IMG/VR virus record: IMGVR_UViG_3300037189_015081
Span: 1 to 64,000 of that record
Direction: 5' to 3' (one strand)
Source of the DNA: a virus
DNA: 64,000 bases
How positions within the stretch are numbered: position 1 is the stretch's first letter; each line of letters begins with the position of its first letter. Under the pieces are notes generated by a model, which saw only the letters and a program-made list of their open reading frames with translations, made no database searches and was not told where the DNA came from. Positions 1 to 64,000 of this stretch are shown piece after piece. A program made the translations under genes and the position numbers.

Positions 1-1268
1 ACCCTCCGACATACATCACGTCAGTTGACGCGACAAGTTACCGTATCTACGGGTTGACACCTGGCCAGGAATACTCATTCATTGTTAGCGCAACAAACGT
101 TTACAGTGAGGGACCAACATCAGCACCAGCCTCGGCAACACCGGTGTCAACCACGGTGCAAACGGTCGCAAACCTTGCCGTGCCAAACACGACAAATTCG
201 ACGATCTTCAATGGAACATACGCGATTACAAGTGTATCGTCCGCGAGCACGTTCACGTACGCGCGCAACTCCACGGACACCGTGGCGCAGAGTAGTGTCA
301 ACGCGAACATCGGTACGATCGTGAACAACACCGCTGACAACATTAGCGCCACGAACGTGGCAATCACGACGTCAGGACCAACATCTAGTCAGTTCGCGTA
401 TACGCGATCAATAACCGGTACACTCGGCGATATCCCGGCTGGTACACCGGTTTCAAGTGTTGTTGCAACAAATGCAACGAACACGAACTTCAGTGGAACC
501 AAGACGCTATCAGCCGTGGACCTTGGCGCGGGTACGATTACATACACTGCCGGCGGTTCATCTACAGTGTCATCCGTGGTCGCAAGCGGAACAGCCACGA
601 ACCTGAGTAACACGACATACAATGGAACATTCTCGATCTATAACACGACCGAGACAAAGTTCTCCTATCTTAGCGCGGCAACAAGTCCACCCGACCAGTT
701 GACGTCGTCCGCGTATGGTTCAACAACAAACCTGACAAATGGCTACCTGTATAACAGCAACTCTGCGCAAATTCTGTCAGTTGTAGGGCACAACATGCTC
801 ACGTACACGACAGTCCCTGTCCCTGCAACCTTGAACCCGCACGGTTACACATTTAGCACAACAACAACCGACGCCGACCCGGGTAACGGTGTTGTCCGGT
901 TCAACAACGCGACAGCGTCGAGCGTGACATACCTGTACATTGACAATGTTGACTCCGCTGGAACAACGCGCACGTCATGGTACTCCACCTGGGACGACGT
1001 CGGTGCAACGACGTACGGTCGTGTTGTTATCAGCCAGAACGGAAGCAAATGGGAGTACGCGGTTAGCGCCGCGGTTACCGCGGCAAGCGGCTACTATAAG
1101 ATCCCGGTAACATATATTTCCGGGTCCAGTCTACCCAGCGCCGCGGCAGTGTCTGTTACATTTATCCCGTACCAGCACTCCACGGTTTACGCCCCGTACG
1201 GTTCACTGCGCAAGGCGGATAGTACAGCTAAACTAGACATTAGGTATCGATCAGGCTGGCTTGGCTAG
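1..1268 (+). CDS. Minor tail protein, 5'-truncated, FN3 plus beta-repeat modules
   Basis: The reading frame is open from base 3 and runs off the left edge, so the true start lies outside the window. The first visible residues (Y-R-I-Y-G-L-T-P-G-Q-x-Y-S-F then A-T-N-V-Y-S-E-G) are the end of a fibronectin type III domain, a fold common in phage tail proteins. After it come repeats of the type (F/Y)-(N/S)-G-T-x-x-(I/L) followed by a short F-x-Y strand, at about residues 50, 150 and 195, like those in the next gene. A Ser/Thr/Asn-rich composition fits an extracellular beta-rich tail protein. The TTG at 54 is inside the domain and unlikely to be the start. Exact role (distal tail or baseplate decoration) is not known. 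Confidence 0.7.
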   Translation, partial: PPTYITSVDATSYRIYGLTPGQEYSFIVSATNVYSEGPTSAPASATPVSTTVQTVANLAVPNTTNSTIFNGTYAITSVSSASTFTYARNSTDTVAQSSVNANIGTIVNNTADNISATNVAITTSGPTSSQFAYTRSITGTLGDIPAGTPVSSVVATNATNTNFSGTKTLSAVDLGAGTITYTAGGSSTVSSVVASGTATNLSNTTYNGTFSIYNTTETKFSYLSAATSPPDQLTSSAYGSTTNLTNGYLYNSNSAQILSVVGHNMLTYTTVPVPATLNPHGYTFSTTTTDADPGNGVVRFNNATASSVTYLYIDNVDSAGTTRTSWYSTWDDVGATTYGRVVISQNGSKWEYAVSAAVTAASGYYKIPVTYISGSSLPSAAAVSVTFIPYQHSTVYAPYGSLRKADSTAKLDIRYRSGWLG

Positions 1269-1271
1269 TTG

Positions 1272-1291
1272 TAAAATAGACGTAGGCGTCT
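1272..1291 (+). promoter_or_regulatory. TAAAATAGA promoter-like box with small hairpin
   Basis: TAAAAT at 1272-1277 lies between two tail genes. It is followed at once by a 5-bp hairpin (AGACG, loop TAGG, CGTCT, 1278-1291) and then the AGGAAAG ribosome binding site of the next gene. The same TAAAATAGA-type string recurs at 35524 and 40952, TAAAATAGC occurs at 33762 and TATAATAGA at 61044, which suggests a shared -10 element. No convincing -35 is seen. Confidence 0.35.
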
Positions 1292-1302
1292 AGGAAAGAC
1301 TA

Positions 1303-4300
1303 ATGACAGAAAACACTGTACACTCACCGGTATATCGATACTTCACCGTTGATCTTTTATCAGACGAGATTTTGCAAGAAATCCCGTTCCGCGGCGTGTC
1401 GTACCAGCGCGCCATAAAAGGCGCGGGTTCATTTCAGGGAAGCATCCCGGTTATCAGCGACACCGAGGATCTTGATCTCTATGAAAACACCATGCCCGGT
1501 AACACTGCCGTTTTCATTGTACGAGACGGTGAGTGCGTCTGGGGCGGTATCATCTGGTCGCGCTCATACAACATCGTTGAGCGTGTTCTACAGGTAAACG
1601 CGTCAGAGTTCACGAGCTACTTCTATCATCGCCGCATCTGGAAGACCATAAGCAACGCGTATTCTGGAACCCTTGTTGTCAATAATTCTCTCGCTGAAGT
1701 AACATTCGATGACGGGTACTCCACCACCGTCGACACTGGTTCATCCGTTCTTATCAATTTTGATAGCGCACAAAACATAAAATATGACGGCTACTATTCA
1801 GTCGCGTCTCGACCCGTCCCGACAAGTTCAAAGTTTTATTTGCGCGAGGCAAAAAGCGTACAAAACGTTGCCTATGTAACAGTGTCTAACGGGCTTGCCA
1901 CGATTGAAACCGAAACACATCATCATTTCAATGTGGGGGACACGATCACGGTCAACGTGTTGACCTTTCCAGAGTTCAACGGCACATTTGTGATCAAAAA
2001 CGTTGACTCGAGAACAACTAAAACGTTCATGTACGATCTGTCAATCGCTGACAGGGTTAAAACCCCGGCTACAGGTACCGCCTCACGCGCGCTACCCGAA
2101 GGCGTATACCCGAACAGCACGATCACTACGCGCACTGACACCTATGACTATGTGCGCAGTCTTATCAGCGCGGTTGCGGGTGACTTCACTGGTAGCGATT
2201 TTTCATCAAACTACATTGAACCAGGTATTCGCAAGTACGCGCAGATCATCAGCAAGGAAATCAACTCTGGTGTCGCGATCATTGAAACCGATCACGCGCA
2301 TGAGGCGTCCGTGGGTCAGTCTATTCAGATCAGTGATCTCGGGGCAGAGTTTGACGGTGAACACCGGGTTTCAGCTATTTTGTCTGACACAAAGTTTTCG
2401 TATCCTTTACAAGGTTACTACCCGAAAACAACGGTGTCAGCAAAAACCGCTACGATTTCAGCGGTGCGCGCAAGTAACATGGTGGCAACGGTTGTAACCA
2501 GCGCCGCTCATGGTTACGTTGTCGGTAACACTGTGACAATGTCTGTGGAGCAGGATCTGGGTGATTTTGCTGACGCGTTTAACGGAACATTTACGATAAC
2601 AGGTGTACCGTCAACTACGACGTATCAATATGACATCACGGTCTCTGGTTCACTCCCGTGGCTGTACTTTACACGACCCCTGGCAACGTATGGTGGGACC
2701 GGCTATGATATCACTAGCGGAAGTGTCACACCTGAAACGGTTTACGTCACCTTGACGGCTAGGCAGTCCAGCGGATACTTGCGCACGGTATGGGCGTCCG
2801 GGGACCCGAACATTAAATCCGGTGACACGATAACGATCTCTGGTTCAAACTACTCGGATTTTAACGGAACGTTCACCGCGGTCGGAGACTCCTCCAATGG
2901 AATGATTCTGTACGGCGGGGCAACGAGTTTAAACCTTTCATATGGTTCATTCATTCCGTACAGCCCGGTATTGACGGCGCAGAGAACATCCGCGACACTG
3001 TACACTGAAACCTCTATGGGCGCGACGGTTGGTCAAACCGTTGCTGTATCAAATGCGAACGTTCTTCTACCTATCGCGCAAAAATCCTATGACGCGGGAA
3101 CTGGAACAGCCACTATTGTGACCAGTGACGCACACGGGTTGCAGACTGGCGACAACATTGATATTTTTGGTTTGCGCGACACGGCCGCCATTGTTAGTAG
3201 ACAGGTTGACGGAGCGTCATCTACTAAAACTGTTACTCTTTCAACTGATCAAGGTCATAACTTCAGGATTGGTGACCAGGTGACCGTGAGTGACCTGATT
3301 GATCAGTACGACATTAACTATTTTTCTCCTGGTTCTAGCGTAGTGTCAACGTCCGTACCGCCCAGTATTTCAGCGGGTGACATCGTGACAATCAGCGGTC
3401 TCACAGAGTTCTATACAATTCTCCGGGCGCAACTACAGGACGGTCTCGCAACACTAACAGTGTACTCGCACAATGTTCAAGTAAACCAAGAGATAACAGT
3501 GTCCACGCTAAAGGACACTAGCGTCGTGTCAAGCAAGGAAATATACGAGGGTACCGCGACGCTAAACATTGACGGCGCACACAACTTCGTGATCGGCGAC
3601 GTCGTGCGGGTATCAGGTGTTGATTCAACATTTGATGGAGAATACAAACTCACCAATGTAACCGATTACCAGATTCAATATGAACTTGCAACCGAGGACG
3701 CACTTACCGAGGCAAAGGCGGCGTACGCCGCGGCACTTAAGTCCGCTGTTGATCGCAAGGTTAAGAACCCGCAAAGCGACAAGGATGTTATCCGGACACG
3801 CAATGACGTGACTCGTCTATCCGCCGGGTATAGTACCTTGAGCCCTACCGCATCTAGTGGTACAGTGACGTCGTCTACGAGCGTGTTCAACGGGACATTT
3901 CGTGTATCAGCGGTAACACCCACTACGGTAAGCTACGCCGTTAGCGCAAATGACGTCGTGTCACATGCGATAACCGCGGCGTCGTACACTGTCACGTCGG
4001 GTACCGCCGATGCAACAACGTGCACATTGACGATCACTGACGGGTCAACATACAAGGTCACTGACCTGGCCATCGGAGATAAAATCCATGTTGGTGCTGG
4101 TAGTTCCAGGTTTGACGGCACATTTTTAATCACCGGTATTGACACTACGGCAAAAACCGTGACATACAGCAATAAAGGAACGGCCACGGCAGCAACGAGC
4201 GTCTCGGGAGGTTCCTATATTTCATTGCTATACGAGATCGCCGCGGACAGCTCAATAAATGGCCAGTTCCCAGTGACCGCAATTGCGACCGGCCTCACTA

Positions 4301-5871
4301 ACTACAACGGAAGCCCGGAAAACCTGGTCTATTTTAGCAGGGCTATGAGCGTGGTGTCACGTAGCGCCATTGCTGGTCAGTGCACCGTGACATTTACCAG
4401 TAAATACCCGATTAGCGTTGGAAAATCAGTAACCATTGCCGGCATGCCAACGCAGTATAACGGCACGGTTACCGTAAAATCGTACACGATATCTGGTACG
4501 ACAACGACCGTGGTGTATGACAAGACAGGCGCCACGGCCGAGGCTTTAACAACATCAACTGGTACCGTAACAAATGTCCTAAACTATGACAACATATTTA
4601 CAGGTAAACCTCTTGCAAGTGGCGACCCGCAGCCAATATTGTCCGTGGCCAGCCCGCACAATGGAACATTTTCCATTACCGCTGTGACACGAAACTCCTT
4701 CCAGTTTAGTCAGACTGTCTCTAAGGCAATAAGTTATGTCGCAACAACTGGATCGGCGTCAGTTGACAGTATCTTCAACGTGTCAAACACCGCTATCACT
4801 GTTCCGTCGAGTAAGAGCTTTACGTACTCGATCATGAACGGACCACAGAACAATGTGCTTGAGACGCAGTCAAACCAGCGAGCGTTCGTAAACGTTGACC
4901 AGATTTTTAACGGTACCCAGACAATAACAGCGGTTGACAATAACAGCCGCAAGTTTACATTCCGTGTCACGCCCGTGCGCTCATCGGAAATCCCGCTACA
5001 AATTCTACCCGGTTACGGCCATGCGACGGTTACACCCGCCGCAATCGTGAGCACCTTTGGTCCGTACCCTGGTAGCGCTGATATTGGTATCGAGGTGTCC
5101 ACGCAAGGGTTCTCTGGTAGAAACATTACCCCTACCGTTTACCGTGGATTTGAGCTCAAGGTTGTCGGTGACGTGCTAAACTCTTACGCGGACAACATTG
5201 ACGGGTTTGAGTACCGAGTTGACTGTCGATACGACGCGGATAAGAAAAAGTTCAGGAAGATCTTTACTCTTATCCCGATCAACTTCCCTGCCCCGCCAGC
5301 GCCCGGTGAGGTTTCACCGGCAAGTAGATTCGGCGCGGATAAACTCGTGTTCGAGTATCCCGGTAACATTTCAAATGTGACATTGAATGAAACCGCTGAA
5401 CACTCAGCTACGCGCTTCTTTGCGCTCGGTGAAAATGATCTTGGTCCTAACGCTGGTCCGCCGTTCTCTGTTGATGCGTCAGAGAAGTTCTTGAATGGTC
5501 TAGGTAGTAACCGCCCGTGGCCTCTTCTTGACGCTGACGTAAAAGTGAACAATGTTTACGACCAGTCCTCATTGTACACGTACGCGAACAGGTATCTCAC
5601 TGAGGCGCGCCCGCCGGATGGCCAGTTCACGGTTAGCGTGAATGGTTCACTTGTTCCCTATGTTGGTTCATATAACCCGGGCGACTGGTGCTCGGTTATC
5701 GTGAATGACAAGTTTGTCTTGCAGCGTCTGGCAAATGACATCGAGCTTCGCGATACTGTTCTTATTCGTAAGATCGATTCCATAAGGGTCACGGTTCCTG
5801 ACGGTACAACGTTCCCTGAAAGCGTAGAGCTTACACTTATACCTGAGTGGGAGGTGGACAAGATTGGCTAG
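1303..5871 (+). CDS. Giant minor tail protein, Gp37-like hub with inserted repeats
   Basis: 1522 residues. The first ~115 residues (Y-F-T-V-D-L-L-S-D-E-I, then W-G-G-I-I-W-S-R and S-Y-F-Y-H-R-R) and the last ~280 residues (Y-R-G-F-E-L-K-V, F-E-Y-P-G-N-I-S-N-V-T, R-Y-L-T-E-A-R, ending in I-P-E-W) look like the two halves of the actinophage minor tail family typified by ReqiPepy6 Gp37, a tail-tip hub protein. Between them lie roughly eleven copies of a beta module whose signature is G-D-x-(V/I)-x-(V/I)-S-G ... F-(N/D)-G-(T/E)-(F/Y/H)-x-(I/V) ... F-x-Y. ATG at 1303 is preceded by AGGAAAG. The family usually lacks so large an insertion. It overlaps the next gene by 8 bases. The assignment to the Gp37-like family is by recognition, not by search. 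Confidence 0.72.
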   Translation: MTENTVHSPVYRYFTVDLLSDEILQEIPFRGVSYQRAIKGAGSFQGSIPVISDTEDLDLYENTMPGNTAVFIVRDGECVWGGIIWSRSYNIVERVLQVNASEFTSYFYHRRIWKTISNAYSGTLVVNNSLAEVTFDDGYSTTVDTGSSVLINFDSAQNIKYDGYYSVASRPVPTSSKFYLREAKSVQNVAYVTVSNGLATIETETHHHFNVGDTITVNVLTFPEFNGTFVIKNVDSRTTKTFMYDLSIADRVKTPATGTASRALPEGVYPNSTITTRTDTYDYVRSLISAVAGDFTGSDFSSNYIEPGIRKYAQIISKEINSGVAIIETDHAHEASVGQSIQISDLGAEFDGEHRVSAILSDTKFSYPLQGYYPKTTVSAKTATISAVRASNMVATVVTSAAHGYVVGNTVTMSVEQDLGDFADAFNGTFTITGVPSTTTYQYDITVSGSLPWLYFTRPLATYGGTGYDITSGSVTPETVYVTLTARQSSGYLRTVWASGDPNIKSGDTITISGSNYSDFNGTFTAVGDSSNGMILYGGATSLNLSYGSFIPYSPVLTAQRTSATLYTETSMGATVGQTVAVSNANVLLPIAQKSYDAGTGTATIVTSDAHGLQTGDNIDIFGLRDTAAIVSRQVDGASSTKTVTLSTDQGHNFRIGDQVTVSDLIDQYDINYFSPGSSVVSTSVPPSISAGDIVTISGLTEFYTILRAQLQDGLATLTVYSHNVQVNQEITVSTLKDTSVVSSKEIYEGTATLNIDGAHNFVIGDVVRVSGVDSTFDGEYKLTNVTDYQIQYELATEDALTEAKAAYAAALKSAVDRKVKNPQSDKDVIRTRNDVTRLSAGYSTLSPTASSGTVTSSTSVFNGTFRVSAVTPTTVSYAVSANDVVSHAITAASYTVTSGTADATTCTLTITDGSTYKVTDLAIGDKIHVGAGSSRFDGTFLITGIDTTAKTVTYSNKGTATAATSVSGGSYISLLYEIAADSSINGQFPVTAIATGLTNYNGSPENLVYFSRAMSVVSRSAIAGQCTVTFTSKYPISVGKSVTIAGMPTQYNGTVTVKSYTISGTTTTVVYDKTGATAEALTTSTGTVTNVLNYDNIFTGKPLASGDPQPILSVASPHNGTFSITAVTRNSFQFSQTVSKAISYVATTGSASVDSIFNVSNTAITVPSSKSFTYSIMNGPQNNVLETQSNQRAFVNVDQIFNGTQTITAVDNNSRKFTFRVTPVRSSEIPLQILPGYGHATVTPAAIVSTFGPYPGSADIGIEVSTQGFSGRNITPTVYRGFELKVVGDVLNSYADNIDGFEYRVDCRYDADKKKFRKIFTLIPINFPAPPAPGEVSPASRFGADKLVFEYPGNISNVTLNETAEHSATRFFALGENDLGPNAGPPFSVDASEKFLNGLGSNRPWPLLDADVKVNNVYDQSSLYTYANRYLTEARPPDGQFTVSVNGSLVPYVGSYNPGDWCSVIVNDKFVLQRLANDIELRDTVLIRKIDSIRVTVPDGTTFPESVELTLIPEWEVDKIG

Positions 5872-6820
5872 TAATCTATATCGAGCTAATCAGTCGATTG
5901 GTAATAAGATCAACGCGATTGATAATGATCTTAGTAGCGAGAGAAAGAGCACCTCGGCTCCGCACCTGTTTCCGGGGGATATTCAGGCCGAGCATCTTGC
6001 TACCGATTCTGTTACTACCGACGCACTCGCGACGGACTCTGTGACGTCCGTTCAACTGGCGCGTGGTTCCGTTGGAACCGAGAGTCTTGGTATTGTCAAC
6101 AAGTTGACGTCTGACGGCAACCTGGTCTTGAGTGCTGGTGGAACCGGCCATCTCATGCTGGATGGTACGCAGTACACCTCGCCGTACGACTCGATCAACC
6201 CAAACCAGCTTTATACGCTGGGAGTGCAGGCGTCATCAAACAAGGTAATGATATACCCGTACCCACCGAACAGCGGTTACGTACCAGTCATTCCAACTAG
6301 CGCGGCGGTGGTCAGTGGCGGATCCGCGACCACGAGCACCAATGGCGTTGTGAGCTTCACTGGAACGACCGGGATCCGTCTCAACGGCGTGTTCAGCGCG
6401 GCATACTCCGAGTACGTGGTCAAGTTCTACGCGACCTCGTCGGCCGGCTCCTACTGCTACTGGAAGTTTTCGAGCGGCGGAACAGACAACTCCACCAGCG
6501 CGTACGCGTACACGCTGCTCGCGTTCGGTCCAAGCGACGGCGGACTCACCAAGCAGGGCGGCGCATTCAGCCTGACCTCGGTCGCTCTGGTATACGCGTC
6601 CAGCGGTACTCAGGGTGGAGCTACCACGGTAAATGTGCATCGCCCGTATCAGACGTCCACCGTAAAGACATTGGACTACATAAATGCTTATGGTATCGGA
6701 ACCACTCAGTGGGGTGCGGGCGGACTGGACGTTGCTGGAACTGCATTTGACGGGTTCTCTATTATCGCCTCGAGCGGAACCATCACGGGCTCCGTGCAGG
6801 TTCTTGGAGTTAGGAGCTAG
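5864..6820 (+). CDS. Tail fibre-like protein with C-terminal domain duplicated at 44.4 kb
   Basis: 318 residues. It begins at a TTG (5864) with GAGG a few bases upstream, overlapping the hub gene. The N-terminal ~90 residues carry short repeats (L-A-T-D-S-V-T-T-D-A-L-A-T-D-S-V) typical of triple-helical fibre shafts. From residue ~138 (V-P-V-I-P-T-S-A-A-V) to the end the protein is clearly related to the C-terminal domain of the protein encoded at 44411 (V-P-I-I-P-T-S-V-A-V ... Q-V-Y-G-L-R-N against Q-V-L-G-V-R-S). That shared domain is probably a trimeric fibre tip used for receptor contact. It is followed by a small gene that is also duplicated. Confidence 0.65.
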   Translation: MASNLYRANQSIGNKINAIDNDLSSERKSTSAPHLFPGDIQAEHLATDSVTTDALATDSVTSVQLARGSVGTESLGIVNKLTSDGNLVLSAGGTGHLMLDGTQYTSPYDSINPNQLYTLGVQASSNKVMIYPYPPNSGYVPVIPTSAAVVSGGSATTSTNGVVSFTGTTGIRLNGVFSAAYSEYVVKFYATSSAGSYCYWKFSSGGTDNSTSAYAYTLLAFGPSDGGLTKQGGAFSLTSVALVYASSGTQGGATTVNVHRPYQTSTVKTLDYINAYGIGTTQWGAGGLDVAGTAFDGFSIIASSGTITGSVQVLGVRS

Positions 6821-6822
6821 AC

Positions 6823-7047
6823 GTGCAAGATATCACCCCGGAAGACTCGGTCACACCGATATATCTCGTGCAGCTTACCGAGGAAGAAGCGACGGAGCTC
6901 GAGCAGCTTGCCGCTCAGGAACAGGCGCGAGTTGTCGCGATCGAGACTCAGCGGGCGGATCGACAGTCAGCTCTTGAAAAACTTGGTGCACTTGGATTGA
7001 CCGAGGACGAGGTTCGCGCGCTTATTTCTGCTAATGACAACCAGTAG
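6823..7047 (+). CDS. Small fibre-partner protein (paralog of 45349)
   Basis: 74 residues from a GTG start with GGAG at 6813-6816. The N-terminus (I-T-P-E-D-S-V-T-P-I-Y-L) and C-terminus (A-L-E-K-L-G-A-L-G-L-T-E-D-E-V) match the protein at 45349 closely, with an acidic, probably helical middle. Both copies sit directly after a fibre with the same C-terminal domain, so a role in folding, assembly or capping of that fibre is inferred. No catalytic motif is present. Confidence 0.6.
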   Translation: MQDITPEDSVTPIYLVQLTEEEATELEQLAAQEQARVVAIETQRADRQSALEKLGALGLTEDEVRALISANDNQ

Positions 7048-7137
7048 ATCAGTGGCTTAGTCGCAGTAAAAACAGCACGTACCGTGTATTATTGAATCAG
7101 CTAATAGTTACGGCACAACGAAATGACAGGAGCAAAA

Positions 7138-7386
7138 ATGTCGTCGCAGTTTGACGCGTACCTCACCAATGAGGACAAGCAGGAGATTGTTCAAAAGCGT
7201 ATCCAGCAGTTTGCCTCGGAAGGTTACCAGTACGAGCTTAACAAAAAACTCGCGACAGAGCAAGGTGACGCTCAGCGCATCGAGTTGGCTGAGAACGAGA
7301 TCAATGTTCGCCAACTCGCAATCCAGCAGCACCTCGCTGAGCTCGAGGATCTGCGCCGGGAGGCGTCATCTGACGCAGCGGTATAG
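7138..7386 (+). CDS. Hypothetical coiled-coil protein
   Basis: 82 residues. An upstream in-frame ATG (7123) exists, but CAGGAG at 7127-7132 is correctly spaced only for the ATG at 7138, so that start is chosen. The sequence is charged and predicted helical throughout (many E, Q, K, L), consistent with a coiled coil. It opens a group of small genes between the tail genes and the metabolic operon. Function not recognised. Confidence 0.55.
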   Translation: MSSQFDAYLTNEDKQEIVQKRIQQFASEGYQYELNKKLATEQGDAQRIELAENEINVRQLAIQQHLAELEDLRREASSDAAV

Positions 7387-7388
7387 TC

Positions 7389-7859
7389 GTGTACGAAGTA
7401 AAAGACGGAAACAGGATCCTGCAGTTCGACGGGACGCTACTCGGCGAGTCGTCATCGAGAAACCGCTCATCGGATCGCTGGATTGAGTTCAAGCTCTACC
7501 GCACCGAGAGCGGTTCGTATGTGCTGTCAAGAATTGGTGCATCGCTCACGTTTCATTCCGGCAGTTGCTTTCTTGTAGATAAGTACAAGCTCACGGACGT
7601 ACTTGTTACCGATCTTGACCCTGACGCGATTGGTTGCTCGGAGTGTAAACCAACATTTGAAGCTCCGATCGTGTACCCTGAAAAGTTTAGATACTGGGCA
7701 CAGGTAAGTGAGGATCCAGACGCGGTTCTAGAGGCGCTATACAAGTATGATCGTGGAGGCACACGGTATCTGACCAATGTGGCGCAGCGTCTACTTGAGA
7801 AGGCCGCGAGTCTTGATAGTGGAATTGAGTCAGTGTACCGGATTGAGCGAATTCCATAA
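7389..7859 (+). CDS. Hypothetical protein
   Basis: 156 residues from GTG at 7389, two bases after the previous stop. The N-terminal part looks like beta strands with G-R/N-x-L-x-F-D-G and R-W-I-E-F-K-L-Y-R-T-x-x-G-S-Y, the C-terminal part is helical (V-L-E-A-L-Y-K-Y ... A-Q-R-L-L-E-K-A). The beta part has the flavour of a small-molecule or toxin-like fold seen in actinophage hypotheticals, but no function can be given. Confidence 0.6.
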   Translation: MYEVKDGNRILQFDGTLLGESSSRNRSSDRWIEFKLYRTESGSYVLSRIGASLTFHSGSCFLVDKYKLTDVLVTDLDPDAIGCSECKPTFEAPIVYPEKFRYWAQVSEDPDAVLEALYKYDRGGTRYLTNVAQRLLEKAASLDSGIESVYRIERIP

Positions 7860-7870
7860 GCGCAACTACG

Positions 7871-7879
7871 TGATATAAT
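7871..7879 (+). promoter_or_regulatory. Extended -10 promoter (TGATATAAT) for metabolic operon
   Basis: TG-A-TATAAT is a consensus extended -10 element located 26 bases before the ATG of the kinase-like gene, with AAAGGAC as ribosome binding site in between. The same string occurs at 61041 and 63607. No clear -35 is needed for extended -10 promoters and none is evident. It probably starts the 7.9-12.5 kb operon. Confidence 0.6.
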
Positions 7880-7905
7880 TAGTAACAACGACAAAAGGAC
7901 GCAAC

Positions 7906-8919
7906 ATGTTTATCACAATTGAAGGCACAGACGCCTCAGGTAAAACCTCTCTTATCGAGGCCGTAGCAACCGAGCTACGCACGCGCTACCCTGAACAGGA
8001 AATAACGCAGTTTCACAAAAGCAAACCAGAAGAACTAACACGCCGCTGGGTTCTAAACGACTACGTGAACTCGATCGAGGCGATCGACTGGTCTACGCGT
8101 GTAGCGCTCTCAGACCGCTGGCATTGGGGTGAAATAACATACGCGCCGAAATATCGACCGGCAACAAACAAGGACGGCTACGGTCTACTCGGCAAGGCTG
8201 GATGGCGCTGGGTCGAGCTCTTCATGCAGTCCCGCGGTATCGCGCAGTACTGGCTTTATCAGCCCCTAGATGTCATCGAGGCGCGCCTAGCGGCACGCGG
8301 AGACGAGTTCGTAAAGGTCGAAGACCTGCGCGAAATACTTGCCCAGTACGAGATCGCCAATCAGGTGTCAGTGATCCGTAGCAAGATTCAACCGCCAGCC
8401 GACAGCCTTGACAAAATCCCGTCCATCGCCAAACTTATCGTCGATGACGCGGAACAGGTTGCCGCGTGCGTCAAGCCGCTCTCTGCTTTTCCTTACTACA
8501 TCGGTGCGCACAAGCCGAAGGTTCTTCTCGTCGGTGACCGGCACAACGCGACCAAACGCTACGGCAAGGAAACCGATCTGCCGTTCATGCCAGTTGACGG
8601 TAATTCCGCAGAGTACCTGTTGAACTCCCTGCCCGGTGATCTCTGGAAAAACGTCGGTATCGTCAACATCAATGACGGGACAAACGCGGAATCCTTTGAG
8701 ACTCTCTGGAACGTTCTAGGAAAACCACCAGTCGTTGTGCTCGGGAGACTGGCCGAGAAAACGCTAACGCAGATGCTGTTTAGCCAAGATAACTACGTCG
8801 TGCTGCCTCACCCGCAATTTGTACGCCGATTTGCAAACAACCACCAATCAGAGTACGGCGATGCAATCGCACGACTCGCAACAACAATGGACAAGGAAGA
8901 CAAATGGATCCTGCGGTAA
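7906..8919 (+). CDS. Thymidylate-kinase-like protein fused to UDG-like domain
   Basis: 337 residues. Residues 1-180 form a dNMP-kinase-like P-loop domain with Walker A G-T-D-A-S-G-K-T at 7-14 and a lid-like arginine-rich segment (L-A-A-R-G-D-E-F) near 125. Residues ~195-330 resemble the uracil-DNA glycosylase superfamily: V-L-L-V-G-D near 205, L-P-F-M-P-V-D-G-N-S-A, V-N-I-N-D, V-V-V-L-G-R-L-A and a late L-P-H-P-Q motif. Kinases of this family make dNDP from dNMP. In a phage with a modified base they phosphorylate the modified monophosphate. The role of the glycosylase-like half is not clear, since the usual catalytic motifs are not all obvious. Its end overlaps the start of the thymidylate-synthase-fold gene, implying coupled translation. 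Confidence 0.7.
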   Translation: MFITIEGTDASGKTSLIEAVATELRTRYPEQEITQFHKSKPEELTRRWVLNDYVNSIEAIDWSTRVALSDRWHWGEITYAPKYRPATNKDGYGLLGKAGWRWVELFMQSRGIAQYWLYQPLDVIEARLAARGDEFVKVEDLREILAQYEIANQVSVIRSKIQPPADSLDKIPSIAKLIVDDAEQVAACVKPLSAFPYYIGAHKPKVLLVGDRHNATKRYGKETDLPFMPVDGNSAEYLLNSLPGDLWKNVGIVNINDGTNAESFETLWNVLGKPPVVVLGRLAEKTLTQMLFSQDNYVVLPHPQFVRRFANNHQSEYGDAIARLATTMDKEDKWILR

Positions 8920-9761
8920 TCAACATTCAAGACGGCGTCAACGGCTACGTTGACCTGGTCCAGCACGTGCTCGAACACGGCAAGGAGGTCGCGCCTCGCG
9001 GAATGAAAACGCGTGAGATCGAGGACGCGATTATCCGCATCGACGACGTGTACAACGCGCTGCCGCTTAACATTAATCGCGGAACGGTTCCAGGTATCGG
9101 TGCCGTCGAGGCAATGCAGCTTCTTGCCGGCGTCAGTGACCCTGAACTTGTCATCGCGGTAGGTCCACAGTTTAAGAACTACGCCGAGGACAATGGACAG
9201 TTCCACGGTGCGTACGGTTTGCGAACCGCTGGACAATACGAGGTTGTTGTCGATCGACTCAAGAACGACCCCGACACTCGACAGGCCGTTGTCACGATCT
9301 GGGATCCAAAGTTCGACACTCTCCCGGAGAAACGCGACTATCCGTGCACGGTACTGCACCAGTTCCGTATCCGCGACAACAGGCTCAACATGAGCATCTA
9401 CATGCGATCAAATGACGTATGGCTCGGTTCCGCGTATGACTTCTTCCAGTTTACCCGCGTACAGCTCGCAATCGCGTCCGTTCTCGGTATTGAACCTGGA
9501 ACGTACAACCACCACGTCGGGTCGCTGCACATCTATGAGCAGCACTATGACGTCGCTGATCGTCTCACCAAAACGGACGAGTACACGCGGGTACCATACA
9601 TCCAGGGATCAACCTGGAATGAGATTAAAACACAGGCGTTCCTGGCGCTTGAATCAGCCAAGAACCCAGAGCTACGCGGCGCTCTCACTGAGGACGCCGC
9701 GTGGTACGGTGACGCCATGCGAAACGCCGTGCTCAAGAACAAGGCCAAGGCGGAAAACTAA
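8904..9761 (+). CDS. Thymidylate synthase-fold protein, probable dCMP hydroxymethylase
   Basis: 285 residues. ThyA-family landmarks: Y-G-L-R near 104-107, D-T-R-Q-A near 124, catalytic Cys148 in Y-P-C, R-S-N-D at 168-171, L-G-S-A-Y-D at 174-179 and H-I-Y at 209-211. Aligning from Cys148 without gaps places Asp179 at E. coli ThyA Asn177, the residue that reads uracil. T4 dCMP hydroxymethylase has the same Cys148 and Asp179, and Asn-to-Asp changes in thymidylate synthase shift preference to dCMP. So the likely reaction is folate-dependent modification of dCMP rather than dTMP synthesis. ATG 8904 overlaps the kinase gene by 16 bases. Substrate preference is inferred from one residue; plain thymidylate synthase remains possible. 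Confidence 0.75.
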   Translation: MDPAVINIQDGVNGYVDLVQHVLEHGKEVAPRGMKTREIEDAIIRIDDVYNALPLNINRGTVPGIGAVEAMQLLAGVSDPELVIAVGPQFKNYAEDNGQFHGAYGLRTAGQYEVVVDRLKNDPDTRQAVVTIWDPKFDTLPEKRDYPCTVLHQFRIRDNRLNMSIYMRSNDVWLGSAYDFFQFTRVQLAIASVLGIEPGTYNHHVGSLHIYEQHYDVADRLTKTDEYTRVPYIQGSTWNEIKTQAFLALESAKNPELRGALTEDAAWYGDAMRNAVLKNKAKAEN

Positions 9762-9763
9762 AA

Positions 9764-10243
9764 ATGGCAATCGAGCGTCCTTCATGGGACACGGTGTGGA
9801 TGGACGTCGCGGAAACCGTGGCGCTCCGTTCGCGCTGCTCCCGTGCGCAGGTCGGGGCGGTTATCGTTTCACGCGAACAGCGCATTAGCGCGACGGGTTA
9901 CAACGGTCCCGCGGCAAACTGGCCCGAGCCGGGTGACTGTATTGACTGGTGCCCGCGTGCTCAAGGTAAGACGGCACTTGACAACACATATGACGCGTGC
10001 CCTGCGATTCACGCTGAGGCAAACGCGCTTCTGTACGTCGACCGTTCGCATGTTGAAGGCGGGACGATCTATGTCACCGGTGCGTGCTGCATGCAGTGCG
10101 CAAAACTGATCTCTAATTCTGGTATCGCAAAGGTTGTCATGAAGGTGCGCGACATTGATCTGCACCGTAAGCCAGAAATGGTCGTAGACTACCTTGTTAA
10201 GTGCGGGATCGATGTAACTTCTATCGGAGGAAACCCGCAATGA
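9764..10243 (+). CDS. dCMP deaminase
   Basis: 159 residues, the usual length for phage dCMP deaminases. The zinc site is visible: H-A-E at about residues 84-86 (catalytic Glu) and C-C-M-Q-C at about 108-112, a variant of the common P-C-x-x-C. The N-terminal R-S-R-C-S-R-A-Q-V-G-A-V-I-V segment is also typical. It converts dCMP to dUMP, feeding dTMP synthesis. It starts two bases after the previous stop and its TGA overlaps the ATG of the polymerase gene, so it is part of the same operon. If the preceding enzyme uses dCMP, the two would compete for substrate, as in T4, which also has both. Confidence 0.88.
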   Translation: MAIERPSWDTVWMDVAETVALRSRCSRAQVGAVIVSREQRISATGYNGPAANWPEPGDCIDWCPRAQGKTALDNTYDACPAIHAEANALLYVDRSHVEGGTIYVTGACCMQCAKLISNSGIAKVVMKVRDIDLHRKPEMVVDYLVKCGIDVTSIGGNPQ

Positions 10244-12063
10244 CAACAGGACCAATGACAGATGTCGAGCTAACGCTCGTCGACTCGACAGAGAAGGCGC
10301 AAGAGTTTCTGGCGTGGCTCAGCGAGCGTCGTCCATACAACGCGCTGGGAATCGACATCGAAACCGGTGAGAAGCCTGGTAACAATAAGAAGGACGCTTT
10401 CTCGCCATGGCATGGCGACATTCGTCTCGTCCAGGTTGGTGACTCTATGCACGGCTGGGCCATTCCCTGGGAGGAATGGGCTGGCGTGTTCTACGAGGCA
10501 ATGGAGAAGTTTGACGGCCCGATCGTCTGTCACAATATCGCCTTTGAAGCTCGCTGGTTTGACGTAAAGTCTCGCTGGAAGATGCCGTGGGAGCGCGCAC
10601 ATGACACGATGATCATGGCGCACATCATCGACCCGCTTGGTTCCGGTGCACTCAAGCAACTCGCCGCCCTACACGTCGACGGTCGCGCGGTCGCGCTGCA
10701 AAGCACGCTTGACCAGGAGTTCGCAAAGAACGGCTGGACGTGGGGAACGGTTCCTATTACCTATCAGCCATACTGGGCGTATGGCGCGCTCGACACGGTT
10801 TTAACCATGCGCCTGTGGGAACAGTTCTGGGAAAAGTGCGGACCAAACGGGCCGTATAGCCGACCATACGAATTGGAAATGGCTACGCGCAAGATCGTTA
10901 CGCGCATGGAGCTCAATGGTGCGCGTATCGACCTGGACTACTCGCGTAAGAAGTTTGATCAACTCACCGAGTACGCGGAGTCCGTAAAAGTCTGGGCTGC
11001 ACAAAACTACAATGGTGCGTCGATCACGAGTAACATTCAGCTTGTGCGGCTGTTCCAGGACCTTGGCGCAGAGATCACGTCCTTTACCCCGAGCGGTCAA
11101 CCATCAGCCGACAAGGACCAGCTTAAGTATCTTGCCGCTGAAGGTAATGACGCGGTGCGCCAACTTGCCGAGGTCGTGTTGAAGCAGCGCAAGGCAGACA
11201 AGCTAGCCAACACATACTTCAAGAACTTCCTTGAGGACAACATCGGCGGGTTTGTTCACCCGTCCGTCAAGACGCTTGGCGCACGTACGTCGCGTATGTC
11301 TATTACCGCGCCCGCGCTACAGACACTGCCTAAGGGTGACGACGTTGTGCGCCGTGCGTTCCTGCCTAAGGACGAGGATCACGTCATTATCACGTCCGAC
11401 CTCGACCAGGTCGAGTTCCGCATGTTTGCGTCACTGTCTAATGACCCTAACCTGATCAGTCTGTTCCACAAGGCGGACGCGACTGGTTCTGATCCGTTCA
11501 CGGAGATCGGTCGCGAGATCTATCAAGACCCGACGATGCAGAAATCGGACAAGCGTCGTAATCTCATCAAGGGAACAGTTTATGGTCGCCTGTACGGTGC
11601 TGGAGTTTCCAAGCAGGCAATCACTGCTGGCGTGGCAAAGAGCCAGATGCAGGCGGTTTCCGACGCGTTTGACACACGCTACCCGGGAATGGCCATGTTC
11701 CAGAAGCAGATTGAAGATACTGGGATGCGTCGTTTGCGCTCTGAAGGACAGGGCTACGTGAACACGTGGACTGGTCGTCGACTCCCATGTGACGAGGATC
11801 GCGTATACACGCTGGTGAACTATCTCATTCAGGGTGGTGCTGCCGAGGTTTTCAAGTCTAATCTTGTGAAGCTTGACCAGGCTGATCTGACTGAGCTGCT
11901 TATCGTTCCAGTGCACGACGAAATCGTGCTAAACGCTCCGCGTAAGGACGCACAGGAGATTATGAACATAGTGCAGCAGTGCATGACAACAAGCGAGGGT
12001 TGGCAGGTACCACTTACTTCTGGTATCGACGGTCCTCTTGAAACGTGGGGAGACAAGTACTAA
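10240..12063 (+). CDS. Family A DNA polymerase with 3'-5' exonuclease domain
   Basis: 607 residues from ATG 10240, preceded by CGGAGG. Residues ~30-200 are a proofreading exonuclease: G-I-D-I-E (Asp39, Glu41), C-H-N-I-A-F-E and Y-G-A-L-D-T. The polymerase has motif A S-D-L-D-Q-V-E-F-R (catalytic Asp387), motif B R-R-N-L-I-K-G-T-V-Y-G (Lys444, Tyr448) and motif C V-H-D-E (Asp560). No 5'-3' exonuclease domain is present, as is normal for phage versions. Tyr448 occupies the position of E. coli Pol I Phe762, as in T7 polymerase. It replicates the phage genome together with the helicase, primase and nuclease genes nearby. It overlaps its neighbours by a few bases on both sides. Confidence 0.93.
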   Translation: MTTGPMTDVELTLVDSTEKAQEFLAWLSERRPYNALGIDIETGEKPGNNKKDAFSPWHGDIRLVQVGDSMHGWAIPWEEWAGVFYEAMEKFDGPIVCHNIAFEARWFDVKSRWKMPWERAHDTMIMAHIIDPLGSGALKQLAALHVDGRAVALQSTLDQEFAKNGWTWGTVPITYQPYWAYGALDTVLTMRLWEQFWEKCGPNGPYSRPYELEMATRKIVTRMELNGARIDLDYSRKKFDQLTEYAESVKVWAAQNYNGASITSNIQLVRLFQDLGAEITSFTPSGQPSADKDQLKYLAAEGNDAVRQLAEVVLKQRKADKLANTYFKNFLEDNIGGFVHPSVKTLGARTSRMSITAPALQTLPKGDDVVRRAFLPKDEDHVIITSDLDQVEFRMFASLSNDPNLISLFHKADATGSDPFTEIGREIYQDPTMQKSDKRRNLIKGTVYGRLYGAGVSKQAITAGVAKSQMQAVSDAFDTRYPGMAMFQKQIEDTGMRRLRSEGQGYVNTWTGRRLPCDEDRVYTLVNYLIQGGAAEVFKSNLVKLDQADLTELLIVPVHDEIVLNAPRKDAQEIMNIVQQCMTTSEGWQVPLTSGIDGPLETWGDKY

Positions 12064-12518
12064 TGCGCGCAATCCTAGCAGTGGATCCAGGTAAGGCAAC
12101 TGGAATGGCGTTGTTCACCAAGCAGCCAAATGAGGAACCTGTTCTCGTATGGTCGATCGAGGTGCAACAGCACGAGTACGCTCAGCCGATTAGGCAGACG
12201 CTTGCGCAGTACCCAGACGCCGAGGTCGTGTGCGAACGGTTTACCATCAACGCGCAGACCGTCAAGAACTCACAGGCACCGTTCTCTCTTGAGCAGATCG
12301 GTATCCTTAAGCAGTGTCTCCTCGATGTCGGGCGTTCAGCTGATGACGTGTATTTCCAGTCACCGGCTGACGCCAAGGCGATGTTTCCTAACCCGGCGTT
12401 GAAAAAACTTGACTACTGGCATAAGGGCGGAGAAGGACACGCCATGGACGCAATCAGGCATGGCATGTTGCGTTTTGTAAAAACGGGATGGAAGCCTGTC
12501 CGCCTGCTTCAAGAATAA
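12063..12518 (+). CDS. RuvC-like Holliday junction resolvase
   Basis: 151 residues, ATG 12063 overlapping the polymerase stop (TAATG). The RNase H fold is shown by A-V-D-P-G-K-A-T-G at about 5-13 (first catalytic Asp), V-V-C-E-R-F in the middle (catalytic Glu) and G-H-A-M-D-A-I-R-H near residue 127 (last acidic residue). It would resolve recombination or replication branch points before packaging. An upstream in-frame ATG inside the polymerase gene is less likely. Confidence 0.85.
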   Translation: MRAILAVDPGKATGMALFTKQPNEEPVLVWSIEVQQHEYAQPIRQTLAQYPDAEVVCERFTINAQTVKNSQAPFSLEQIGILKQCLLDVGRSADDVYFQSPADAKAMFPNPALKKLDYWHKGGEGHAMDAIRHGMLRFVKTGWKPVRLLQE

Positions 12519-12523
12519 AAACA

Positions 12524-12571
12524 GGTACTAAGCAGAAAAAGTGATTTATTCTGCAAAAAACCTGATAGTAT
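12524..12571 (+). promoter_or_regulatory. Promoter with GGTACTAAGC operator-like site
   Basis: Intergenic region before the SNF2 gene. GGTACTAAGC at 12524-12533 matches the motif repeated five times at 59.4-59.55 kb. GCAGAA (12531-12536) and TTCTGC (12549-12554) form an inverted repeat. TGATAGTAT at 12563-12571 is an extended -10 (the same string precedes the gene at 62703). The GGTACTAAGC site lies just upstream of the expected -35 position, a good place for a repressor or activator. Confidence 0.5.
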
Positions 12572-12601
12572 TAGAAACATAAAGACGAAAGGACGGTGTT
12601 C

Positions 12602-14407
12602 ATGCACGCAAACGTAGAACTCGACGACACGGGTAAGAGCATCATTATTGACACCGACTGGCGGTTCAAGGAGCTCTGCAAGAGTCTCCCCGGTGCCAAG
12701 TGGGATCCTAAAACGCAGCAATGGCGTGTACCCACGTCGTGGGCGACATGCCTCGCCTTGCGCTCAACGTTCCGCGAAGATCTCACCATTGGACCTGGAC
12801 TTGCCGCTTGGGCGGCCAATGAGCGCGCAACGCGTGTCGACCCGGCCAATGCGTTTCGTGGTCTTGAGACGGCCGAGGACGCCTCTAATGAGGACCTGTT
12901 CCCGCACCAACGCGCCGGGGTCCAGTTTCTGCACACCGCGCGACGTGCCCTGCTCGCTGATGAGCCCGGTCTCGGTAAAACCGCGCAGGCAATCCGTTCA
13001 TTGAAGAAGTTCGCCGACAATGATGAGACGCCGTTCCCCGCGCTTATTGTTTGTCCAAACACGCTTAAGAAAAACTGGGCACGTGAGTTCGGTCGCTGGT
13101 GGCCAGAAGCAAAGGTAACCGTTATCAAGGGTTCAGCTGCTCAACGACGCCTTCAATTCGAGGATGGCGCCGATGTCTATGTGATCAACTGGGAATCGCT
13201 GCGTTCGCACTCGCGCTTGGCGCCGTACGGCTCAGTTGCTCTTGCTCGCTGCGTATCCTGCGGCGGTCATGACGAGAAGATCACGGAAAACCGTTGCGAG
13301 GTTCACCTGCGCGAACTAAACAGTATTCAATTCAAGGCCGTCGTTGCCGATGAGATTCACCGTTCAAAGGATCCAAAAAGCAAGCAGTCACGCGCGCTGT
13401 GGGCTGCAACCGGTGACGCGGATATTCGCTTTGCCTTAACTGGTACACCAATCGCAAATAACGTCATCGACCTGTGGGCAATCATGCACTGGTTGTCACC
13501 GGAAGAGTGGCCAAGTAAGACGCGCTGGATTGACCGCACGGTCGACACGATGATGAACGCTTTTGGTGGAATGCTTGTCCTGGGTATCAAGCCAGCCATG
13601 CAATCCGAGTTTGACGCGACAATCAACCCGCGTATGCGGCGCATGCTCAAAAAGGTCGTGCTGCCCTGGCTACCAGACATGATGTTCGAGCGTCGCGACG
13701 TTGAGATGTCGACAAAGCAGGCAAAGGCGTATAAGCAGATGCGCGATCTAATGATTGCCGAGCTCGACGGAAGCGACGCGCTAACCGCGCCTAGCGCGCT
13801 GACGCAGACAACGCGTCTACTGCAATTTGCGAGCGCGTACGCTGAGATCACGCTCGACGAGTCAACGGGTGAGCAACAGGTAAAGCTTACGGCGCCATCG
13901 TGCAAGGTTGACGCGCTCATGGACGACATAAAGAACGGCGACTTTGGTGACGACTCAGTCGCCGTGTGCGCAGTTTCACGTCAGCTCATCGAGATCCTGA
14001 GCGCCGAGCTGACAAAGGCTAAGATTCCGCACGGGTTGATCACCGGTGCGCAAACGGAGGACGAGCGCCAACAGGCCGTTGACGACTTCCAGTCCGGTAA
14101 GACAAAGTGGGTATTGTTCACCGCGCAGGCTGGTGGTGTTGGTATCACACTGACTGCGGCACGACGACTCGTCATGCTGCAGCGCCCGTGGTCACTTGTT
14201 GACCACAAACAGGCACTTGATCGCGTGCACCGTATCGGCTCAGAAATCCACGAGTCCATCATCGTGACAGACTATGTTACCGAGGGAACAATCGAGGAGC
14301 GCGTCATCCAGGTTCTAGAAACCAAGGCTGACAACTTTGAGCAGATCGTACGCGACCGCGATCAGTTGCTTGCACTACTAAAAGACGACAAGGCAGGTAA
14401 GCTCTAA
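12602..14407 (+). CDS. SNF2-family helicase
   Basis: 601 residues; ATG 12602 is preferred over the GTG at 12596 because AAAGGA is well spaced for it. Motif I is D-E-P-G-L-G-K-T (from Asp120), motif II D-E-I-H (from Asp250), motif III L-T-G-T-P-I, and the C-terminal lobe has A-G-G-V-G-I-T-L and the R-V-H-R-I-G motif VI, which place it in the SNF2 group of superfamily 2. A C-x-x-C pair (C-V-S-C-G-G) sits near residue 220 between motifs I and II and could hold zinc. Phage members of this family act in replication-fork remodelling or recombination. The stop overlaps the next ATG (TAATG). Confidence 0.9.
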   Translation: MHANVELDDTGKSIIIDTDWRFKELCKSLPGAKWDPKTQQWRVPTSWATCLALRSTFREDLTIGPGLAAWAANERATRVDPANAFRGLETAEDASNEDLFPHQRAGVQFLHTARRALLADEPGLGKTAQAIRSLKKFADNDETPFPALIVCPNTLKKNWAREFGRWWPEAKVTVIKGSAAQRRLQFEDGADVYVINWESLRSHSRLAPYGSVALARCVSCGGHDEKITENRCEVHLRELNSIQFKAVVADEIHRSKDPKSKQSRALWAATGDADIRFALTGTPIANNVIDLWAIMHWLSPEEWPSKTRWIDRTVDTMMNAFGGMLVLGIKPAMQSEFDATINPRMRRMLKKVVLPWLPDMMFERRDVEMSTKQAKAYKQMRDLMIAELDGSDALTAPSALTQTTRLLQFASAYAEITLDESTGEQQVKLTAPSCKVDALMDDIKNGDFGDDSVAVCAVSRQLIEILSAELTKAKIPHGLITGAQTEDERQQAVDDFQSGKTKWVLFTAQAGGVGITLTAARRLVMLQRPWSLVDHKQALDRVHRIGSEIHESIIVTDYVTEGTIEERVIQVLETKADNFEQIVRDRDQLLALLKDDKAGKL

Positions 14408-15348
14408 TGGCAACCGAATACCCTATCCGCGTATCAAACTCGGAGCTACAAACATTCAAGGACTGTCGTCGACGCTGGTGGTTGAACTACTACCGTCGTT
14501 TGCGACCACTGCAGGAAAATAAGACCGGTGCACTTGCGCTCGGCTCGCGCGTGCACAATGCGCTTGACATGTACTATTCGCAGGGCGTACCTCTTCTTGA
14601 AGCGCACAAACACTTCCTTGACATTGACCGTGCTAATCTTGAGGCGGCGTTCCAGGACACGTCCGATCTCGACACCGAGGGAGAACTCGGGCGTATCATG
14701 CTTGAAGGATACCTTGAATGGGTCGAGGAAAACGGTATTGACGCTGAACTAGAGATGATCTCCACCGAGGAGATTATCGAGATGCCGCTACTCGACGGCA
14801 AGGTTATCCTTCAAGGCAAGATCGACATGCGCGTTCGCCGGAAGGCAGACGGCGTTCGAATGTTCCGCGACTTCAAGACCGTTGGTGGTTCATTCACGGA
14901 CTTTACCGCCCTGGCCCACATGAACGAGCAGATCCTTACCTATATGATGCTCGAGGCTGCACAGAACAAGGACGGCGAGCGCTCAGAGGGTGGTATCTTT
15001 ACCATGCTCAAGAAGGTGAAGAGATCCGCTAATGCCCGTCCGCCTTTCTATGAGCAGATGGAAGTTCGTCATAACATTTTCGCGCTACGCAACTTTTGGC
15101 AGCGTATTCACGGTACAATTACTGACCTGGTAAACGTCCGTGACGCGCTTGATGAAGGAGCTAATCACCAGTTTGTAGTCTATCCGCGTCCGTCGCGTGA
15201 CTGCAAATGGAAATGTCCATTCTTTGCTGTTTGTCCTTTGCTCGACGACGGTTCCGCCGGTGAGCAGGCGATCAGCGAGTCGTATCGGGTCGCCGATCCG
15301 TACGGGTACTACAACAACAACACCGAAGAGAAGGGAAGTGAGATTTAA
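14407..15348 (+). CDS. Cas4/RecB-like PD-(D/E)XK nuclease with Fe-S cysteines
   Basis: 313 residues. N-terminal V-S-N-S-E-L-Q-T-F-x-D-C-R-R-R-W-W is the classic start of the family. The nuclease core is G-K-I-D-M-R followed by D-F-K-T, giving the D...D-x-K active site near residues 140-158. Cys20 and C-terminal Cys266, Cys270 and Cys276 are arranged like the 4Fe-4S cluster of Cas4/AddB-type nucleases. It lies between the SNF2 helicase and the Sak4-like ATPase, the usual actinophage recombination-replication order. Confidence 0.88.
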   Translation: MATEYPIRVSNSELQTFKDCRRRWWLNYYRRLRPLQENKTGALALGSRVHNALDMYYSQGVPLLEAHKHFLDIDRANLEAAFQDTSDLDTEGELGRIMLEGYLEWVEENGIDAELEMISTEEIIEMPLLDGKVILQGKIDMRVRRKADGVRMFRDFKTVGGSFTDFTALAHMNEQILTYMMLEAAQNKDGERSEGGIFTMLKKVKRSANARPPFYEQMEVRHNIFALRNFWQRIHGTITDLVNVRDALDEGANHQFVVYPRPSRDCKWKCPFFAVCPLLDDGSAGEQAISESYRVADPYGYYNNNTEEKGSEI

Positions 15349-15350
15349 CT

Positions 15351-16100
15351 ATGGCAAACCAAGTTCAACGATCACTCACCATCATGGTGTACGGAGAGTC
15401 GAAGGTCGGTAAGTCGACATTCGCAGTAACCGCACCATATCCCCGTCTCATGCTCGACGTGGAAGGCGGTCACCGCTTCCTTCCAATCAACGTCAAGTAC
15501 TGGGATCCACTTCGTGAGGAGCCGCCGCAGGCGGATGGCACATGGGACACAGTTGTCGTCAACGTTCGTGATTACGAAGTTGTCGTCAAGGCGTTCCAGT
15601 GGCTTCAGAGCGGTAAGCACCAGTTCAAGTCCTTGATCATTGACTCCATCTCGGAGCTCCAGGTTAAGTGCATGGACAGCATCGCCGGTAGCGAGCAAAT
15701 GAAGATGCAGCAGTGGGGCGAACTTCTTCGCCACATGGGTGCGCTTCTTCGCGATCTTCGCGATCTCACGATGCACCCGACACAGCCGTTGGAGGCGGTT
15801 GTCCTTACCGCAATGGCTCGACCTGGACAGGACGGTCGCATGCGTCCGTACCTTCAGGGACAGCTCGCGATTCAGGCACCGTACTTCTACGACATTCTTG
15901 GCGCCATCAACGTCGAGACCGTACCAAACCAGGACCCGATGCAGCCGCCTCACAAGGTGCGCCGCATGTATGTCGAACGCACTGATGACTATGAAGCAGG
16001 CGAGCGCGTGCAGGGACGTCTTGGTAAAATCGTTGAGCAGCAGGACCTCGGGGTTGAACGCATGCTCGACATGATCTTTGGTCCCAAGGCCGAAGGTTAG
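15351..16100 (+). CDS. Sak4-like RecA-family ATPase
   Basis: 249 residues. Walker A G-E-S-K-V-G-K-S-T at 15-23, Walker B-like S-L-I-I-D-S-I-S near residue 95. The short RecA-like core with Y-G-E-S-K-V-G-K-S at the very N-terminus is characteristic of the phage Sak4 single-strand annealing group. It sits directly before a DUF669-like ssDNA-binding protein, a common pairing in which the binding protein stimulates the annealase. It starts three bases after the previous stop, with GGAAG upstream. Confidence 0.82.
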   Translation: MANQVQRSLTIMVYGESKVGKSTFAVTAPYPRLMLDVEGGHRFLPINVKYWDPLREEPPQADGTWDTVVVNVRDYEVVVKAFQWLQSGKHQFKSLIIDSISELQVKCMDSIAGSEQMKMQQWGELLRHMGALLRDLRDLTMHPTQPLEAVVLTAMARPGQDGRMRPYLQGQLAIQAPYFYDILGAINVETVPNQDPMQPPHKVRRMYVERTDDYEAGERVQGRLGKIVEQQDLGVERMLDMIFGPKAEG

Positions 16101-16155
16101 CAACACAACATCCCGACCAAGGTGGTCGGAGCGATGAAAAATAAGGAGAAATACC

Positions 16156-16722
16156 ATGAGCTCACTCAACTGGGGTGACCTTGTAAAGGACGCAGGAGAC
16201 GTAGGAAGCTACGAACCTCTGCCCGATGGTGACTACGACCTCGTAGTTGTCGAGGCAACCGCCAAGACTGCACAGTCTGGCAAGACCATGTTCGCTATCA
16301 AGGCGCAGGTGCAGAACGGACCACACGCGAAGCGTCTGGTTTGGGACAACCTCGTTGTAACACCCGACAGCCCTGGTGCTCTCGGAATGTTCTTCCGCAA
16401 GATGGCCGGTCTCGGTCTGAACCGCGAGTTCTTCTCGCAGAACCCGTCAAACGCACAGATCGAGGCTGCTCTCCAGCAGCGTCCATTCCGTGCCCAGATC
16501 GGTTCGCGCGTCTGGAACGGCTCGAAGAAGAACGAGATCAAGATGTACTACGTCGCTAACGCGGCTACCGCATCTGCGGCGCCTGTCGCTGCTGCTCCGG
16601 CACCGGCGCCTGCGCCAGCTCCGGCACCAGCTCCAGCAGCGCCGATCGCTGAGGCTCCTGCTGCAGCGGCGCCTGCGCCAGCTCCGGCACCAGCTCCAGC
16701 TGCGCCTGCTGAACCGTTCTAA
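16156..16722 (+). CDS. DUF669-like ssDNA-binding protein with Ala-Pro tail
   Basis: 188 residues. Residues 1-130 resemble DUF669 proteins (L-P-D-G-D-Y, G-x-x-M-F-A-I-K-A, R-L-V-W-D-N-L), which are OB-like ssDNA-binding partners of Sak-type annealases. Residues ~133-185 are almost only Ala and Pro, encoded by tandem GCGCCTGCGCCAGCTCCG-like repeats, and the protein ends A-E-P-F. This resembles the flexible linker plus terminal P-F tip of SSB proteins, which recruits replication partners. A strong AAGGAGA ribosome binding site precedes the ATG, fitting high expression. Confidence 0.72.
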   Translation: MSSLNWGDLVKDAGDVGSYEPLPDGDYDLVVVEATAKTAQSGKTMFAIKAQVQNGPHAKRLVWDNLVVTPDSPGALGMFFRKMAGLGLNREFFSQNPSNAQIEAALQQRPFRAQIGSRVWNGSKKNEIKMYYVANAATASAAPVAAAPAPAPAPAPAPAPAAPIAEAPAAAAPAPAPAPAPAAPAEPF

Positions 16723-16741
16723 TCTAGAGCGCTCAATCGGG

Positions 16742-16773
16742 TCGCCGTCCGTAGCCATCGCTGCGGGCGGCGA
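16742..16773 (+). terminator. Intergenic 10-bp hairpin, possible attenuator
   Basis: TCGCCGTCCG (16742-16751) pairs with CGGGCGGCGA (16764-16773) with one G-T pair and a 12-base loop. No T-run follows, so it is more likely an mRNA-stabilising or partial termination structure between the ssDNA-binding gene and the glycosyltransferase pair. Confidence 0.4.
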
Positions 16774-16796
16774 TCCAGCACCTGAATAGGAAACAC

Positions 16797-18008
16797 ATGA
16801 AAATCCTTATGACCGGATTCACGGCTCTTCAAATCAACAGCGAGAAGCGCGTGATCCAGAAAATTGACGTCCCAGCGTTTATCGCCAAGGCCCTTACAGA
16901 ACTAGGGCACGACGTGGACTGGCGTCGCGTGGAAACTGGCGAGGATCTCTCTGGTTACGATCTTGCCTGGGTAAACCTTGCACCACTGCACTCATTGAAC
17001 GGTCGCCAAGGCGCGATGGGTTCACTCTATACTTTGTCGTCAGGTATTCCGTGCGTCGGATTCTTTGACGACTGGCAGTTCAGCGCCGTGTTCAATGGCG
17101 CAAAGGCTCTTGTCCGTAAACCAAGTATTCTCTACAAGCACCTGCTCGTAGGAACCGAACATCGCGGCGAAGAAGGCGCGACGTACTTTAGTCGCAAGGA
17201 CATCGAGGAAGCTGTTGCGCGCATCGCGGAAAAGGATCCTGTAGCCGCGAAGAAGTGCACCATTGAGCGTTACTACATGCTCGACACTGACGAGAAGATC
17301 GAACCGTACGAGAAGCAACTCGTGCAGGCCGCTGAAGACTTCCTGAGTGACCGTTGGGCAGCAGGCATGGTTCCAGTTTGCCCGATGTACTCGTTCGGTG
17401 ATCGCGCTGGCGTGCGCAAACGCATGCCGAAAGGTGTTGGCCCGATCGAGGCGCTTGATCCGTCCGCTGTCGTCAACGACACGCTTAACGCGGTAACGCC
17501 TGCCAAGCCTGAAGAAAAGGCACGAGGATGGGTACTAGGTGCGCTCATGCCGCATGATACCTGGCTTGAAAAGAAGAATCCGGCATGGCCAGTTGAAATT
17601 GTCGGTAGTCGCAAGCTTATTCGCAAGATGGGCGGTCAGCGCTTCGGCACCGAGCAAGAGGTTCTTGAGTTCTACAATAAGTACTGGGGAATCATGTCCC
17701 CGCCGTACATGCATGCGGGTTCAGGCTGGTGGCGCTCGCGTTTTATCTATGCCGCGCATATCGGGTCTGTTCTCATCACTGACAAGGGTGAAGGCGATCC
17801 ACTAGGTGACCCGTACAGGCTCACCATCAGCGACGTAGAGGCAATGGACCAGGCGCAACTGGCTGCCGCTGCGCAAGCACAACGCGATGCACTGATGCCA
17901 CTTCTTGGAACATACGATCAGTTCAAGGCACATGTTGAACGAATCGTCGACCGTGCCATCGCCGAGGACAAGGGTCTTAAACTGAACGCGGACGGTTCAC
18001 GCGCATGA
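16797..18008 (+). CDS. GT-B-like glycosyltransferase 1, possible DNA glycosyltransferase
   Basis: 403 residues. The N-terminal Rossmann-like half has M-K-I-L-M-T-G-F, A-L-T-E-L-G-H-D-V-D and G-F-F-D-D-W at 88-93. The C-terminal half has G-W-V-L-G-A-L near 245, V-E-I-V-G-S and W-W-R-S-R at 311-315 followed by I-G-S-V-L-I-T-D. The order and spacing resemble T4 beta-glucosyltransferase (its catalytic F-T-D-I-R and its R-V-W-E-T-M ... V-M-L-I-D segment), although sequence identity is low and the T4 Glu272 position is Tyr here. It is paralogous to the next gene. AGGA precedes ATG 16797. Neighbours (next GT, NTP pyrophosphatase, hydroxymethylase-like gene) suggest sugar transfer to modified DNA. 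Protein or cell-wall glycosylation is the alternative. Confidence 0.55.
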   Translation: MKILMTGFTALQINSEKRVIQKIDVPAFIAKALTELGHDVDWRRVETGEDLSGYDLAWVNLAPLHSLNGRQGAMGSLYTLSSGIPCVGFFDDWQFSAVFNGAKALVRKPSILYKHLLVGTEHRGEEGATYFSRKDIEEAVARIAEKDPVAAKKCTIERYYMLDTDEKIEPYEKQLVQAAEDFLSDRWAAGMVPVCPMYSFGDRAGVRKRMPKGVGPIEALDPSAVVNDTLNAVTPAKPEEKARGWVLGALMPHDTWLEKKNPAWPVEIVGSRKLIRKMGGQRFGTEQEVLEFYNKYWGIMSPPYMHAGSGWWRSRFIYAAHIGSVLITDKGEGDPLGDPYRLTISDVEAMDQAQLAAAAQAQRDALMPLLGTYDQFKAHVERIVDRAIAEDKGLKLNADGSRA

Positions 18009-19036
18009 GTAACGTACTTATTACCGGCATGACCGCGTCCCACACATCCGAGGCAACCAATCAGCGCGCACTATCATTCGCTGGCGTAGTTGCCAAGGCG
18101 CTAGCGAGTACTGGTCACACGGTGACAATAAGCGCGCCCGACATGCGGTGGACGCTTGATGAACTAGCCCGCTACGACTCTGTCATCGTCGGGATCGCGC
18201 CTCTCACGAGTGTCACCGCGAGTAACGCGTATGGCGGGTTGCACGTCATTGACCTGCTATGGACGGATCCACGGCTAACGCTTATGGTTGACGCGCCACG
18301 CCCAGTGCAGATTGGCGCCAGCCTGCGCTCGATTATCGGAACACCGGATAACCTTGTAAAACCGTTTTACTCTAAGCGACGCGGATACAGTGTCGCGGCG
18401 GAGAAGGAGACATCCGCGCGTCTTCTTGAAACAACGCGCAGACTGCTAGAGGAGGAGTGGCCAGCAACTATCTACCCGTCGCTGCCGTGGCACGACGCGG
18501 AAGCTATGCGGGCTCAGTTCCCAGACGGAACCAAGACTCTCTACGGCGTAAATCTTGACGCCTTTCTTGTCTCCGGTGAACCTCCTCGATGGGATAAGAC
18601 AACCGCCAGTTGCTGGGTTGCTGACGATCCTAAAGCCGCGTGGATCCAGAAGATCGTTCCAACAATCGGAGACGAGGTTGCCCCGATGAAGAACGACTCG
18701 TGGCAAAGTGACGATGACGTAGACAAGCGGATTGGCGAGTCACGTGGATCACTTATCACATCCCACCGGGAAGGAACCTGGTGGACGTACCGTATCATCC
18801 AGTCACTAAACAATGGCACGCCGGTTGCGACTGATTGGCGTGAGGCAAGTATCATTGGTTCTTCGTGGGGAATTCTTCCATCCGCAATAGAATCATTGTA
18901 TGGCCGCGACATCGAGAACCTTGCATGGAATCAATTAGATGAGTACATGCAGCACATCCCGTCACGTGACGAGGCTGGCAAGGCGCTAAAAACAATCATC
19001 GGAAGCGACAGTTCAAAACGAAAGGCAAGTAAATGA
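18005..19036 (+). CDS. GT-B-like glycosyltransferase 2, paralog of preceding gene
   Basis: 343 residues; ATG 18005 overlaps the previous TGA by four bases. Same layout as its neighbour: N-terminal V-L-I-T-G-M-T, A-L-A-S-T-G-H-T-V, R-Y-D-S-V-I-V-G-I-A-P-L, L-M-V-D-A (Asp96, matching Asp91/92 of the neighbour), then C-W-V-A-D near 203 and W-W-T-Y-R at 259-263 followed by G-T-P-V-A-T-D. The two proteins have diverged strongly, so they may add different sugars or act in sequence, as the alpha and beta enzymes do in T4. Function is inferred from fold-like motifs and context. Confidence 0.52.
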   Translation: MSNVLITGMTASHTSEATNQRALSFAGVVAKALASTGHTVTISAPDMRWTLDELARYDSVIVGIAPLTSVTASNAYGGLHVIDLLWTDPRLTLMVDAPRPVQIGASLRSIIGTPDNLVKPFYSKRRGYSVAAEKETSARLLETTRRLLEEEWPATIYPSLPWHDAEAMRAQFPDGTKTLYGVNLDAFLVSGEPPRWDKTTASCWVADDPKAAWIQKIVPTIGDEVAPMKNDSWQSDDDVDKRIGESRGSLITSHREGTWWTYRIIQSLNNGTPVATDWREASIIGSSWGILPSAIESLYGRDIENLAWNQLDEYMQHIPSRDEAGKALKTIIGSDSSKRKASK

Positions 19037-19518
19037 CACTATTTGGATCCTGGCTTGGCGACACCCGCAAGCTCCAGGAAGAAGGATTCAAGATCGACTA
19101 CGCGGCGATGACAGGTGATGAACCTGAAAAGATCAACGCGCTGATCGAGTATATTCGCTGGAACATGCTGGCAATCGACGATGAAATGGCTGAGATGCGT
19201 CAACCTATTTCGTGGAAGCCGTGGCAACACGACATGCCGTACGCTGACCGCGAGGAAGTTATCAAGGAGGCCGTTGACGTTCTGCATTTCGTGGCAAACA
19301 TCATTGTCGCCTGCGGCGGAACGGACGAGCAACTCAATGAGTTCTACTCGGCAAAGATGGAGAAAAACCGCCAGCGCCAGCTCAAAGGGTACGAGGTAAA
19401 GGCCGCCGGAGTAAAGTGCACGATCTGTACGCGAGCCATTGATGACGTGGGGGCTGGACGCACCGAGGGCGTCTGCGCCAAGTGCGAGCCGGTCAGCGAG
19501 GAGAACGGCAATGCCTAA
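19033..19518 (+). CDS. MazG/dimeric dUTPase-like NTP pyrophosphatase with zinc ribbon
   Basis: 161 residues; ATG 19033 overlaps the previous gene by four bases. The all-alpha NTP-PPase motif E-x-x-E ... E-x-x-D is present at Glu51-Glu54 and Glu79-Asp82, followed by F-Y-S-A-K-M-E-K-N-R-Q-R-Q-L-K-G-Y, typical of dimeric dUTPases. T4 dCTPase-dUTPase (gp56) belongs to this superfamily. A C-terminal zinc ribbon (Cys129, Cys132, Cys148, Cys151) is an added domain. The likely reaction is hydrolysis of dUTP and/or dCTP to the monophosphate. Tight coupling to the two glycosyltransferases favours dCTP removal in a cytosine-modification pathway, but ordinary dUTP clearance is equally allowed by the motifs. 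Confidence 0.75.
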   Translation: MTLFGSWLGDTRKLQEEGFKIDYAAMTGDEPEKINALIEYIRWNMLAIDDEMAEMRQPISWKPWQHDMPYADREEVIKEAVDVLHFVANIIVACGGTDEQLNEFYSAKMEKNRQRQLKGYEVKAAGVKCTICTRAIDDVGAGRTEGVCAKCEPVSEENGNA

Positions 19519-19930
19519 TGTAAATGAAGAATGGGTGACAAACCAGTTTGCCGCTGCCCGTGTTCGCGTTGGTTCTGGTAAGGCGGTACTCAAGCTGCTT
19601 GAGGTATGGAACAAGATCTCGCTGAGCGATCAACTGGCCAAGGAGGCAGTGGAGATATTCTCAAAGGTGGCGCTAAACCACGCGCTTATTCCTGAAGCGC
19701 CTGATGAGAAATGGGCACCGGCACAGCCTGGATTTATCCAGGTTGGAGACCAGGTTCGTGTCATGGCTGACGCCTTTGACGGGGAGCTTGGCGCTCTGCA
19801 CAATGGAAGACGCGGAGTAGTTGTCGCTGTTCGCCATGGCGACGTGATTATGAACTCAAATGACGATGTTGAACCTAAGCTTGAGAGCGCGCACTACTCG
19901 CCGTACAAACTTGACAAGAGGTACCAGTAA
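19511..19930 (+). CDS. Hypothetical protein with SH3/KOW-like segment
   Basis: 139 residues from ATG 19511, overlapping the previous stop. N-terminal half is helical. The C-terminal half (Q-V-G-D-Q-V-R-V-M ... N-G-R-R-G-V-V-V-A-V) looks like a small SH3-like barrel of the KOW type, often an RNA- or protein-binding module. Part of the coupled gene chain. No specific function is recognised. Confidence 0.6.
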   Translation: MPNVNEEWVTNQFAAARVRVGSGKAVLKLLEVWNKISLSDQLAKEAVEIFSKVALNHALIPEAPDEKWAPAQPGFIQVGDQVRVMADAFDGELGALHNGRRGVVVAVRHGDVIMNSNDDVEPKLESAHYSPYKLDKRYQ

Positions 19931-20130
19931 TGAGAACAGCACTAAAGTTTAGTATTCTTGGTAAGACACTCGCGGACATCAAAACACAGGCGGCTTACCG
20001 CGTTGCAGAGTTTCTAGAACTTGACGACATTTCTGGACTTGATGACGCCGCAGAAGTCGAGATAGCTGTTGTGCAGACCGAGGACACGTATCCGTTGTTT
20101 GGAGCAACCGTAAGCGTTAGGATTAGGTAA
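19930..20130 (+). CDS. Small hypothetical protein
   Basis: 66 residues, starting on the last base of the previous stop (TAATG) and ending in the same way before the next gene. Pattern of strand-helix-strand (A-L-K-F-S-I-L-G-K, A-E-V-E-I-A-V-V). No motif recognised. Confidence 0.55.
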   Translation: MRTALKFSILGKTLADIKTQAAYRVAEFLELDDISGLDDAAEVEIAVVQTEDTYPLFGATVSVRIR

Positions 20131-20498
20131 TGGCAGACTACGATTATCAACAACCAGGAAACGTTCCACCTCAGGTTGACGCGGAGCCGCAACTTCCTCC
20201 TCCAGGAAGCGCCCCGCTTAGGGTTGAAGCTCTCCGCGATGCGGCGCGGATTATCAATGGAAGCCGCGATGCACAGTACGGCAGTCCAATAGATAACTTT
20301 GATCGTATCGCTCGAATATGGTCGGTTATTCTAGGGATCGACGTGACCCCTGAAGACGTTGCCATGTGTATGGCGGGATTGAAGATGGCGCGCTATGCGT
20401 CAAAGTCCGGGTTTCAACCTGACACCTGGATCGACCTCGCCGGCTACGCTGGATGCGGATTTGAGGTAGGAAAACTCGCCTCAGAGAAAAACAGCTAG
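20130..20498 (+). CDS. DUF6378-like protein
   Basis: 122 residues. After a Pro/Gln-rich N-terminus, R-D-A-Q-Y-G-S-P-I-D-N-F-D-R-I-A and M-A-G-L-K-M-A-R ... D-x-W-I-D-L-A-G-Y match a small phage domain known as DUF6378 (all-alpha, possibly related to the NTP-pyrophosphatase group). Biochemical role unknown. Translationally coupled to both neighbours. Confidence 0.68.
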   Translation: MADYDYQQPGNVPPQVDAEPQLPPPGSAPLRVEALRDAARIINGSRDAQYGSPIDNFDRIARIWSVILGIDVTPEDVAMCMAGLKMARYASKSGFQPDTWIDLAGYAGCGFEVGKLASEKNS

Positions 20499-20761
20499 TG
20501 TCGGACGAGCGTTTTAGGGTGTACCCGCAGTGTGAGGTATGCTGGATAGAGGAGAACTCTACCTGGGAACCTGACGGGGTAAGCTCTGACGGAAAACTTG
20601 TCGCAAGAATGTCTGCCATTGCGGTTCCTGTTGATCTTGAGCCTGGTCAAGTAAACGTATGTTGCGTGTGCGGTGAACTGACCGTCGTAGGGATTTTTGT
20701 AGAGCGAGAAAAGGCTGACGTGGTATACGACATTGACCCTAGGGACATAATTCAACAGTAA
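20498..20761 (+). CDS. Hypothetical protein with two C-x-x-C pairs
   Basis: 87 residues from GTG 20498. C-E-V-C near residue 10 and C-C-V-C-G near 53 could bind one zinc ion. Last gene of the chain that began at 16797. Function not recognised. Confidence 0.58.
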   Translation: MSDERFRVYPQCEVCWIEENSTWEPDGVSSDGKLVARMSAIAVPVDLEPGQVNVCCVCGELTVVGIFVEREKADVVYDIDPRDIIQQ

Positions 20762-20763
20762 CC

Positions 20764-20772
20764 TGATATATT
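20764..20772 (+). promoter_or_regulatory. Extended -10 promoter (TGATATATT)
   Basis: TG-A-TATATT 37 bases before ATG 20809, in the short gap after the previous operon, with a GTAAGGACA ribosome binding site following. It belongs to the TGATATAAT family seen at 7871, 61041 and 63607. Confidence 0.45.
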
Positions 20773-20808
20773 AGTTCTACCAAATGACGCAAGACGTAAG
20801 GACACGGT

Positions 20809-21339
20809 ATGCAGACGTTCATTCCACAAGAAGCATCATTCGCAAAGATGGCCGAGCCACTCGACCGCCAACGGCTGAACAAGCAGGCGCTTGAAGGTTG
20901 GCAGATACTTCTTACTCTTCTCGAGCTCGATCCGCAAGGTAATCACCGCGATCCAAAAGGCTGGAAGACCCACCCGGCCGTGACCATGTGGCGTGGCCAT
21001 GAGACTGCGCTATACCAATACGTCCAGCAGATGGTTGTCGAATGGAAGGCGCGCGGCTACAACTCGACTATTGGCGACAAAGCGCAGGCAACCATTCTTC
21101 GCGCGCACCAACTTGGCAAGATCGACAGCACTGTTATTACTTACCCTTGGTGGATCCAGGACACCTCGGCATTTGCACGGATAGCATCGTCCCACCGGGT
21201 TGCGCTTCTGCGCAAGAACTATGAGTGGTATTCACAGTTCAACTGGCCGGAAGACGCGGGAACGCAACCAGACTACTACCAGTACCTGTGGCCAAGTGAA
21301 AACGGCGACCTCGTTCTTGGAACATTCAACAACGCATAA
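20809..21339 (+). CDS. MSMEG_6728-family, pyrimidine-dimer glycosylase-like protein
   Basis: 176 residues. M-Q-T-F-I-P, L-D-R-Q-R-L-N-K-Q, H-P-A-V-T-M-W-R-G-H-E and E-W-K-A-R-G-Y are the hallmarks of the MSMEG_6728 family, which is related to T4 endonuclease V-type pyrimidine-dimer DNA glycosylases. Expected role is repair of UV damage or another DNA lesion, possibly with altered specificity. Transcribed from its own extended -10 promoter. Family identification is by recognition of the motif series. Confidence 0.72.
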   Translation: MQTFIPQEASFAKMAEPLDRQRLNKQALEGWQILLTLLELDPQGNHRDPKGWKTHPAVTMWRGHETALYQYVQQMVVEWKARGYNSTIGDKAQATILRAHQLGKIDSTVITYPWWIQDTSAFARIASSHRVALLRKNYEWYSQFNWPEDAGTQPDYYQYLWPSENGDLVLGTFNNA

Positions 21340-21386
21340 AATCTGTTGATTTACCCAATCTACCTGAAAAACCCCATTCTGTGCGA

Positions 21387-21392
21387 TACAAT
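21387..21392 (+). promoter_or_regulatory. Likely leaderless promoter, TACAAT -10 box
   Basis: TACAAT at 21387-21392 ends 2 bases before an in-frame ATG (21395) and 5 bases before an in-frame GTG (21398). The spacing to GTG is about that of leaderless actinobacterial mRNAs, so translation may start at GTG 21398. Confidence 0.4.
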
Positions 21393-21394
21393 GA

Positions 21395-21736
21395 ATGGTG
21401 CGCGACTCGAGAAAAGGCGAATGCCTTTGGCAGGAATGGACCGGCGAAGGGTATGAACCCGACGATCCGGACTACTCTGTCATATTCTTCACCATTGACC
21501 ATGTAGACGTCGAGCACGAAGTTGTGCGTCGCGCGCTGGCATCTGCTCTTCAGCGGGAGGGCGTCGCCGACTCTCTGGGTGACGGATACCGTTCGATCGA
21601 CACGGCAACAGTTTCATGCGGGTATGCGGGCGAGGTAGAAGGTTCTCGCGAACTGCATGTCTGCGACGAGGAAGGTGAAACTTCATACGGTGACCTCGTT
21701 GACTCGGTGACTGAAGTCACCTGGGTAGAGGTTTAA
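21395..21736 (+). CDS. Hypothetical acidic protein
   Basis: 113 residues from ATG 21395 (GTG 21398 is possible, see promoter). Very acidic, with alternating strands (Y-S-V-I-F-F-T-I-D-H-V, A-T-V-S-C-G-Y-A) and a helix between. Just upstream of the WhiB-like gene. No motif recognised. Confidence 0.55.
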   Translation: MVRDSRKGECLWQEWTGEGYEPDDPDYSVIFFTIDHVDVEHEVVRRALASALQREGVADSLGDGYRSIDTATVSCGYAGEVEGSRELHVCDEEGETSYGDLVDSVTEVTWVEV

Positions 21737-21738
21737 CC

Positions 21739-22284
21739 TTGGTAAAGAAGCTCGATCTCAGTTGGCAGGTAGACTCCGCGTGCGCCAAGCCAGAGAACAA
21801 AGAACTCGTAGAGTACTTCTTCTCTACGCAGCCGGAAGAGAAGTATCAGGCTAAGAATCTGTGCTTTGAATGCCCCGTCCGCGAACAGTGTCTCAAGTGG
21901 GCGCTTGAAAATCGACAGATCTGGGGAATCTGGGGTGGACGCGATGAAGGAGAGATCCGCAGAGCGCTTAGCGTTTCCTGGAACGGAAAAGAATCGCGAC
22001 GTCAGCGCTATCCGCAATGTCCATTCTGCACCGCGCGCCCGAGTAAACTGACGACAGATGTCATCGAGCTTGAGGGTGGTGGACGGTGGTCAACCGCTAA
22101 AATTGTTTCATGTAGCGCGTGCGGGTTTACATGGCGCAGTCGCACAAGCGCGAATGCTGTCGAGGCGTACCACGTCGAGCGTGAAGAAAAGCTCGAGCGC
22201 GCAAAGAAGCTACGTGAAAAGAAGAAGGAACGCGAGATGAAGAAAAAATCTCGCGGAACGACCCCGCGTCCTAAGCCGGAATAA
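21739..22284 (+). CDS. WhiB-like regulator fused to zinc ribbon and basic tail
   Basis: 181 residues from TTG 21739, preceded by AGAGG. Residues 1-80 are a WhiB domain: Cys15, Cys42, Cys45, Cys51 for the 4Fe-4S cluster and G-I-W-G-G at 63-67, which in host WhiB proteins contacts sigma factor. Residues 90-130 form a zinc ribbon (Cys94, Cys97, Cys125, Cys128), and the last 40 residues are highly basic and helical. Phage WhiB proteins can redirect host transcription or block host WhiB. The extra ribbon and basic tail suggest additional nucleic-acid contact. The 3' end overlaps the convergent phosphoesterase gene by 14 bases. Confidence 0.85.
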   Translation: MVKKLDLSWQVDSACAKPENKELVEYFFSTQPEEKYQAKNLCFECPVREQCLKWALENRQIWGIWGGRDEGEIRRALSVSWNGKESRRQRYPQCPFCTARPSKLTTDVIELEGGGRWSTAKIVSCSACGFTWRSRTSANAVEAYHVEREEKLERAKKLREKKKEREMKKKSRGTTPRPKPE

Positions 22285-23458
22285 CGCTGATATACTCACG
22301 GGGATCATAGTCCCCGCCGAACACCAGCGTGAGAACTCCCGGCTTTGACTGGGTGCCAGTGCGGTCGCGGTACCAGTCTGAACCAGGGTCAACTGTCGGA
22401 GCTTGGATCCACAGTCGTGAACCAATGTCCTGCGATTTAAAGTGGTGATAGTGCCCGGACAGCCAGAGATCAGCGCCACCAAGTGCGGTCTGTCCCATCG
22501 CCTGACCGTTCAAGTACTTTTCAACGTCGCGAGAGAACTGGTGCCCGTGAAATAGGCCAAGCATGCATCCGTCAATTTCAACAGCAAGCGTTTGGTGTCC
22601 GCTAGCTGGGAATCGGAACTCGACGTGCTGCAGTGCAGGATTCTCTGCACAGGCGTCCATTACAGCGGCGGCGATTTCAGTATTCCAGCCGTCGGCAGGA
22701 TCCGCGGCCACCTGACGCGTCACCTCGTCGTGGTTTCCGTTAACAACCGGGATAACAATGCGCTCTGCATGCGGGGCAAAGGCTTTTACCTTTGCGAGAA
22801 GCAGACGACGCGCAACGCGCACCTGTTCTGTTTGCCCGAGATCCGATGCGGCCTGTCCTTGAAGACGTCCACCTTGCGAGACATTTCCCTCGACGTGGTC
22901 ACCTAGTCCTGGGAGAACAATGGTCCCGAAGTCAAGTCCCATGCGCTGTAGACCCTGGAAGCGGGCGATGCTCTTCTCTGTAGACTCAAGAATGCGGCTA
23001 ACAGTTTGCGGTGTTCCACCGCTTGCTGCCTTTTTACCGATCTGCTCATCTGCACCAACGTGCGCATATGCTCCACGACCGGTAGCCGTCTTGATACCAG
23101 TTTGCGGGCGCCATTTTTTGATCTCGTCTACGAGCTTCTCGAGGTCGTAGTCACGAGTGACTCCGCGTGCGGGTACGACGTTTACTCGTACGGACTCCAG
23201 CCAGTCGCCGTCGTATCGCTGCCATGAACCTTTACGAACAGACGTTACGGTCCATTCTTCTGGGTCAAGCCCGCGCTCACGGAGGATCTCCTCAGCGCCT
23301 GGTGTGTTACCTTCATTGGTCGCCTGTGAGATTACGAAACCACCGTCGGTTCCGATCTCCATGCGTGGACGCCAGTTTTCTGGCATTGTCTTGTCACGTG
23401 TATCACTTCCAGATCGACCGGGTGTGACAAGTTTGTCGAATGCGTCAGAGAGTCCCAT
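22271..23458 (-). CDS. Calcineurin-like metallophosphoesterase
   Basis: 395 residues. The two-metal site is laid out as G-L-G-D-H-V-E-G-N, N-G-N-H-D-E, F-H-G-H-Q and S-G-H-Y-H-H, so the family is certain. The first ~150 residues contain another region with H/R-rich and W-rich segments of unknown fold. Phage proteins of this shape are annotated as DNA-repair or Mre11-like phosphoesterases; the substrate cannot be read from sequence. The gene lies on the opposite strand to its surroundings with one small gene upstream. Confidence 0.85.
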   Translation of the reverse strand: MGLSDAFDKLVTPGRSGSDTRDKTMPENWRPRMEIGTDGGFVISQATNEGNTPGAEEILRERGLDPEEWTVTSVRKGSWQRYDGDWLESVRVNVVPARGVTRDYDLEKLVDEIKKWRPQTGIKTATGRGAYAHVGADEQIGKKAASGGTPQTVSRILESTEKSIARFQGLQRMGLDFGTIVLPGLGDHVEGNVSQGGRLQGQAASDLGQTEQVRVARRLLLAKVKAFAPHAERIVIPVVNGNHDEVTRQVAADPADGWNTEIAAAVMDACAENPALQHVEFRFPASGHQTLAVEIDGCMLGLFHGHQFSRDVEKYLNGQAMGQTALGGADLWLSGHYHHFKSQDIGSRLWIQAPTVDPGSDWYRDRTGTQSKPGVLTLVFGGDYDPREYISVIPA

Positions 23459-23461
23459 GCG

Positions 23462-23743
23462 CTAGTCCATGCTAAACTTTGGACTGTTGCCGTAGCAACG
23501 GCAATCTCCGCGGCGGTGCTTGTTTACTGCCGCGTTTCCCACGTCGTAACCTTCTTCACGGAGTGCCGCGGCAATGGTTGTGTTTGGGAGACGCTCTGGA
23601 TTTCCGTATGGAACTTCAAGAACCTCGATAAGCTTTTTCTTGTCGTCGTCTGATAGCTGGGTTCCGTAGAGCAGATTACCGATCTTGCATGGTAGTCCTG
23701 ATCCGACGGGTTTTATCTTGCCTAGCTTGTCTGCTAGTGACAT
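23462..23743 (-). CDS. Small protein, possible DNA-binding
   Basis: 93 residues, upstream of the phosphoesterase in the same leftward unit and ending 3 bases before it. I-A-A-A-L-R-E-E-G-Y-D-V-G-N-A-A-V-N-K-H-R-R-G-D looks like a helix-turn-helix ending in a basic patch, and C-R-C-Y follows. Similar small proteins in actinophages are called HTH proteins. Start ATG 23743 follows GGAGTACCC. Confidence 0.6.
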   Translation of the reverse strand: MSLADKLGKIKPVGSGLPCKIGNLLYGTQLSDDDKKKLIEVLEVPYGNPERLPNTTIAAALREEGYDVGNAAVNKHRRGDCRCYGNSPKFSMD

Positions 23744-23946
23744 GGGTACTCCGTTGTCTAGTGATTACTCGCTCTAAATGCAAGTCTATTTCATAATAAC
23801 TAGAATATCGGAAAATCATCGTATTTGTGACGTTTATAGTAGTTTTTATAGTACCTGCAACTATGCCTACAACGGTACATATGGCATTAGACACGACAAA
23901 AGACCGCGTTTTTATACGCCTAGCGCAAACTGCTTGGAGTTAGCCG

Positions 23947-24258
23947 CTATTTTTCGTCGTGCGCGGCAGCGGCAACCATACGGAGAAGAAGATCCTTCAT
24001 GATCCCAACCTCGGCCGCCGTATGCTTGGACTGGTTCCGCACCTCTTCAACGTGGTCCGCAAGAGAGTCTCCGCCATTGCGCCAGAGCTGATGCTCGACG
24101 CGATCAAGACGCTCGGAGATTGTGCGACCCTTGGAATCTACACCGACGGCGGCGTCAAGACGACGAGCAACACGATAAATCGAGTACAAAATACCAAACA
24201 ACGCAGCAACACCCGCGATGATAGTACAAATCGTGATGATTAGTTGTTGAACATCCAC
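23947..24258 (-). CDS. Small membrane protein, one TM segment
   Basis: 103 residues from a GTG at 24258 with AAGGA upstream; a longer reading (to 24381) has no such signal. One strongly hydrophobic segment (I-I-T-I-C-T-I-I-A-G-V-A-A-L-F-G-I-L-Y) near the N-terminus is followed by a basic stop (R-V-A-R-R) and a charged coiled-coil-like tail. This resembles phage DUF2746-type membrane proteins. About 200 bases between it and the previous leftward gene are AT-rich, with a TATTAT-like box but no gene seen. Confidence 0.6.
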   Translation of the reverse strand: MDVQQLIITICTIIAGVAALFGILYSIYRVARRLDAAVGVDSKGRTISERLDRVEHQLWRNGGDSLADHVEEVRNQSKHTAAEVGIMKDLLLRMVAAAAHDEK

Positions 24259-24486
24259 AGGTTGATTCCTTGAAAAGTATATACGCGTTGGAAAAGCTTG
24301 TAATAATTCTATTCCACCATTCCCAACCCGAGTAGTGAGTTTAGAAATACCACGGGTTAGCGCCACTTTACGGTGGAACACCCGTTATAGTTGAAATGTT
24401 ACAAATACCGCAAACTGCACGACCAGCTTCGTGACAAGAACTAGTGTACAACTCACGTCGCAGTACGGCTATACAAGAGGACCAGC

Positions 24487-24699
24487 ATGAGCCAGACGCA
24501 ACGACGCATGAGTATCCGCGCGGTCGCGATGACATACGGACTGCCCGCGCGCACCGTATCCCGCGCGGTCGCCGCAGGAGAATTGCCCGCTATCATCACG
24601 ACAACAGAGACCGGTCGCGAACGCGCATACATATCTAGTACCGATGCGTCGACTTGGTTTGAGTCGCTGTCCGCTCCTCAGGAGAGGGCATCGGCGTAG
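24487..24699 (+). CDS. MerR/excisionase-like HTH protein
   Basis: 70 residues. M-S-I-R-A-V-A-M-T-Y-G-L-P-A-R-T-V-S-R and A-V-A-A-G-E-L-P-A form a winged-helix DNA-binding start as in excisionase-type regulators. AGAGGA precedes ATG 24487. It sits directly before the primase-helicase, so it may regulate that gene or act at an origin or recombination site. About 100 bases upstream hold no gene. Confidence 0.7.
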   Translation: MSQTQRRMSIRAVAMTYGLPARTVSRAVAAGELPAIITTTETGRERAYISSTDASTWFESLSAPQERASA

Positions 24700-24702
24700 C
24701 GT

Positions 24703-27339
24703 ATGACAACTACTTGGGAATCAGCGGAAGGCCGTCTCCAAAATGGCGCAGTCTGGTACGCGAATAAGGGGTGGAAGGTCCTTCCGTGCTACGGCATCAT
24801 CGGTGGGCGTTGCACGTGCAATGGCACCCACCCGGAGCCAAAGGACGTCGGTAAACACCCGGCCATTCCTGAATGGAACAACCGTGCCAGCTCCGATCCA
24901 GACACTGTTCGGCAGTGGTGGGACGGCTCGGCTGAAAACAATATCGGTGTGTTCTGTCAACCATCTGGATTTTTTGTAATCGACATTGACCCTCGCTCGG
25001 ATGGTACAACGTCCTTTGACAAGTTCGAGCAACTTGTTGAAGGCGCGCTACCTCCGACGGTCGAAGCAATAACTGGAACCTACTCATATAAGGGTGGCCA
25101 GGTGCGTGGACGACACTTGTTCTATAAGTGTGATCCGTCAGAGCAGCTCGTTGGAAACCTAAAGTCCGCGGGTCTTCCAGGTATCGACATCAAGCACAAC
25201 GGATACGTCCTCATCGCTCCGTCGCGCCACTTCTCCGGCGTGTGCTACGAATGGGCAGAGGGTAAGGCGCCATGGGAAATTGAAATGGCTGAGGCTCCAG
25301 AGGAGCTTCTGCAGGTGCTGCGTCGTCGTGCCCGTCGCCAGAACTCACTTGGTTCAACTGAGTGGGGCTGGACTGACGATCTTGAATATGGCGGCGAGCG
25401 CATTGACATCGACAAACTTCTCGATGAGGGTATCGATGAAGGCGAGCGCGCCATCAAGATCTACCAGATGACGTGCTCTCTGGCAAATAAGTTCCCGGTA
25501 AACACCGAGGCTGGCCGCCTCGCCGTCGAGACGATGATGATTCGCTTCAACGCGGAAAAGGTTCGACCGCCTCTCGATCTCGAGGGACCAGGCGGTCTTC
25601 TCATGCACGTACGCCGTGCCATTGACTACGTCGTCGAGAACCCTAAGACGGAACGCCTCTGGCCAGGTCTACAGGAATGGGCAAACCGTTCGCAGGAAGA
25701 GACCATGGCAAAGAATGTTGCCACGGCAAAACAGACTCAAAAGAACAAGCAGGACTCGCGGGCTGAAAAGGCTCCCGAGGAAATGAACATGTATAACCTG
25801 CCTGGAACAGTTGGCGGGGCGGTCAGCCGCGCCGTACACGACGGCGACAGCGTGTCATCAGCAGCAAACCTGTCCAACATCGACGTGCCAAAGGACCCGG
25901 ACGCCCTTACCGAGGGAGAAGGTGGAACGCCCGGCAAGCGCACGCTGTCCGACACCGGAAACGGGCGTCGTCTTGTCGACTCATTTGGAGACGCTATCCG
26001 CTACACGCCTGGACTTGGATGGTTTAACTGGGACGGCACGTACTGGAAGCCCGACATGGAAACCATCGAGATGCGTGAGCTTGCCAAGCGACTTGCGCCC
26101 ATCATTGCCAGCGAGGTCGTCAACTATGACGAGCCTGACAAGCAGGGCGAGGTTGTTAAGTGGGCGCAACAGGCAAAGTCCAATGCGCGCCTGTCCAGTG
26201 CGATTGAAAGCGCCAACTCTGATCCGCGTATCCAGGTCGAGGTAGACCGCTGGGACAGCGACGAGCATCTTCTAGGTGTTGCCAATGGCGTTATCGACCT
26301 GCGCACTGGCGAGCTGCTTCGTGGACGCCCTGACCTGCATATTACTCGTCGCGCACCTGTCGCATATACTCCCGGTCTCCGTAACACGCGCTGGGAACAG
26401 TTTGTGGACTACGCGACTGGCGGTGACAAGGAGCTGCAGGACTGGATCCAGCGCGCTGCTGGATACTCCTTGACAGGTCTACGTACCTATGACGTCATGT
26501 TTCTCGTCTATGGTCCACCCGGTTCTGGTAAGAACACCTTTGTCGAGGCGCTGGTCAAGGCGATGGGTACCCAGCAGTACGCGTGGCCGCTCGACTCCAG
26601 CATCCTCGCTCAGGGGGACGGTCAGTCGCACGGTTCCGATCTCTATCACTGGGCTGAGCTTCGCGGACGTCGTCTTGTCTGGGTTGATGAGTTGCCAGAC
26701 TCCGAGCGCATGAAGGAGAACTCGGTGAAGAAGCTCACTGGTTCATCTGAAATCTCCGCGCGTTCACCTGGTGAGAAGCCATTCACGTTCCAGTCCCGCG
26801 CCAAGTTGTGGATTACAACAAACCACCGCCCCATCATCAACGATGACGCCATGTGGCGACGTATTCGCCCTATCCCGTGGAGCAAGGTCCCTGAGAACCC
26901 TGACCCCGATCTCAAGGCGTACATCTTTGACCCTGACGGTGGTTTGCCTGCGGTTCTATCCTGGGCAGTCGAGGGCGCGATCAAGCTTCTTGGTTCGAGC
27001 GCGCGCGACGGTCTTGGCTGGTGCACCGCCGTGACCGAGGCAGCAGAGATCTACCGCAAGACGGAAGACCGTATTGGTATCTTCCTGTCCGAGGAGACCC
27101 GGCCTGCCGAGGGAGCAGTTCTTCCGTTTAAAGCTCTGTACTCTGTGTACCGCATGTGGTCTGAGGAGCGTGGAGAAAAGCCAATGACGCAGATTGCGTT
27201 CCAACGTAAGATGGCTGATCGTGGTCTTGAGATCACCGGTGTTGGCTCTCGTGCAGAGATCTCGAACTACCAAATTATTCCACGCGTTGTCACAAGCAGC
27301 GAGGTGGACTGGTCCCTAGCATCAAGGTTTGCGCGATGA
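24703..27339 (+). CDS. Bifunctional primase-polymerase / D5-like helicase
   Basis: 878 residues. Residues 1-210 are a prim-pol domain: G-W-K-V-L-P, a Cys-rich C-T-C loop, G-K-H-P, and F-V-I-D-I-D-P near residue 90 for the catalytic acids. Residues ~440-800 are the phage/plasmid primase-helicase: G-V-I-D-L-R-T-G, Walker A G-P-P-G-S-G-K-N from residue 604, W-V-D-E-L-P as motif B, and I-T-T-N-H-R-P as motif C. A linker around 340-420 is polar and charged. It should prime and unwind at the phage origin and work with the family A polymerase. It overlaps the next gene by four bases. Confidence 0.92.
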   Translation: MTTTWESAEGRLQNGAVWYANKGWKVLPCYGIIGGRCTCNGTHPEPKDVGKHPAIPEWNNRASSDPDTVRQWWDGSAENNIGVFCQPSGFFVIDIDPRSDGTTSFDKFEQLVEGALPPTVEAITGTYSYKGGQVRGRHLFYKCDPSEQLVGNLKSAGLPGIDIKHNGYVLIAPSRHFSGVCYEWAEGKAPWEIEMAEAPEELLQVLRRRARRQNSLGSTEWGWTDDLEYGGERIDIDKLLDEGIDEGERAIKIYQMTCSLANKFPVNTEAGRLAVETMMIRFNAEKVRPPLDLEGPGGLLMHVRRAIDYVVENPKTERLWPGLQEWANRSQEETMAKNVATAKQTQKNKQDSRAEKAPEEMNMYNLPGTVGGAVSRAVHDGDSVSSAANLSNIDVPKDPDALTEGEGGTPGKRTLSDTGNGRRLVDSFGDAIRYTPGLGWFNWDGTYWKPDMETIEMRELAKRLAPIIASEVVNYDEPDKQGEVVKWAQQAKSNARLSSAIESANSDPRIQVEVDRWDSDEHLLGVANGVIDLRTGELLRGRPDLHITRRAPVAYTPGLRNTRWEQFVDYATGGDKELQDWIQRAAGYSLTGLRTYDVMFLVYGPPGSGKNTFVEALVKAMGTQQYAWPLDSSILAQGDGQSHGSDLYHWAELRGRRLVWVDELPDSERMKENSVKKLTGSSEISARSPGEKPFTFQSRAKLWITTNHRPIINDDAMWRRIRPIPWSKVPENPDPDLKAYIFDPDGGLPAVLSWAVEGAIKLLGSSARDGLGWCTAVTEAAEIYRKTEDRIGIFLSEETRPAEGAVLPFKALYSVYRMWSEERGEKPMTQIAFQRKMADRGLEITGVGSRAEISNYQIIPRVVTSSEVDWSLASRFAR

Positions 27340-27701
27340 CATCAGAGTATGAACAGTATCACAGCTACATTCCGCACGGAGTGAACAAGATCTTTATCAG
27401 CGGTCCCATGACTGGAATTGATGAGTGGAATCATCCACTGTTCAATCTGATCGCCATGGAGCTGCGCGCCGCTGGTTACGCGGTGTGTAACCCGGCGGAG
27501 TTCTATGACGGAGACACAACGCGGACTCGTGCCGAGTACATGCGCAAGTCCTTTGAGGGTTTGCTTGAGTCTGAGATGGTGTTCCTGTTGCCTGGTTGGC
27601 AGGACAGCGAAGGTGCACTGGTTGAGGCCGCGGTCGGTGTTCAGCTCGGGCTCCAGGTAACCGAGCTTGTTCCTAGCGGAACGCTTGACGGTTTTCTGTA
27701 A
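27336..27701 (+). CDS. DUF4406 / nucleoside deoxyribosyltransferase-like protein
   Basis: 121 residues. F-I-S-G-P-M-T-G at 15-22, C-N-P-A-E and an E-x-x-M-x-F-L-L-P-G-W segment followed by S-E-G-A-L-V-E-A-A-V-G match DUF4406, a member of the nucleoside 2-deoxyribosyltransferase superfamily. The catalytic Glu is probably in E-G-A-L-V-E-A. It may remodel or salvage nucleosides, which would fit the nucleotide genes elsewhere. It converges with the recombinase gene one base away. Confidence 0.75.
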   Translation: MTSEYEQYHSYIPHGVNKIFISGPMTGIDEWNHPLFNLIAMELRAAGYAVCNPAEFYDGDTTRTRAEYMRKSFEGLLESEMVFLLPGWQDSEGALVEAAVGVQLGLQVTELVPSGTLDGFL

Positions 27702-27702
27702 A

Positions 27703-28362
27703 CTACATCAGCGCCTTGCGCACCGTGGACCCGTGCCACTTCTCTCCACCTAGCGCAGTTGGTACCCCGTCATCGTTGAGCTTTTGGGCGATGGCGTGGT
27801 ACGACAAACCCGCCTCGCGCATTAGCGACATTTCCGCCATTACCGCGAGTGGTATCTTGCTCTTTGGCCCGAGGTCGACTCCCCATACCTGTCCTCTGGC
27901 CCTACGTTCACTGTGGACGTCCTTTTGTCGCGCGGCAATGATAGCGCGTTCCATCTCAGCGAGCGCGCTCATGATGGTTACGACGAACCGACCTTGGTAA
28001 CTGGACGTGTCCAGGTTTAGATCGAGCATGACAAGGCGCCATTCCTTCTGGCTGGCCCTGTCGATTATTGACAAGAAGTCTTTCGTGGAGCGTGCGAGTC
28101 TGTCTACACGGGTAACAAACAGGGCGGACGCTGAACCTGCGTCTAGGCGCGCCAGGGCGTCCGTGAGTGCTGGTCTACCCTTGATCGATTTACCACTTCG
28201 ACCCTCCTCGCGAACAAGCTCGACATTAGTGTATCCAGCGTCCTCTGCGGCCTTGCGAAGTTCGCGCTCCTGGGCATCGAGTGAGATACCATCGGAGGCT
28301 TGAAGGGCTGTGGAGACGCGTGCGTAGAGCAGCGCCAGGTCGGTCTTGGGTGTTGCCGCCAT
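27703..28362 (-). CDS. Small serine recombinase (resolvase/invertase type)
   Basis: 219 residues from ATG 28362 with AAGGAT upstream (a TTG at 28410 has no such signal). Catalytic Ser17 lies in L-Y-A-R-V-S-T. Downstream are G-R-P-A-L-T-D-A-L, V-T-R-V-D-R-L-A-R-S (active-site arginines) and M-E-R-A-I-I-A-A-R. The C-terminus (A-I-A-Q-K-L-N-D-D-G-V-P-T-A-L-G-G) is the short helix-turn-helix of the resolvase/invertase group, not a large integrase. It could resolve genome multimers, invert a segment or integrate. No partner att site is proven. It is alone on the minus strand here. Confidence 0.88.
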   Translation of the reverse strand: MAATPKTDLALLYARVSTALQASDGISLDAQERELRKAAEDAGYTNVELVREEGRSGKSIKGRPALTDALARLDAGSASALFVTRVDRLARSTKDFLSIIDRASQKEWRLVMLDLNLDTSSYQGRFVVTIMSALAEMERAIIAARQKDVHSERRARGQVWGVDLGPKSKIPLAVMAEMSLMREAGLSYHAIAQKLNDDGVPTALGGEKWHGSTVRKALM

Positions 28363-28439
28363 CCTAGTGATCCTTGTCTCATATTCATCAAATTCCGCAC
28401 TAATGTACAACTTATTCCTTGGAAACTCAAGGAGCGCGC

Positions 28440-28460
28440 GTGTACACCTTTTCGGGAAAA
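28440..28460. repeat. Two small dyads upstream of the recombinase
   Basis: GTGTACAC (28440-28447) is a perfect palindrome and TTTTC-GG-GAAAA (28449-28460) is an inverted pair around a central GG. They lie 80-100 bases upstream of the recombinase start. Serine resolvases bind short inverted half-sites around a 2-bp centre, so this is a candidate site, not more. Confidence 0.3.
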
Positions 28461-28558
28461 CGTGTATGAATCTATCATATTCTGGTTACCTGACCAGGAG
28501 TCAAAAAGACCTCGAATGTTAGATTAGTTGTAGCGGTACTTTTTCGCAGACGAGGATG

Positions 28559-28564
28559 TATAAT
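28559..28564 (+). promoter_or_regulatory. Consensus -10 box TATAAT
   Basis: TATAAT in the intergenic region divergent from the recombinase, preceded by GAGGATG. No clear -35 at 17 bases. It could transcribe the small genes from 28.6 to 29.5 kb. Confidence 0.4.
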
Positions 28565-28589
28565 TGTGGTAGACAGCAAGAACCCGTGG

Positions 28590-28739
28590 ATGTGCAGCAC
28601 ATGTCGCAAGTACTACGCGGTTTCAAGTCTAGCCAGAGACTGTGAAGAAAGACACAAACATGACAACAAACGAGCAAGACAAACTTCGACACCCGAGCAG
28701 CCCTCGAGCGCTGACGATTCGCAACGCGGCGATAGCTGA
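28590..28739 (+). CDS. Possible small zinc-finger protein
   Basis: 49 residues from ATG 28590 (a GTG at 28566 in the same frame would overlap the -10 box). M-C-S-T-C-R-K-Y-Y then C-E-E-R-H-K-H gives a C-x2-C-x12-C-x3-H pattern typical of a treble-clef or zinc finger. The end overlaps the next gene by 80 bases in another frame, which lowers confidence. There is no strong ribosome binding site. Confidence 0.35.
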   Translation: MCSTCRKYYAVSSLARDCEERHKHDNKRARQTSTPEQPSSADDSQRGDS

Positions 28740-28866
28740 AGAGCGCAAGGAAATAGCTGAGTTTCTTCTTTCAGAACGTGGACGCGATGTCGTTCTTGAC
28801 ATCTGGAAAGACGACACGACCATTTTTGAGGCCATAGCTCGCGTCATTGCCGACGGAGCACGCTAG
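28660..28866 (+). CDS. Small hypothetical helical protein
   Basis: 68 residues from ATG 28660 (GTG at 28642 is possible). Charged and helical, with A-E-E-R-K-E-I-A-E-F-L-L-S-E-R-G-R-D. Its stop overlaps the GTG start of the next gene. No function recognised. Confidence 0.5.
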   Translation: MTTNEQDKLRHPSSPRALTIRNAAIAEERKEIAEFLLSERGRDVVLDIWKDDTTIFEAIARVIADGAR

Positions 28867-29222
28867 TGGGAAAGAACAAGCCGCTGTGGACTTGTTTCAT
28901 CTGTGGAGCAGTACAGGCGCACAGCGCAGATCAGTGCACCGCGCCGGAGCACGATCTAAAACTTGAAATAGCAAGACGCGACATGCGTATCGCCCAACTT
29001 GAAGGTGCACTCGCTGATCTTGTCACTGATGGCAGCAGCTCTAGTCAGAAGACAAGTGTTGACTCGTTTATTGACCACTACACTGATGCACTGCGCGACT
29101 TCATGAGCAGCAGCTACGACAACACAAAACTGCACCACCCCGAGGATCTATCAGCAGCGATGTCATCATTCACTGACGCGTGGTTCGCGATCTTCTCGAA
29201 CTCCTGGAGAACAGAAAAATGA
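28866..29222 (+). CDS. Hypothetical protein with N-terminal zinc motif
   Basis: 118 residues from GTG 28866. W-T-C-F-I-C-G-A at 8-15 and C-x-x-P-E-H shortly after could form a small zinc site. A helical region follows (A-R-R-D-M-R-I-A-Q-L-E-G-A-L-A-D-L). Stop overlaps the next ATG (ATGA). Confidence 0.58.
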   Translation: MGKNKPLWTCFICGAVQAHSADQCTAPEHDLKLEIARRDMRIAQLEGALADLVTDGSSSSQKTSVDSFIDHYTDALRDFMSSSYDNTKLHHPEDLSAAMSSFTDAWFAIFSNSWRTEK

Positions 29223-29455
29223 GCGTAGGTAACTACTACGTCGTGCGACGACACCCCGAAGGTGGATACTTTATTGCGCAGGGATCAGTGTCAGACGGTG
29301 ATGACCGCAACGGGGATAAGTTGTTTCTTGACCTCGAGGTAGAGGACAGCTACCCGCGCTACAAGAACCTGGCCGAGGCTCGATCAGAGGCGACGTCACT
29401 GTACGCAGAGCACGGATCGCACATTCACCCAGAATGTGAAGCTCCTCCTAAGTAG
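29219..29455 (+). CDS. Small hypothetical protein
   Basis: 78 residues from ATG 29219, coupled to the preceding stop. Begins with a beta-rich part (Y-Y-V-V-R-R-H-P-E-G-G-Y-F-I-A-Q-G) and ends with a helix (L-A-E-A-R-S-E-A). Resembles a small RNase H or KTSC-like strand pattern but no family is certain. It ends ten bases before the tRNA. Confidence 0.58.
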   Translation: MSVGNYYVVRRHPEGGYFIAQGSVSDGDDRNGDKLFLDLEVEDSYPRYKNLAEARSEATSLYAEHGSHIHPECEAPPK

Positions 29456-29464
29456 GAACAAAAC

Positions 29465-29539
29465 GCCTCGATAGCTCAGTGGTAGAGCAACGCACTTGTA
29501 ATGCGTAGGTCGTCAGTTCAATCCTGACTCGGGGCTCCA
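29465..29539 (+). tRNA. tRNA-Thr (anticodon TGT)
   Basis: Full cloverleaf: acceptor GCCTCGA (29465-29471) pairs with TCGGGGC (29529-29535) with one G-T pair. D-stem GCTC/GAGC, anticodon stem ACGCA/TGCGT with loop CTTGTAA (anticodon TGT), T-loop TTCAATC. CCA is encoded at 29537-29539. It reads ACA (threonine), a codon used often in the Thr-rich fibre genes of this phage. Confidence 0.95.
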
Positions 29540-29589
29540 AATACCGCGAAGCAGTTTCCAATTATGGAATAGCCAATGTTGGCAACTGA

Positions 29590-29697
29590 GCGCGAGGCAA
29601 GAAGCCTCATGGCGCGGAAAACAACTAGTCAGACGCGGTCTATAGTAGATACTCCCGGCTGGAAGTAGCGCGGTGTAAGCCCGCGGTGAACCAGCCG
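29590..29697 (+). ncRNA. Structured RNA upstream of the R2 gene
   Basis: Several stems follow one another: GAGGC/GCCTC with loop AAGAA (29594-29608) inside GCGC/GCGC; AGAC/GTCT (29631-29641); and a two-tier stem CGGCTGG (29656-29662) with CCAGCCG (29691-29697) enclosing CGCGG (29669-29673) with CCGCG (29681-29685). They are not explained by a gene. Between the tRNA and R2 (29540-29914) there is otherwise only a pair of micro-ORFs and another hairpin. It may be a leader or riboswitch-like control RNA for the ribonucleotide reductase gene, or a processed remnant. Confidence 0.45.
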
Positions 29698-29733
29698 ATA
29701 CTCGTCTTCAAACAAAGAAAAAAGAGGTGAAGC

Positions 29734-29763
29734 ATGCCTCCCAAGAGAAAAGGAAAGTGCTAA
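29734..29763 (+). CDS. Nine-residue micro-ORF (leader-peptide-like)
   Basis: ATG 29734 with a strong AAGAGGTG ribosome binding site encodes M-P-P-K-R-K-G-K-C. Its TAA overlaps the ATG of the next micro-ORF (TAATG). Basic composition and position ahead of a hairpin fit a leader peptide, but it could be chance. Confidence 0.4.
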   Translation: MPPKRKGKC

Positions 29764-29843
29764 TGAATGAACAGGACACCGTCGGCGGATACTCAATCCC
29801 GGTAGATCCAATGGATCTCCTCCAGTGTGACAGCTGCCAGTAA
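29763..29843 (+). CDS. 26-residue micro-ORF resembling a detached RNR R1 C-terminal tail
   Basis: Coupled to the previous micro-ORF. The peptide contains Y-S-I-P-V-D-P-M-D and ends L-Q-C-D-S-C-Q. Class I ribonucleotide reductase large subunits end in a flexible redox tail with a C-x-x-C pair, often C-x-S-C or preceded by an acidic D-P segment. The R2 gene follows 71 bases later, while no R1 gene is present in the window. It may be a tail peptide acting in trans, or the last codons left after loss or relocation of R1. It is too short for any similarity to be significant alone. Confidence 0.45.
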   Translation: MNEQDTVGGYSIPVDPMDLLQCDSCQ

Positions 29844-29860
29844 GCACTCCTAAACCAGCG

Positions 29861-29888
29861 AATGCCCCGGCTGAAAAGTCGGGGCATT
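29861..29888 (+). promoter_or_regulatory. 9-bp perfect hairpin before R2 gene
   Basis: AATGCCCCG (29861-29869) and CGGGGCATT (29880-29888) form a perfect stem with a 10-base loop. There is no T-run after it. Placed between a leader-like ORF and the R2 ribosome binding site (AGAAGGA), it looks like an attenuator or stability element. Confidence 0.5.
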
Positions 29889-29914
29889 GCCAACTAAAAA
29901 GAAGGAAAACAAAA

Positions 29915-30895
29915 ATGGGAATTCTCGGAACAGGTATTCAGGAAGGACTGCTCCTCAAGCCAGTCAAGTATCAGTGGGCAATGGACCTCTATGACCAGGC
30001 TGTGGCAAACACCTGGTTCCCCAACGAAATCCAGCTCGGTGAAGACATCGCCGACTTCAAGAAGATGACCGAGGAGGAGCAGCACGCGATCACCTTCCTC
30101 ATGAGCTTCTTCAACCCGTCGGAGTTGATCGTCAACAAGGCTCTGGCCTTCGGCGTGTACCCGTACCTTAACGCTCCCGAGGCGCACCTGTACCTGGCCA
30201 AGCAGATGTGGGAAGAAGCAAACCACTGCATGTCGTTCGAGTACGTTCTCGAGACCTTCCCCGTCGATCGGGACAAAATCTACAACCAGCACGTCTCCGT
30301 CCCCTCGATTAAGGCTAAGGAAGACTTCGAGGTCAAGTTCATCAAGCGCATGACCGAAGACACCATTGACATCAGCACCGTAGAGGGCAAGCAGGACTTT
30401 GTTCGCAACCTCGTGGCTTACTCGGTCATCATGGAGGGCATCTGGTTCTACTCGGGCTTCATGGTGGCCCTGAGCTTCCGTCAGCGCAACCTGCTGCGCA
30501 ACTTTGGTTCCTTGGTTGACTGGATTGTTCGCGACGAGTCGCTGCACCTCAAGTTCGGAATCAACCTCGTCGTGACCGTTCTCGAGGAAAACCCGGAGAT
30601 CGTCACCGAGGAATTTGCTGCCGAGATCAAGCAGATGATCCTCGACGCTGTCGAGATGGAAGTCGCGTACAACAACGACCAGTTCCCGAGTGGCATTCTC
30701 GGTCTCAACGCCGACTACGTGGGTCAGTACACCAAGTACCTGGCTGACCGTCGTCTCGAGGAGCTCGGCTTCGAGCCCGAGTACAAGGTGTCGAACCCCG
30801 CTAAGTGGATGGCTACCGCCAACGACACCCTGCAGCTGGTCAACTTCTTCGAAGCGACCAACACCAGCTACGAGTCGAACGCATCGGCGAAATAA
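29915..30895 (+). CDS. Ribonucleotide reductase small subunit (R2), radical-Tyr-less type
   Basis: 326 residues, ferritin-like. Metal ligands are Glu70 (S-E-L), Glu101 and His104 (E-A-N-H), Glu174 (M-E-G) and Glu208/His211 (D-E-S-L-H). Aligned with E. coli R2, Glu70 falls at Asp84 and Phe108 at the radical Tyr122, 31 and 7 residues from their usual partners, so the tyrosyl radical cannot form there. Glu plus Phe at those places is the signature of class Ic (Chlamydia, Mn/Fe) and related Mn-dependent R2 proteins. It gives the radical needed to make dNTPs from NDPs. The R1 partner is not in the window and may come from elsewhere in the phage or the host. Confidence 0.9.
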   Translation: MGILGTGIQEGLLLKPVKYQWAMDLYDQAVANTWFPNEIQLGEDIADFKKMTEEEQHAITFLMSFFNPSELIVNKALAFGVYPYLNAPEAHLYLAKQMWEEANHCMSFEYVLETFPVDRDKIYNQHVSVPSIKAKEDFEVKFIKRMTEDTIDISTVEGKQDFVRNLVAYSVIMEGIWFYSGFMVALSFRQRNLLRNFGSLVDWIVRDESLHLKFGINLVVTVLEENPEIVTEEFAAEIKQMILDAVEMEVAYNNDQFPSGILGLNADYVGQYTKYLADRRLEELGFEPEYKVSNPAKWMATANDTLQLVNFFEATNTSYESNASAK

Positions 30896-30913
30896 ACCTG
30901 TCGGGAAGGTAGA

Positions 30914-30937
30914 GCACTTCATAGATTAAAGAGGTGC
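30914..30937 (+). promoter_or_regulatory. 7-bp hairpin with 10-base loop
   Basis: GCACTTC (30914-30920) pairs with GAGGTGC (30931-30937, one T-G pair). The right arm contains an AGAGGTG ribosome-binding-site-like string for the micro-ORF at 30949, so pairing could hide it. Confidence 0.4.
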
Positions 30938-30948
30938 AACGCGGCGCC

Positions 30949-31071
30949 GTGAGAAATCCACGCCATGTTTACCTTAAATACGCGAAGCGCGGAGTAGCAG
31001 CCACGCCTGGTGGATGTTGTGGTAGAGGACAGGTTCATTTACATATAACTAAAATATGTATACAGGTCTAA
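30949..31071 (+). CDS. Cys-Cys micro-ORF downstream of R2
   Basis: 40 residues from GTG 30949. The sequence is basic and carries V-A-A-T-P-G-G-C-C-G-R-G-Q then H-L-H, a plausible metal-binding patch. The AAAGAGGTG string 13 bases upstream is far but usable. It lies alone in the gap between R2 and the next gene. No function is recognised. Confidence 0.42.
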   Translation: MRNPRHVYLKYAKRGVAATPGGCCGRGQVHLHITKICIQV

Positions 31072-31102
31072 AACTTACTTATCTTGCTTAGAAGGCACCA
31101 GC

Positions 31103-31411
31103 ATGAAGAACATTTTTAAGGGCGTGCTGCTGCGCTCTCTCGGTATCGCGTTGATGTCGTTCATCCCTGGAATGGGTATCGGAGCAGCCGCCGCAAACGG
31201 TAACTGGTTCGTGGGTGGAATCATCGCCACTGGAACAGCCTTTTCCACTGTAATTCTCTACCTTGGCGTCGTCCTGACTTGGTCTGGAACAATCACCGCT
31301 AAGGACATCGAGACGGCTTTTCGTTCAGCGGCAGCAAAATCCGCCGAGGGAAATGACGACGTCAAGGAAGCGCTGGAAGAGCACACGGCGACCAAGCCTA
31401 AAACAAAGTAG
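31103..31411 (+). CDS. Membrane protein, two TM segments
   Basis: 102 residues. Two hydrophobic stretches (G-I-A-L-M-S-F-I-P-G-M-G-I-G-A-A-A and G-G-I-I-A-T-G-T-A-F-S-T-V-I-L-Y-L-G-V-V-L) are followed by a charged tail ending in K-P-K-T-K. Size and layout are holin-like, but it is far from the endolysin at 52 kb, so this is only a possibility. AGAAGG precedes the ATG. Confidence 0.62.
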   Translation: MKNIFKGVLLRSLGIALMSFIPGMGIGAAAANGNWFVGGIIATGTAFSTVILYLGVVLTWSGTITAKDIETAFRSAAAKSAEGNDDVKEALEEHTATKPKTK

Positions 31412-31419
31412 GTGGCGCG

Positions 31420-33117
31420 ATGTACCGTCGCTCTTTTGCGCCAAAAATAGCGGCAGTAACACTGTCACTAGTGTTCCTGTTTGCCGTCCTTGCTCCCGTG
31501 TTCTTGATCTCCTCTGAGGCTTCCGCGTACCCGGTTCCGCAGTCAGCGGAAGAATACGCGGCGTACATTGCTGATGCGCAGCACCTGGTTGACGTCGCGG
31601 AAGGCAACTTGTCGTCTAGGAATCAAGAAGTATCAGCCGCACAAAGTGAACTTGACTCTGCCAGGCAGAATGCCTTAAGCGCTCAGGATGCCGAGACAGC
31701 GGCGTTGAACTCGCGCGACTCCGCCCAGGTCGCGTACGACACCCAACTAGTTCCTATCAGCACTGTCACGTACGACAGCGGAATCACCGCCGACGTATTT
31801 AACCGTCGCGGCTACAACTCGGGTCCCCCCATTCCGTCCGTATATGAGACTCCAACATACTCAAAAAACGTGCCACAGATCGACTTCAACTGGGGAAGCG
31901 GGTACATTCTGCAAACCGGAAACAATTGGTACTCAGAAGACGTAATCGTAAGATTCACGGGAAACCTTATCTTCCCCGCGGACGGCTACTACCAGTTTTA
32001 CACACCCGCCGATGATGGTACAAAACTAAACATCGCGGGGACGGACCTGATCAACAACTGGTGGGATAAAGGTGGCGGAGGAACACCGTCACAGTACACA
32101 TTTTTTAGAGGTGGAGTGCTCTATCCGTTTACACTGTACTACTATGAAAACGGCGGGGCAGCAAACGTCTCCTTCCAGTATCGTCAAACAACCACAAACT
32201 GGCAGGTAGTTCCAGCCGCTCTCTTTGCGCAGAACCCTGTCACGACGATCACGTATGAACATGATCCAGAGCTTCTTACCGCGCTTAATTCCCGGCAGTC
32301 AGAGTACGAGGCCGCCATTGCTGCAAGAGAGCAGGCCGATGCAGACGTAGCCACGGCTGAGCAAACCCTCAACACGCTCACAGCAACGCTGGCTGATTTA
32401 GAACAACAGCTTCTTAGCGCACAGGAAAACCTGGCGGCGGTTCCAGCATACATCGCCCCGGTAATCGTTCCAACACCTGAACCAACACTTGAGCCGATAC
32501 CGTCAGTGACGCCGGAGCCAGAGCCGTCACCGACACCGTCACAGGTAGCAACGCCGACCATAGAACCTGTTCCACCGGTGGTGCAGCCAGTTGCCGCACC
32601 TGAGCCGGAACCAGCGCCAGCCGCTCCGCAGCCTGTAGAAGCACCAGCAACAACGACAAGCGCTGAACCTGCACCGGTTGCTCCGCTAGAGATCACCATT
32701 CCAGAAGACCCGCAGAACATGACCGTGGCAGAAGCAGCAGTCCTAAAAGCTGACGCACTGGCCGTACTCGACAACGCGCAGCCGGGAAGCGAACAATACG
32801 ACAAAGCCCTTGAAGCCCTGTACGCCGTCGCGCAGGCTGATGACATCAAGGTTGATCCACAACTAGCGGCTGTCCCGGTTCTTGGAGCCGCACTTAGCGG
32901 GGTAGTATACCTTGTCAACTTTGTTGGCAACGTCGGGGCGGACATGTCACCTAAAATGCGTGAAGAGTCCAAGAAAGTAGTCGTGTCCGCCGTTGTCGCC
33001 GGACAGATCGCACAGGTTGCCGCATCCGCGGCCGTAGCAACCACTGGGGGAGCTAGCGGCGGAACCGGCGGGAGCAGCTCGTCCAAGAAATCATCACCAT
33101 CATCAAAAAGGAAGTAA
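31420..33117 (+). CDS. Exported PA14-domain protein with coiled coil and Pro-rich stalk
   Basis: 565 residues. Residues 1-36 are a signal peptide (basic start, L-V-F-L-F-A-V-L-A-P-V-F-L, cleavage near A-S-A-Y). Residues 40-100 form a coiled coil, 110-270 a PA14-like beta-sandwich (W-Y-S-E-D, F-T-G-N-L-I-F-P-A-D-G-Y-Y-Q-F-Y-T-P-A-D-D-G, then a calcium-site-like D-D-G), 285-340 a second coiled coil, 345-430 a Pro/Glu/Ala stalk with T-P-E-P repeats. A hydrophobic segment near 490 and a Ser/Lys-rich end follow. PA14 domains bind glycans. Exported during infection, it might decorate the cell surface, for example to block superinfection, or end up on the virion. Role inferred. Confidence 0.7.
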   Translation: MYRRSFAPKIAAVTLSLVFLFAVLAPVFLISSEASAYPVPQSAEEYAAYIADAQHLVDVAEGNLSSRNQEVSAAQSELDSARQNALSAQDAETAALNSRDSAQVAYDTQLVPISTVTYDSGITADVFNRRGYNSGPPIPSVYETPTYSKNVPQIDFNWGSGYILQTGNNWYSEDVIVRFTGNLIFPADGYYQFYTPADDGTKLNIAGTDLINNWWDKGGGGTPSQYTFFRGGVLYPFTLYYYENGGAANVSFQYRQTTTNWQVVPAALFAQNPVTTITYEHDPELLTALNSRQSEYEAAIAAREQADADVATAEQTLNTLTATLADLEQQLLSAQENLAAVPAYIAPVIVPTPEPTLEPIPSVTPEPEPSPTPSQVATPTIEPVPPVVQPVAAPEPEPAPAAPQPVEAPATTTSAEPAPVAPLEITIPEDPQNMTVAEAAVLKADALAVLDNAQPGSEQYDKALEALYAVAQADDIKVDPQLAAVPVLGAALSGVVYLVNFVGNVGADMSPKMREESKKVVVSAVVAGQIAQVAASAAVATTGGASGGTGGSSSSKKSSPSSKRK

Positions 33118-33120
33118 AAA

Positions 33121-33531
33121 ATGTATGAATATCGAGTAAAGTCAGTTCTCAATGTCGTTGACGGCGACACGATCGACGTTGACATCGACCTGGGGTTTGA
33201 CATCTCGCTGACAAAGCGCGTGCGACTCGCGGGCATTGACACGCCGGAATCGCGCACGAGCGACGACAATGAAAAGACCTTTGGTCTTGAAGCCAAAGAG
33301 GTTCTTAAGAAAGCTCTTGAACACGCAAAGGTAGTCGTGATTCGCACTGAACTGCCAGACTCGTCTGAAAAATACGGACGAATTCTTGGCTGGCTCTATA
33401 TCGACGGGGCTCAGGAATCATTCAACAAGACGCTGGTATCGTCTGGGTACGCCTGGGACTACGCTGGTGGAACCAAGGTAAAGGACTTCGAGATTCTTAA
33501 GCAGCGACGTGCCGCTGCAGGTATCAAGTAG
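33121..33531 (+). CDS. Staphylococcal-nuclease-like endonuclease
   Basis: 136 residues. V-D-G-D-T near 16-20 (metal-binding Asp), R-V-R-L-A-G-I-D-T-P-E-S (catalytic Arg and Glu) and K-Y-G-R-I-L-G (second catalytic Arg) match the TNase/SNc family. No signal peptide, so it acts inside the cell, probably in host DNA breakdown or phage DNA processing. ATG three bases after the previous stop. Confidence 0.9.
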   Translation: MYEYRVKSVLNVVDGDTIDVDIDLGFDISLTKRVRLAGIDTPESRTSDDNEKTFGLEAKEVLKKALEHAKVVVIRTELPDSSEKYGRILGWLYIDGAQESFNKTLVSSGYAWDYAGGTKVKDFEILKQRRAAAGIK

Positions 33532-33545
33532 AAGCGAGGATAATC

Positions 33546-33743
33546 ATGAAAAAAATTGCAGCATTCTTTAAGGACCTGTTCAAGGACCTGGTTGACCAGG
33601 CTTGGACGCTACTCGGTCTCGCCATTGCGTACCTCGTTCTTGAAGGTTCGGCACGGACACTTACCGGAAACCTCATTCTTATCACTCTAGGGATCTGGGT
33701 TCTCACATTCCCGTTGCGACGCGATAAAAACGACCTCGAATAG
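33546..33743 (+). CDS. Small membrane protein, holin-like
   Basis: 65 residues. An amphipathic N-terminus (K-K-I-A-A-F-F-K-D-L-F-K-D-L-V) precedes two short hydrophobic stretches (L-L-G-L-A-I-A-Y-L-V-L and L-I-L-I-T-L-G-I-W-V-L) and a charged end. The GAGGATAATC upstream gives the ribosome binding site. Holin or other membrane role is a guess. Confidence 0.55.
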   Translation: MKKIAAFFKDLFKDLVDQAWTLLGLAIAYLVLEGSARTLTGNLILITLGIWVLTFPLRRDKNDLE

Positions 33744-33746
33744 TTC

Positions 33747-33767
33747 TCGCGCCTGGCGCGATAAAAT
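33747..33767 (+). promoter_or_regulatory. Hairpin abutting a TAAAAT box
   Basis: TCGCGC (33747-33752), loop CTG, GCGCGA (33756-33761), followed immediately by TAAAAT (33762-33767) and AGCATC, then AAGGAGA. The box matches the TAAAATAGA set at 1272, 35524 and 40952. The hairpin may end upstream transcription while the box restarts it. Confidence 0.38.
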
Positions 33768-33785
33768 AGCATCAAGGAGACAAAC

Positions 33786-33866
33786 ATGACTCTGTCGTTA
33801 AGTAAAACTATTACCGTAGCGGCTAAAGCAGCGTGCGGAGAAACCTGCACCTGCGGTAAAAAGTAG
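33786..33866 (+). CDS. Cys-rich micro-ORF
   Basis: 26 residues from ATG 33786 with a strong AAGGAGA ribosome binding site. Ends A-C-G-E-T-C-T-C-G-K-K, a C-x3-C-x-C motif suited to metal binding or to redox or peptide modification. One base separates its stop from the next start. Not matched to a family. Confidence 0.5.
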   Translation: MTLSLSKTITVAAKAACGETCTCGKK

Positions 33867-33867
33867 C

Positions 33868-34050
33868 GTGGCGTACCATAGCGAGGACAGAACCACTGTT
33901 CTTCGTGAGCTACTTGCCTTGGTCCAGGAAAAGGACTCGCAGGGCGACATCATAGCGGCCGAGGTTCTTATCTGGGCTTTCCGGCGGCTAGTCGGAGATC
34001 CAACAGACCCTAATAAGTACCCTGAAACGAAAGACAACTATGGCAACTAA
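33868..34050 (+). CDS. Small hypothetical protein
   Basis: 60 residues from GTG 33868. Helical (V-L-R-E-L-L-A-L-V-Q-E-K, A-A-E-V-L-I-W-A-F-R-R). The end overlaps the thioredoxin gene by 11 bases. No function recognised. Confidence 0.55.
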   Translation: MAYHSEDRTTVLRELLALVQEKDSQGDIIAAEVLIWAFRRLVGDPTDPNKYPETKDNYGN

Positions 34051-34363
34051 AATAGCCAGCACCGAGACATTTGACGATCTAGTACTGCGCGCCGACAAGC
34101 CCGTTCTCGTTGACTTCTGGGCAGAGTGGTGCGGTCCGTGCCGCGCACTAGCTCCAATTCTTGATCAAATCGCTGAAGAGCACGGTGACAAGATCAAAAT
34201 TGTAAAAGTAAACGTTGACGACAACCCGGAACTTGGCTCGCGATACCGGGTAACGTCCTTGCCGATGATGAAGGTCATTGTCCAGGGTGAAGTCGCTAAA
34301 ACAATTCCAGGGGTCAAACCCAAACACGTGCTAGAATTTGAACTAGCAGATTTCATCCAATAG
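34040..34363 (+). CDS. Thioredoxin
   Basis: 107 residues, the normal thioredoxin length. W-A-E-W-C-G-P-C at 27-34 (redox Cys31 and Cys34), D-F-W at 25-27 and the cis-Pro segment S-L-P-M are all present. It can reduce ribonucleotide reductase and other phage enzymes; the R2 gene is 4 kb upstream on the same strand. Its stop lies in the arm of a terminator-like hairpin. Confidence 0.94.
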   Translation: MATKIASTETFDDLVLRADKPVLVDFWAEWCGPCRALAPILDQIAEEHGDKIKIVKVNVDDNPELGSRYRVTSLPMMKVIVQGEVAKTIPGVKPKHVLEFELADFIQ

Positions 34364-34417
34364 GAGAGACTGCGTAAGAGCCGGTTATCGAATACGATTT
34401 CCGGCTCTTCTCCTATT
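34359..34417 (+). terminator. Two-tier hairpin after thioredoxin
   Basis: AATAGGAGA (34359-34367) pairs with TCTCCTATT (34409-34417), and inside it AGAGCCGG (34377-34384) pairs with CCGGCTCT (34401-34408). Only a short T-rich end follows. A probable terminator or processing site between thioredoxin and the glycosyltransferase. Confidence 0.55.
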
Positions 34418-34454
34418 AGAATTGACCAATACGTCATGACGATAGGACTAAAAA

Positions 34455-35513
34455 ATGAAGGTTGCCGTTTACACCATCGCTCTAAATGAGGCGGCGCATG
34501 TTGAGCGCTGGTACGAATCTTCACGTGACGCTGACTATCATCTGATTCTCGACACTGGATCCACAGATGACACGGTACAGATCGCTCGTGATCTCGGGAT
34601 AACCGTACTCGAGGCACGTGTTTTTCCGTGGAGATTTGACCTGGCTAGAAACACGGCAATGGCGCTGTTGCCGAGCGACATTGACTACTGCGTCTCAATG
34701 GACATGGACGAGATTCTTATGCCAGGGTGGCGTTCTGAATTAGAAAAGGCGTATGAGGCAGGTGCAACACTTGCACGGCTAATGTTTACGTTCTCCTTTA
34801 ATCCAGACGGTACTCCAGGGTTTCAGTTTGGCGCAAGCCGTATTCACGCTAGAAACGGTTACATTTGGAAGTACCCGATCCACGAGGTGATAGCGCCGTA
34901 CCAGATTGAAGAGAAGCAGTTCTGGACTGGTATAGAAATGCAACACCACCCGGACAGGACAAAGTCTAGAGAACAGTACATGCCCATGCTCGAGGCTGCG
35001 GTACGGAGTGACCCGCTAGATGCACGCCTCTCCTTCTACTATGGTCGTGAACTTATGTATCACGGCAGGAACCGCGAGGCGGTACAGGAGCTGGAGCGAT
35101 TCCTGTCTCTCCCAACAGCAACATGGGTTGGTGACCGATCCGATGCCATGCTCTACATATCAAAGTGCGTCGCTGACCCGGTCGAGGCTCGCCAATGGGT
35201 GTCGATGTCTATCCGAGAAACACCTGATAGACGCGAAGGGTACGTTCGCATGGCGCTACTGTGCTATCACTCTGGAGAGTACCGTGAGGCTCTGAACTAC
35301 GCCGAGCGCGCGATAGCCATAACTGATAGACCGCTACAGTACATGTGCGAAGAATGGGCGTGGAACTGGGAGCTATGGGACGTGGCCGCGATCTCAGCCT
35401 GGTGCATTGGTGAAAAGGAAAAGGCCGTACAGTACGGAGAAATCGCACTGGATCTCGGGCCGCATGTTCCACGTCTACACGAAAACATGAAATACTACTC
35501 GGGTAAGGTCTAG
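34455..35513 (+). CDS. GT-A glycosyltransferase with TPR-like C-terminus
   Basis: 352 residues. N-terminal family 2-like domain: T-I-A-L-N-E, L-D-T-G-S-T-D-D-T and D-M-D-E (metal-binding DxD) near residue 82. The C-terminal 170 residues contain TPR-like helix pairs (L-S-F-Y-Y-G-R-E-L-M-Y-H-G-R, A-L-L-C-Y-H-S-G-E-Y-R-E-A-L-N-Y-A-E). Such enzymes glycosylate proteins or surface polymers. Lying just before the fibre array, it could modify tail fibres or host wall sugars. It has its own start after the terminator hairpin. Confidence 0.82.
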   Translation: MKVAVYTIALNEAAHVERWYESSRDADYHLILDTGSTDDTVQIARDLGITVLEARVFPWRFDLARNTAMALLPSDIDYCVSMDMDEILMPGWRSELEKAYEAGATLARLMFTFSFNPDGTPGFQFGASRIHARNGYIWKYPIHEVIAPYQIEEKQFWTGIEMQHHPDRTKSREQYMPMLEAAVRSDPLDARLSFYYGRELMYHGRNREAVQELERFLSLPTATWVGDRSDAMLYISKCVADPVEARQWVSMSIRETPDRREGYVRMALLCYHSGEYREALNYAERAIAITDRPLQYMCEEWAWNWELWDVAAISAWCIGEKEKAVQYGEIALDLGPHVPRLHENMKYYSGKV

Positions 35514-35523
35514 TATCTCCAGG

Positions 35524-35529
35524 TAAAAT
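35524..35529 (+). promoter_or_regulatory. TAAAATAGA promoter-like box before fibre array
   Basis: TAAAAT followed by AGA, 3 bases before the likely TTG start at 35533. Same motif as at 1272 and 40952. It may drive the fibre cluster. Confidence 0.35.
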
Positions 35530-35532
35530 AGA

Positions 35533-35904
35533 TTGCAGGCGCGTGAGATTGAGGTTGGCGTGGCATTTCCTGCATCTGTACCGGTGTTGAAGATTTACAA
35601 GGGTGATACCTTCAATGCCTCTTTTGTGCTGAAAAGTAACGACGAACCAATCGACTTTGTTGCTCAGGGATGGACCACCTGGACAGCTCAATGGCGTGAA
35701 ACAAAAACAGCGACGGCTTCTGTACCGTTCATTGTTGACGCGTCACAGTCAAACATCGGGCGCATCAAGATCACTATGACGGCCATGAACACTCGCAGCG
35801 TGAAAAAAGGATACTGGGATATACAGGCAATCCGCGGTGAAGAAGTAAAAACATGGCTACGCGGTGACGTACTCACGGACGGGGACGTTACGCGTGGTAG
35901 TTAA
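35533..35904 (+). CDS. BppU-like baseplate or tail accessory protein
   Basis: 123 residues from TTG 35533 (a GTG near 35560 is an alternative). [22 protein letters not shown] and W-T-A-Q-W-R-E resemble the N-terminal beta domain of BppU-type proteins, which attach receptor-binding proteins to the baseplate. First gene of the fibre array, overlapping the next. Confidence 0.5.
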
Positions 35905-36340
35905 GTCGATAAAAAACGGCGATGAAGTCGTCGTCGAGGTTGTTGAGACACAGGTAGTAGAGGTCGAGGTATCCTCTGAGGTATCAGTAGTAGAGGTTGC
36001 CACTGGTGTAATTGGACCAGTCGGACAGACAGGTCCAACGGGTCCGATCGGACCTCAAGGTGTAACAGGCCCAACAGGTAGTACTGGACCGACTGGTGCC
36101 ACTGGTGCTACAGGGCCTGGAGTTACCCCAGAGGAAGTCATCGCGATTACCTCGTATACTCACAGCCAGCTTGCTCCTTTTTCTACTTGGACCATAACCC
36201 ACAATCTTGGTTTTCAACCCAACGTCACCGTCTTTGACACCGCATTGACGATGATCGAGGGCAATGTCGTACACAATAGCGCCAACTCACTAACCATTCA
36301 GTTTTCAGCGGCAATCTCTGGAAGCGCAGTTCTATCCTAA
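35894..36340 (+). CDS. Short collagen-like fibre protein
   Basis: 148 residues from GTG 35894, overlapping the previous stop. Val/Glu-rich start, a collagen-like G-x-y run ([10 protein letters not shown]) near 40-75, then a domain with [14 protein letters not shown] that is shared with the C-terminus of the next protein. Collagen-like repeats form a triple helix, so a trimeric fibre is expected. Confidence 0.7.
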
Positions 36341-36349
36341 GGAAAGAAA

Positions 36350-38095
36350 ATGTCACGTAATTTTCTAACTAGCATCAATCTGAACAAGAACGAACTGCTA
36401 AACGCAGCGATTCAGAGCCTTGCTTATGAGCCAAACAGCCCGTCAATCGGTCAAATCTATTTTGATACCGCCATGAACCACCTGCGCCAGTGGGACGGTA
36501 CTCAGTGGCTTGAGTACCTAACCGCTGAATCGGGTGCTGGTTACATTACCTCTGTTGGTAGCAACCTGAGCGTTACTGACCAGCAGCTTGATCTGGGTGA
36601 AAAGGTAGTAATCACTGACGCTACTCAGACCCTGTCTAATAAAACCGTAGATGGCGCAAAGGTTACAGGAACCACGTCATTCCGCGATGGTTCTGACACT
36701 GAGTACGTAAAGATTGAGCAGTCATACACGGGTACAACCCGCGTCACCTCTGTAGATGACATCGCCATCCGCTCGACTGGCGGTGACGTAATCCTTTACC
36801 CAGGTAATGATGACGGCGGCCCTGGTCGCGCCTATGTCCACTGGGGTAATGACGCCACTGGATCAAACCCGCAGAACGAAATTACAACCGCTGGAAATAC
36901 CCAGACTCTTACCAACAAGACCATTGATAACGGTATTGTAACTGGCACCACATCGTTCCGTGACGCGAGCAACAATGAGGGACTTACTATCGATGTTTCT
37001 AACATCGGTACTGCTCACCTTATCGCTGCAGACGACCTCTCGCTTCGTGCAACTAATGACATCGTTCTCTACCCGGGCAACGATGCTGGCGGCGGACACA
37101 CTGGTAAGGCGTACATCCACTGGGGTAACGACTCCACAGACGCACACCCGGAGCGCGAGATCGCTACTGTGGGTACTAGCCAGACCTTCGACAGCAAGAC
37201 CCTCACCAACACTACTCTTGGTGATGACCTTGACGCCGCATCCACATACCGAGTAGTGAACCTGCTTGATCCCACAAATCCACAGGATGCTGCTACTAAG
37301 GCGTACGTTGACGCCACAGCTCAGGGGCTTTCGGTTCTTGGTTCAGTGCGCACCGCGACTGGTGTAAACATTGACATTACCGCGAACGCTTCGAGCCCAA
37401 TTAGTGGAGTAACGCTTGCCAATGGCGACCGTGTTCTTGTTAAAGCACAGGATACCGCCACTGAAAACGGTATTTACATCTACAACTCTGGTTCACAAAC
37501 CCTTGTAGCGTCAACCGTTCCTTCAGACACAGGGATCAAGGAGGGTTCCTACGTCCTCGTTGAGGAAGGCGCCTATGCTGCTCAGGGTTGGATCGTAACC
37601 GCGTTCTCTGCTGGTGCTTCTACTTGGACGCAGTTCTCTGCCGCGGGTGAGTACACCTCTGGTTATGGAATTGACATTAACGGTCAAGTAATCAGTGTTC
37701 TTTTGGACTCGGATAGCCTTTCATTGTCAGGTGATGGTCTACGGGTCAACTACCACACCGATGGTGGTCTTGACAACGACAGTGGTCTTTACGTAAAGAC
37801 TGGCACTGGTGTAACAATTGACAACAGCGGAAACGTCGCCCTTGACACAAACAACGGTTACGGTGTTCGCAAGGTTGCTACAAACAACAGCGCTCTTACC
37901 GCGTCTGGTGGTCAGGTTACGTGGGTTGTTACCCACAACCTGGGAACACAGGACGTCACCGTTCAACTTCGCGACCTAGCCACGAACGCCCTTGTCGAGG
38001 TTGACGTTGTGCTGACAAGCAGCAACGCAGCTACTCTTTCATGGGTTTCAGAGGACGTCAATGCTGATTCCTACCGTGTCGTCATTGTAGGATAG
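36350..38095 (+). CDS. Tail fibre protein with repeated modules
   Basis: 581 residues. N-terminal I-N-L-N-K-N-E-L-L-N-A plus G-Q-I-Y-F-D-T-A-x-x-x-L-R-Q-W-D-G is a widespread phage fibre start. Two copies of a ~95-residue module (Q-T-L-(S/T)-N-K-T, V-T-G-T-T-S-F-R-D, V/I-H-W-G-N-D) follow, then a segment with D-P-T-N-P-Q-D-A-A-T-K-A-Y-V-D typical of fibre shafts, and the T-H-N-L-G end domain. Strong AAGGAAAG ribosome binding site. Confidence 0.82.
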   Translation: MSRNFLTSINLNKNELLNAAIQSLAYEPNSPSIGQIYFDTAMNHLRQWDGTQWLEYLTAESGAGYITSVGSNLSVTDQQLDLGEKVVITDATQTLSNKTVDGAKVTGTTSFRDGSDTEYVKIEQSYTGTTRVTSVDDIAIRSTGGDVILYPGNDDGGPGRAYVHWGNDATGSNPQNEITTAGNTQTLTNKTIDNGIVTGTTSFRDASNNEGLTIDVSNIGTAHLIAADDLSLRATNDIVLYPGNDAGGGHTGKAYIHWGNDSTDAHPEREIATVGTSQTFDSKTLTNTTLGDDLDAASTYRVVNLLDPTNPQDAATKAYVDATAQGLSVLGSVRTATGVNIDITANASSPISGVTLANGDRVLVKAQDTATENGIYIYNSGSQTLVASTVPSDTGIKEGSYVLVEEGAYAAQGWIVTAFSAGASTWTQFSAAGEYTSGYGIDINGQVISVLLDSDSLSLSGDGLRVNYHTDGGLDNDSGLYVKTGTGVTIDNSGNVALDTNNGYGVRKVATNNSALTASGGQVTWVVTHNLGTQDVTVQLRDLATNALVEVDVVLTSSNAATLSWVSEDVNADSYRVVIVG

Positions 38096-38140
38096 TAATA
38101 CCGCTCCACGTATTTTACCGACACCACTACAGGACGCGAC

Positions 38141-39481
<1,341 letters not shown>

Positions 39482-39491
39482 GAGATAAACA

Positions 39492-40448
39492 ATGGTTTAT
39501 TACGAACCCACATACGCCTCATCGGCAACACCTGCCGTTGACGTTATGAACGACATGCAGACCAAGATGGTTGCTGGTGGCTGGACTTTTGTTGAGACCT
39601 TTACGTCTGGTACAGATGTCACGGACGTTTACAAGTCCCCCGCTGCGAGTAACTCTCTTGCTATGGATTACTTTATCTACCTCAACAGAACAGCTACAAC
39701 TGCCACCGTTGTCACAGTTGGAATTTCCGAGCAGTATGACTCAACGGGTAAAAAAGCCCTAAAGTACGCCACTAACGTGTTGACTTCTCTAACTCCTAAC
39801 CCCACAGACTTTACTGTAAACGATACTGGTGTCGTGCTTAACGGAGCATCTGCACTAAACAAAATTACGCTGTTCTCTCTTGCACTAAACACCGCCCGAG
39901 CATTTAGCATCAATATAACTCCAGAAAGAGTTATGGTAACCTCTCAGACTCTAGCAACGGCAGGAACAGCAAACGGTGCCTACGTAGGCATCTTTGACGC
40001 TAGCTCCACTGCATGGACCGTATGTCTCGGAGTTGTAACCTTTACCATGAGCTCCACAAGCCCTTCTTCTGGTGCCACGTGGGGGGCTGTAACAAGGGCA
40101 CCAAATAGACCTGCAGGTATCAACTTGTTTCAAGCGTTCCAATCTACGTACAACTGGGTTCAGGGTATTTTTAGAAACGGGACCGCATCCTCGCCGACTT
40201 TCACCGACACCTACGGCGGCACAGTTATTGGTCGACTAGGGATGACAACATACCCGTCATATACCGACACGGGAGTTCCCCCAGCAGGAGTGTTTAAAGA
40301 CCTCATAATTACAACACAAGGTGGTGCCAACACTCTTGGAGGAGATACGCTCGCAGTTACTTACGGCTCAACAACCCTTAACTATTTTAGTCTTGGAAAG
40401 AGTACCACTCACGGTACTGTATACAGCTGCTGGTTCCCAAAGCAGTAG
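39492..40448 (+). CDS. Tail-associated structural protein
   Basis: 318 residues without collagen repeats. M-V-Y-Y-E-P-T-Y-A-S, then W-T-F-V-E-T-F-T-S-G-T-D-V-T-D-V-Y-K-S-P-A and a C-terminal beta-rich region ending in S-C-W-F-P-K. Position and Ser/Thr-rich beta composition indicate a virion protein, maybe a spike or baseplate component. No family named. Confidence 0.65.
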   Translation: MVYYEPTYASSATPAVDVMNDMQTKMVAGGWTFVETFTSGTDVTDVYKSPAASNSLAMDYFIYLNRTATTATVVTVGISEQYDSTGKKALKYATNVLTSLTPNPTDFTVNDTGVVLNGASALNKITLFSLALNTARAFSINITPERVMVTSQTLATAGTANGAYVGIFDASSTAWTVCLGVVTFTMSSTSPSSGATWGAVTRAPNRPAGINLFQAFQSTYNWVQGIFRNGTASSPTFTDTYGGTVIGRLGMTTYPSYTDTGVPPAGVFKDLIITTQGGANTLGGDTLAVTYGSTTLNYFSLGKSTTHGTVYSCWFPKQ

Positions 40449-40454
40449 GTATTT

Positions 40455-40685
40455 ATGACAGCATATACCGCCACCGTTCCAGCAGGCGCTCTCGCCTCTC
40501 CTTTTGCGAGGGTCAGTGCTTTAAGATACTCCCCAGCAGGAGCAACAACCACTTATACGTTTGTTTCTCACGCATACTCAGCTCCAGTTAGTATTCGCTC
40601 TCCGCATCTTGCCTTTCAAAAAGCGGCGCAGTCAACTACGGTTCCAAGTATTCCAATACAGACAACAATACCCAAACTACCTTAA
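40455..40685 (+). CDS. Small structural-type protein
   Basis: 76 residues, six bases after the previous stop. Beta-like, rich in Ala, Thr, Ser and Pro. No motif. Likely coupled accessory of the preceding protein. Confidence 0.5.
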   Translation: MTAYTATVPAGALASPFARVSALRYSPAGATTTYTFVSHAYSAPVSIRSPHLAFQKAAQSTTVPSIPIQTTIPKLP

Positions 40686-40694
40686 GGAAAACAC

Positions 40695-40925
40695 ATGTAC
40701 ACAGCAGGATACGGAGACTCCCCTACCGAGCCCACCGAACAGAAAAGCTTTAAGACCCGTGAAGAGGCGCAGGCCTGGCTCGACGAGATCATTCCTACTC
40801 TTCCAGAGCAGACACTCGTCTCTGAGGAAATCCCCGAGACAGTTGTTGACGGAAACGTGGTTCCCGCAGTTCCAGCAGTCTACGAGTGCTCTTGGTGCGC
40901 CTGGATCTCAAACGACGACGCGTAA
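40695..40925 (+). CDS. Small hypothetical protein
   Basis: 76 residues with AAGGAAA before ATG 40695. Acidic, with F-K-T-R-E-E-A-Q-A-W-L-D-E-I-I and a C-S-W-C pair near the end. Unknown role within the fibre array. Confidence 0.5.
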   Translation: MYTAGYGDSPTEPTEQKSFKTREEAQAWLDEIIPTLPEQTLVSEEIPETVVDGNVVPAVPAVYECSWCAWISNDDA

Positions 40926-40951
40926 ACTCGTCAACAAAACAATAACAGAGA

Positions 40952-44401
<3,450 letters not shown>

Positions 44402-44410
44402 GATTAAAAA

Positions 44411-45346
44411 ATGTCAGTAGCAAAATACTATGATACGGTCTCTGGTACCTGGAAACCAATCATCACCGGACCGATCGGCCCTACCGGTGCGACCGGTGCG
44501 ACCGGTGCGACAGGCGGCACTGGCGCGACAGGTGCAACAGGTAGCACCCCGACCTCGATCTATAATGTAACGATCGCGCCAACAAGCGGTGTACGCATGG
44601 GTGACCAGTGGCTCGACCCGAACACGGGTAACCTGTTCACGTACTACACTGACGCAAATACTAGCCAGTGGATACAGATGGCGTCTGGGCTTTCTGGTAG
44701 CACGGATATTCGTGGTCGCGTAGGCTCCTTGGAAACTCGTGCAACCTCCATTGAATCGGTCAACACCACACAGGATGGTCGCCTAACATCGCTTGAAACG
44801 GCGGACTCCACTACCAATAAGTCAGGGCTTGTACCAATCATCCCGACAAGTGTGGCGGTAGGTTCCGGTACCGCGTCAGTTTCCTCCTCCGGAGTAGTAA
44901 CATTTACCGGTGCGTCAACGGTTTTACTAAACGGTGTGTTTAGTTCCACGTACAAAAACTATAAAATCTTTGCATCATTCCCTTCCGCGACAAACGCATA
45001 TGTCACCAACCAGTTGCAAATGAGATTCTCTACAGCTGGAACTGTAAACTCCACGAGCAACTACACGTGGACCGGGTTTTATACGCAGTCCGGCACGAGC
45101 GGTAACAATGGTGGAACAGGCACAGCTCAATCATACGGTGTGCTTAACTTTACCGCCGATGCGGAATGGACTGTTTACGGTCCGTTTGATTCCTCTAGGG
45201 GTACTGAAGTAGCGGTTTTAAGCATATATGCACACACAGCTGTTCTTGGGGAAGCGGGCTACAACGCCGCGGCATCATTTGATGGTATCCAGCTTCTCGG
45301 TAACACGTACACAGGCGCACTTCAGGTCTATGGATTGAGGAACTAA
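44411..45346 (+). CDS. Tail fibre with tip domain shared with 5864
   Basis: 311 residues. A brief collagen-like run ([10 protein letters not shown]) near 20-45, a beta module with G-D-Q-W-L-D-P-N-T-G, a short coiled coil (L-E-T-R-A-T-S-I-E-S), then from ~135 the tip domain that matches the C-terminus of the 5864 protein. Followed by the small partner gene, as at 6.8 kb. Confidence 0.75.
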   Translation: MSVAKYYDTVSGTWKPIITGPIGPTGATGATGATGGTGATGATGSTPTSIYNVTIAPTSGVRMGDQWLDPNTGNLFTYYTDANTSQWIQMASGLSGSTDIRGRVGSLETRATSIESVNTTQDGRLTSLETADSTTNKSGLVPIIPTSVAVGSGTASVSSSGVVTFTGASTVLLNGVFSSTYKNYKIFASFPSATNAYVTNQLQMRFSTAGTVNSTSNYTWTGFYTQSGTSGNNGGTGTAQSYGVLNFTADAEWTVYGPFDSSRGTEVAVLSIYAHTAVLGEAGYNAAASFDGIQLLGNTYTGALQVYGLRN

Positions 45347-45348
45347 AC

Positions 45349-45567
45349 ATGGAAATAGAAGAAATCACCCCTGACGATTCTGTCGCCCCGGTCTACCTGA
45401 TCCCTCCTACCGAGGAGGAGATCGCTGAACTCGAGCAATGGGCCGCAGAGTCCGAGGCTCGCCTGGCCGCGGAGGAACTACGCGTCGCCGCGCGCGCAAG
45501 CGCCCTTGATAAACTCGCCAAACTTGGGCTCACCGAGGACGAGGCAAAGGCGGTGATTGGTCTCTAA
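45349..45567 (+). CDS. Small fibre-partner protein (paralog of 6823)
   Basis: 72 residues. I-T-P-D-D-S-V-A-P-V-Y-L at the start and A-L-D-K-L-A-K-L-G-L-T-E-D-E-A at the end match the 6823 protein. Acidic helical middle. Probably a fibre-specific assembly factor or cap. Stop overlaps the next ATG (TAATG). Confidence 0.62.
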   Translation: MEIEEITPDDSVAPVYLIPPTEEEIAELEQWAAESEARLAAEELRVAARASALDKLAKLGLTEDEAKAVIGL

Positions 45568-46799
45568 TGGCACTAGACTTCCCTTCATCACCGACCAATG
45601 GTCAGGTATATGACAAGTACACCTGGGACTCAACCAAGGGCGTATGGACGATTAACTCGTCTATTGTGACGACAATGACTGCGTCCGACGCTCCGCCGTC
45701 CAGCCCTAATCCGGGTGACGCATGGTTTGAGTCCTCGACAGGTTCCGTGTTCGTTTACTATTCCGATGCCGACTCCAGTCAGTGGGTGCAGGCAACCTCG
45801 GCGTATGGTACCTCGTACACTCAGCTAGAGTACAGCTCACCCAACTATGTCATCAATGGCGCGTTCGATATCTGGCAGCGCTGGACAGGTACCGCGTTCG
45901 CATCCGCCGGGTACACCGCGGACCGGTGGGCTATCGTTGCCGCTAGCGGTCAAACCGTTTCCGTTTCCCAACAAGCCTTTACTCCCGGGACTGCACCTGT
46001 CGCCGGGTATGAGAGTAGCTATTTTTGTCGCATGGCGTGGACGGGTACACCTTCAGGGTACTTCTGGTTCACGCAACGCGTCGAGGATGTTCGCACACTG
46101 GCAGGGCAAACAGCAACCCTGTCGTTCTGGGCAAAGGCCGGTACAGCCACGTCCGCGTTTACACCGGTAATTGAACAAAACTTTGGTTCAGGTGGTTCAA
46201 GTGTTGTGCAAACTGTTGGCACCGCGATTTCGTTGACAACGTCGTGGCAACGCTACTCGGTGACGTTTAATATCCCCAGCATCACTGGTAAAACCATTGG
46301 TACAAGCTCCTACCTCGACGTTCGCCCGCTATATAGCAGCTCGACAGGTGTATCAGCGAACAACATTGACATCTGGGGTGTACAATTAGAGTATGGTTCC
46401 ACGCCCACGACGTTCCGTCGCAACGCAAACTCGCTGCAAGGTGAACTTGCAGCTTGTCAGCGGTATTACTGGCGCTGGTCTGCTACTGCCGCAAACACAA
46501 GCGAGTCGGTTATTGCTCAGGGCGTTTTCAACGGAACCAATAACGCACGAATCTTTATGCCGCTACCCGTGGAAATGCGAAGCGGAACTTTGTCGGTCGC
46601 CCAATCCGGAATTGTTGTTGGCGACCAAACTATCGCTTCAGCCACCCCAAACTCTTTCGCAACAGACAACTCAAGAAACACTACCAAAACAGTTCAGTTT
46701 GTTGTTGGTTGGGCTTCTCCCACATTTACAACAAGATACCCTGCTTTTATCTTTAACTCTACAACTTCCTCTTGGATAGAAGTTTCAGCGGAACTATAA
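45567..46799 (+). CDS. Receptor-binding fibre protein
   Basis: 410 residues. F-P-S-S-P-T-N-G-Q-V-Y ... W-T-I-N N-terminal module, then a D-A-W-F-E-S-S-T-G-S-V-F-V-Y-Y-S-D-A-D linker and the Y-V-I-N-G-A-F-D-I-W-Q-R ... F-R-R-N-A carbohydrate-binding-type domain shared with the 40964 fibre. The C-terminal ~100 residues (after A-A-C-Q-R-Y-Y-W-R) differ and may set specificity. Confidence 0.78.
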   Translation: MALDFPSSPTNGQVYDKYTWDSTKGVWTINSSIVTTMTASDAPPSSPNPGDAWFESSTGSVFVYYSDADSSQWVQATSAYGTSYTQLEYSSPNYVINGAFDIWQRWTGTAFASAGYTADRWAIVAASGQTVSVSQQAFTPGTAPVAGYESSYFCRMAWTGTPSGYFWFTQRVEDVRTLAGQTATLSFWAKAGTATSAFTPVIEQNFGSGGSSVVQTVGTAISLTTSWQRYSVTFNIPSITGKTIGTSSYLDVRPLYSSSTGVSANNIDIWGVQLEYGSTPTTFRRNANSLQGELAACQRYYWRWSATAANTSESVIAQGVFNGTNNARIFMPLPVEMRSGTLSVAQSGIVVGDQTIASATPNSFATDNSRNTTKTVQFVVGWASPTFTTRYPAFIFNSTTSSWIEVSAEL

Positions 46800-46808
46800 G
46801 GATGATTA

Positions 46809-47537
46809 ATGGCGCTCAACTTCCCATCCTCACCGACTAATGGGCAGACATACAAACAGTGGACATGGTCCTCTTCACTAAACGCGTGGAGAATCAACAA
46901 TAGTCTACCGTCATTCGTCGTATCCTCAACAGCACCCGTATCACCCGTCAATGGTACGCAATGGTTCGACACGAGTGACGGTTCCGTGTACACGTACTAC
47001 AATGACGGCGACAGCAGCCAGTGGGTTGAGGGTATCTCATCGACAACCCTTGACCTGACCACAACACTCGCCGCGCTACAAACCCAGGCAACCTCGTACA
47101 CGAACAGTCTCGCCAGGCTCGGCTCCTGGGGAGCCAAGTCCGGACCAACCGCGTACAACACCGCGTATAAATACACCTGGAGTTACGGTGTACACAGCGG
47201 TACCGGGATTGACGCGACAACGTACTCTGATGGTATTATGATTACTGAAACCGGTATCTATGAGGTAGCCACCGCGCAACGATCCAATGGAAACGGTAAC
47301 GGCGCGATCTGTCTCGCCGTTGACGGGAGCCGATACACCATTGACGGTTCAGGGCGAGGTATCTGGTCACATGACCATTCCACGAACAATGGTAGCTGGG
47401 CTAAATCATACTTCATCGGTAACCTGAACGCCGGGGAAAAAATCACCGCGGGTGTACCAGACACGACCTACGCTGGATGGATGACCTTTGGTTCAAACGG
47501 ATACAACGGGTACCTTTCAGTTAAGAGGCTTGGATAA
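46809..47537 (+). CDS. Receptor-binding fibre paralog A
   Basis: 242 residues. F-P-S-S-P-T-N-G-Q-T-Y start module, Q-W-F-D-T-S-D-G-S linker, then a C1q/TNF-like beta domain (G-S-W-G-A-K-S-G, G-V-H-S-G-T-G-I-D-A, G-I-W-S-H-D-H-S) ending G-Y-L-S-V-K-R-L. First of three tandem paralogs with the same architecture. Stop overlaps the next ATG. Confidence 0.75.
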   Translation: MALNFPSSPTNGQTYKQWTWSSSLNAWRINNSLPSFVVSSTAPVSPVNGTQWFDTSDGSVYTYYNDGDSSQWVEGISSTTLDLTTTLAALQTQATSYTNSLARLGSWGAKSGPTAYNTAYKYTWSYGVHSGTGIDATTYSDGIMITETGIYEVATAQRSNGNGNGAICLAVDGSRYTIDGSGRGIWSHDHSTNNGSWAKSYFIGNLNAGEKITAGVPDTTYAGWMTFGSNGYNGYLSVKRLG

Positions 47538-48265
47538 TGGCGCTAAACTTTCCTTCCTCACCAACGGACGGGCAAATCTACCAGGGTTGGAAATGGTCCA
47601 CGGCTTTAGGTGCCTGGAAATCCACGTACTCCTCTGACATCATGGTAGTTTCCGCTACCGCGCCAGTCTCACCAGTTGACGGTACGCAATGGTTTGACAC
47701 CAGTGATGGTTCAACGTACCTTTACTATAAAAACGGTACAAACCGCCAGTGGGTAGAGCTAATGGCGCAGGCTGGTACACCGATAAACACTTCCGCTGTT
47801 AACGCGCTAACCCCGCAGTTTGCCGCGAACAACTATTCACTGAACAAGACAGGTAGCTGGGGAGTGAAATCAGCTCCGTCATACTTTGCTTCAGCGTACT
47901 TGAACAGATGGAACTATGGCAGACATGGCGGGCGTGGAATCGACGCTCTTACCTATGATTACGGCATCTACATTCAAGAAGACGGGTATTACGAGGTTAG
48001 GGGTGCGCAAAGATGCGGCTCTACCACCAACCCGTATTTCGGGGTCACGGTCGGTGGAAACCGAACTACTCTTGAAGGTAGGACTGCGGGAATCTGGTCC
48101 CACAGTCACTCAAACACCCTGTACACGTGGACCGAATCATACTACATTGGTCCACTCTACGCAGGTGAAATAGTCACTGGAGGGGCACCAGACTCTGGAA
48201 CCGCGGCAAGTCTTATGTTTGGTTCCGGTTGGGCAGGGTACCTTTCCGTTGAGAGGTTACGCTAA
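47537..48265 (+). CDS. Receptor-binding fibre paralog B
   Basis: 242 residues, same layout as the preceding gene (F-P-S-S-P-T-D-G-Q-I-Y, Q-W-F-D-T-S-D-G-S, G-I-W-S-H-S-H-S, G-Y-L-S-V-E-R-L). Differences concentrate in the middle loops of the C-terminal domain, as expected if receptor range differs. TAATG overlap with both neighbours. Confidence 0.75.
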   Translation: MALNFPSSPTDGQIYQGWKWSTALGAWKSTYSSDIMVVSATAPVSPVDGTQWFDTSDGSTYLYYKNGTNRQWVELMAQAGTPINTSAVNALTPQFAANNYSLNKTGSWGVKSAPSYFASAYLNRWNYGRHGGRGIDALTYDYGIYIQEDGYYEVRGAQRCGSTTNPYFGVTVGGNRTTLEGRTAGIWSHSHSNTLYTWTESYYIGPLYAGEIVTGGAPDSGTAASLMFGSGWAGYLSVERLR

Positions 48266-48996
48266 TGGGTTATAATTTTCCTGCAAGCCCTTCCAATGGT
48301 CAAGTATACGGTCGCTGGAAATGGTCCGCTGAGAAACAGGTATGGCGCGAAAACGCTGTCCCCTTTGTTTCCGCGATATATGAACAGGCAACCGCTCCAA
48401 CAAACCCGCGTCAAGGTGATTTATGGGTAAACACGAACACGGGAACAACCTACGTGTTTTACGATGACGGCACAAGTCGCCAATGGGTTGAGCGACAGGT
48501 TTCCGATCAGGCTATCCCTGCCAAGGACGGGGTCACCTTGCTAACCTCGGAATCAACGAACGTGTCCAGTCTACTCGCCCGTGAATACGCCTGGGGAGGA
48601 AAAAGTGGTCCGTCAAGTTGGTCGTCTGCTTACATCAATATCTGGAATTTTGGAAAACACAGCGGAACAGGTATTGACGCAACAACCTACACGGACGGTG
48701 TCATGATTACCGAAAGCGGAGTGTACGAGGTTAGAACCGGGCAGCGGGCAAGCGGTACTGGAAATGACTACGTCGGTATCGGTGTTGCAGGAAACCGAGC
48801 CACACTGGAAGGTCGCCTTGAAGGCATGTGGTCCCACGACCACTCATCTAACACATCAACCTGGACACAGTCATACTATATTGGTCCACTCTACGCTGGT
48901 GAAAAAATAACCTCAGGGTCCCCCGGTTCAGGAGCGGCACTAGTGTACGGGACAGACAACGCGTACGGATACCTTTCAGTTAGGCGACTCAAATAA
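48265..48996 (+). CDS. Receptor-binding fibre paralog C
   Basis: 243 residues, third copy (F-P-A-S-P-S-N-G-Q-V-Y, G-D-L-W-V-N-T-N-T-G linker, G-K-H-S-G-T-G-I-D-A, G-M-W-S-H-D-H-S, Y-L-S-V-R-R-L). TAATG overlap with both neighbours. Confidence 0.75.
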   Translation: MGYNFPASPSNGQVYGRWKWSAEKQVWRENAVPFVSAIYEQATAPTNPRQGDLWVNTNTGTTYVFYDDGTSRQWVERQVSDQAIPAKDGVTLLTSESTNVSSLLAREYAWGGKSGPSSWSSAYINIWNFGKHSGTGIDATTYTDGVMITESGVYEVRTGQRASGTGNDYVGIGVAGNRATLEGRLEGMWSHDHSSNTSTWTQSYYIGPLYAGEKITSGSPGSGAALVYGTDNAYGYLSVRRLK

Positions 48997-50546
48997 TGGC
49001 AACCTATACACTGCGACCAGCGTCTATCGCCAGCATTAACGTCCCTGCTCCAGACTTTACAACGACCGCGGCGACATACTCAACCACGGCCCAGCTACTG
49101 TCCGTTCTAAGCGACAACAATGACTCGACCTACGCATGGGTAACGGACACCGGTAACGGTGGTTCAGTAGCAGACTTCACGTTCCAGTTATCTACACCAA
49201 CAATCCCGAGCGACGAGTTTATCGTTCGCTGCGCCACGGACATGCGCTGGTTGCAGAACAACACTGGTTCCGGCAACCGAGTCAACGGTGAAACTCTTGC
49301 GCCCGGAGACACCTGGTCCGGATACGATGGGCCGCACATTGATGTTCCTAACTCTACTACGGTACCGCTCGGTACGAGTACACTAGTAACACGATCCGTT
49401 ACGTGGTCACGCTCCGTCGCGTCCAGTCTCCAATACCGATGGTACGGCGGCCGCACTGAACAGGACAGCGGTTACGCAAAGATCGTCGACCTCTCCACCC
49501 GAGTTCTAACCATAAAAAACGCCACGGCGACACCGGCAAACACCACGATGGGTTCCGGAAACTATGGTTACATTCCAGTAAGCATCGCGGCAACCATTGA
49601 CTGGGAAGCCTCCGCGAGTGAGAGCACAAAACTCCGCACGGTAACCGTAGAACTACGCGTCGAATCCGGCGGCAGCTCCGCGTACGGTGGCACCCTTATC
49701 ACCTCGACAACCTATGACACCGTTTTCACGTCAACGTCAACGTTCACCCCGAGTATCCCTTTACCCGGTTCCCTGGCAAACGGCACATACAAGGTGTACG
49801 CGCGTGCCACACGATACCGTGAAGGGCAAACATTCTCACAGGCTCAAGGATACTCGGAGCAGATCGGTGCATGGGCATCAGCGTCCCTGACCGTAAATGT
49901 TCCCGCACCGGACGCTGTCCTGACATTTCCATCCAGCCCGACAAATGGTCAAGTGTACAGCAACTGGACATATAACTCGTCCAAGTCCGTGTGGGAGGTA
50001 ACCCCTACCCCGGTAACCTCCATGGTGTTCACTGGTACCATTATGCAGTACGCGCTCCCGATCGCACCGCCGGGATGGTTACTGTGTAACGGGCAATCAA
50101 CCTCGGGTTACACTGCCTTGGCAGCAATTGTTGGCGGGACCGTTCCAGACCTGCGCGGACGTGTAATCGTTGGTCAAAACAGTGGAACATTCTCTACCCT
50201 GCTAGCAACTGGTGGTGAGGAGCAACACCTGCTCACCGCGGCGGAGTCCGGGCTTGTTGACCATAACCACGGCGGAGGAACGGGGTCGATGGATAGGAAC
50301 AACACCCACACACACGACGCGACGCACTGGCACGCGCTAGGTGGTACTAACCGAACCTTTGCCTCAAAGGCAGCTGGAAACTACCTGTACGGTGCCCAAA
50401 CAACCACCAGCACGGACAGCGGAACAGCTTCCCAAGGCGCAGACGTCGACCACGGGCACTCAATCCCGTCATCAGGAGCAGACGCGCTGGTGGCGCACAA
50501 CAATCTTCAACCTTACATTGTTTTGAACTACATCATTAAGACGTGA
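48996..50546 (+). CDS. Fibre protein with tail collar domain
   Basis: 516 residues. The first ~300 residues are a unique beta-rich region; then L-T-F-P-S-S-P-T-N-G-Q-V-Y appears internally at ~308, followed by a phage tail collar domain (P-P-G-W-L-L-C-N-G-Q, V-P-D-L-R-G-R-V, H-N-H-G-G, N-N-L-Q-P-Y-I-V-L-N-Y-I). The His-rich stretches (H-T-H-D-A-T-H-W-H) are typical of metal-stabilised collar tips. It looks like a fusion of an extra N-terminal region to the common array unit. Confidence 0.78.
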   Translation: MATYTLRPASIASINVPAPDFTTTAATYSTTAQLLSVLSDNNDSTYAWVTDTGNGGSVADFTFQLSTPTIPSDEFIVRCATDMRWLQNNTGSGNRVNGETLAPGDTWSGYDGPHIDVPNSTTVPLGTSTLVTRSVTWSRSVASSLQYRWYGGRTEQDSGYAKIVDLSTRVLTIKNATATPANTTMGSGNYGYIPVSIAATIDWEASASESTKLRTVTVELRVESGGSSAYGGTLITSTTYDTVFTSTSTFTPSIPLPGSLANGTYKVYARATRYREGQTFSQAQGYSEQIGAWASASLTVNVPAPDAVLTFPSSPTNGQVYSNWTYNSSKSVWEVTPTPVTSMVFTGTIMQYALPIAPPGWLLCNGQSTSGYTALAAIVGGTVPDLRGRVIVGQNSGTFSTLLATGGEEQHLLTAAESGLVDHNHGGGTGSMDRNNTHTHDATHWHALGGTNRTFASKAAGNYLYGAQTTTSTDSGTASQGADVDHGHSIPSSGADALVAHNNLQPYIVLNYIIKT

Positions 50547-50551
50547 TATAA

Positions 50552-51262
50552 ATGGCACTCGATTTTCCAAGCAACCCAACCGATGGGCAAACCTACAATG
50601 GTTGGGCATACTCCTCGTCACGCGGCGCGTGGGAGGTTGCGCCATCATACGCCTTTGTACCCGTAGCAGCAATCATGCCATACCGGGGTTCCAGTGCGCC
50701 GACAGGCTGGTTGTTCTGTGATGGTTCGACGATCGACATAACAAACACCGCGTACACCGCGCTTGCGTCGCTTCTTGGTGACATGTACGGAACACACTCT
50801 GGTAACAATTATTATCTTCCAAACATGCAAGGAAGAGTACCCGTGGCAAAGGCCGGGTATGGAACATTCGATGTTCTCGGTGCTAAAGGCGGGGAAGAAA
50901 CACACCTGCTCAACTACACTCGGTGCGGGCTGCAGAGCCACTCTCACAGTACAGGCGGCATGATCCAGTACAACACTGACTGGAGTGGCGGGAGCCACTA
51001 CCACACCCTCAGCACCCACAACCACAGCAACGGTGTCTATGACAGAGGCGCGTACGTCATCGTTACAGGTGGAACAAACTTCAGCTACAACAACGGTGGT
51101 TTGACCGATCTACAAGCAACAAGCAACCCTGGTAGCGTGTCAGGTAACAACTCGGACATGACCCATCACCACAGCATTGGTGCTCAATCACAGGAATACG
51201 CGTCCAGTGCACACAACAACCTTCAACCGTACGTTGTGCTGAACTACATCATTAAGTATTAG
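50552..51262 (+). CDS. Tail collar fibre paralog
   Basis: 236 residues: F-P-S-N-P-T-D-G-Q-T-Y start module, collar domain P-T-G-W-L-F-C-D-G-S, L-P-N-M-Q-G-R-V, and H-H-H-S-I ... N-N-L-Q-P-Y-V-V-L-N-Y-I end. TATAAA just before the ATG may be a promoter fragment. Confidence 0.78.
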   Translation: MALDFPSNPTDGQTYNGWAYSSSRGAWEVAPSYAFVPVAAIMPYRGSSAPTGWLFCDGSTIDITNTAYTALASLLGDMYGTHSGNNYYLPNMQGRVPVAKAGYGTFDVLGAKGGEETHLLNYTRCGLQSHSHSTGGMIQYNTDWSGGSHYHTLSTHNHSNGVYDRGAYVIVTGGTNFSYNNGGLTDLQATSNPGSVSGNNSDMTHHHSIGAQSQEYASSAHNNLQPYVVLNYIIKY

Positions 51263-51271
51263 GATTAAACA

Positions 51272-51898
51272 GTGGCGCTAGACTTTCCTTTAAACCCCAC
51301 CAACGGGCAAACATACAATGGTTGGTCATACAACTCTTCAAAGTCAGTGTGGGAGGTAATCACCACAACGCAACCGAGTATCCCTGTTGGCTCAATCGCC
51401 ATGTGGGCAACAGCTACTCCCCCCAGCGGATGGCTACTCTGCAACGGACAGAGTACCTCCGCGTACCCTGTTTTAGCGGCCATTGTCGGGCAAAACGTTC
51501 CTGACCTTACAGGGCGTGTCCCTGTAGGAAAAGCATCAAGTGGCACCTTTGCAACACTAGGAGCAACTGGTGGGGAGGAAACACACGCGCTCACCCCATC
51601 GGAATCCGCTATGCCCAGCCACAGCCATGGCGGAAACACGTATGACGGTGGAAACGTCACCCACTCCCACACCTTTAACCACAGACACCTCCAGGGGCAA
51701 GGTGGTAACCGCACTGCGACGGGCGGTACTGGTTCGAGCAACTGGTCGTACGGAAGCAACACTGGAACAGCCGCTGCTTCACTTACCGCGGCAGACACAA
51801 ACCACTATCACACGATCAATGGCAGTGGCTCCGCGAACGGGGCAGCTCACAACAATCTTCAACCCTACATCGTGCTAAACTACATCATTAAATACTAA
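51272..51898 (+). CDS. Tail collar fibre paralog
   Basis: 208 residues from GTG 51272. F-P-L-N-P-T-N-G-Q-T-Y module, collar domain P-S-G-W-L-L-C-N-G-Q, V-P-D-L-T-G-R-V, S-H-S-H-G-G and the same N-N-L-Q-P-Y-I-V-L-N-Y-I end. Last member of the array. Confidence 0.78.
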   Translation: MALDFPLNPTNGQTYNGWSYNSSKSVWEVITTTQPSIPVGSIAMWATATPPSGWLLCNGQSTSAYPVLAAIVGQNVPDLTGRVPVGKASSGTFATLGATGGEETHALTPSESAMPSHSHGGNTYDGGNVTHSHTFNHRHLQGQGGNRTATGGTGSSNWSYGSNTGTAAASLTAADTNHYHTINGSGSANGAAHNNLQPYIVLNYIIKY

Positions 51899-51911
51899 GG
51901 AGAAAAACAAA

Positions 51912-52124
51912 ATGGCAAAGCGACCAACAAATGAAGTTGCGCAGTTTATTGAAAAAACACGCAACCATGACGCCCAGCGACTGGTACTAATCGCTGAGTA
52001 CCAGAAACAAATCGACGCGAATGAGACTCTCATCGCGCAAATGGAACCACTGGCTACCTGGGAAGAAGACCCGGAGTACCCTGACTACATGAACGCGGAG
52101 CAGACAGCCCCGCCGCTCCCCTAG
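51912..52124 (+). CDS. Small helical protein after fibre array
   Basis: 70 residues with AAGGAGA before the ATG. Helical N-terminal half (F-I-E-K-T-R-N-H-D-A-Q-R-L-V-L-I-A-E-Y-Q), acidic Pro-rich end. May be a fibre partner or regulator. Function not recognised. Confidence 0.52.
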   Translation: MAKRPTNEVAQFIEKTRNHDAQRLVLIAEYQKQIDANETLIAQMEPLATWEEDPEYPDYMNAEQTAPPLP

Positions 52125-52212
52125 CGTATTCTGCCACGGTGATCCTGCCTTGCAGGGTTACATTCTCTGTAGTAAAAGCCGAGTGTACAAAATCACCACT
52201 CCAGTAACACGC

Positions 52213-52218
52213 TATAAT
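52213..52218 (+). promoter_or_regulatory. -10 box TATAAT upstream of endolysin
   Basis: TATAAT 25 bases before ATG 52244, with AGATAGGAAA as ribosome binding site. A small CCTGC/GCAGG hairpin (52144-52156) lies upstream. The -35 is not obvious. Likely gives the lysis gene its own timing. Confidence 0.45.
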
Positions 52219-52243
52219 TTTACTACCAAGAGATAGGAAAAAC

Positions 52244-53485
52244 ATGGCAGACAACTGGGGCGGCTACAAAAACGGCGACATCCCAAAAAGTGCACTGTAC
52301 CCTGTACAAGGCGTACACTACTTTAAACCAGAGGTAGGGCACGCGCTCGTTGCCGCGCTCACCGAGTGTGAAGCAAAAGGCATCAAGGTTCACATCAATG
52401 AGGGCTACCGTCCCCTCGGCGTACCCGCTGACGCCAAGGTAAAATCAAACGGCAACGGTGACCCTGCGGGTAAAACGTCCACTGGTGGCTCAAACCAGTG
52501 GTTCCAGTACGGTCGCATGCAGCGCGGTGAAACACCAACCGCTGCCTACCCGGGTGGATCAATCCACGGTTGGGGCAAGGCTGCGGACGTCTCTCCTGGT
52601 CGCAGCAACCCGACAGTGAACGCGATCTTCAATAAGCACGGGTTTACCTTTGACATTGGTTCAGAGTCTTGGCACGCGCACTACGTCGGTGGACAGGCCA
52701 GTTCGGTAAGTGACGGAAGCTCCGCTGGCGCCAGCAACCCTGACGAAAAGTCCGTCCAGCAGAGCCTGCAGAAGCTTGGACTCTACAGCGGTCCTATCGA
52801 CGGTATCTTTGGTCCTAACTCGTGGAAGGGTGTACAGACGTTCCTTACACAGCAGAAGGTCAAGATCGACCACATCGACGGTGTTCCCGACGCTGAGACC
52901 AACCGCGGTCTGCAGACGTACGCCAAGAAAGGTGGTTACACTGGTCCCGTTGACGGTATCCTTGGACCAAAGTCCTGGGCTGGTTTTGCTGCCGCGTTGA
53001 AGAAGGCACCTGCACCTGCACCTGCTGCCGCTGCACCAGCCGCAACTCCTGCGCCAGCTGCAACGCCAGTTGCTGACGCAGCAGCGCCTGCCCCGGTCGC
53101 CACACCAGTCGCTGACGCACCAGCAAAAACCGATGCGCCAGCAGCCGTGCCAGTCGCAAAAAAGACAGCGCCTAAAAAACCAGCACCAGCACCCGTACCC
53201 GTATCCAAAGAAATCCTTGAAGAACAGGAGAAGGAAATCGCTACTCTAAACGAACAACCACAGAACCAGAACCTTGGCGCGATCCTTCCAAACCCGGAAA
53301 GCCGTCGCATCGCATACGCCGTTTACACTGGCGCGTCGGTACTCGTAACCAACGTCGCCATTGGCTACTCCGCTCTGCACGCAGAGTTCCCGGGTTGGTT
53401 GACCGTCGCCATCGCGGTAATTGGTAACCTGGCAGTGCCATTCGGTGCACTCGCCATCGCGAACTCTTCACCCAAAAAGAAGTAA
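52244..53485 (+). CDS. Endolysin (M15 peptidase) with C-terminal holin-like membrane segments
   Basis: 413 residues. Residues 20-150 are a VanY/M15 D-Ala-D-Ala peptidase-type domain with zinc ligands His108, Asp115 (S-I-H-G-W-G-K-A-A-D) and His144 (S-W-H-A-H). Two peptidoglycan-binding repeats follow (Y-S-G-P-I-D-G-I-F-G-P-N-S-W and Y-T-G-P-V-D-G-I-L-G-P-K-S-W, ~160-245). A long Ala/Pro linker (~250-325) leads to two hydrophobic segments near 355-405 (Y-A-V-Y-T-G-A-S-V-L-V-T-N-V-A-I-G-Y and A-I-A-V-I-G-N-L-A-V-P-F-G-A-L-A) and P-K-K-K. The tail resembles small actinophage holins. One gene may therefore both permeabilise and cut the wall. A strong terminator follows. Confidence 0.82.
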   Translation: MADNWGGYKNGDIPKSALYPVQGVHYFKPEVGHALVAALTECEAKGIKVHINEGYRPLGVPADAKVKSNGNGDPAGKTSTGGSNQWFQYGRMQRGETPTAAYPGGSIHGWGKAADVSPGRSNPTVNAIFNKHGFTFDIGSESWHAHYVGGQASSVSDGSSAGASNPDEKSVQQSLQKLGLYSGPIDGIFGPNSWKGVQTFLTQQKVKIDHIDGVPDAETNRGLQTYAKKGGYTGPVDGILGPKSWAGFAAALKKAPAPAPAAAAPAATPAPAATPVADAAAPAPVATPVADAPAKTDAPAAVPVAKKTAPKKPAPAPVPVSKEILEEQEKEIATLNEQPQNQNLGAILPNPESRRIAYAVYTGASVLVTNVAIGYSALHAEFPGWLTVAIAVIGNLAVPFGALAIANSSPKKK

Positions 53486-53504
53486 CCACGCGAACAAATG
53501 AAGA

Positions 53505-53540
53505 AACCTCCCTGGTGAAAACCGGGGAGGTTCTTCTTTT
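53505..53540 (+). terminator. Rho-independent terminator of the late/lysis unit
   Basis: Twelve-pair stem (53505-53516 with 53521-53532, one G-T pair) closed by a GAAA tetraloop and followed by CTTCTTTT. A textbook terminator lying between the rightward lysis gene and convergent leftward genes. Confidence 0.88.
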
Positions 53541-53551
53541 ACGCGAGGAAA

Positions 53552-53686
53552 CTAAACCTGCTTAGTTACAAGGCGACCCTTAGCGTGATCAAAAACCTTT
53601 GGGCGCTTCTTATACGCCTTGTGGTTGTTACGATCCGTGGTCTCCTTTGCGACAGGCTTACCGCCGCCACCCTTACCTTTAGCCAT
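53552..53686 (-). CDS. Small basic protein
   Basis: 44 residues from ATG 53686 with AGGA seven bases upstream. M-A-K-G-K-G-G-G-G-K-P-V-A-K start and Y-K-K-R-P-K-V-F middle; very basic and Gly-rich at the N-terminus. Possibly nucleic-acid binding. Last gene of the leftward unit beginning at 54516. Confidence 0.6.
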   Translation of the reverse strand: MAKGKGGGGKPVAKETTDRNNHKAYKKRPKVFDHAKGRLVTKQV

Positions 53687-53703
53687 GAGTAGATCCTATC
53701 CGG

Positions 53704-54516
53704 TTAGTTTAAAACAATTGCCTTGGCAAACACGACACGTGACGCCATTTTTGACGCGCTAATAATCGCCAATGGTGCAGCAACACTTAGCATGGTACCG
53801 GCCCAGAGACGAGGTTCAGCCCAGTCAAAGTTCCAGTAGTTCAAGGTGTGGAACGCGTTGGCAACAACCGCTACCACGCCAAAGGCAAACATGCCAAGGA
53901 CCGCACCAAAGGTTTTCTCCTTGCGACCATTATCGTCAACACGTGACGCTAAAACAAGGTACGCGATAAGGAACAACAGGTACATCAACTCGATGAAGAA
54001 AAAGAACAACCCGCCCATCCAGGCTTGCGACAAGCCAACAAACTGGGCAACCGCGGTAATCCCGTTATATGAAACAATCGCCGATGAAACAAAGGCAAGT
54101 GAAATACCAGCAATCCATAACCAGAGAACAAGGCGCTGATCAATCTGCACCTTTGGTGCGCGACGCTCCTCCTGGTGTTGGTAACGACGCAACCTTTGCA
54201 AACGTGCCTCGTCACGAAGAAGATCGTGCTCCAATCGCGCGGGTTCATCAACACTGGTAGACGCAGACGGCGCCTGTACAGGGACCGGGATAGGAACCGT
54301 CACGGCGGCAGGTTCATACTCTGGAACCTGTTCCGTTGCGTCAGGTAACACGTCAACAAGCGGCACACGCTCCAGCGTCGCGATCTCATCAAGTGTTAGC
54401 ACAGGGACATCGGAAACCACCTGTGCCGGGAATGAGGCAGGTGGCGGGGCCGGGGCTGGTTCCGGTACCTGTGCTTGAGGGTCAAACCCAAAAGGGTCAA
54501 TTTGTCTTGCGTCCAT
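53704..54516 (-). CDS. DUF2637-like membrane protein
   Basis: 270 residues. Long Pro/Ala/Val-rich soluble N-terminus (1-85), a basic helix (L-R-R-Y-Q-H-Q-E-E-R-R), then four membrane segments from residue ~130 (I-A-G-I-S-L-A-F-V-S-S, F-F-F-F-I-E-L-M-Y-L-L-F, G-M-F-A-F-G-V-V-A-V-V, A-A-P-L-A-I-I). The spacing matches DUF2637 proteins of actinobacterial plasmids and phages. Expressed from a leaderless promoter. Role unknown, maybe superinfection exclusion or membrane remodelling. Confidence 0.72.
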   Translation of the reverse strand: MDARQIDPFGFDPQAQVPEPAPAPPPASFPAQVVSDVPVLTLDEIATLERVPLVDVLPDATEQVPEYEPAAVTVPIPVPVQAPSASTSVDEPARLEHDLLRDEARLQRLRRYQHQEERRAPKVQIDQRLVLWLWIAGISLAFVSSAIVSYNGITAVAQFVGLSQAWMGGLFFFFIELMYLLFLIAYLVLASRVDDNGRKEKTFGAVLGMFAFGVVAVVANAFHTLNYWNFDWAEPRLWAGTMLSVAAPLAIISASKMASRVVFAKAIVLN

Positions 54517-54523
54517 AGGTTTG

Positions 54524-54529
54524 ATTATA
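54524..54529 (-). promoter_or_regulatory. Leaderless -10 (TATAAT) for DUF2637 gene
   Basis: On the minus strand TATAAT ends seven bases before ATG 54516, with no ribosome binding site. Divergent from the box at 54564. Confidence 0.6.
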
Positions 54530-54563
54530 CCCTAAAACAGGATTAATGGATCACCAACTGTTA

Positions 54564-54569
54564 TACAAT
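54564..54569 (+). promoter_or_regulatory. Leaderless -10 (TACAAT) for small acidic gene
   Basis: TACAAT followed by six bases and ATG 54576. It decides the start against the in-frame ATG at 54546, which lies upstream of the promoter box. Confidence 0.55.
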
Positions 54570-54575
54570 CATTCC

Positions 54576-54764
54576 ATGGCGATAAGCAAAAACGACCTGA
54601 TCGAACACCTTGTAGAGGTGTTACTTGTCGACCATGGATACGACGATGACAATGAACTCGAATGGGACCCTGAGGACCCTGAAAGCCAGTATTCCATTAT
54701 CCGCGACGACGTGGAACTAATCATCGAGGTCCTTGAAAACATCGGGTTACTCAGCGAAAACTAG
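54576..54764 (+). CDS. Small acidic protein
   Basis: 62 residues. Two helices flanking a very acidic loop (D-D-D-N-E-L-E-W-D-P-E-D-P-E). Converges with the next gene, overlapping by four bases. Unknown function; acidic small phage proteins often mimic DNA or inhibit host proteins. Confidence 0.6.
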   Translation: MAISKNDLIEHLVEVLLVDHGYDDDNELEWDPEDPESQYSIIRDDVELIIEVLENIGLLSEN

Positions 54765-54988
54765 CGCTTAAGCAGCTTATCCGTTTCATCGACAATGTCG
54801 TCAATCAACGGTAGCAATCGCGCACTATACCTTGACCAGTGGTGACCACAAAACATCAAGGGCAGTTGTAGCGTTGCAATACTCACCATTACATACGCCT
54901 GTGCCCCGCAGGAATCACAGCGATCCGAGGCGGTGAGAATCTCAAACGCCTGATCCGGGTTGGCATTAGGTAGGGTGTCAGTGTCCAT
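54761..54988 (-). CDS. DUF7455-like small zinc protein
   Basis: 75 residues from ATG 54988. R-C-D-S-C-G-A-Q-A-Y-V and F-C-G-H-H-W are the paired zinc ligands of a small actinobacterial protein family (DUF7455). Role unknown. Start chosen because a -10 box sits seven bases upstream. Confidence 0.72.
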   Translation of the reverse strand: MDTDTLPNANPDQAFEILTASDRCDSCGAQAYVMVSIATLQLPLMFCGHHWSRYSARLLPLIDDIVDETDKLLKR

Positions 54989-54995
54989 TACAACA

Positions 54996-55001
54996 ATCAT
55001 A
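54996..55001 (-). promoter_or_regulatory. Leaderless -10 (TATGAT)
   Basis: Minus-strand TATGAT ends seven bases before ATG 54988, with no ribosome binding site. Confidence 0.5.
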
Positions 55002-55113
55002 CATAAAACAACCAATAGCGACTAGGCTAAACGCCAAAACTAGTGGCGCTCAGACACTCTCTAAGACACTTTCAACCCTGCGCCAGGGTAAATACATGCC
55101 GGAAAAACAGGCA

Positions 55114-55119
55114 TATAGT
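55114..55119 (+). promoter_or_regulatory. Leaderless -10 (TATAGT)
   Basis: TATAGT followed by six bases and ATG 55126; this favours that start over the in-frame ATG at 55096. Confidence 0.52.
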
Positions 55120-55125
55120 CAATAT

Positions 55126-55362
55126 ATGAGCACCCTGGTCAAACCCGATGAAGCAGTAAACACTGACACTGGTGACCATGACAAGTTCGCCCACTACGCG
55201 GAACGCGGCGAGGTCGTGCGCGCCTATATCGAAGGCATCCCGATCATCGCACTCTGCGGAAAAATATGGGTACCATTCGGTGACCCGACCAAGTACCCGG
55301 TATGCCAGACGTGTAAGGAAATAATGGATGCGCTATTCATCGGTGAAGGACATGAACAGTGA
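55126..55362 (+). CDS. DUF3039 protein
   Basis: 78 residues. D-H-D-K-F-A-H-Y, I-A-L-C-G-K-I-W-V-P and Y-P-V-C-Q-T-C-K-E-I are typical of DUF3039, a small zinc-binding actinobacterial family of unknown role. Its stop overlaps the next GTG start. Confidence 0.82.
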   Translation: MSTLVKPDEAVNTDTGDHDKFAHYAERGEVVRAYIEGIPIIALCGKIWVPFGDPTKYPVCQTCKEIMDALFIGEGHEQ

Positions 55363-55517
55363 TTAAATACGGTTACCAGTGCGAGCGACACCATATGATC
55401 TGGGAGGACGGTGAACACATCCCTGGAATGGAACTATCCTGCCCTAAATGTGGTGAACCAATGACACTGCTATACATGGTAAGTGAATACCAGCGGCAAG
55501 GTAAGGACAGGAACTAG
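55359..55517 (+). CDS. Small zinc-ribbon protein
   Basis: 52 residues from GTG 55359 (GTGA overlap with the previous stop, AAGGA upstream). Y-Q-C-E-R-H-H near the start and C-P-K-C-G near 28-32 form a likely zinc ribbon. Convergent with the next gene, overlapping by four bases. Confidence 0.62.
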   Translation: MIKYGYQCERHHMIWEDGEHIPGMELSCPKCGEPMTLLYMVSEYQRQGKDRN

Positions 55518-55771
55518 TCCTCGTCGTCATCCCATTCAATGCCGTCATCGTCATCATCGGAAGACACGGAAATACCCACGCCGCCTTCCATGAAAAAATA
55601 ACTGGTCAACCGTAAAGCCTGCTGCTCAGAAAAACCAGCCGACATGAACGTGATAAACAGTTCATGCATATAGAGCGCGTCCATTTGCAAGGACGTCAAT
55701 GAGCTGCTCGTGAGTTCCTCGAGACTCTCAGTTTCACTGATCTCGGGTTCTTCAAACTCTTCACTATCCAA
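55514..55771 (-). CDS. Small acidic protein
   Basis: 85 residues if it starts at the TTG at 55771, which has AGGAGG eight bases upstream; a GTG at 55795 after a TATTGT box is another option. Acidic at both ends (E-E-F-E-E-P-E, D-D-D-D-D-G-I-E-W-D-D-D-E-D) around a helical middle (M-H-E-L-F-I-T-F-M-S-A-G-F-S-E-Q-Q). DNA-mimic-like composition. Function unknown. Confidence 0.58.
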   Translation of the reverse strand: MDSEEFEEPEISETESLEELTSSSLTSLQMDALYMHELFITFMSAGFSEQQALRLTSYFFMEGGVGISVSSDDDDDGIEWDDDED

Positions 55772-55859
55772 AGAGAGCACCTCCTGCAGGTTCACATACA
55801 ACAATACCGTGGGTACAACCTGGTTGAGCTTGATGACGCGCGCCTTTTAAATAACATAA

Positions 55860-55886
55860 ACCCGCGAGGTAAACACCTACACGGGT
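55860..55886 (-). terminator. Leftward terminator-like hairpin
   Basis: ACCCG and CGGGT arms with an inner AGGT/ACCT pair, followed on the minus strand by a T-rich TTTATGTTATTT. It lies just after the small HTH gene and probably ends the long leftward operon. The same ACCCG/CGGGT arms occur in a hairpin at 57419. Confidence 0.55.
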
Positions 55887-55905
55887 CTATATTAGTGCTT
55901 TGAGA

Positions 55906-56154
55906 CTAGTCCGAAACCTTACCCTCAGCGCGAAGTTTAGCCATGATCTGCTCACCGAGCGCAAGCATCTCCTGCGTAAACGCGTCACCGTCATCGATAC
56001 GCGAACGACGAACCGTGTGACCACCAGGCGCGTACCTGAGAGCGGTATCGCGGGAAACACCCAGATACTCCGCGATCCGGTCGTGCGACCAGCCATTCGC
56101 ACGCAATGAGCGCATCTCGCGAATCATTCTTTCGGTAACCTTTACATACTTCAA
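55906..56154 (-). CDS. HTH DNA-binding protein
   Basis: 82 residues from TTG 56154 with AGGAGG seven bases upstream. M-R-S-L-R-A-N-G-W-S-H-D-R-I-A-E-Y-L-G-V-S-R-D-T (read as two helices with a turn) is a clear helix-turn-helix. Coupled to the upstream gene. Candidate regulator of the control region at 59.4 kb. Confidence 0.78.
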   Translation of the reverse strand: MKYVKVTERMIREMRSLRANGWSHDRIAEYLGVSRDTALRYAPGGHTVRRSRIDDGDAFTQEMLALGEQIMAKLRAEGKVSD

Positions 56155-56438
56155 AGTGAAGCCTCCTCGATACTTACGACCCTCGTGGTCCAGCGAAACG
56201 TTGTAATCTCTGGGTCAATCGCGATAGCACTCGACGATATACCCATAAGTTGATCAACGGAACAATCAATGGCGATGAAATCAAACCAGTCATGATCCCC
56301 GCGAAGAGTAGACGCGTCAACGGCTCCAGGGAACCGTATCGCCCGGTAACTGTCAAGGTCAATGATGTATGTGCTACTCATGGTTGTCACCTTGTACTTA
56401 CCAGTCAGGCGATCATTCAATGTCGTAATGTCACTCAC
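56151..56438 (-). CDS. Hypothetical protein
   Basis: 95 residues from a GTG overlapping the previous stop (GTGA). Beta-rich (Y-I-I-D-L-D-S-Y, F-D-F-I-A-I-D, T-F-R-W-T-T-R-V-V-S-I). No motif recognised. Confidence 0.58.
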   Translation of the reverse strand: MSDITTLNDRLTGKYKVTTMSSTYIIDLDSYRAIRFPGAVDASTLRGDHDWFDFIAIDCSVDQLMGISSSAIAIDPEITTFRWTTRVVSIEEASL

Positions 56439-56632
56439 TGAGAGTCTCCCTTAATAAGCGCAAGAGCAAAACAGGCCGCGCAATCATCAATGTACATTTT
56501 CTTATCCCCTTGATGTTGCGCCGTGAACTCGCTATGCTCAGAATCAAGCAGCGCGATAATACGCTCACGTTCCATCCACTCACCAGTAGCAATCCCGAGC
56601 TGGTACGCGTCCTCGACGCTATCCCCTGTCAC
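56435..56632 (-). CDS. Small helical protein
   Basis: 65 residues, GTG start overlapping the previous stop. W-M-E-R-E-R-I-I-A-L-L-D and a C-A-A-C pair near the end. Function unknown. A related start (W/H-E-R-E-R-V/I, then L-L-D) occurs in the 57245 gene, so the two may be distant relatives. Confidence 0.56.
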   Translation of the reverse strand: MTGDSVEDAYQLGIATGEWMERERIIALLDSEHSEFTAQHQGDKKMYIDDCAACFALALIKGDSQ

Positions 56633-57027
56633 TTCTCCATCCCGTACTTTGAATGATCAATCGAAAGATCAATACCCGCCAGGCGAAGCTCATTGATAAT
56701 CGCGTCAATGTTCCACTTAATCGCGTCACGCTGAACAGGCAGCATCAACCCGTAAAACTCTGGTTCACCAAACAACTCTTCAAGAACCCGGATCTCATAT
56801 TCCCCGGTTTTCTTATCGATCAAAAGATTAAAGGTAATGTCCTTACCAACAGACCTGGACAAATACCAGTGTGTACCTCGCTGGTCAATAAACCCGAGAT
56901 TGCGCATCTTATCCACTACCGGAGAATGCTTCTGTTGCTCAGCGTTCTCCCTTGTTTTCGCAAAAACACGAACCACGACGTATACGAGAAGTATACCAAT
57001 CGCTACAAAAATCATTTTCAGTCTCAC
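56629..57027 (-). CDS. Membrane-anchored hypothetical protein
   Basis: 132 residues, GTG start coupled to the upstream gene. One N-terminal membrane segment (M-I-F-V-A-I-G-I-L-L-V-Y-V-V-V-R-V-F), then a soluble domain of mixed strands and helices. No family recognised. Confidence 0.6.
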   Translation of the reverse strand: MRLKMIFVAIGILLVYVVVRVFAKTRENAEQQKHSPVVDKMRNLGFIDQRGTHWYLSRSVGKDITFNLLIDKKTGEYEIRVLEELFGEPEFYGLMLPVQRDAIKWNIDAIINELRLAGIDLSIDHSKYGMEK

Positions 57028-57248
57028 TTAAACAGGTTACCCGGTACTCGGCTACCAGTGTTCACAATCTCGATGACACGAGAAAGACTAACAAGAAGCC
57101 ATTGCGCGTTTTCAAGCTCGAGTTCCTGTGCGTACTCGTCATTTAAATCCCGTACAATACGGTCACGCTCAAGCGCAACAGCGTCACAGGCGGGGCAGGT
57201 GTCCTCTTCCGAAAAGAAAACATTGTGTTTCTCGCAACTAGGATTCAC
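57024..57248 (-). CDS. Small zinc-binding protein
   Basis: 74 residues, GTG start in a GTGA overlap. C-x-x-H near the start and C-P-A-C at about 18-21 make a zinc site, then a long helix (E-L-E-L-E-N-A-Q-W-L-L-V-S-L-S). Confidence 0.6.
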   Translation of the reverse strand: MNPSCEKHNVFFSEEDTCPACDAVALERDRIVRDLNDEYAQELELENAQWLLVSLSRVIEIVNTGSRVPGNLFK

Positions 57249-57388
57249 TTTGGGTCGCCACCAATACGATCCTTGAGCGCGCTCTTCTCGTCATCGGTCA
57301 ACCATTTAACAGCGTCAAGTATTCGTAAAACACGTTCGCGTTCATGTTGAATACCCTGGCGGTATGCCCTTGTGTTCTTGTTCTCCAC
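57245..57388 (-). CDS. Small helical protein
   Basis: 47 residues from GTG 57388 with AGAGGTG upstream; its TGA overlaps the next GTG. Y-R-Q-G-I-Q-H-E-R-E-R-V-L-R-I-L-D-A-V-K is a charged helix. Unknown function. Confidence 0.58.
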   Translation of the reverse strand: MENKNTRAYRQGIQHERERVLRILDAVKWLTDDEKSALKDRIGGDPK

Positions 57389-57418
57389 CTTACACCTCTT
57401 CTCCTTGGATCAATGTTT

Positions 57419-57433
57419 ACCCGTTACGCGGGT
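57419..57433 (-). terminator. Small intergenic hairpin
   Basis: ACCCG and CGGGT with a five-base loop, between two leftward genes. No clear T-run. Possibly partial termination or mRNA processing. Confidence 0.3.
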
Positions 57434-57446
57434 GCGCAAAGGGAAC

Positions 57447-57719
57447 CTAGTCATCACCCTGTCGACGTGACAGGAGCAACATTGCGTGTTTAAACCCTGC
57501 CTCAAATGAAACCTTGTCAACGTTCAAAGGGAGACAGTTATCGTCGTGCACATGCGCCTCGGTTTCCTCGAGAATATCGAGACCACGTAGACGACCGCGA
57601 ACAACACCCTGGTAGTGCGCGTAGTGTAATACCTCGTTAAACACGCTCTCAAGGAGTTCACGATGCGACCGGTCCAGGTTCTTAAACTTGAAACCGTACC
57701 TGTTCTTTTTCTTTGTCAC
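57447..57719 (-). CDS. Hypothetical helical protein
   Basis: 90 residues from GTG 57719, overlapping the upstream stop. Basic start (T-K-K-K-N-R-Y-G-F-K-F-K) and helices with V-F-N-E-V-L-H-Y-A-H-Y-Q. No motif. Confidence 0.57.
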   Translation of the reverse strand: MTKKKNRYGFKFKNLDRSHRELLESVFNEVLHYAHYQGVVRGRLRGLDILEETEAHVHDDNCLPLNVDKVSFEAGFKHAMLLLSRRQGDD

Positions 57720-58021
57720 TGGGTACCTGCCAGTTTTCGTTCAACGTACTCGATACCACGCTGATGAGCGGCAAGGGCGTCATCGAGTGTGTGGGTGCGC
57801 TCAACCCAGTCGTCCTGGAAATCACTGTCGGGTGGGAAAACCATTGTCTCAAAGATCAATGGTTTCTTATGCTTACCCCAGTCGTCGATACCAAGCCAGA
57901 CCGTTGAGACAAACCAGCCGTCGATCTTCTTGGATGCAACATGGCGATACTCCTGGTCACTGAACAACTCAAGGAGCTTTTCCCGGGTAATCGGTTTACC
58001 TGTTTTGTCGAAGTACTTCAC
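57716..58021 (-). CDS. Hypothetical protein
   Basis: 101 residues from GTG 58021. K-Y-F-D-K-T-G-K-P-I-T start, W-F-V-S-T-V-W-L-G-I-D-D strand region and helical end (A-A-H-Q-R-G-I-E-Y-V-E). A layout seen in many actinophage small genes without known role. Confidence 0.6.
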   Translation of the reverse strand: MKYFDKTGKPITREKLLELFSDQEYRHVASKKIDGWFVSTVWLGIDDWGKHKKPLIFETMVFPPDSDFQDDWVERTHTLDDALAAHQRGIEYVERKLAGTQ

Positions 58022-58042
58022 TGCGTCACTGCCTTTCCTATG

Positions 58043-58501
58043 CTACGCGTTTGCCCGAATAGCTGCGCGCTGTACACCGAAATAGAGAGGTTGCGATGAG
58101 GACAGGCCGAGACCCTTCGCGATCTTTGCAAGGGAAACACCGTTCTCATACTCGAGTGCGAGCTGGTCGTGGTACGCCTCTGGTCCTTGAAGCTTTGCCT
58201 CGCGAATACGCTCAATGGCGAGCTCGGTTTCCTCCGGGGTTGCACGTGAACGTGAACGATTTGGCAGGGCGGGTAGTTCACTTGTCATAACGCGCCGACG
58301 CAACCCAGCGTATGTTACGCCGAGTTCCTTTGCCATGGCGACAAGGCTACCACCCTTATCCGTGTATTCAACGAGAAGTCGAGTGTATTCGCGGCTGGCC
58401 TCATGCTCGGGTGTTACATGCGTACGTGAACCATACGCCCGTTTTGCGAGTGGGAGAAGACGCTCAAGCTGCGCGCCATACTCGCTAACAAGGTCAGTCA
58501 T
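58043..58501 (-). CDS. HTH protein with two DNA-binding-type segments
   Basis: 152 residues from ATG 58501. L-V-A-M-A-K-E-L-G-V-T-Y-A-G-L-R-R-R-V and, near the end, S-L-A-K-I-A-K-G-L-G-L-S-S are two helix-turn-helix-like units separated by a charged helix. Probably an early regulator, reading leftwards from the control region. Confidence 0.72.
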   Translation of the reverse strand: MTDLVSEYGAQLERLLPLAKRAYGSRTHVTPEHEASREYTRLLVEYTDKGGSLVAMAKELGVTYAGLRRRVMTSELPALPNRSRSRATPEETELAIERIREAKLQGPEAYHDQLALEYENGVSLAKIAKGLGLSSSQPLYFGVQRAAIRANA

Positions 58502-58525
58502 TGTGTTGTTGTTCCTTTCAGTTGC

Positions 58526-58825
58526 CTAGTCGACGAGAATGTCAACAAGGATTTTCAGTGTTTTTACAGAGAATAGTTGCACCGTGACAAGTGCGCGTAA
58601 CGCGGTTTCGATCGAGGATATAAAGGTACCAGTTACCTTGTGGTTGACCGGGTCCTCAAGAGTGAACACACCGGTTGCGCCCCTAGCGGCGCTTGATGGT
58701 TCAAATGTTAGTGAACCAAGGTCAACACCGGCGCATGGTAGCGATAACCCGTCAATGGCGAGTGATATTGCCTGTTGGGCTATTTCCTCGTCGACACCGG
58801 TAACGGTGACGTGTACAGTGTACAA
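58526..58825 (-). CDS. Hypothetical beta-alpha protein
   Basis: 99 residues from TTG 58825, chosen for the AAAGGAGA seven bases upstream (the longer reading from 58867 has none). Y-T-V-H-V-T-V-T-G-V start and alternating strands and helices. Unknown function. Confidence 0.56.
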   Translation of the reverse strand: MYTVHVTVTGVDEEIAQQAISLAIDGLSLPCAGVDLGSLTFEPSSAARGATGVFTLEDPVNHKVTGTFISSIETALRALVTVQLFSVKTLKILVDILVD

Positions 58826-58872
58826 GGGTGTCTCCTTTGTAATTGTCCTTACGTGATCCCCCTGCAAAAACC

Positions 58873-58904
58873 ATTATATACGTGGTTTATGCTTTTTGGT
58901 ACAA
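58873..58904 (-). promoter_or_regulatory. Leftward promoter
   Basis: Minus-strand TTGTAC (58899-58904) and TATATAAT (58873-58880), spaced 18-20 bases, 48 bases upstream of the TTG start at 58825. One of few sites here with a plausible -35. Confidence 0.45.
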
Positions 58905-59186
58905 CTACCGGTACCTGTCGTCATCCTCGTCACGGTCATGAAGCGGGTCAGGGTCCATGAATGGTCCAACATCGCGCCAAGCGATCTCGCGGGTGCGCAG
59001 CGTAAGCTCCTGTGCCGCGGCGGTAATGTCCTCTGAAAGGAGCATCAGGTCAACCCGGTCATCAACGGTTTCAGGGTCGTTGACGCGTTCATTGAGTACA
59101 TTGAGCGTGTTGAGTACCGTGCGCATTGCGCGCATGGTGCGTTCAGTGCGCACTTCTCGGTCCATGTCCATGTGTACATCGTACAT
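58905..59186 (-). CDS. Hypothetical helical protein, first of leftward chain
   Basis: 93 residues from ATG 59186. A longer frame runs to 59438 but would span the 9-bp tandem repeats and a GTACTAAGC site, so it is less likely. R-T-E-R-T-M-R-A-M-R-T-V-L-N and acidic end (D-P-D-P-L-H-D-R-D-E-D-D-D). Function not recognised; no clear ribosome binding site. Confidence 0.5.
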   Translation of the reverse strand: MYDVHMDMDREVRTERTMRAMRTVLNTLNVLNERVNDPETVDDRVDLMLLSEDITAAAQELTLRTREIAWRDVGPFMDPDPLHDRDEDDDRYR

Positions 59187-59213
59187 TGCGGTGTAGAAAC
59201 CGAGTGGTCTTTT

Positions 59214-59249
59214 CTTGCGTATCTTGCGTATCTTGCGTATCTTGCGTTT
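59214..59249. repeat. Tandem 9-bp repeats (iteron-like)
   Basis: CTTGCGTAT three times without a gap (59214, 59223, 59232) and CTTGCGTTT (59241), with degenerate CTTGCGTGT and CCTGCG copies downstream to about 59293. They lie at the G-rich side of a gene-free region that turns AT-rich, as in iteron-type origins. Confidence 0.6.
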
Positions 59250-59406
59250 TGTCCGGCGTTCTGTCTTGCGTGTATCCTGCGCGTATCCTGCGTTTAGGCG
59301 CCGGGCGGGCACCCTGGAACACGGCGCGGCGGGGTGTGAAACTCTGGCGGGCAGGCTAAAAGCGGAGGCGGCGGAGGGAGAAAAGGGGAGAGTTTTTTGA
59401 CAAAAA

Positions 59407-59551
59407 CGCTTAGTACCTGAAAGGTCATGCGAAAACACGGCGGGTCAGTACTAAGCGAAAAAGAGGGAGACGAAGAGAAAAAACGCTTAGTATCAAGGGC
59501 AAGGGTACTAAGAAAGAAGAGTGAAGAAAAAACAGTTTAGGCGCTTAGTAC
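59407..59551. repeat. Five CGCTTAGTAC / GTACTAAGC sites, alternating orientation
   Basis: CGCTTAGTACC (59407-59417, plus), GTACTAAGCG (59448-59457, minus), CGCTTAGTATC (59484-59494, plus), GGTACTAAG (59504-59512, minus) and CGCTTAGTAC (59542-59551, plus). Each is next to an A-rich stretch. A further copy stands alone at 12524. This gene-free region (59187-59731) separates leftward and rightward genes, so these are probably operators or origin binding sites. Confidence 0.65.
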
Positions 59552-59602
59552 TATAAAAAAACTATACATGAATAGCTGAATACTGGATTATTTCTAGTTT
59601 AC

Positions 59603-59657
59603 GTGTATACACCTAGGCAGGGGCCCTTAACTAAAAATAGTTCAGTATCCAACTATT
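59603..59657. repeat. Palindromes in AT-rich control region
   Basis: GTGTATACAC (59603-59612) is a perfect palindrome, directly followed by CCTAGG and GGGCCC. AATAGTT (59636-59642) and AACTATT (59651-59657) form an inverted repeat around eight bases. Candidate regulator binding sites before the gene at 59732. TATAGT (59684) and TATAAA (59709) are -10-like. Confidence 0.45.
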
Positions 59658-59731
59658 GTGTATTTTAGGTATCTTTTTGTTCGTATAGTCTCAGCTTTCC
59701 TGTTACAGTATAAACAACCGAAAGGAACACC

Positions 59732-60187
59732 ATGACGCAAAACAACCCATTCTCAGCATTCGACTTCACACTCGAGGAAGCGCTCAAGATCGACGCTGAA
59801 CTCACATCACGCAAACCAAGAGACGGACGCATCTGCAGCTGCGGTCACGCCGCTGCGCGACATGACGTCACAAGCGGAGTCGTCTACTGCAAACCATCAA
59901 GACTCGAATGTAACTGCCGCGCACTAAAGGTAGTACTCGAATCAGATGACGTACGACCCTTCCTGAGAAAAACCGAGGGCGCAGGTGCACTACACGCACT
60001 CGGTCGAGGAACAGCGGCAGCACTCAAAAAAGGTATCCACTTTGAGTGGGTCATTGAGCCAGTATGCGAACGCTGCAAAACACCAGGACCAATCAGCCCG
60101 GTACCAGTAACCAAAAACGGTATCGCCGCTCGCGAGGATACCGGGTACAATGTGCTACTCTGCGCAACGTGCAGAACAGAGGTCTAA
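59732..60187 (+). CDS. Hypothetical protein with two zinc sites
   Basis: 151 residues with AAAGGAAC before the ATG. C-S-C-G-H near 35, C-x-x-x-x-x-x-C-x-C (E-C-N-C) near 60, then C-E-R-C near 114 and C-A-T-C near 144. The first gene rightward of the control region, so likely expressed early. Function unknown. Confidence 0.68.
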   Translation: MTQNNPFSAFDFTLEEALKIDAELTSRKPRDGRICSCGHAAARHDVTSGVVYCKPSRLECNCRALKVVLESDDVRPFLRKTEGAGALHALGRGTAAALKKGIHFEWVIEPVCERCKTPGPISPVPVTKNGIAAREDTGYNVLLCATCRTEV

Positions 60188-60405
60188 TGGTACATGAGAT
60201 AAGAAAAATCCGTGACGGGTTATCCGCGTGCCCATGGTGGGTAAAAATCGTTGTCGCGCTCGGTATCCTGTACCTGCTAAACCCGATCGACCTGATCCCA
60301 GACTTCATACCAGTAATCGGAGTAATGGACGACGTCGCACTCGTCCTGGTACTCTCAAACCTAGTGAGGAAATATGCTGACACCAAAGATGCAACAAAAC
60401 TTTGA
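60187..60405 (+). CDS. DUF1232 (YkvA-like) membrane protein
   Basis: 72 residues from ATG 60187 (TAATG overlap). Y-L-L-N-P-I-D-L-I-P-D-F-I-P-V-I-G-V-M-D-D is the DUF1232 signature, with flanking hydrophobic helix. Function of the family is not known. It overlaps the next gene by 32 bases. Confidence 0.85.
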   Translation: MVHEIRKIRDGLSACPWWVKIVVALGILYLLNPIDLIPDFIPVIGVMDDVALVLVLSNLVRKYADTKDATKL

Positions 60406-61048
60406 CGTGCTAATCGCAACACCAGGAAGAATGCTGCACGCCGAATACGTGCAGTCCCTTGTCGAAACCTGTGCAGCACTCGACCAGCAACACATCACAT
60501 ACAAGTTCCTGAACAAATACTCGAGCCTTGTTGCGTCCGCTCGTGAACTCACAATCCTGGACTCGTACTCACATGAGTACGGACGGGTCAATGAGGTTGC
60601 GTCCGGGAAATACAAGTACAAGAAGATCATGTGGATCGACTCGGATATCTCATGGGAACCGCACGAGTTTCTGAGACTCTACCAGAGCGACAAGGACATC
60701 ATCGGTGGACTCTATCAGACGGGTCCAGACGGAACGGTCGCCGTGTCAATGAACGACAAAAACGGGAACCCGAGATTTGTGAACAAGAGCGAGTTCATCC
60801 TTGACGCTGAACCGATCAAGGTAGACGGGTTAGGTTTCGGCTTCCTGTGTGTCGGTGCAGGTGTCTTTGAAAAGATGCAGCGACCATGGTTCAAGACGAG
60901 AACAATGCAGTGGCCGGACGTTCCATACGAGACTGATATGGGTGAGGACTACTCCTGGTGTGTTGGCGCCAAGGATGCTGGTTTCGATATTTGGCTCGAC
61001 CCGCTTGTGAATGTTGAGCACCACAAGGAAACCATCTACATGATATAA
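60374..61048 (+). CDS. GT-A-type glycosyltransferase
   Basis: 224 residues. I-M-W-I-D-S-D-I-S-W near 88-97 gives the DxD motif, followed by G-G-L-Y and a late E-D-Y-S-W-C segment, like Anp1-type and phage family 2-related enzymes. Substrate unknown. Among early-type genes, it could act on DNA, host targets or phage proteins. Confidence 0.72.
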   Translation: MLTPKMQQNFDVLIATPGRMLHAEYVQSLVETCAALDQQHITYKFLNKYSSLVASARELTILDSYSHEYGRVNEVASGKYKYKKIMWIDSDISWEPHEFLRLYQSDKDIIGGLYQTGPDGTVAVSMNDKNGNPRFVNKSEFILDAEPIKVDGLGFGFLCVGAGVFEKMQRPWFKTRTMQWPDVPYETDMGEDYSWCVGAKDAGFDIWLDPLVNVEHHKETIYMI

Positions 61049-61049
61049 T
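61041..61049 (+). promoter_or_regulatory. Extended -10, leaderless promoter (TGATATAAT)
   Basis: TG-A-TATAAT ends six bases before ATG 61056 and there is no ribosome binding site. Confidence 0.6.
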
Positions 61050-61055
61050 AGAATC

Positions 61056-61430
61056 ATGAATGACGAACAAGAGCTGACCGCTGAGGCGGAGGCAAAAACC
61101 GAACCGACAAAACCAATCAAACCACGACGCACATCAAATGACGACCCTGCCGGGTACAAAGGTGGACGACGCGTAACACGCCAATCCCGATGCGGATGGT
61201 GCATGGACGACCTGCACGAAAAATGCAAACACGAAATCGCGCACTTCGACAAGCTCAGCATTTGCGCCTGCGACTGCAACAATGACTGGACACCACGCGA
61301 CCTTGGTAGCGGTGAAATCATCGACACTCCACGACCAGCAGTCGAGGACTTGGACAGCGAAGACGATGATGAAACCCAGGAACCAGCAGCATCCAAGCCA
61401 CACACCGTGAGACGCAAGACGACGCACTAA
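61056..61430 (+). CDS. Hypothetical Cys-rich protein
   Basis: 124 residues. Polar termini and a central block C-G-W-C ... C-K-H, then C-A-C-D-C that could bind zinc. Leaderless start. The following 180 bases hold a hairpin but no gene seen. Confidence 0.6.
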   Translation: MNDEQELTAEAEAKTEPTKPIKPRRTSNDDPAGYKGGRRVTRQSRCGWCMDDLHEKCKHEIAHFDKLSICACDCNNDWTPRDLGSGEIIDTPRPAVEDLDSEDDDETQEPAASKPHTVRRKTTH

Positions 61431-61457
61431 CGCGAGCAGTTATATACTTCTGTTTCT

Positions 61458-61476
61458 GAGGAGCCGAAACGGCCTC
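61458..61476 (+). terminator. Hairpin after 61056 gene
   Basis: GAG-(GA)-GCCG, AAA loop, CGGC-CTC, followed by pyrimidine-rich CCTGTCTCCCCTCTTT. Possible terminator. Confidence 0.4.
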
Positions 61477-61595
61477 CCTGTCTCCCCTCTTTGCGCCAGA
61501 ACCCTTGGAGTGTCCGCGTTTTTTCGTTTTGTACAACTCGGGTGTTTTCGTGGTGTGAGTGTCTTCTTACCCTCCTCACCTTCCCGTGACCCTGG

Positions 61596-61601
61596 TACAC
61601 T
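61596..61601 (+). promoter_or_regulatory. Leaderless -10 (TACACT) for terminase gene
   Basis: TACACT ends six bases before ATG 61608, no ribosome binding site. Confidence 0.45.
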
Positions 61602-61607
61602 GGTGGC

Positions 61608-62528
61608 ATGACAGAGCTGCGTAGTTTGTTTGGTGAACCTGAGGATGAGACCCCTGAGGTTCGCATTGATGAACCCGTGAATCTTCGCCCTGATCTTTCG
61701 GAGATCGGGATCGAGGAGGTGGAGCGTGGCGTGTGTGAGGACACGTACGAGAACCGCGGGATTCTTCGTCGTGCGAAGATGGGTTGGGACACGGTGTACT
61801 CCACGAATGGTGTACCGACCGGGTTGATCATGGCTCGCAGTTACGCGATGAACAAGGAGCGTCGTCTTCTTTCGCTCGCGGAGAAGAAACCTTTGCTGGT
61901 GGACCCGGATCATTTGAACTCTGATTACCTGACGGGTCTTGACCTGGTAGCGGAGGAGGCATCGGATTACCTGGTTCCACCTTGGGTTATTGGTGCGACA
62001 CGGATGTGGATCAAGGAGCAGGATGATCCGATCGCGACGGAGAAGCGGAAGCCAACGGCTTTACCTCATCGTTGTCGGGCGATCAAGGATGACGGGATCC
62101 GGTGTATGCTCTGGTCATCTGGTCGTCCAAAGGATGATGGTTTGTGCCGGATCCATCTTCGCCATGTGAATAAGCGACCGGGTGATGATATTGAGCGTGC
62201 CCGTGCGCGTTTGACGCAGGCTGCGCCTCACGCGGTTGATACCCTTGAGGAGCTGATGATCTACGCGACCTCGGAGCCGGTGAAGTTGAAGGCGGCGACG
62301 GAGATCCTGGATCGTGCTGGTGTTCGCGGCGGTGTGGAGTTTGACGCGAACGTGAAGGTGATGGATGCTCGACCGGCGGCACAGGTTATCGCGGAGCGTT
62401 TGCAGCGTCTTGCTGCTCCTGCCCTTGACGCGGCGGTTGATCTTGTCGGGGATGGAGTCACTGAAAACGGATCGGAACCTAATATCATTGACGCTGTGGT
62501 CATTGACTCCACAGAGGAGAACGGGTAA
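61608..62528 (+). CDS. Terminase small subunit-like protein
   Basis: 306 residues. A central zinc-type segment H-R-C-R-A ... C-R-I-H at ~150-178, then helices with V-K-L-K-A-A-T-E-I-L-D-R-A-G-V-R-G-G, a motif repeatedly seen in actinophage small terminases, where it supports oligomerisation and DNA recognition. It would bind phage DNA and start packaging with a large subunit lying outside the window. The final ~60 residues are acidic. Confidence 0.72.
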   Translation: MTELRSLFGEPEDETPEVRIDEPVNLRPDLSEIGIEEVERGVCEDTYENRGILRRAKMGWDTVYSTNGVPTGLIMARSYAMNKERRLLSLAEKKPLLVDPDHLNSDYLTGLDLVAEEASDYLVPPWVIGATRMWIKEQDDPIATEKRKPTALPHRCRAIKDDGIRCMLWSSGRPKDDGLCRIHLRHVNKRPGDDIERARARLTQAAPHAVDTLEELMIYATSEPVKLKAATEILDRAGVRGGVEFDANVKVMDARPAAQVIAERLQRLAAPALDAAVDLVGDGVTENGSEPNIIDAVVIDSTEENG

Positions 62529-62690
62529 ATGGAACTTGATGGTGTTATCGCGGCTGCGGAAAAGGTTGCTGCCGGGTTGGAACGGGATGTTCAATTGGCG
62601 TCTACGCGCGAGGAGCATGTCCGGTTGACGGCTCGCTGGAACGAGGCCGTTGCCCTGGTGAATTTGCTCGTGGCGAATCAGCCGTCCTGA
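62529..62690 (+). CDS. Small helical protein
   Basis: 53 residues, starting directly after the previous stop. A single long helix pattern (A-A-A-E-K-V-A-A-G-L-E-R-D, L-T-A-R-W-N-E-A-V-A-L-V). Its stop TGA forms the TG of the next extended -10. Unknown role, perhaps a packaging or head accessory. Confidence 0.55.
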   Translation: MELDGVIAAAEKVAAGLERDVQLASTREEHVRLTARWNEAVALVNLLVANQPS

Positions 62691-62696
62691 TAGTAT
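62688..62696 (+). promoter_or_regulatory. Extended -10, leaderless promoter (TGATAGTAT)
   Basis: TG-A-TAGTAT ends six bases before ATG 62703. Identical to the element at 12563. Confidence 0.55.
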
Positions 62697-62702
62697 AAAC
62701 GT

Positions 62703-63479
62703 ATGTTTAAAGTGACGAATCGCACGGCCGTGTCCTTTCTGGAAGAGGCACGGGCGCAACTCGGGTACGTGGCTCGCCCGAACCGGGATAGTTTTTACGG
62801 TGGTCAGGTCGGGTATCAGAATCTCCCGTGGGACGGGTCGTTTATTGACGTTGTAGCACGGGTGGCCGGGGTATCGGACCGGGTGCCAGCGTGCGCGTAT
62901 AGCCCGAACGGGCTTGCCGGGTTTGTACGGGACGGGCGAGTGTACCCGAATCCGCAGCCCGGGGACGTCGTGTTTTTTACCTTTTCAACGGGCGCGAATT
63001 TTGAGGCTCCGCATGTGGGGATCGTGTCCGATGTTTCAGCCTGGCGAACACACCGGGTGTTTAAATCCATTGAGGGCATGGTTGCGTCGGGTAACCCGAA
63101 GGGTATTCCGACGAATGACGGGGTTTATGAGCGTGTTCGCTACGCGCATGAGGTGCTTGCTTTTGGACGCCCAGCCTGGGGGCGCAAAATAAGCTACCGG
63201 GTGACGGGTGATGTTTTACCTAAACCCGTGAAGTTTACGCATGTTCAGCCCGGGAACCGGAAACCTTTGCGTGCTGTGCGTCTGGTTCAGGACGCGTTGG
63301 CCTTGACGGTTGGGCTTGAAGGTTTTAGTGACGGGGTGTTTGACCCTGTTACGCGTTCCGGGTACGCGTCATGGCAACGATTGTTGGGGTATGTGGGTTC
63401 GGATGCGAATGGTGTACCTGACATGGAGTCATTGACCTTGCTTGGTTCGCGTACCGGGTTGTTTAGTGTTGCCCAGTGA
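62703..63479 (+). CDS. CHAP/NlpC-like protein with peptidoglycan-binding domain
   Basis: 258 residues. Residues 8-170 resemble the CHAP/NlpC family (F-L-E-E-A-R-A-Q-L-G, P-W-D-G-S-F-I-D-V, Q-P-G-D-V-V-F-F, P-H-V-G-I-V with His104). The normal catalytic Cys position holds Asp44. Residues ~195-255 are a peptidoglycan-binding-like repeat (V-R-L-V-Q-D-A-L, F-D-P-V-T-R-S-G-Y-A-S-W-Q-R, G-V-P-D). Similar proteins occur near terminase genes in actinophages, called endolysin or tail lysin. With Asp at the nucleophile site it may be non-catalytic or use another residue. Confidence 0.72.
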   Translation: MFKVTNRTAVSFLEEARAQLGYVARPNRDSFYGGQVGYQNLPWDGSFIDVVARVAGVSDRVPACAYSPNGLAGFVRDGRVYPNPQPGDVVFFTFSTGANFEAPHVGIVSDVSAWRTHRVFKSIEGMVASGNPKGIPTNDGVYERVRYAHEVLAFGRPAWGRKISYRVTGDVLPKPVKFTHVQPGNRKPLRAVRLVQDALALTVGLEGFSDGVFDPVTRSGYASWQRLLGYVGSDANGVPDMESLTLLGSRTGLFSVAQ

Positions 63480-63512
63480 ACTAGAACTGGAGTGGACTTA
63501 TGGACAGCTTCT

Positions 63513-63540
63513 AACTTCCCTGTGGGGTTACTAGGAAGTT
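63513..63540 (+). terminator. Hairpin after CHAP-like gene
   Basis: AACTTCC (63513-63519) and GGAAGTT (63534-63540) with a 14-base loop, no clear T-run. Possible weak terminator. Confidence 0.4.
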
Positions 63541-63606
63541 GGTTTCGTGTCGCTGGCGCGTGTTATATAAATCCATGATATAACTGGCGCAAATTCCGCA
63601 AACACC

Positions 63607-63615
63607 TGATATAAT
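63607..63615 (+). promoter_or_regulatory. Extended -10 promoter (TGATATAAT)
   Basis: TG-A-TATAAT ends six bases before ATG 63622. Another TGATATAAC lies at 63576-63584, so two tandem promoters may exist. Confidence 0.58.
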
Positions 63616-63621
63616 TCTGTT

Positions 63622-63672
63622 ATGGCGTTGCAACCCAGCATGCCTGTTGACGGAAGTGATATCACTACATGA
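63622..63672 (+). CDS. 16-residue leaderless micro-ORF
   Basis: M-A-L-Q-P-S-M-P-V-D-G-S-D-I-T-T, correctly placed for leaderless translation. Its TGA overlaps the next ATG (ATGA), so it may only deliver ribosomes to the downstream gene. Confidence 0.35.
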   Translation: MALQPSMPVDGSDITT

Positions 63673-64000
63673 CAAATACCAAGATCGGATTCCACGAATC
63701 CCTTTTGAAGCGCAAGCGCGAGGCCGACGAGTTTCGCTCAATTGTTTTTGACGCGATCCTTGAGATCGGGCAGCCCGTGACGGTTGCCGAGGTTCAGGCG
63801 TATGTCGGGCAGGAACTCAACCGTGAGTTCAATCAGCCTCGCATTCGCTACGCCTTTGACGCGCTTGTCCTTGAAGGGAAACTTATTCACCGTAAGGAAA
63901 CCGCACAGGAGCGGGTGCTCCGTTTCAACGGGCGTACCCCGGTTGCGGGTGCGGCTGAGCTGTACTATCCGGCGCACATCTCCGGGATTGTCCCAGCCCG
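63669..64000 (+). CDS. Winged-helix-like protein, 3' end outside window
   Basis: Open from ATG 63669 to the edge (110 residues visible). I-V-F-D-A-I-L-E-I-G-Q-P-V-T-V-A-E-V-Q-A, then R-I-R-Y-A-F-D-A-L-V-L-E-G-K-L-I and a basic wing (H-R-K-E-T-A) fit a winged helix. Position after terminase small-subunit-like gene suggests a packaging or regulatory DNA-binding protein. GGAAG lies about ten bases upstream. Truncated by the window. Confidence 0.6.
   Translation, partial: MTNTKIGFHESLLKRKREADEFRSIVFDAILEIGQPVTVAEVQAYVGQELNREFNQPRIRYAFDALVLEGKLIHRKETAQERVLRFNGRTPVAGAAELYYPAHISGIVPA

What the first reader, a model, noticed from the sequence alone, without database searches (positions are those of the whole stretch)
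7906..19518. Candidate T4-like cytosine hypermodification pathway in an actinophage
One rightward region holds a dNMP-kinase-like gene, a thymidylate-synthase-fold enzyme with the dCMP-selecting Asp, a dCMP deaminase, a family A polymerase, two paralogous GT-B-like proteins and a MazG/dUTPase-like pyrophosphatase. T4 uses the same set of functions (dCMP hydroxymethylase, HMdCMP kinase, dCTPase, alpha and beta glucosyltransferases) to make glucosylated 5-hydroxymethylcytosine DNA. Here the parts appear to come from different sources (a kinase fused to a UDG-like domain, a pyrophosphatase with a zinc ribbon). Seen: motifs and gene order. Established: T4 pathway. Inferred: that these proteins act together on cytosine.
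Basis: partly seen in the sequence, partly recalled or inferred. Interest (0 to 1): 0.85.

Follow-up and report, generated by a model that had tools for sequence, protein, structure and literature searches.

The report
Actinophage cytosine-hypermodification operon, swappable sugar cassette
This freshwater phage carries a conserved set of genes that very probably changes the letter C of its DNA into a sugar-coated form, as phage T4 does, and its relatives swap the sugar-attaching genes at one fixed position, hinting at different sugars and possibly undescribed DNA bases.

Summary
The thymidylate-synthase-like protein (8904-9761) has the cytosine-selecting Asp179 and the Asp three residues before the catalytic Cys, the published hallmark of hydroxymethylases. 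Asp145-Cys148 is invariant in 56 distinct proteins (55 of 56 for Asp179). The third published signature residue (Ser94) is Gly here. Both orphan proteins (16797-18008, 18005-19036) fold as GT-B glycosyltransferases and are paralogues. GT1's best-fitting solved structures by TM-score are T4 beta-glucosyltransferase; GT2 matches the orthologue of RB69's proposed arabinosyltransferase.

The operon is conserved in a large freshwater group. All 56 usable loci fetched through the synthase alone have a glycosyltransferase as the first gene after ssb, in three exchangeable cassettes: GT1+GT2; GT1+UDP-galactopyranose mutase+GT2; another GT-B+APH-like kinase+HAD+nucleotidyltransferase. The last resembles RB69's arabinosyl-hmC set in kind, not by clear homology. 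GT1 homologues lie beside UDP-galactopyranose mutase in two T4-like phages that encode gp42-type hydroxymethylases.

Best reading: dCMP is hydroxymethylated, phosphorylated, incorporated and glycosylated. Sugar, extent and chemistry are unproven. A C5-cytosine methyltransferase in most relatives argues against complete replacement.

The parts
7906..8919 (+). P-loop dNMP (thymidylate-like) kinase, residues ~1-160, with a conserved C-terminal domain that may be UDG-like; candidate hm-dCMP kinase
   Evidence: PHROG 761 thymidylate kinase E 8e-14; family profile vs PDB: YorR 8e-10, thymidylate kinases; weak Pfam UDG hit in 6 of 13 relatives
8904..9761 (+). candidate dCMP hydroxymethylase (thymidylate-synthase fold): Cys148, Asp145 (C-3), Tyr104, Asp179
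   Evidence: Pfam Thymidylat_synt 2.5e-28; best PDB match CMP 5-hydroxymethylase MilA; signature residues in 55-56 of 56 distinct relatives compared with the T4 dCH criteria of PMC6400193
9764..10243 (+). dCMP deaminase
   Evidence: PHROG 174 E 1e-42, Pfam dCMP_cyt_deam_1 6e-20
10201..12063 (+). family A DNA polymerase with 3'-5' exonuclease domain
   Evidence: Pfam DNA_pol_A 2e-53
12045..12518 (+). RuvC-like resolvase (name from the syntenic DSL-LC01 gene)
   Evidence: PHROG 1981 E 3e-20; synteny with DSL-LC01 'RuvC-like resolvase'
12596..14407 (+). SNF2-type DNA helicase
   Evidence: Pfam SNF2-rel_dom 1.5e-38
14407..15348 (+). PD-(D/E)XK exonuclease
   Evidence: Pfam PDDEXK_1 8e-22
15351..16100 (+). 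RecA-like/AAA_24 recombinase
   Evidence: Pfam AAA_24 1e-17
16156..16722 (+). single-strand DNA binding protein; upstream border of the exchangeable sugar cassette
   Evidence: Pfam DUF669, PHROG 378; border role
16797..18008 (+). GT1: GT-B glycosyltransferase, candidate hmC-DNA glycosyltransferase
   Evidence: AF2 pLDDT 86.0; all 26 PDB matches at E<=1e-3 are GT-B enzymes, T4 BGT with the best TM-scores 0.50/0.57; dN/dS about 0.06-0.08 against its two closest relatives
18005..19036 (+). GT2: paralogous GT-B glycosyltransferase, candidate second hmC or sugar-on-sugar transferase
   Evidence: AF2 pLDDT 91.7; all 6 PDB matches at E<=1e-3 are glycosyltransferases of GT-B type, incl. phage HY126 GT = RB69 ORF003c orthologue; paralogy
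19033..19518 (+). all-alpha dUTPase/MazG-like pyrophosphatase with C-terminal zinc-ribbon-like Cys pairs; candidate dCTPase/dUTPase; downstream border of the cassette
   Evidence: Pfam dUTPase_2 1e-10; alignment with invariant Cys129, Cys132, Cys151

Best explanation
A phage-encoded cytosine hypermodification pathway, functionally like T4's. (1) The pyrophosphatase (19033-19518) removes host dCTP (and dUTP) from the pool, giving dCMP. (2) The TS-fold enzyme (8904-9761) adds CH2OH to C5 of dCMP, using methylene-THF and water instead of hydride transfer. (3) The kinase (7906-8919), with a host NDP kinase, makes hm-dCTP. (4) The family A polymerase incorporates it. (5) After replication GT1, with GT2, transfers sugar from a nucleotide sugar to the 5-hydroxymethyl group, or GT2 adds a second sugar. 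The dCMP deaminase sends part of the dCMP to dUMP for dTTP synthesis, by a host thymidylate synthase since no ThyX was found in this record. Related phages exchange the cassette between ssb and the pyrophosphatase, so the sugar probably differs between lineages. Shown: genes, folds, diagnostic residues, conservation, cassette exchange. Inferred: every reaction, the sugar, and that the modification is in virion DNA.
For: Asp179 and Asp145 (C-3), the published dCH determinants (PMC6400193), are present and invariant or nearly so. Asp at this position was among the top two residues that distinguish TS proteins on contigs with experimentally modified cytosine (PMC8670742). Nearest solved homologue is a CMP 5-hydroxymethylase. 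GMA2, a Gordonia phage with the same TS type, also has ThyX, so there this enzyme is not needed for dTMP. GT-B folds with T4 BGT and the RB69-type transferase among the matches. 56 of 56 TS-seeded loci with room have a GT directly after ssb, 39 GT1 and 17 the other GT-B. Cassette types: GT1-GT2, GT1-UGM-GT2, GTB-GT2, GTB-APH-HAD-NT(-GT2). GT1 homologues sit next to UGM in T4-like FBB1 and phiAS4, which carry gp42-type TS proteins with Ser-x-Tyr, Asp(-3) and Asp179; also with an Asp-type TS in a Manatee Spring siphovirus and Gordonia phages.
Against: No chemistry on virion DNA. The Ser94 signature of T4 dCH is Gly in this family. A C5-cytosine methyltransferase gene lies just downstream in 29 of 32 related loci, which would be useless if every C carried a C5 substituent; this phage's record has none. 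The pyrophosphatase matches dUTPases; no dCTPase was matched. TM-scores are moderate (0.50/0.57 for GT1, about 0.44 for GT2), and no DNA-binding or acceptor specificity can be read from them. A GT1 homologue also occurs near queC in Vibrio phage 6E35.1a, whose only TS found is of the ordinary Asn type, and in C48C1 without any TS, so the GT family is not strictly tied to hmC.
Confidence: 0.75

Rival explanations
1. Hydroxymethylation is real, but GT1 and GT2 do not act on DNA: they decorate the virion or the host surface (superinfection exclusion, receptor masking), and sit in the operon for expression timing.
For: Phage GTs often have such roles; the DSL-LC01 paper reads the UGM as a cell-wall gene (PMC10611076). 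Some GT1 homologues occur without a hydroxymethylase.
Against: The cassette lies between ssb and the pyrophosphatase in the replication operon, with a GT after ssb in 56 of 56 usable TS-seeded loci, and is exchanged there for a different GT-B. The fold matches include T4 BGT and the RB69-type transferase. UGM-GT1 pairs occur in T4-like phages with gp42-type enzymes.
Confidence: 0.12
2. The TS-like enzyme is a dCMP methylase (as in Xp12, 5mC DNA) and the GTs are unrelated.
For: Asn to Asp at this position alone turns thymidylate synthase into a dCMP methylase (cited in PMC8670742).
Against: Asp at C-3, which activates water in T4 dCH and is Leu in TS, is invariant here; TS Trp83 is Tyr or Phe and Trp80 aligns with Phe; MilA is the nearest solved homologue. 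A methyl group offers no acceptor for the associated GTs.
Confidence: 0.06
3. An ordinary pyrimidine operon for dTTP supply: dUTPase, dCMP deaminase, thymidylate synthase, thymidylate kinase; the Asp does not change the substrate.
For: The gene set dUTPase, dCMP deaminase, TS, TMK is a known dTTP route, and no ThyX was found in this record.
Against: Asp179 and Asp145 are fixed in the family. GMA2 has a separate ThyX beside the Asp-type TS. D179N in T4 dCH makes negligible product (PMC6400193), i.e. the residue decides. It does not explain the GT cassette.
Confidence: 0.04

Closest known systems
T4 glucosyl-hmC pathway (gp42, gp1, gp56, cd, alpha-gt, beta-gt)
   Same: Same functions in the same logic: all-alpha dCTPase/dUTPase-like enzyme, dCMP hydroxymethylase signature, dNMP kinase, dCMP deaminase, two GT-B transferases; GT1's best structural match by TM-score is BGT
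   Different: No close sequence relation: TS-like enzyme's nearest solved relative is MilA and it lacks Ser94, thymidylate-kinase-like kinase with an extra domain, family A polymerase, no Pfam match for either GT, all in one compact operon; sugar unknown
RB69 arabinosyl-hmC pathway (ORF003c GT, ORF53_52c RmlA-APH fusion, p051, p055)
   Same: GT2's fold matches the ORF003c orthologue; the alternative cassette in relatives (GT-B, APH-like kinase, HAD, nucleotidyltransferase) has the same kinds of enzyme
   Different: Profiles of the alternative cassette do not significantly match the RB69 proteins (best E 0.02 for APH, 0.26 for NT); the window itself has no sugar-activating genes in this slot
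5-carbamoyloxymethylcytosine phages (MetaGPA, PMC8670742)
   Same: Asp-type TS beside dCMP deaminase and pyrophosphohydrolase genes, with a variable hmC-decorating enzyme
   Different: Decoration enzyme is a carbamoyltransferase, not a glycosyltransferase
Actinomycetia phage DSL-LC01 (OQ999401)
   Same: Same operon in the same order, TS 64% identical
   Different: UGM between GT1 and GT2, a C5-cytosine methyltransferase and a tryptophan halogenase downstream; in the passages I read its authors propose no DNA glycosylation and read the UGM as a cell-wall gene

Membership tests
dCMP hydroxymethylase (T4 gp42 type) | Asp at the base-selecting position (T4 Asp179) instead of TS Asn177 | tested here: met
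   D179 in the window, 55 of 56 distinct relatives
dCMP hydroxymethylase (T4 gp42 type) | Asp (or Glu) three residues before the catalytic Cys (T4 Asp145), Leu in TS | tested here: met
   D145-Y-P-C148, 56 of 56; criterion from PMC6400193
dCMP hydroxymethylase (T4 gp42 type) | Ser or Thr two residues before the active-site Tyr (T4 Ser94-x-Tyr96) | tested here: not met
   Gly102-x-Tyr104 in 56 of 56. SPO1 gp29, recorded as dUMP hydroxymethylase, also lacks it (Ala), so it may not be needed outside the gp42 branch; I therefore claim 'works like', not 'is a gp42 orthologue'
dCMP hydroxymethylase (T4 gp42 type) | Makes 5-hm-dCMP | not testable with these tools
   needs enzyme assay
GT-B glycosyltransferase fold | Two Rossmann-like domains, matches to solved GT-B enzymes | tested here: met
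   GT1: 26 of 26 PDB matches at E<=1e-3 are GT-B. GT2: 6 of 6
DNA (hmC) glycosyltransferase | Transfers sugar to hmC in DNA | not testable with these tools
   only fold and genome context
T4 beta-glucosyltransferase family | Sequence homology to BGT | tested here: not met
   profile search of PDB with 15 GT1 relatives found no BGT; resemblance is of fold only
dCTPase/dUTPase (all-alpha NTP pyrophosphatase) | Pfam dUTPase_2 family membership | tested here: met
   Pfam 1.1e-10 over the cut-off; dUTPases in PDB 7e-6. dCTP preference not testable
RB69-type UDP-pentose activation set | Homologues of ORF53_52c, p051, p055 | tested here: not met
   no such genes in the window operon; alternative cassettes of relatives resemble them only in enzyme class

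The most novel reading that the evidence does not exclude
A large group of freshwater actinophages builds glycosylated 5-hydroxymethylcytosine DNA with a fixed hydroxymethylation core and a recombining sugar slot, so that close relatives differ in the sugar on their DNA. In UGM-bearing members the sugar would be a furanose (galactofuranose, or arabinofuranose), a DNA sugar I found no report of.
Probability: 0.35. Interest if true: 0.82.

Novelty: new variant of a known kind. Interest (0 to 1): 0.64.

Why it matters
Glycosylated hmC is documented in T4-like phages of Gram-negative hosts. A conserved pathway of this type in an abundant freshwater actinophage group (450 IMG/VR stretches encoding GT1 relatives in one scan) would extend it to Actinomycetota, supply two orphan GT families with a function, and give a natural series in which only the sugar cassette varies over a constant core. 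That would make it possible to ask how phage DNA sugars diversify against restriction enzymes, CRISPR and base-excision defences, and would give the phage UDP-galactopyranose mutase, so far read as a cell-wall gene, a testable role in DNA modification.

Tried and rejected
Patchwork origin of the operon: rejected, gene order is constant in relatives. Nucleotide similarity to known phages: only one 72.8% stretch in a RecA-like gene of Microbacterium phage Cece. A scan of viral contigs with GT2 alone found nothing, because the pattern peptides were too specific; alignments worked. RB69 homology of the alternative cassette: tested by profile, not significant. BGT homology by sequence: none. UDG nature of the kinase C-terminus: only weak hits. 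ThyX, UGM and C5-methyltransferase in this phage's own 116,681-base record: none found, though the record may be incomplete and the UGM search had no positive control. Host from bacterial genome contigs: one remote GT1 hit in a Bacteroidetes bin, not informative. Literature on hmC in Gordonia or other actinophages and on UGM with hmC: nothing found in the held library.
Full report
What was checked. The window is bases 1-64,000 of a 116,681-base virus record. The reported region holds a compact rightward operon: kinase, thymidylate-synthase-like enzyme, dCMP deaminase, family A polymerase, a RuvC-like resolvase, SNF2 helicase, PD-(D/E)XK exonuclease, RecA-like ATPase, ssb, two orphan proteins (here GT1 and GT2) and a dUTPase_2/MazG-like pyrophosphatase with a Cys-rich tail, followed by a DUF6378 protein, a pyrimidine dimer glycosylase and a WhiB-like protein.

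The synthase. Its best solved relative is the CMP 5-hydroxymethylase MilA. The T4 dCMP hydroxymethylase paper gives residues that separate hydroxymethylases from thymidylate synthases: Asp179 for cytosine, Asp145 three residues before the catalytic Cys for activating water (Leu in TS), and Ser94 two residues before the active-site Tyr (PMC6400193). The window protein has D179, D145-Y-P-C148 and Y104, but Gly in place of Ser94. Over 56 distinct relatives, D145, C148 and Y104 are invariant, D179 is in 55 and Gly102 in 56. SPO1 gp29, recorded as dUMP hydroxymethylase, also lacks the Ser and keeps Asn where this family has Asp, so Ser94 may not be needed outside the gp42 branch. Independently, MetaGPA found position 177 to be one of the two positions that best distinguish TS proteins on environmental contigs with modified cytosine, mostly Asp there and mostly Asn on unmodified contigs (PMC8670742). 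Gordonia phage GMA2 carries the same Asp-type enzyme plus a separate ThyX, which argues that the Asp-type enzyme does not serve dTMP synthesis there.

The glycosyltransferases. Neither protein has a Pfam match. AlphaFold2 models are confident (GT1 mean pLDDT 86.0, GT2 91.7). All PDB matches at E <= 1e-3 are GT-B enzymes. For GT1 the highest TM-scores belong to T4 beta-glucosyltransferase (0.50/0.57). For GT2 the matches include 'phage HY126 glycosyltransferase', which is the orthologue of RB69 ORF003c (E 5e-249), the transferase proposed for arabinosyl-hmC (PMC6024577). TM-scores are moderate, and sequence profiles do not reach BGT, so this shows fold, not substrate. GT1 and GT2 are paralogues (hhalign E 6.5e-40), and purifying selection is strong.

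Context across relatives. Actinomycetia phage DSL-LC01, a lake metagenome assembly, has the same operon with a UDP-galactopyranose mutase (UGM) between GT1 and GT2; its authors read the UGM as a cell-wall gene (PMC10611076). IMG/VR scans returned 75 loci through the synthase and 450 candidate relatives through GT1, of which 80 were kept. Among the loci fetched through the synthase alone, 56 have enough sequence beyond ssb, and all 56 have a glycosyltransferase as the next gene: GT1 in 39 and a different GT-B in 17. Some of these contigs are near-duplicates, so 56 is not a count of independent events. Complete slots between ssb and the pyrophosphatase, over all loci, were GT1-GT2 (92), GTB-GT2 (2), GT1-UGM-GT2 (1) and GTB-APH-HAD-NT-GT2 (1), none empty; that set is biased towards GT1 because half the loci were fetched with it. 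Contigs cut off before the pyrophosphatase add ten GTB-APH-HAD-NT and two GT1-UGM-GT2 slots. Pfam supports NTP transferase and GLF over cut-off, and APH and HAD just under it. The alternative cassette resembles the RB69 set (RmlA-APH fusion, phosphatase domain, GT-B) in kind, but not by significant sequence similarity.

Independent association. GT1 homologues occur in T4-like phages directly beside UGM genes (Erwinia FBB1, Aeromonas phiAS4). Both phages have, besides other TS-family genes, a gp42-type protein with Ser-x-Tyr, Asp at C-3 and Asp179. Further GT1 homologues are in Gordonia phages with Asp-type TS genes and a MazG-methyltransferase-WhiB neighbourhood like the one in the relatives here and in a Manatee Spring siphovirus with a pyrimidine hydroxymethylase. 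Exceptions are Vibrio phage 6E35.1a, where the homologue lies near queC and the only TS found is of the ordinary Asn type, and C48C1, where no TS was found. So the family is associated with DNA modification more broadly, and not strictly with hmC.

Mechanism. Pyrophosphatase lowers dCTP; the TS-fold enzyme makes hm-dCMP; the kinase and a host enzyme make hm-dCTP; the polymerase incorporates it; GT1 glycosylates the hydroxymethyl group; GT2 either adds a second sugar or acts on other sites. GT2 is kept when GT1 is replaced by the other GT-B, which suggests that GT1 and the other GT-B are alternative first transferases; this is inference. In this phage no UGM was found and none of the alternative sugar-activating genes is in the slot, so the donor would be a host nucleotide sugar. 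Genes, folds, residues and conservation are shown; all reactions and the sugar are inferred.

Doubts. A C5-cytosine DNA methyltransferase follows the pyrophosphatase in 29 of 32 related loci but is absent from this record. If all cytosines carried a C5 substituent it would have no target, so either replacement is incomplete or that enzyme has another role. The kinase's UDG-like domain is weakly supported. dCTP preference of the pyrophosphatase is untested. The actinophage assignment rests on a WhiB-like gene, on the relationship to DSL-LC01 and on the Gordonia and Microbacterium phage matches, not on a host experiment. That the group is 'freshwater' rests on DSL-LC01 and was not checked for each contig.

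Verdict. It is a new variant of the T4/RB69 kind of pathway: a hydroxymethylase outside the gp42 branch, new GT families, and a sugar slot that is exchanged between relatives.

Noticed in passing
L022:10849-11892 and 10 other loci: A GT-A (family 2) glycosyltransferase gene is inserted between the TS-like gene and the dCMP deaminase in 11 of 92 loci; possibly a third sugar transferase of the same pathway.
   Followed up: partly
L001:19375-20619 and same place in 28 other loci; absent at window 20498-20809: A C5-cytosine DNA methyltransferase (PCS in place of the usual PCQ motif in DSL-LC01) lies between the DUF6378 gene and the pyrimidine dimer glycosylase in most relatives but not in this phage.
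   Followed up: partly
L176:259-1215 (Microbacterium phage Franklin22): Annotated thymidylate synthase with Asp at the substrate position but Leu at or next to the position three residues before Cys: a candidate dCMP methylase rather than hydroxymethylase.
   Followed up: no
window 29915-30895: Ribonucleotide reductase small subunit (Pfam 2.5e-76); no large subunit was recognised in the genes examined.
   Followed up: no
window 34455-35513: Family 2 glycosyltransferase with TPR repeats, of the same architecture as the DSL-LC01 gene next to its tryptophan halogenase.
   Followed up: no
L001:23222-24793: DSL-LC01 encodes a tryptophan halogenase (Pfam 5.5e-50) near the operon; role in a phage unknown.
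   Followed up: no
L170:5386-6309 (Vibrio phage 6E35.1a): A GT1 homologue lies a few genes from queC and phosphoribosyltransferase genes, suggesting the GT family may also decorate other modified bases.
   Followed up: partly
L180 (Bacteroidetes MAG contig DGBH01000176): Distant GT1 homologue in a bacterial bin; the same bin holds a gp42-type TS on another contig (L190).
   Followed up: partly
window 33121-33531 and 38141-39481: A staphylococcal-nuclease homologue, and a protein with collagen-like triple-helix repeats, probably a virion fibre.
   Followed up: no

Follow-up and report, generated by a model that had tools for sequence, protein, structure and literature searches.

The window analysed here, a stretch of 64,000 nucleotides taken from a 116,681-base virus record, encodes two tandem GT-B glycosyltransferases that are predicted to act like T4 BGT on hydroxymethylcytosine, i.e. 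as nucleotide-sugar-dependent DNA glycosyltransferases within a gp42-type pathway. We assign this reading a probability of roughly 0.8. It builds on the homology, fold, conserved residues and gene context of GT1 (16797–18008, plus strand, 403 aa) and its paralogue GT2 (18005–19036, plus strand, 343 aa), all of which were established computationally. The first-pass annotation had favoured a role in DNA base modification over sugar transfer to the cell wall. This view gains support, with the activity itself being a prediction, because an enzyme resembling the dCMP hydroxymethylase gp42 is encoded upstream and because distant GT1 homologues in unrelated phages occur together with enzymes forming hydroxymethyl pyrimidines. 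The upstream gp42-type enzyme provides the decisive context.

GT1 and GT2 are followed by a pyrophosphatase gene (19033–19518, plus strand, 161 aa). An open reading frame check confirmed the three genes and the four-base overlap described earlier for each neighbouring pair, at 18005–18008 for GT1/GT2 and at 19033–19036 for GT2/pyrophosphatase. Among related loci retrieved from viral contigs, 67 of the 74 scored retain the ATGA overlap of GT1 and GT2, whereas the GT2/pyrophosphatase junction shows a four-base overlap in only 7 of 68, with spacings of −8 to +17 in the others after one mis-scored locus had been set aside. As only the first overlap is conserved, the earlier proposal that all three proteins are made together is well supported for GT1 and GT2 and is reduced to an operon-level statement for the pyrophosphatase. 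The order GT1–GT2–pyrophosphatase is itself conserved, and so is its location 3' of a replication block, which in the window covers positions 10201–16722 (plus strand) between the hydroxymethylase gene and GT1 and encodes DNA polymerase I, a RuvC-like protein, a helicase, as well as Cas4-like, Sak4/RecA-like and SSB-like proteins in the same order as in the relatives. GT1 relatives with 71–89% identity were found in 79–80 viral contigs, and in about 70 contigs the glycosyltransferase genes lie within this replication operon. Most relatives additionally carry a C5-cytosine-methylase-like gene downstream, which is absent from the window. Such a gene is hard to square with complete replacement of cytosine and hence counts against the preferred reading.

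The two glycosyltransferases had been proposed to be paralogues, which is borne out by blastp (E 5e-7, 20% identity over 401 aa) and by profile–profile comparison (probability 100%, E 4.5e-48, 332 columns). Likewise, the W-W-x-x-R motif noted in both proteins proved to be a family trait: WWRxR occurs without exception in the 80 close relatives of GT1, and W312 together with the motif arginine is invariant or nearly so among 26 diverse GT1 and GT2 sequences. In profile alignments, this arginine (Arg315 in GT1, Arg263 in GT2) coincides with Arg269 of BGT, which we take to contact the UDP diphosphate. An invariant aspartate also occupies the position of BGT Asp100 in both proteins, as had been claimed, i.e. 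Asp96 in GT2 and Asp91 in GT1, or Asp92 if the GT1/GT2 alignment is followed, which amounts to a register ambiguity of one residue. The glutamate corresponding to BGT Glu272, presumably a ribose contact, is not kept and is replaced by Tyr318 in GT1 and Gln266 in GT2.

A comparison with T4 BGT and AGT by AlphaFold modelling and structural search had been suggested, and its outcome is favourable for GT1 by both search programs and for GT2 by one of them. Models computed from alignments of 29 (GT1) and 36 (GT2) sequences were confident, with mean pLDDT values of 83.5 and 91.2, respectively. VIA-align ranked T4 BGT first among PDB structures for GT1 (Z 18.1, rmsd 4.0 Å, 302 aligned residues) as well as GT2 (Z 18.1, rmsd 3.6 Å, 297 aligned residues), with T4 AGT below it (Z 15.7). 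With Foldseek, the five top PDB matches of GT1 were all T4 BGT (best E 5e-7). For GT2, by contrast, a glycosyltransferase of phage HY126 came first, followed by a tetrahydrobiopterin glucosyltransferase and T4 AGT. Moreover, the lead of BGT over GT-B enzymes with acceptors other than DNA, such as SenB, is about 1 Z, and further GT-B enzymes lie no more than 1 to 2 Z behind. Given this narrow margin, the fold alone is no proof of a DNA acceptor, and the modelled BGT-like fold is supportive, not conclusive.

The relationship can also be traced by profile comparison. A joint GT1/GT2 profile aligned end to end with a profile of seven BGT-family proteins (E 7.9e-7, 315 colinear columns), as opposed to E values of 0.075 for thymidylate synthase, 0.31 for a methyltransferase, 0.53 for the reversed profile and 0.23 for the best of 30 column shuffles. 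The BGT signal required a family alignment: GT1 and GT2 profiles gave none with the single sequences of T4 BGT, AGT or RB69 ORF003c, and profile searches of PDB sequences returned chance matches only. Neither protein matched any model in NCBIfam or, at E values up to 10, in Pfam, including the T4 BGT model PF09198, which recognizes T4 BGT itself at 9e-98, and PADLOC likewise returned nothing for them. As PF09198 is not matched, GT1 and GT2 are filed as a new family outside it, with a predicted BGT-like fold and a presumably BGT-like mode of action. Like T4 BGT, they display the GT-B arrangement over about 300 residues, conserve the positions of the catalytic Asp and Arg269, and accompany predicted enzymes of the gp42 (hydroxymethylase) and gp56 (dCTPase) types. 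Unlike T4 BGT, with which they share 10–12% identity, they lack Glu272, occur as two tandem paralogues and belong to a family that is often tied to a UDP-galactopyranose mutase.

Further upstream, the gene at 8904–9761 (plus strand) encodes a member of the thymidylate synthase superfamily (PF00303, E 2.5e-28) that is 29% identical to T4 gp42 over about 150 residues. In this protein, Cys148 (as Cys148-Thr), Asp171 and Asp179 fall on the residue numbers of gp42 itself and recur in the relatives, and the enzyme also shares Gly175, whose role we presume from Gly173 of E. coli thymidylate synthase. In T4 gp42, Cys148 serves as the nucleophile, Asp179 confers specificity for cytosine and Asp171 takes part in a water network at the folate site (PMC6400193). 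With Asp171, Gly175 and Asp179 all in place, the protein, although a "thymidylate synthase" by superfamily, displays the residue pattern of a gp42-type dCMP hydroxymethylase. Its gene is overlapped by 16 bases by that of a thymidylate-kinase-like dNMP kinase (7906–8919, plus strand; phrog_761, E 8e-14), a candidate hydroxymethyl-dCMP kinase, and is followed by a dCMP deaminase gene (9764–10243, plus strand; PF00383, E 6e-20), whose product may supply dUMP for dTMP synthesis by the host. No ThyX was detected in the 116,681-base record, with control genomes scoring positive. The pyrophosphatase is an all-alpha NTP pyrophosphohydrolase matching dUTPase_2 (PF08761) above the curated cut-off (E 1.1e-10). 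It is homologous to the T4 dCTPase/dUTPase gp56, with aligned IDDE, WK-W and E..D..HF motifs, and differs from it by an additional Cys-rich stretch at the C terminus. A dCTPase, a hydroxymethylase and a dNMP kinase are the kind of set that produces hydroxymethyl-dCTP in T4 (PMC2993671).

The same association recurs far beyond the window. GT1 homologues were found in Gordonia phages, in the Actinomycetia phage DSL-LC01, in T4-like phages of Aeromonas and Stenotrophomonas, in Erwinia phage FBB1, in two Caudoviricetes records and in phage C48C1. GT1 matches the PHROG family phrog_14998 of Aeromonas T4-like phages (E 4e-14), which the phiAS4 gene matches over its full length; this phiAS4 member differs in being adjoined by a UDP-galactopyranose mutase gene. 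GT2 relatives, on the other hand, were found only in actinophages, and single-sequence scans of viral contigs with GT2 or its DSL-LC01 counterpart retrieved nothing. A gp42-type enzyme with the specificity Asp accompanies the GT1 homologue in DSL-LC01, the Gordonia phages Mareelih, GMA2, GodonK and Sixama, Aeromonas phiAS4, Erwinia FBB1, MW202657 and eight viral contigs (G002–G009), so that, in a plain tally, nearly all GT1-homologue genomes tested contain such an enzyme. The sole case with a near-full-length GT1 homologue and no gp42-type enzyme is C48C1, which lacks any thymidylate synthase match. Instead, a TET/JBP dioxygenase gene directly precedes its GT1 homologue with a four-base overlap, and a UDP-galactopyranose mutase gene follows. 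A TET/JBP search of the window's record gave no match, nor did it in the control genomes, so that this result does not establish the absence of such a gene. Among 84,980 bacterial and archaeal genomes, a single GT1 relative emerged, on a phage-like contig of a Bacteroidetes MAG that combines a gp42-type gene, a dCMP deaminase gene, the GT1 homologue and a mutase gene in close proximity. Vibrio phage 6E35.1a is an exception to the co-occurrence and thus counts against the preferred reading: its genome encodes only a true thymidylate synthase, and its GT1-like match is short and partial (59 residues).

From this gene set, we infer the following substrates and order of steps. The pyrophosphatase would convert dCTP (and dUTP) into the monophosphate, and the gp42-like enzyme could then turn dCMP into 5-hydroxymethyl-dCMP, which the adjacent kinase may phosphorylate for incorporation into DNA. 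Following replication, GT1 would take a sugar, not necessarily glucose, from its UDP-linked form and attach it to the hydroxymethyl oxygen of cytosines in the DNA. GT2 could modify the leftover sites or, conceivably, add a second sugar. The expected end product would be nuclease-resistant DNA with glycosylated cytosines, and the sugar probably hides the DNA from bacterial defences.

Two other acceptors in DNA have to be weighed against hydroxymethylcytosine. The acceptor could be 5-hydroxycytosine, provided by an RB69-type 5-hydroxy-dCMP synthase, with the two transferases adding one and then two sugars like the arabinosyltransferases of RB69-like phages. That pathway is likewise directed at cytosine and comprises two transferases, a dCTPase and a kinase (PMC6024577, PMC13390438), the last matched in RB69-like phages by a thymidylate-kinase-like gene, and blastp places the window enzyme about equally close to RB69 ORF048c (4e-16) and T4 gp42 (9e-14). 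However, enzymes of the ORF048c type, part of the route to 5-hydroxycytosine (PMC13390438), retain the specificity Asp and have lost both Asp171 and Gly175 throughout the set compared, namely in RB69 and in phages of Acinetobacter, Tenacibaculum and Rhizobium. Their motif reads MRSQN or MRSNN, as compared to MRSNDVWLG in the window, whose clade keeps both of these folate-site residues. This residue comparison speaks against placing GT1 in the RB69 arabinosyltransferase pathway. In addition, GT1 is not detectably related to RB69 ORF003c (E 0.28), and the sugar-nucleotide genes noted in RB69 are distinct from the UDP-galactopyranose mutase associated with GT1. We therefore regard a 5-hydroxycytosine acceptor as unlikely. 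Alternatively, the sugar might be placed on 5-hydroxymethyluracil or another base distinct from cytosine. Relatives by fold do act on other bases, and the BFVD matches include transferases of Bacillus phage SP-15, which we take to function in DNA with hypermodified thymine. Furthermore, the partial relative in the Vibrio phage lies near queC, and thymine or methylcytosine would both be conceivable substrates of the C48C1 dioxygenase. Yet, gp42 owes its specificity for cytosine to Asp179 (PMC6400193), a residue that is replaced by Asn in enzymes acting on dUMP and is kept by all D-type members of the family; the Asn is seen, for instance, in the T5-like and SBSphiJ7 thymidylate synthases. A base other than cytosine hence appears very improbable.

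A different view would place both transferases outside DNA modification altogether, with GT1 and GT2 glycosylating a cell-wall or surface glycan of the host for superinfection exclusion or receptor masking and the UDP-galactopyranose mutase serving as an auxiliary cell-wall gene. This is how the mutase was interpreted in DSL-LC01 (PMC10611076) and in Atu_ph04 (PMC6630229), and many GT-B enzymes of cell-wall metabolism, such as PimA and TarM, are structurally close to GT1 and GT2. Against this stand the position of the genes inside a replication and nucleotide operon, BGT as the best structural match, and the lack of chromosomal homologues in the bacterial and archaeal genome set. Moreover, whether the phage host is Gram-negative or Gram-positive, the distant homologues occur alongside enzymes that form hydroxymethyl pyrimidines, the TET/JBP enzyme of C48C1 being one of them. 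A cell-wall acceptor accordingly seems highly unlikely, and DNA hydroxymethylcytosine is retained as the predicted target.

With this acceptor, the mutase points toward a possible donor. A UDP-galactopyranose mutase gene adjoins the GT1 homologue in DSL-LC01, phiAS4, FBB1, C48C1 and the viral loci L092–L096, L101, L103 and L124, and is missing from loci encoding close relatives of the DSL-LC01 GT1 (L090, L091 and L097–L100). This repeated neighbourhood suggests a UDP-furanose donor, which is plausible for the GT1 family at large and unproven for the phage of the window. A search for the mutase (GLF, PF03275) found no match in the 116,681-base record, with positive control genomes, and a nucleotide sugar of the host would thus be needed. 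Tentatively, and with less than even odds, the GT1 family may place a mutase-made furanose (galactofuranose or arabinofuranose) on the hydroxymethylcytosine DNA of actinophages, T4-like phages of Aeromonas and Erwinia, and at least one cyanophage-like virus, with GT2 contributing a second, fast-changing layer. No description of furanosyl-hydroxymethylcytosine DNA was found in the literature, and a recent preprint on glycosylated 5-hydroxycytosine (Lee et al. 2025) may overlap with this proposal.

The rest of the record contains mostly apparent virion and packaging genes. The presence of a WhiB gene and the close synteny with DSL-LC01 make an actinobacterial host likely; a search for hosts with a tRNA-Thr identical to that of the phage gave no match. 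Within the block, GT2 is the least conserved protein, with a median identity of 43% as compared to 74% for GT1 and 49–90% for the others, all values referring to identity to the window sequence only. In comparison with DSL-LC01, identities are about 50–83% for the neighbouring block genes and 29–30% for GT1 and GT2. It looks as if the sugar module had been exchanged. Rapid divergence of GT2 and exchange of the module would be compatible with an arms race concerning the sugar layer.

Taken together, GT1 and GT2 are paralogous, predicted DNA sugar transferases whose role had gone unrecognized, and the phrog_14998 family, mostly annotated as "hypothetical protein", thereby gains a concrete and testable role. 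A question was posed in 2010 about Aeromonas phage 25, which possesses genes 42 and 56 and no known glucosyltransferase (PMC2993671). It harbors a GT1 homologue with a probable mutase gene beside it, which is a candidate answer to this question. On the preferred reading, T4-style cytosine hypermodification would extend to actinophages, and the UDP-galactopyranose mutase of phages, so far assigned in print to the host cell wall, would be recast as a likely supplier of sugar for DNA.

Most relatives carry a C5-cytosine-methylase-like gene (PF00145; L081:20082-21326 and 69 other loci) downstream of the block with the paralogous, predicted hydroxymethylcytosine-DNA glycosyltransferase genes GT1 and GT2. 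Its product retains the catalytic PPC motif, while ENV is replaced by E[CS]V. Unlike in these relatives, the gene is absent from the window and from the related locus L002. In Gordonia phages, a third gene annotated as glycosyltransferase is located between the GT1 and GT2 homologues (L082:16762-18003 and relatives); it has no Pfam match. Three additional glycosyltransferase-like or unknown proteins are encoded near virion genes, at 34455-35513 and 60374-61048 of the window and at L087:1360-1965. These are a GT2-family protein with TPR repeats, phrog_1574 and phrog_24091, none of which appears to be connected with the DNA pathway.

A contig of the Bacteroidetes MAG UBA4009, which looks like a phage fragment, encodes a gp42-type hydroxymethylase, a dCMP deaminase, a GT1 homologue and a UDP-galactopyranose mutase (L124:6144-10090). 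In Aeromonas phage 25, the GT1 homologue adjoins a probable mutase gene (L160:1932-4113), an assignment based on synteny with phiAS4. According to their annotation, neither of these two genes, which form an exchangeable sugar module beside motA, is conserved in phage 44RR2.8t.

Vibrio phage 6E35.1a harbors a partial, distant GT1-like protein (L123:5386-6309) with queC and nicotinamide phosphoribosyltransferase genes nearby. Since the only thymidylate synthase in this genome is of the true type, the protein may act on another base. Finally, phage C48C1 (Kyanoviridae) combines a TET/JBP dioxygenase, a GT1 homologue and a UDP-galactopyranose mutase in one operon (L155:1586-5033). With no thymidylate synthase gene detectable in this phage, the operon apparently represents another route to a hydroxymethylated base.
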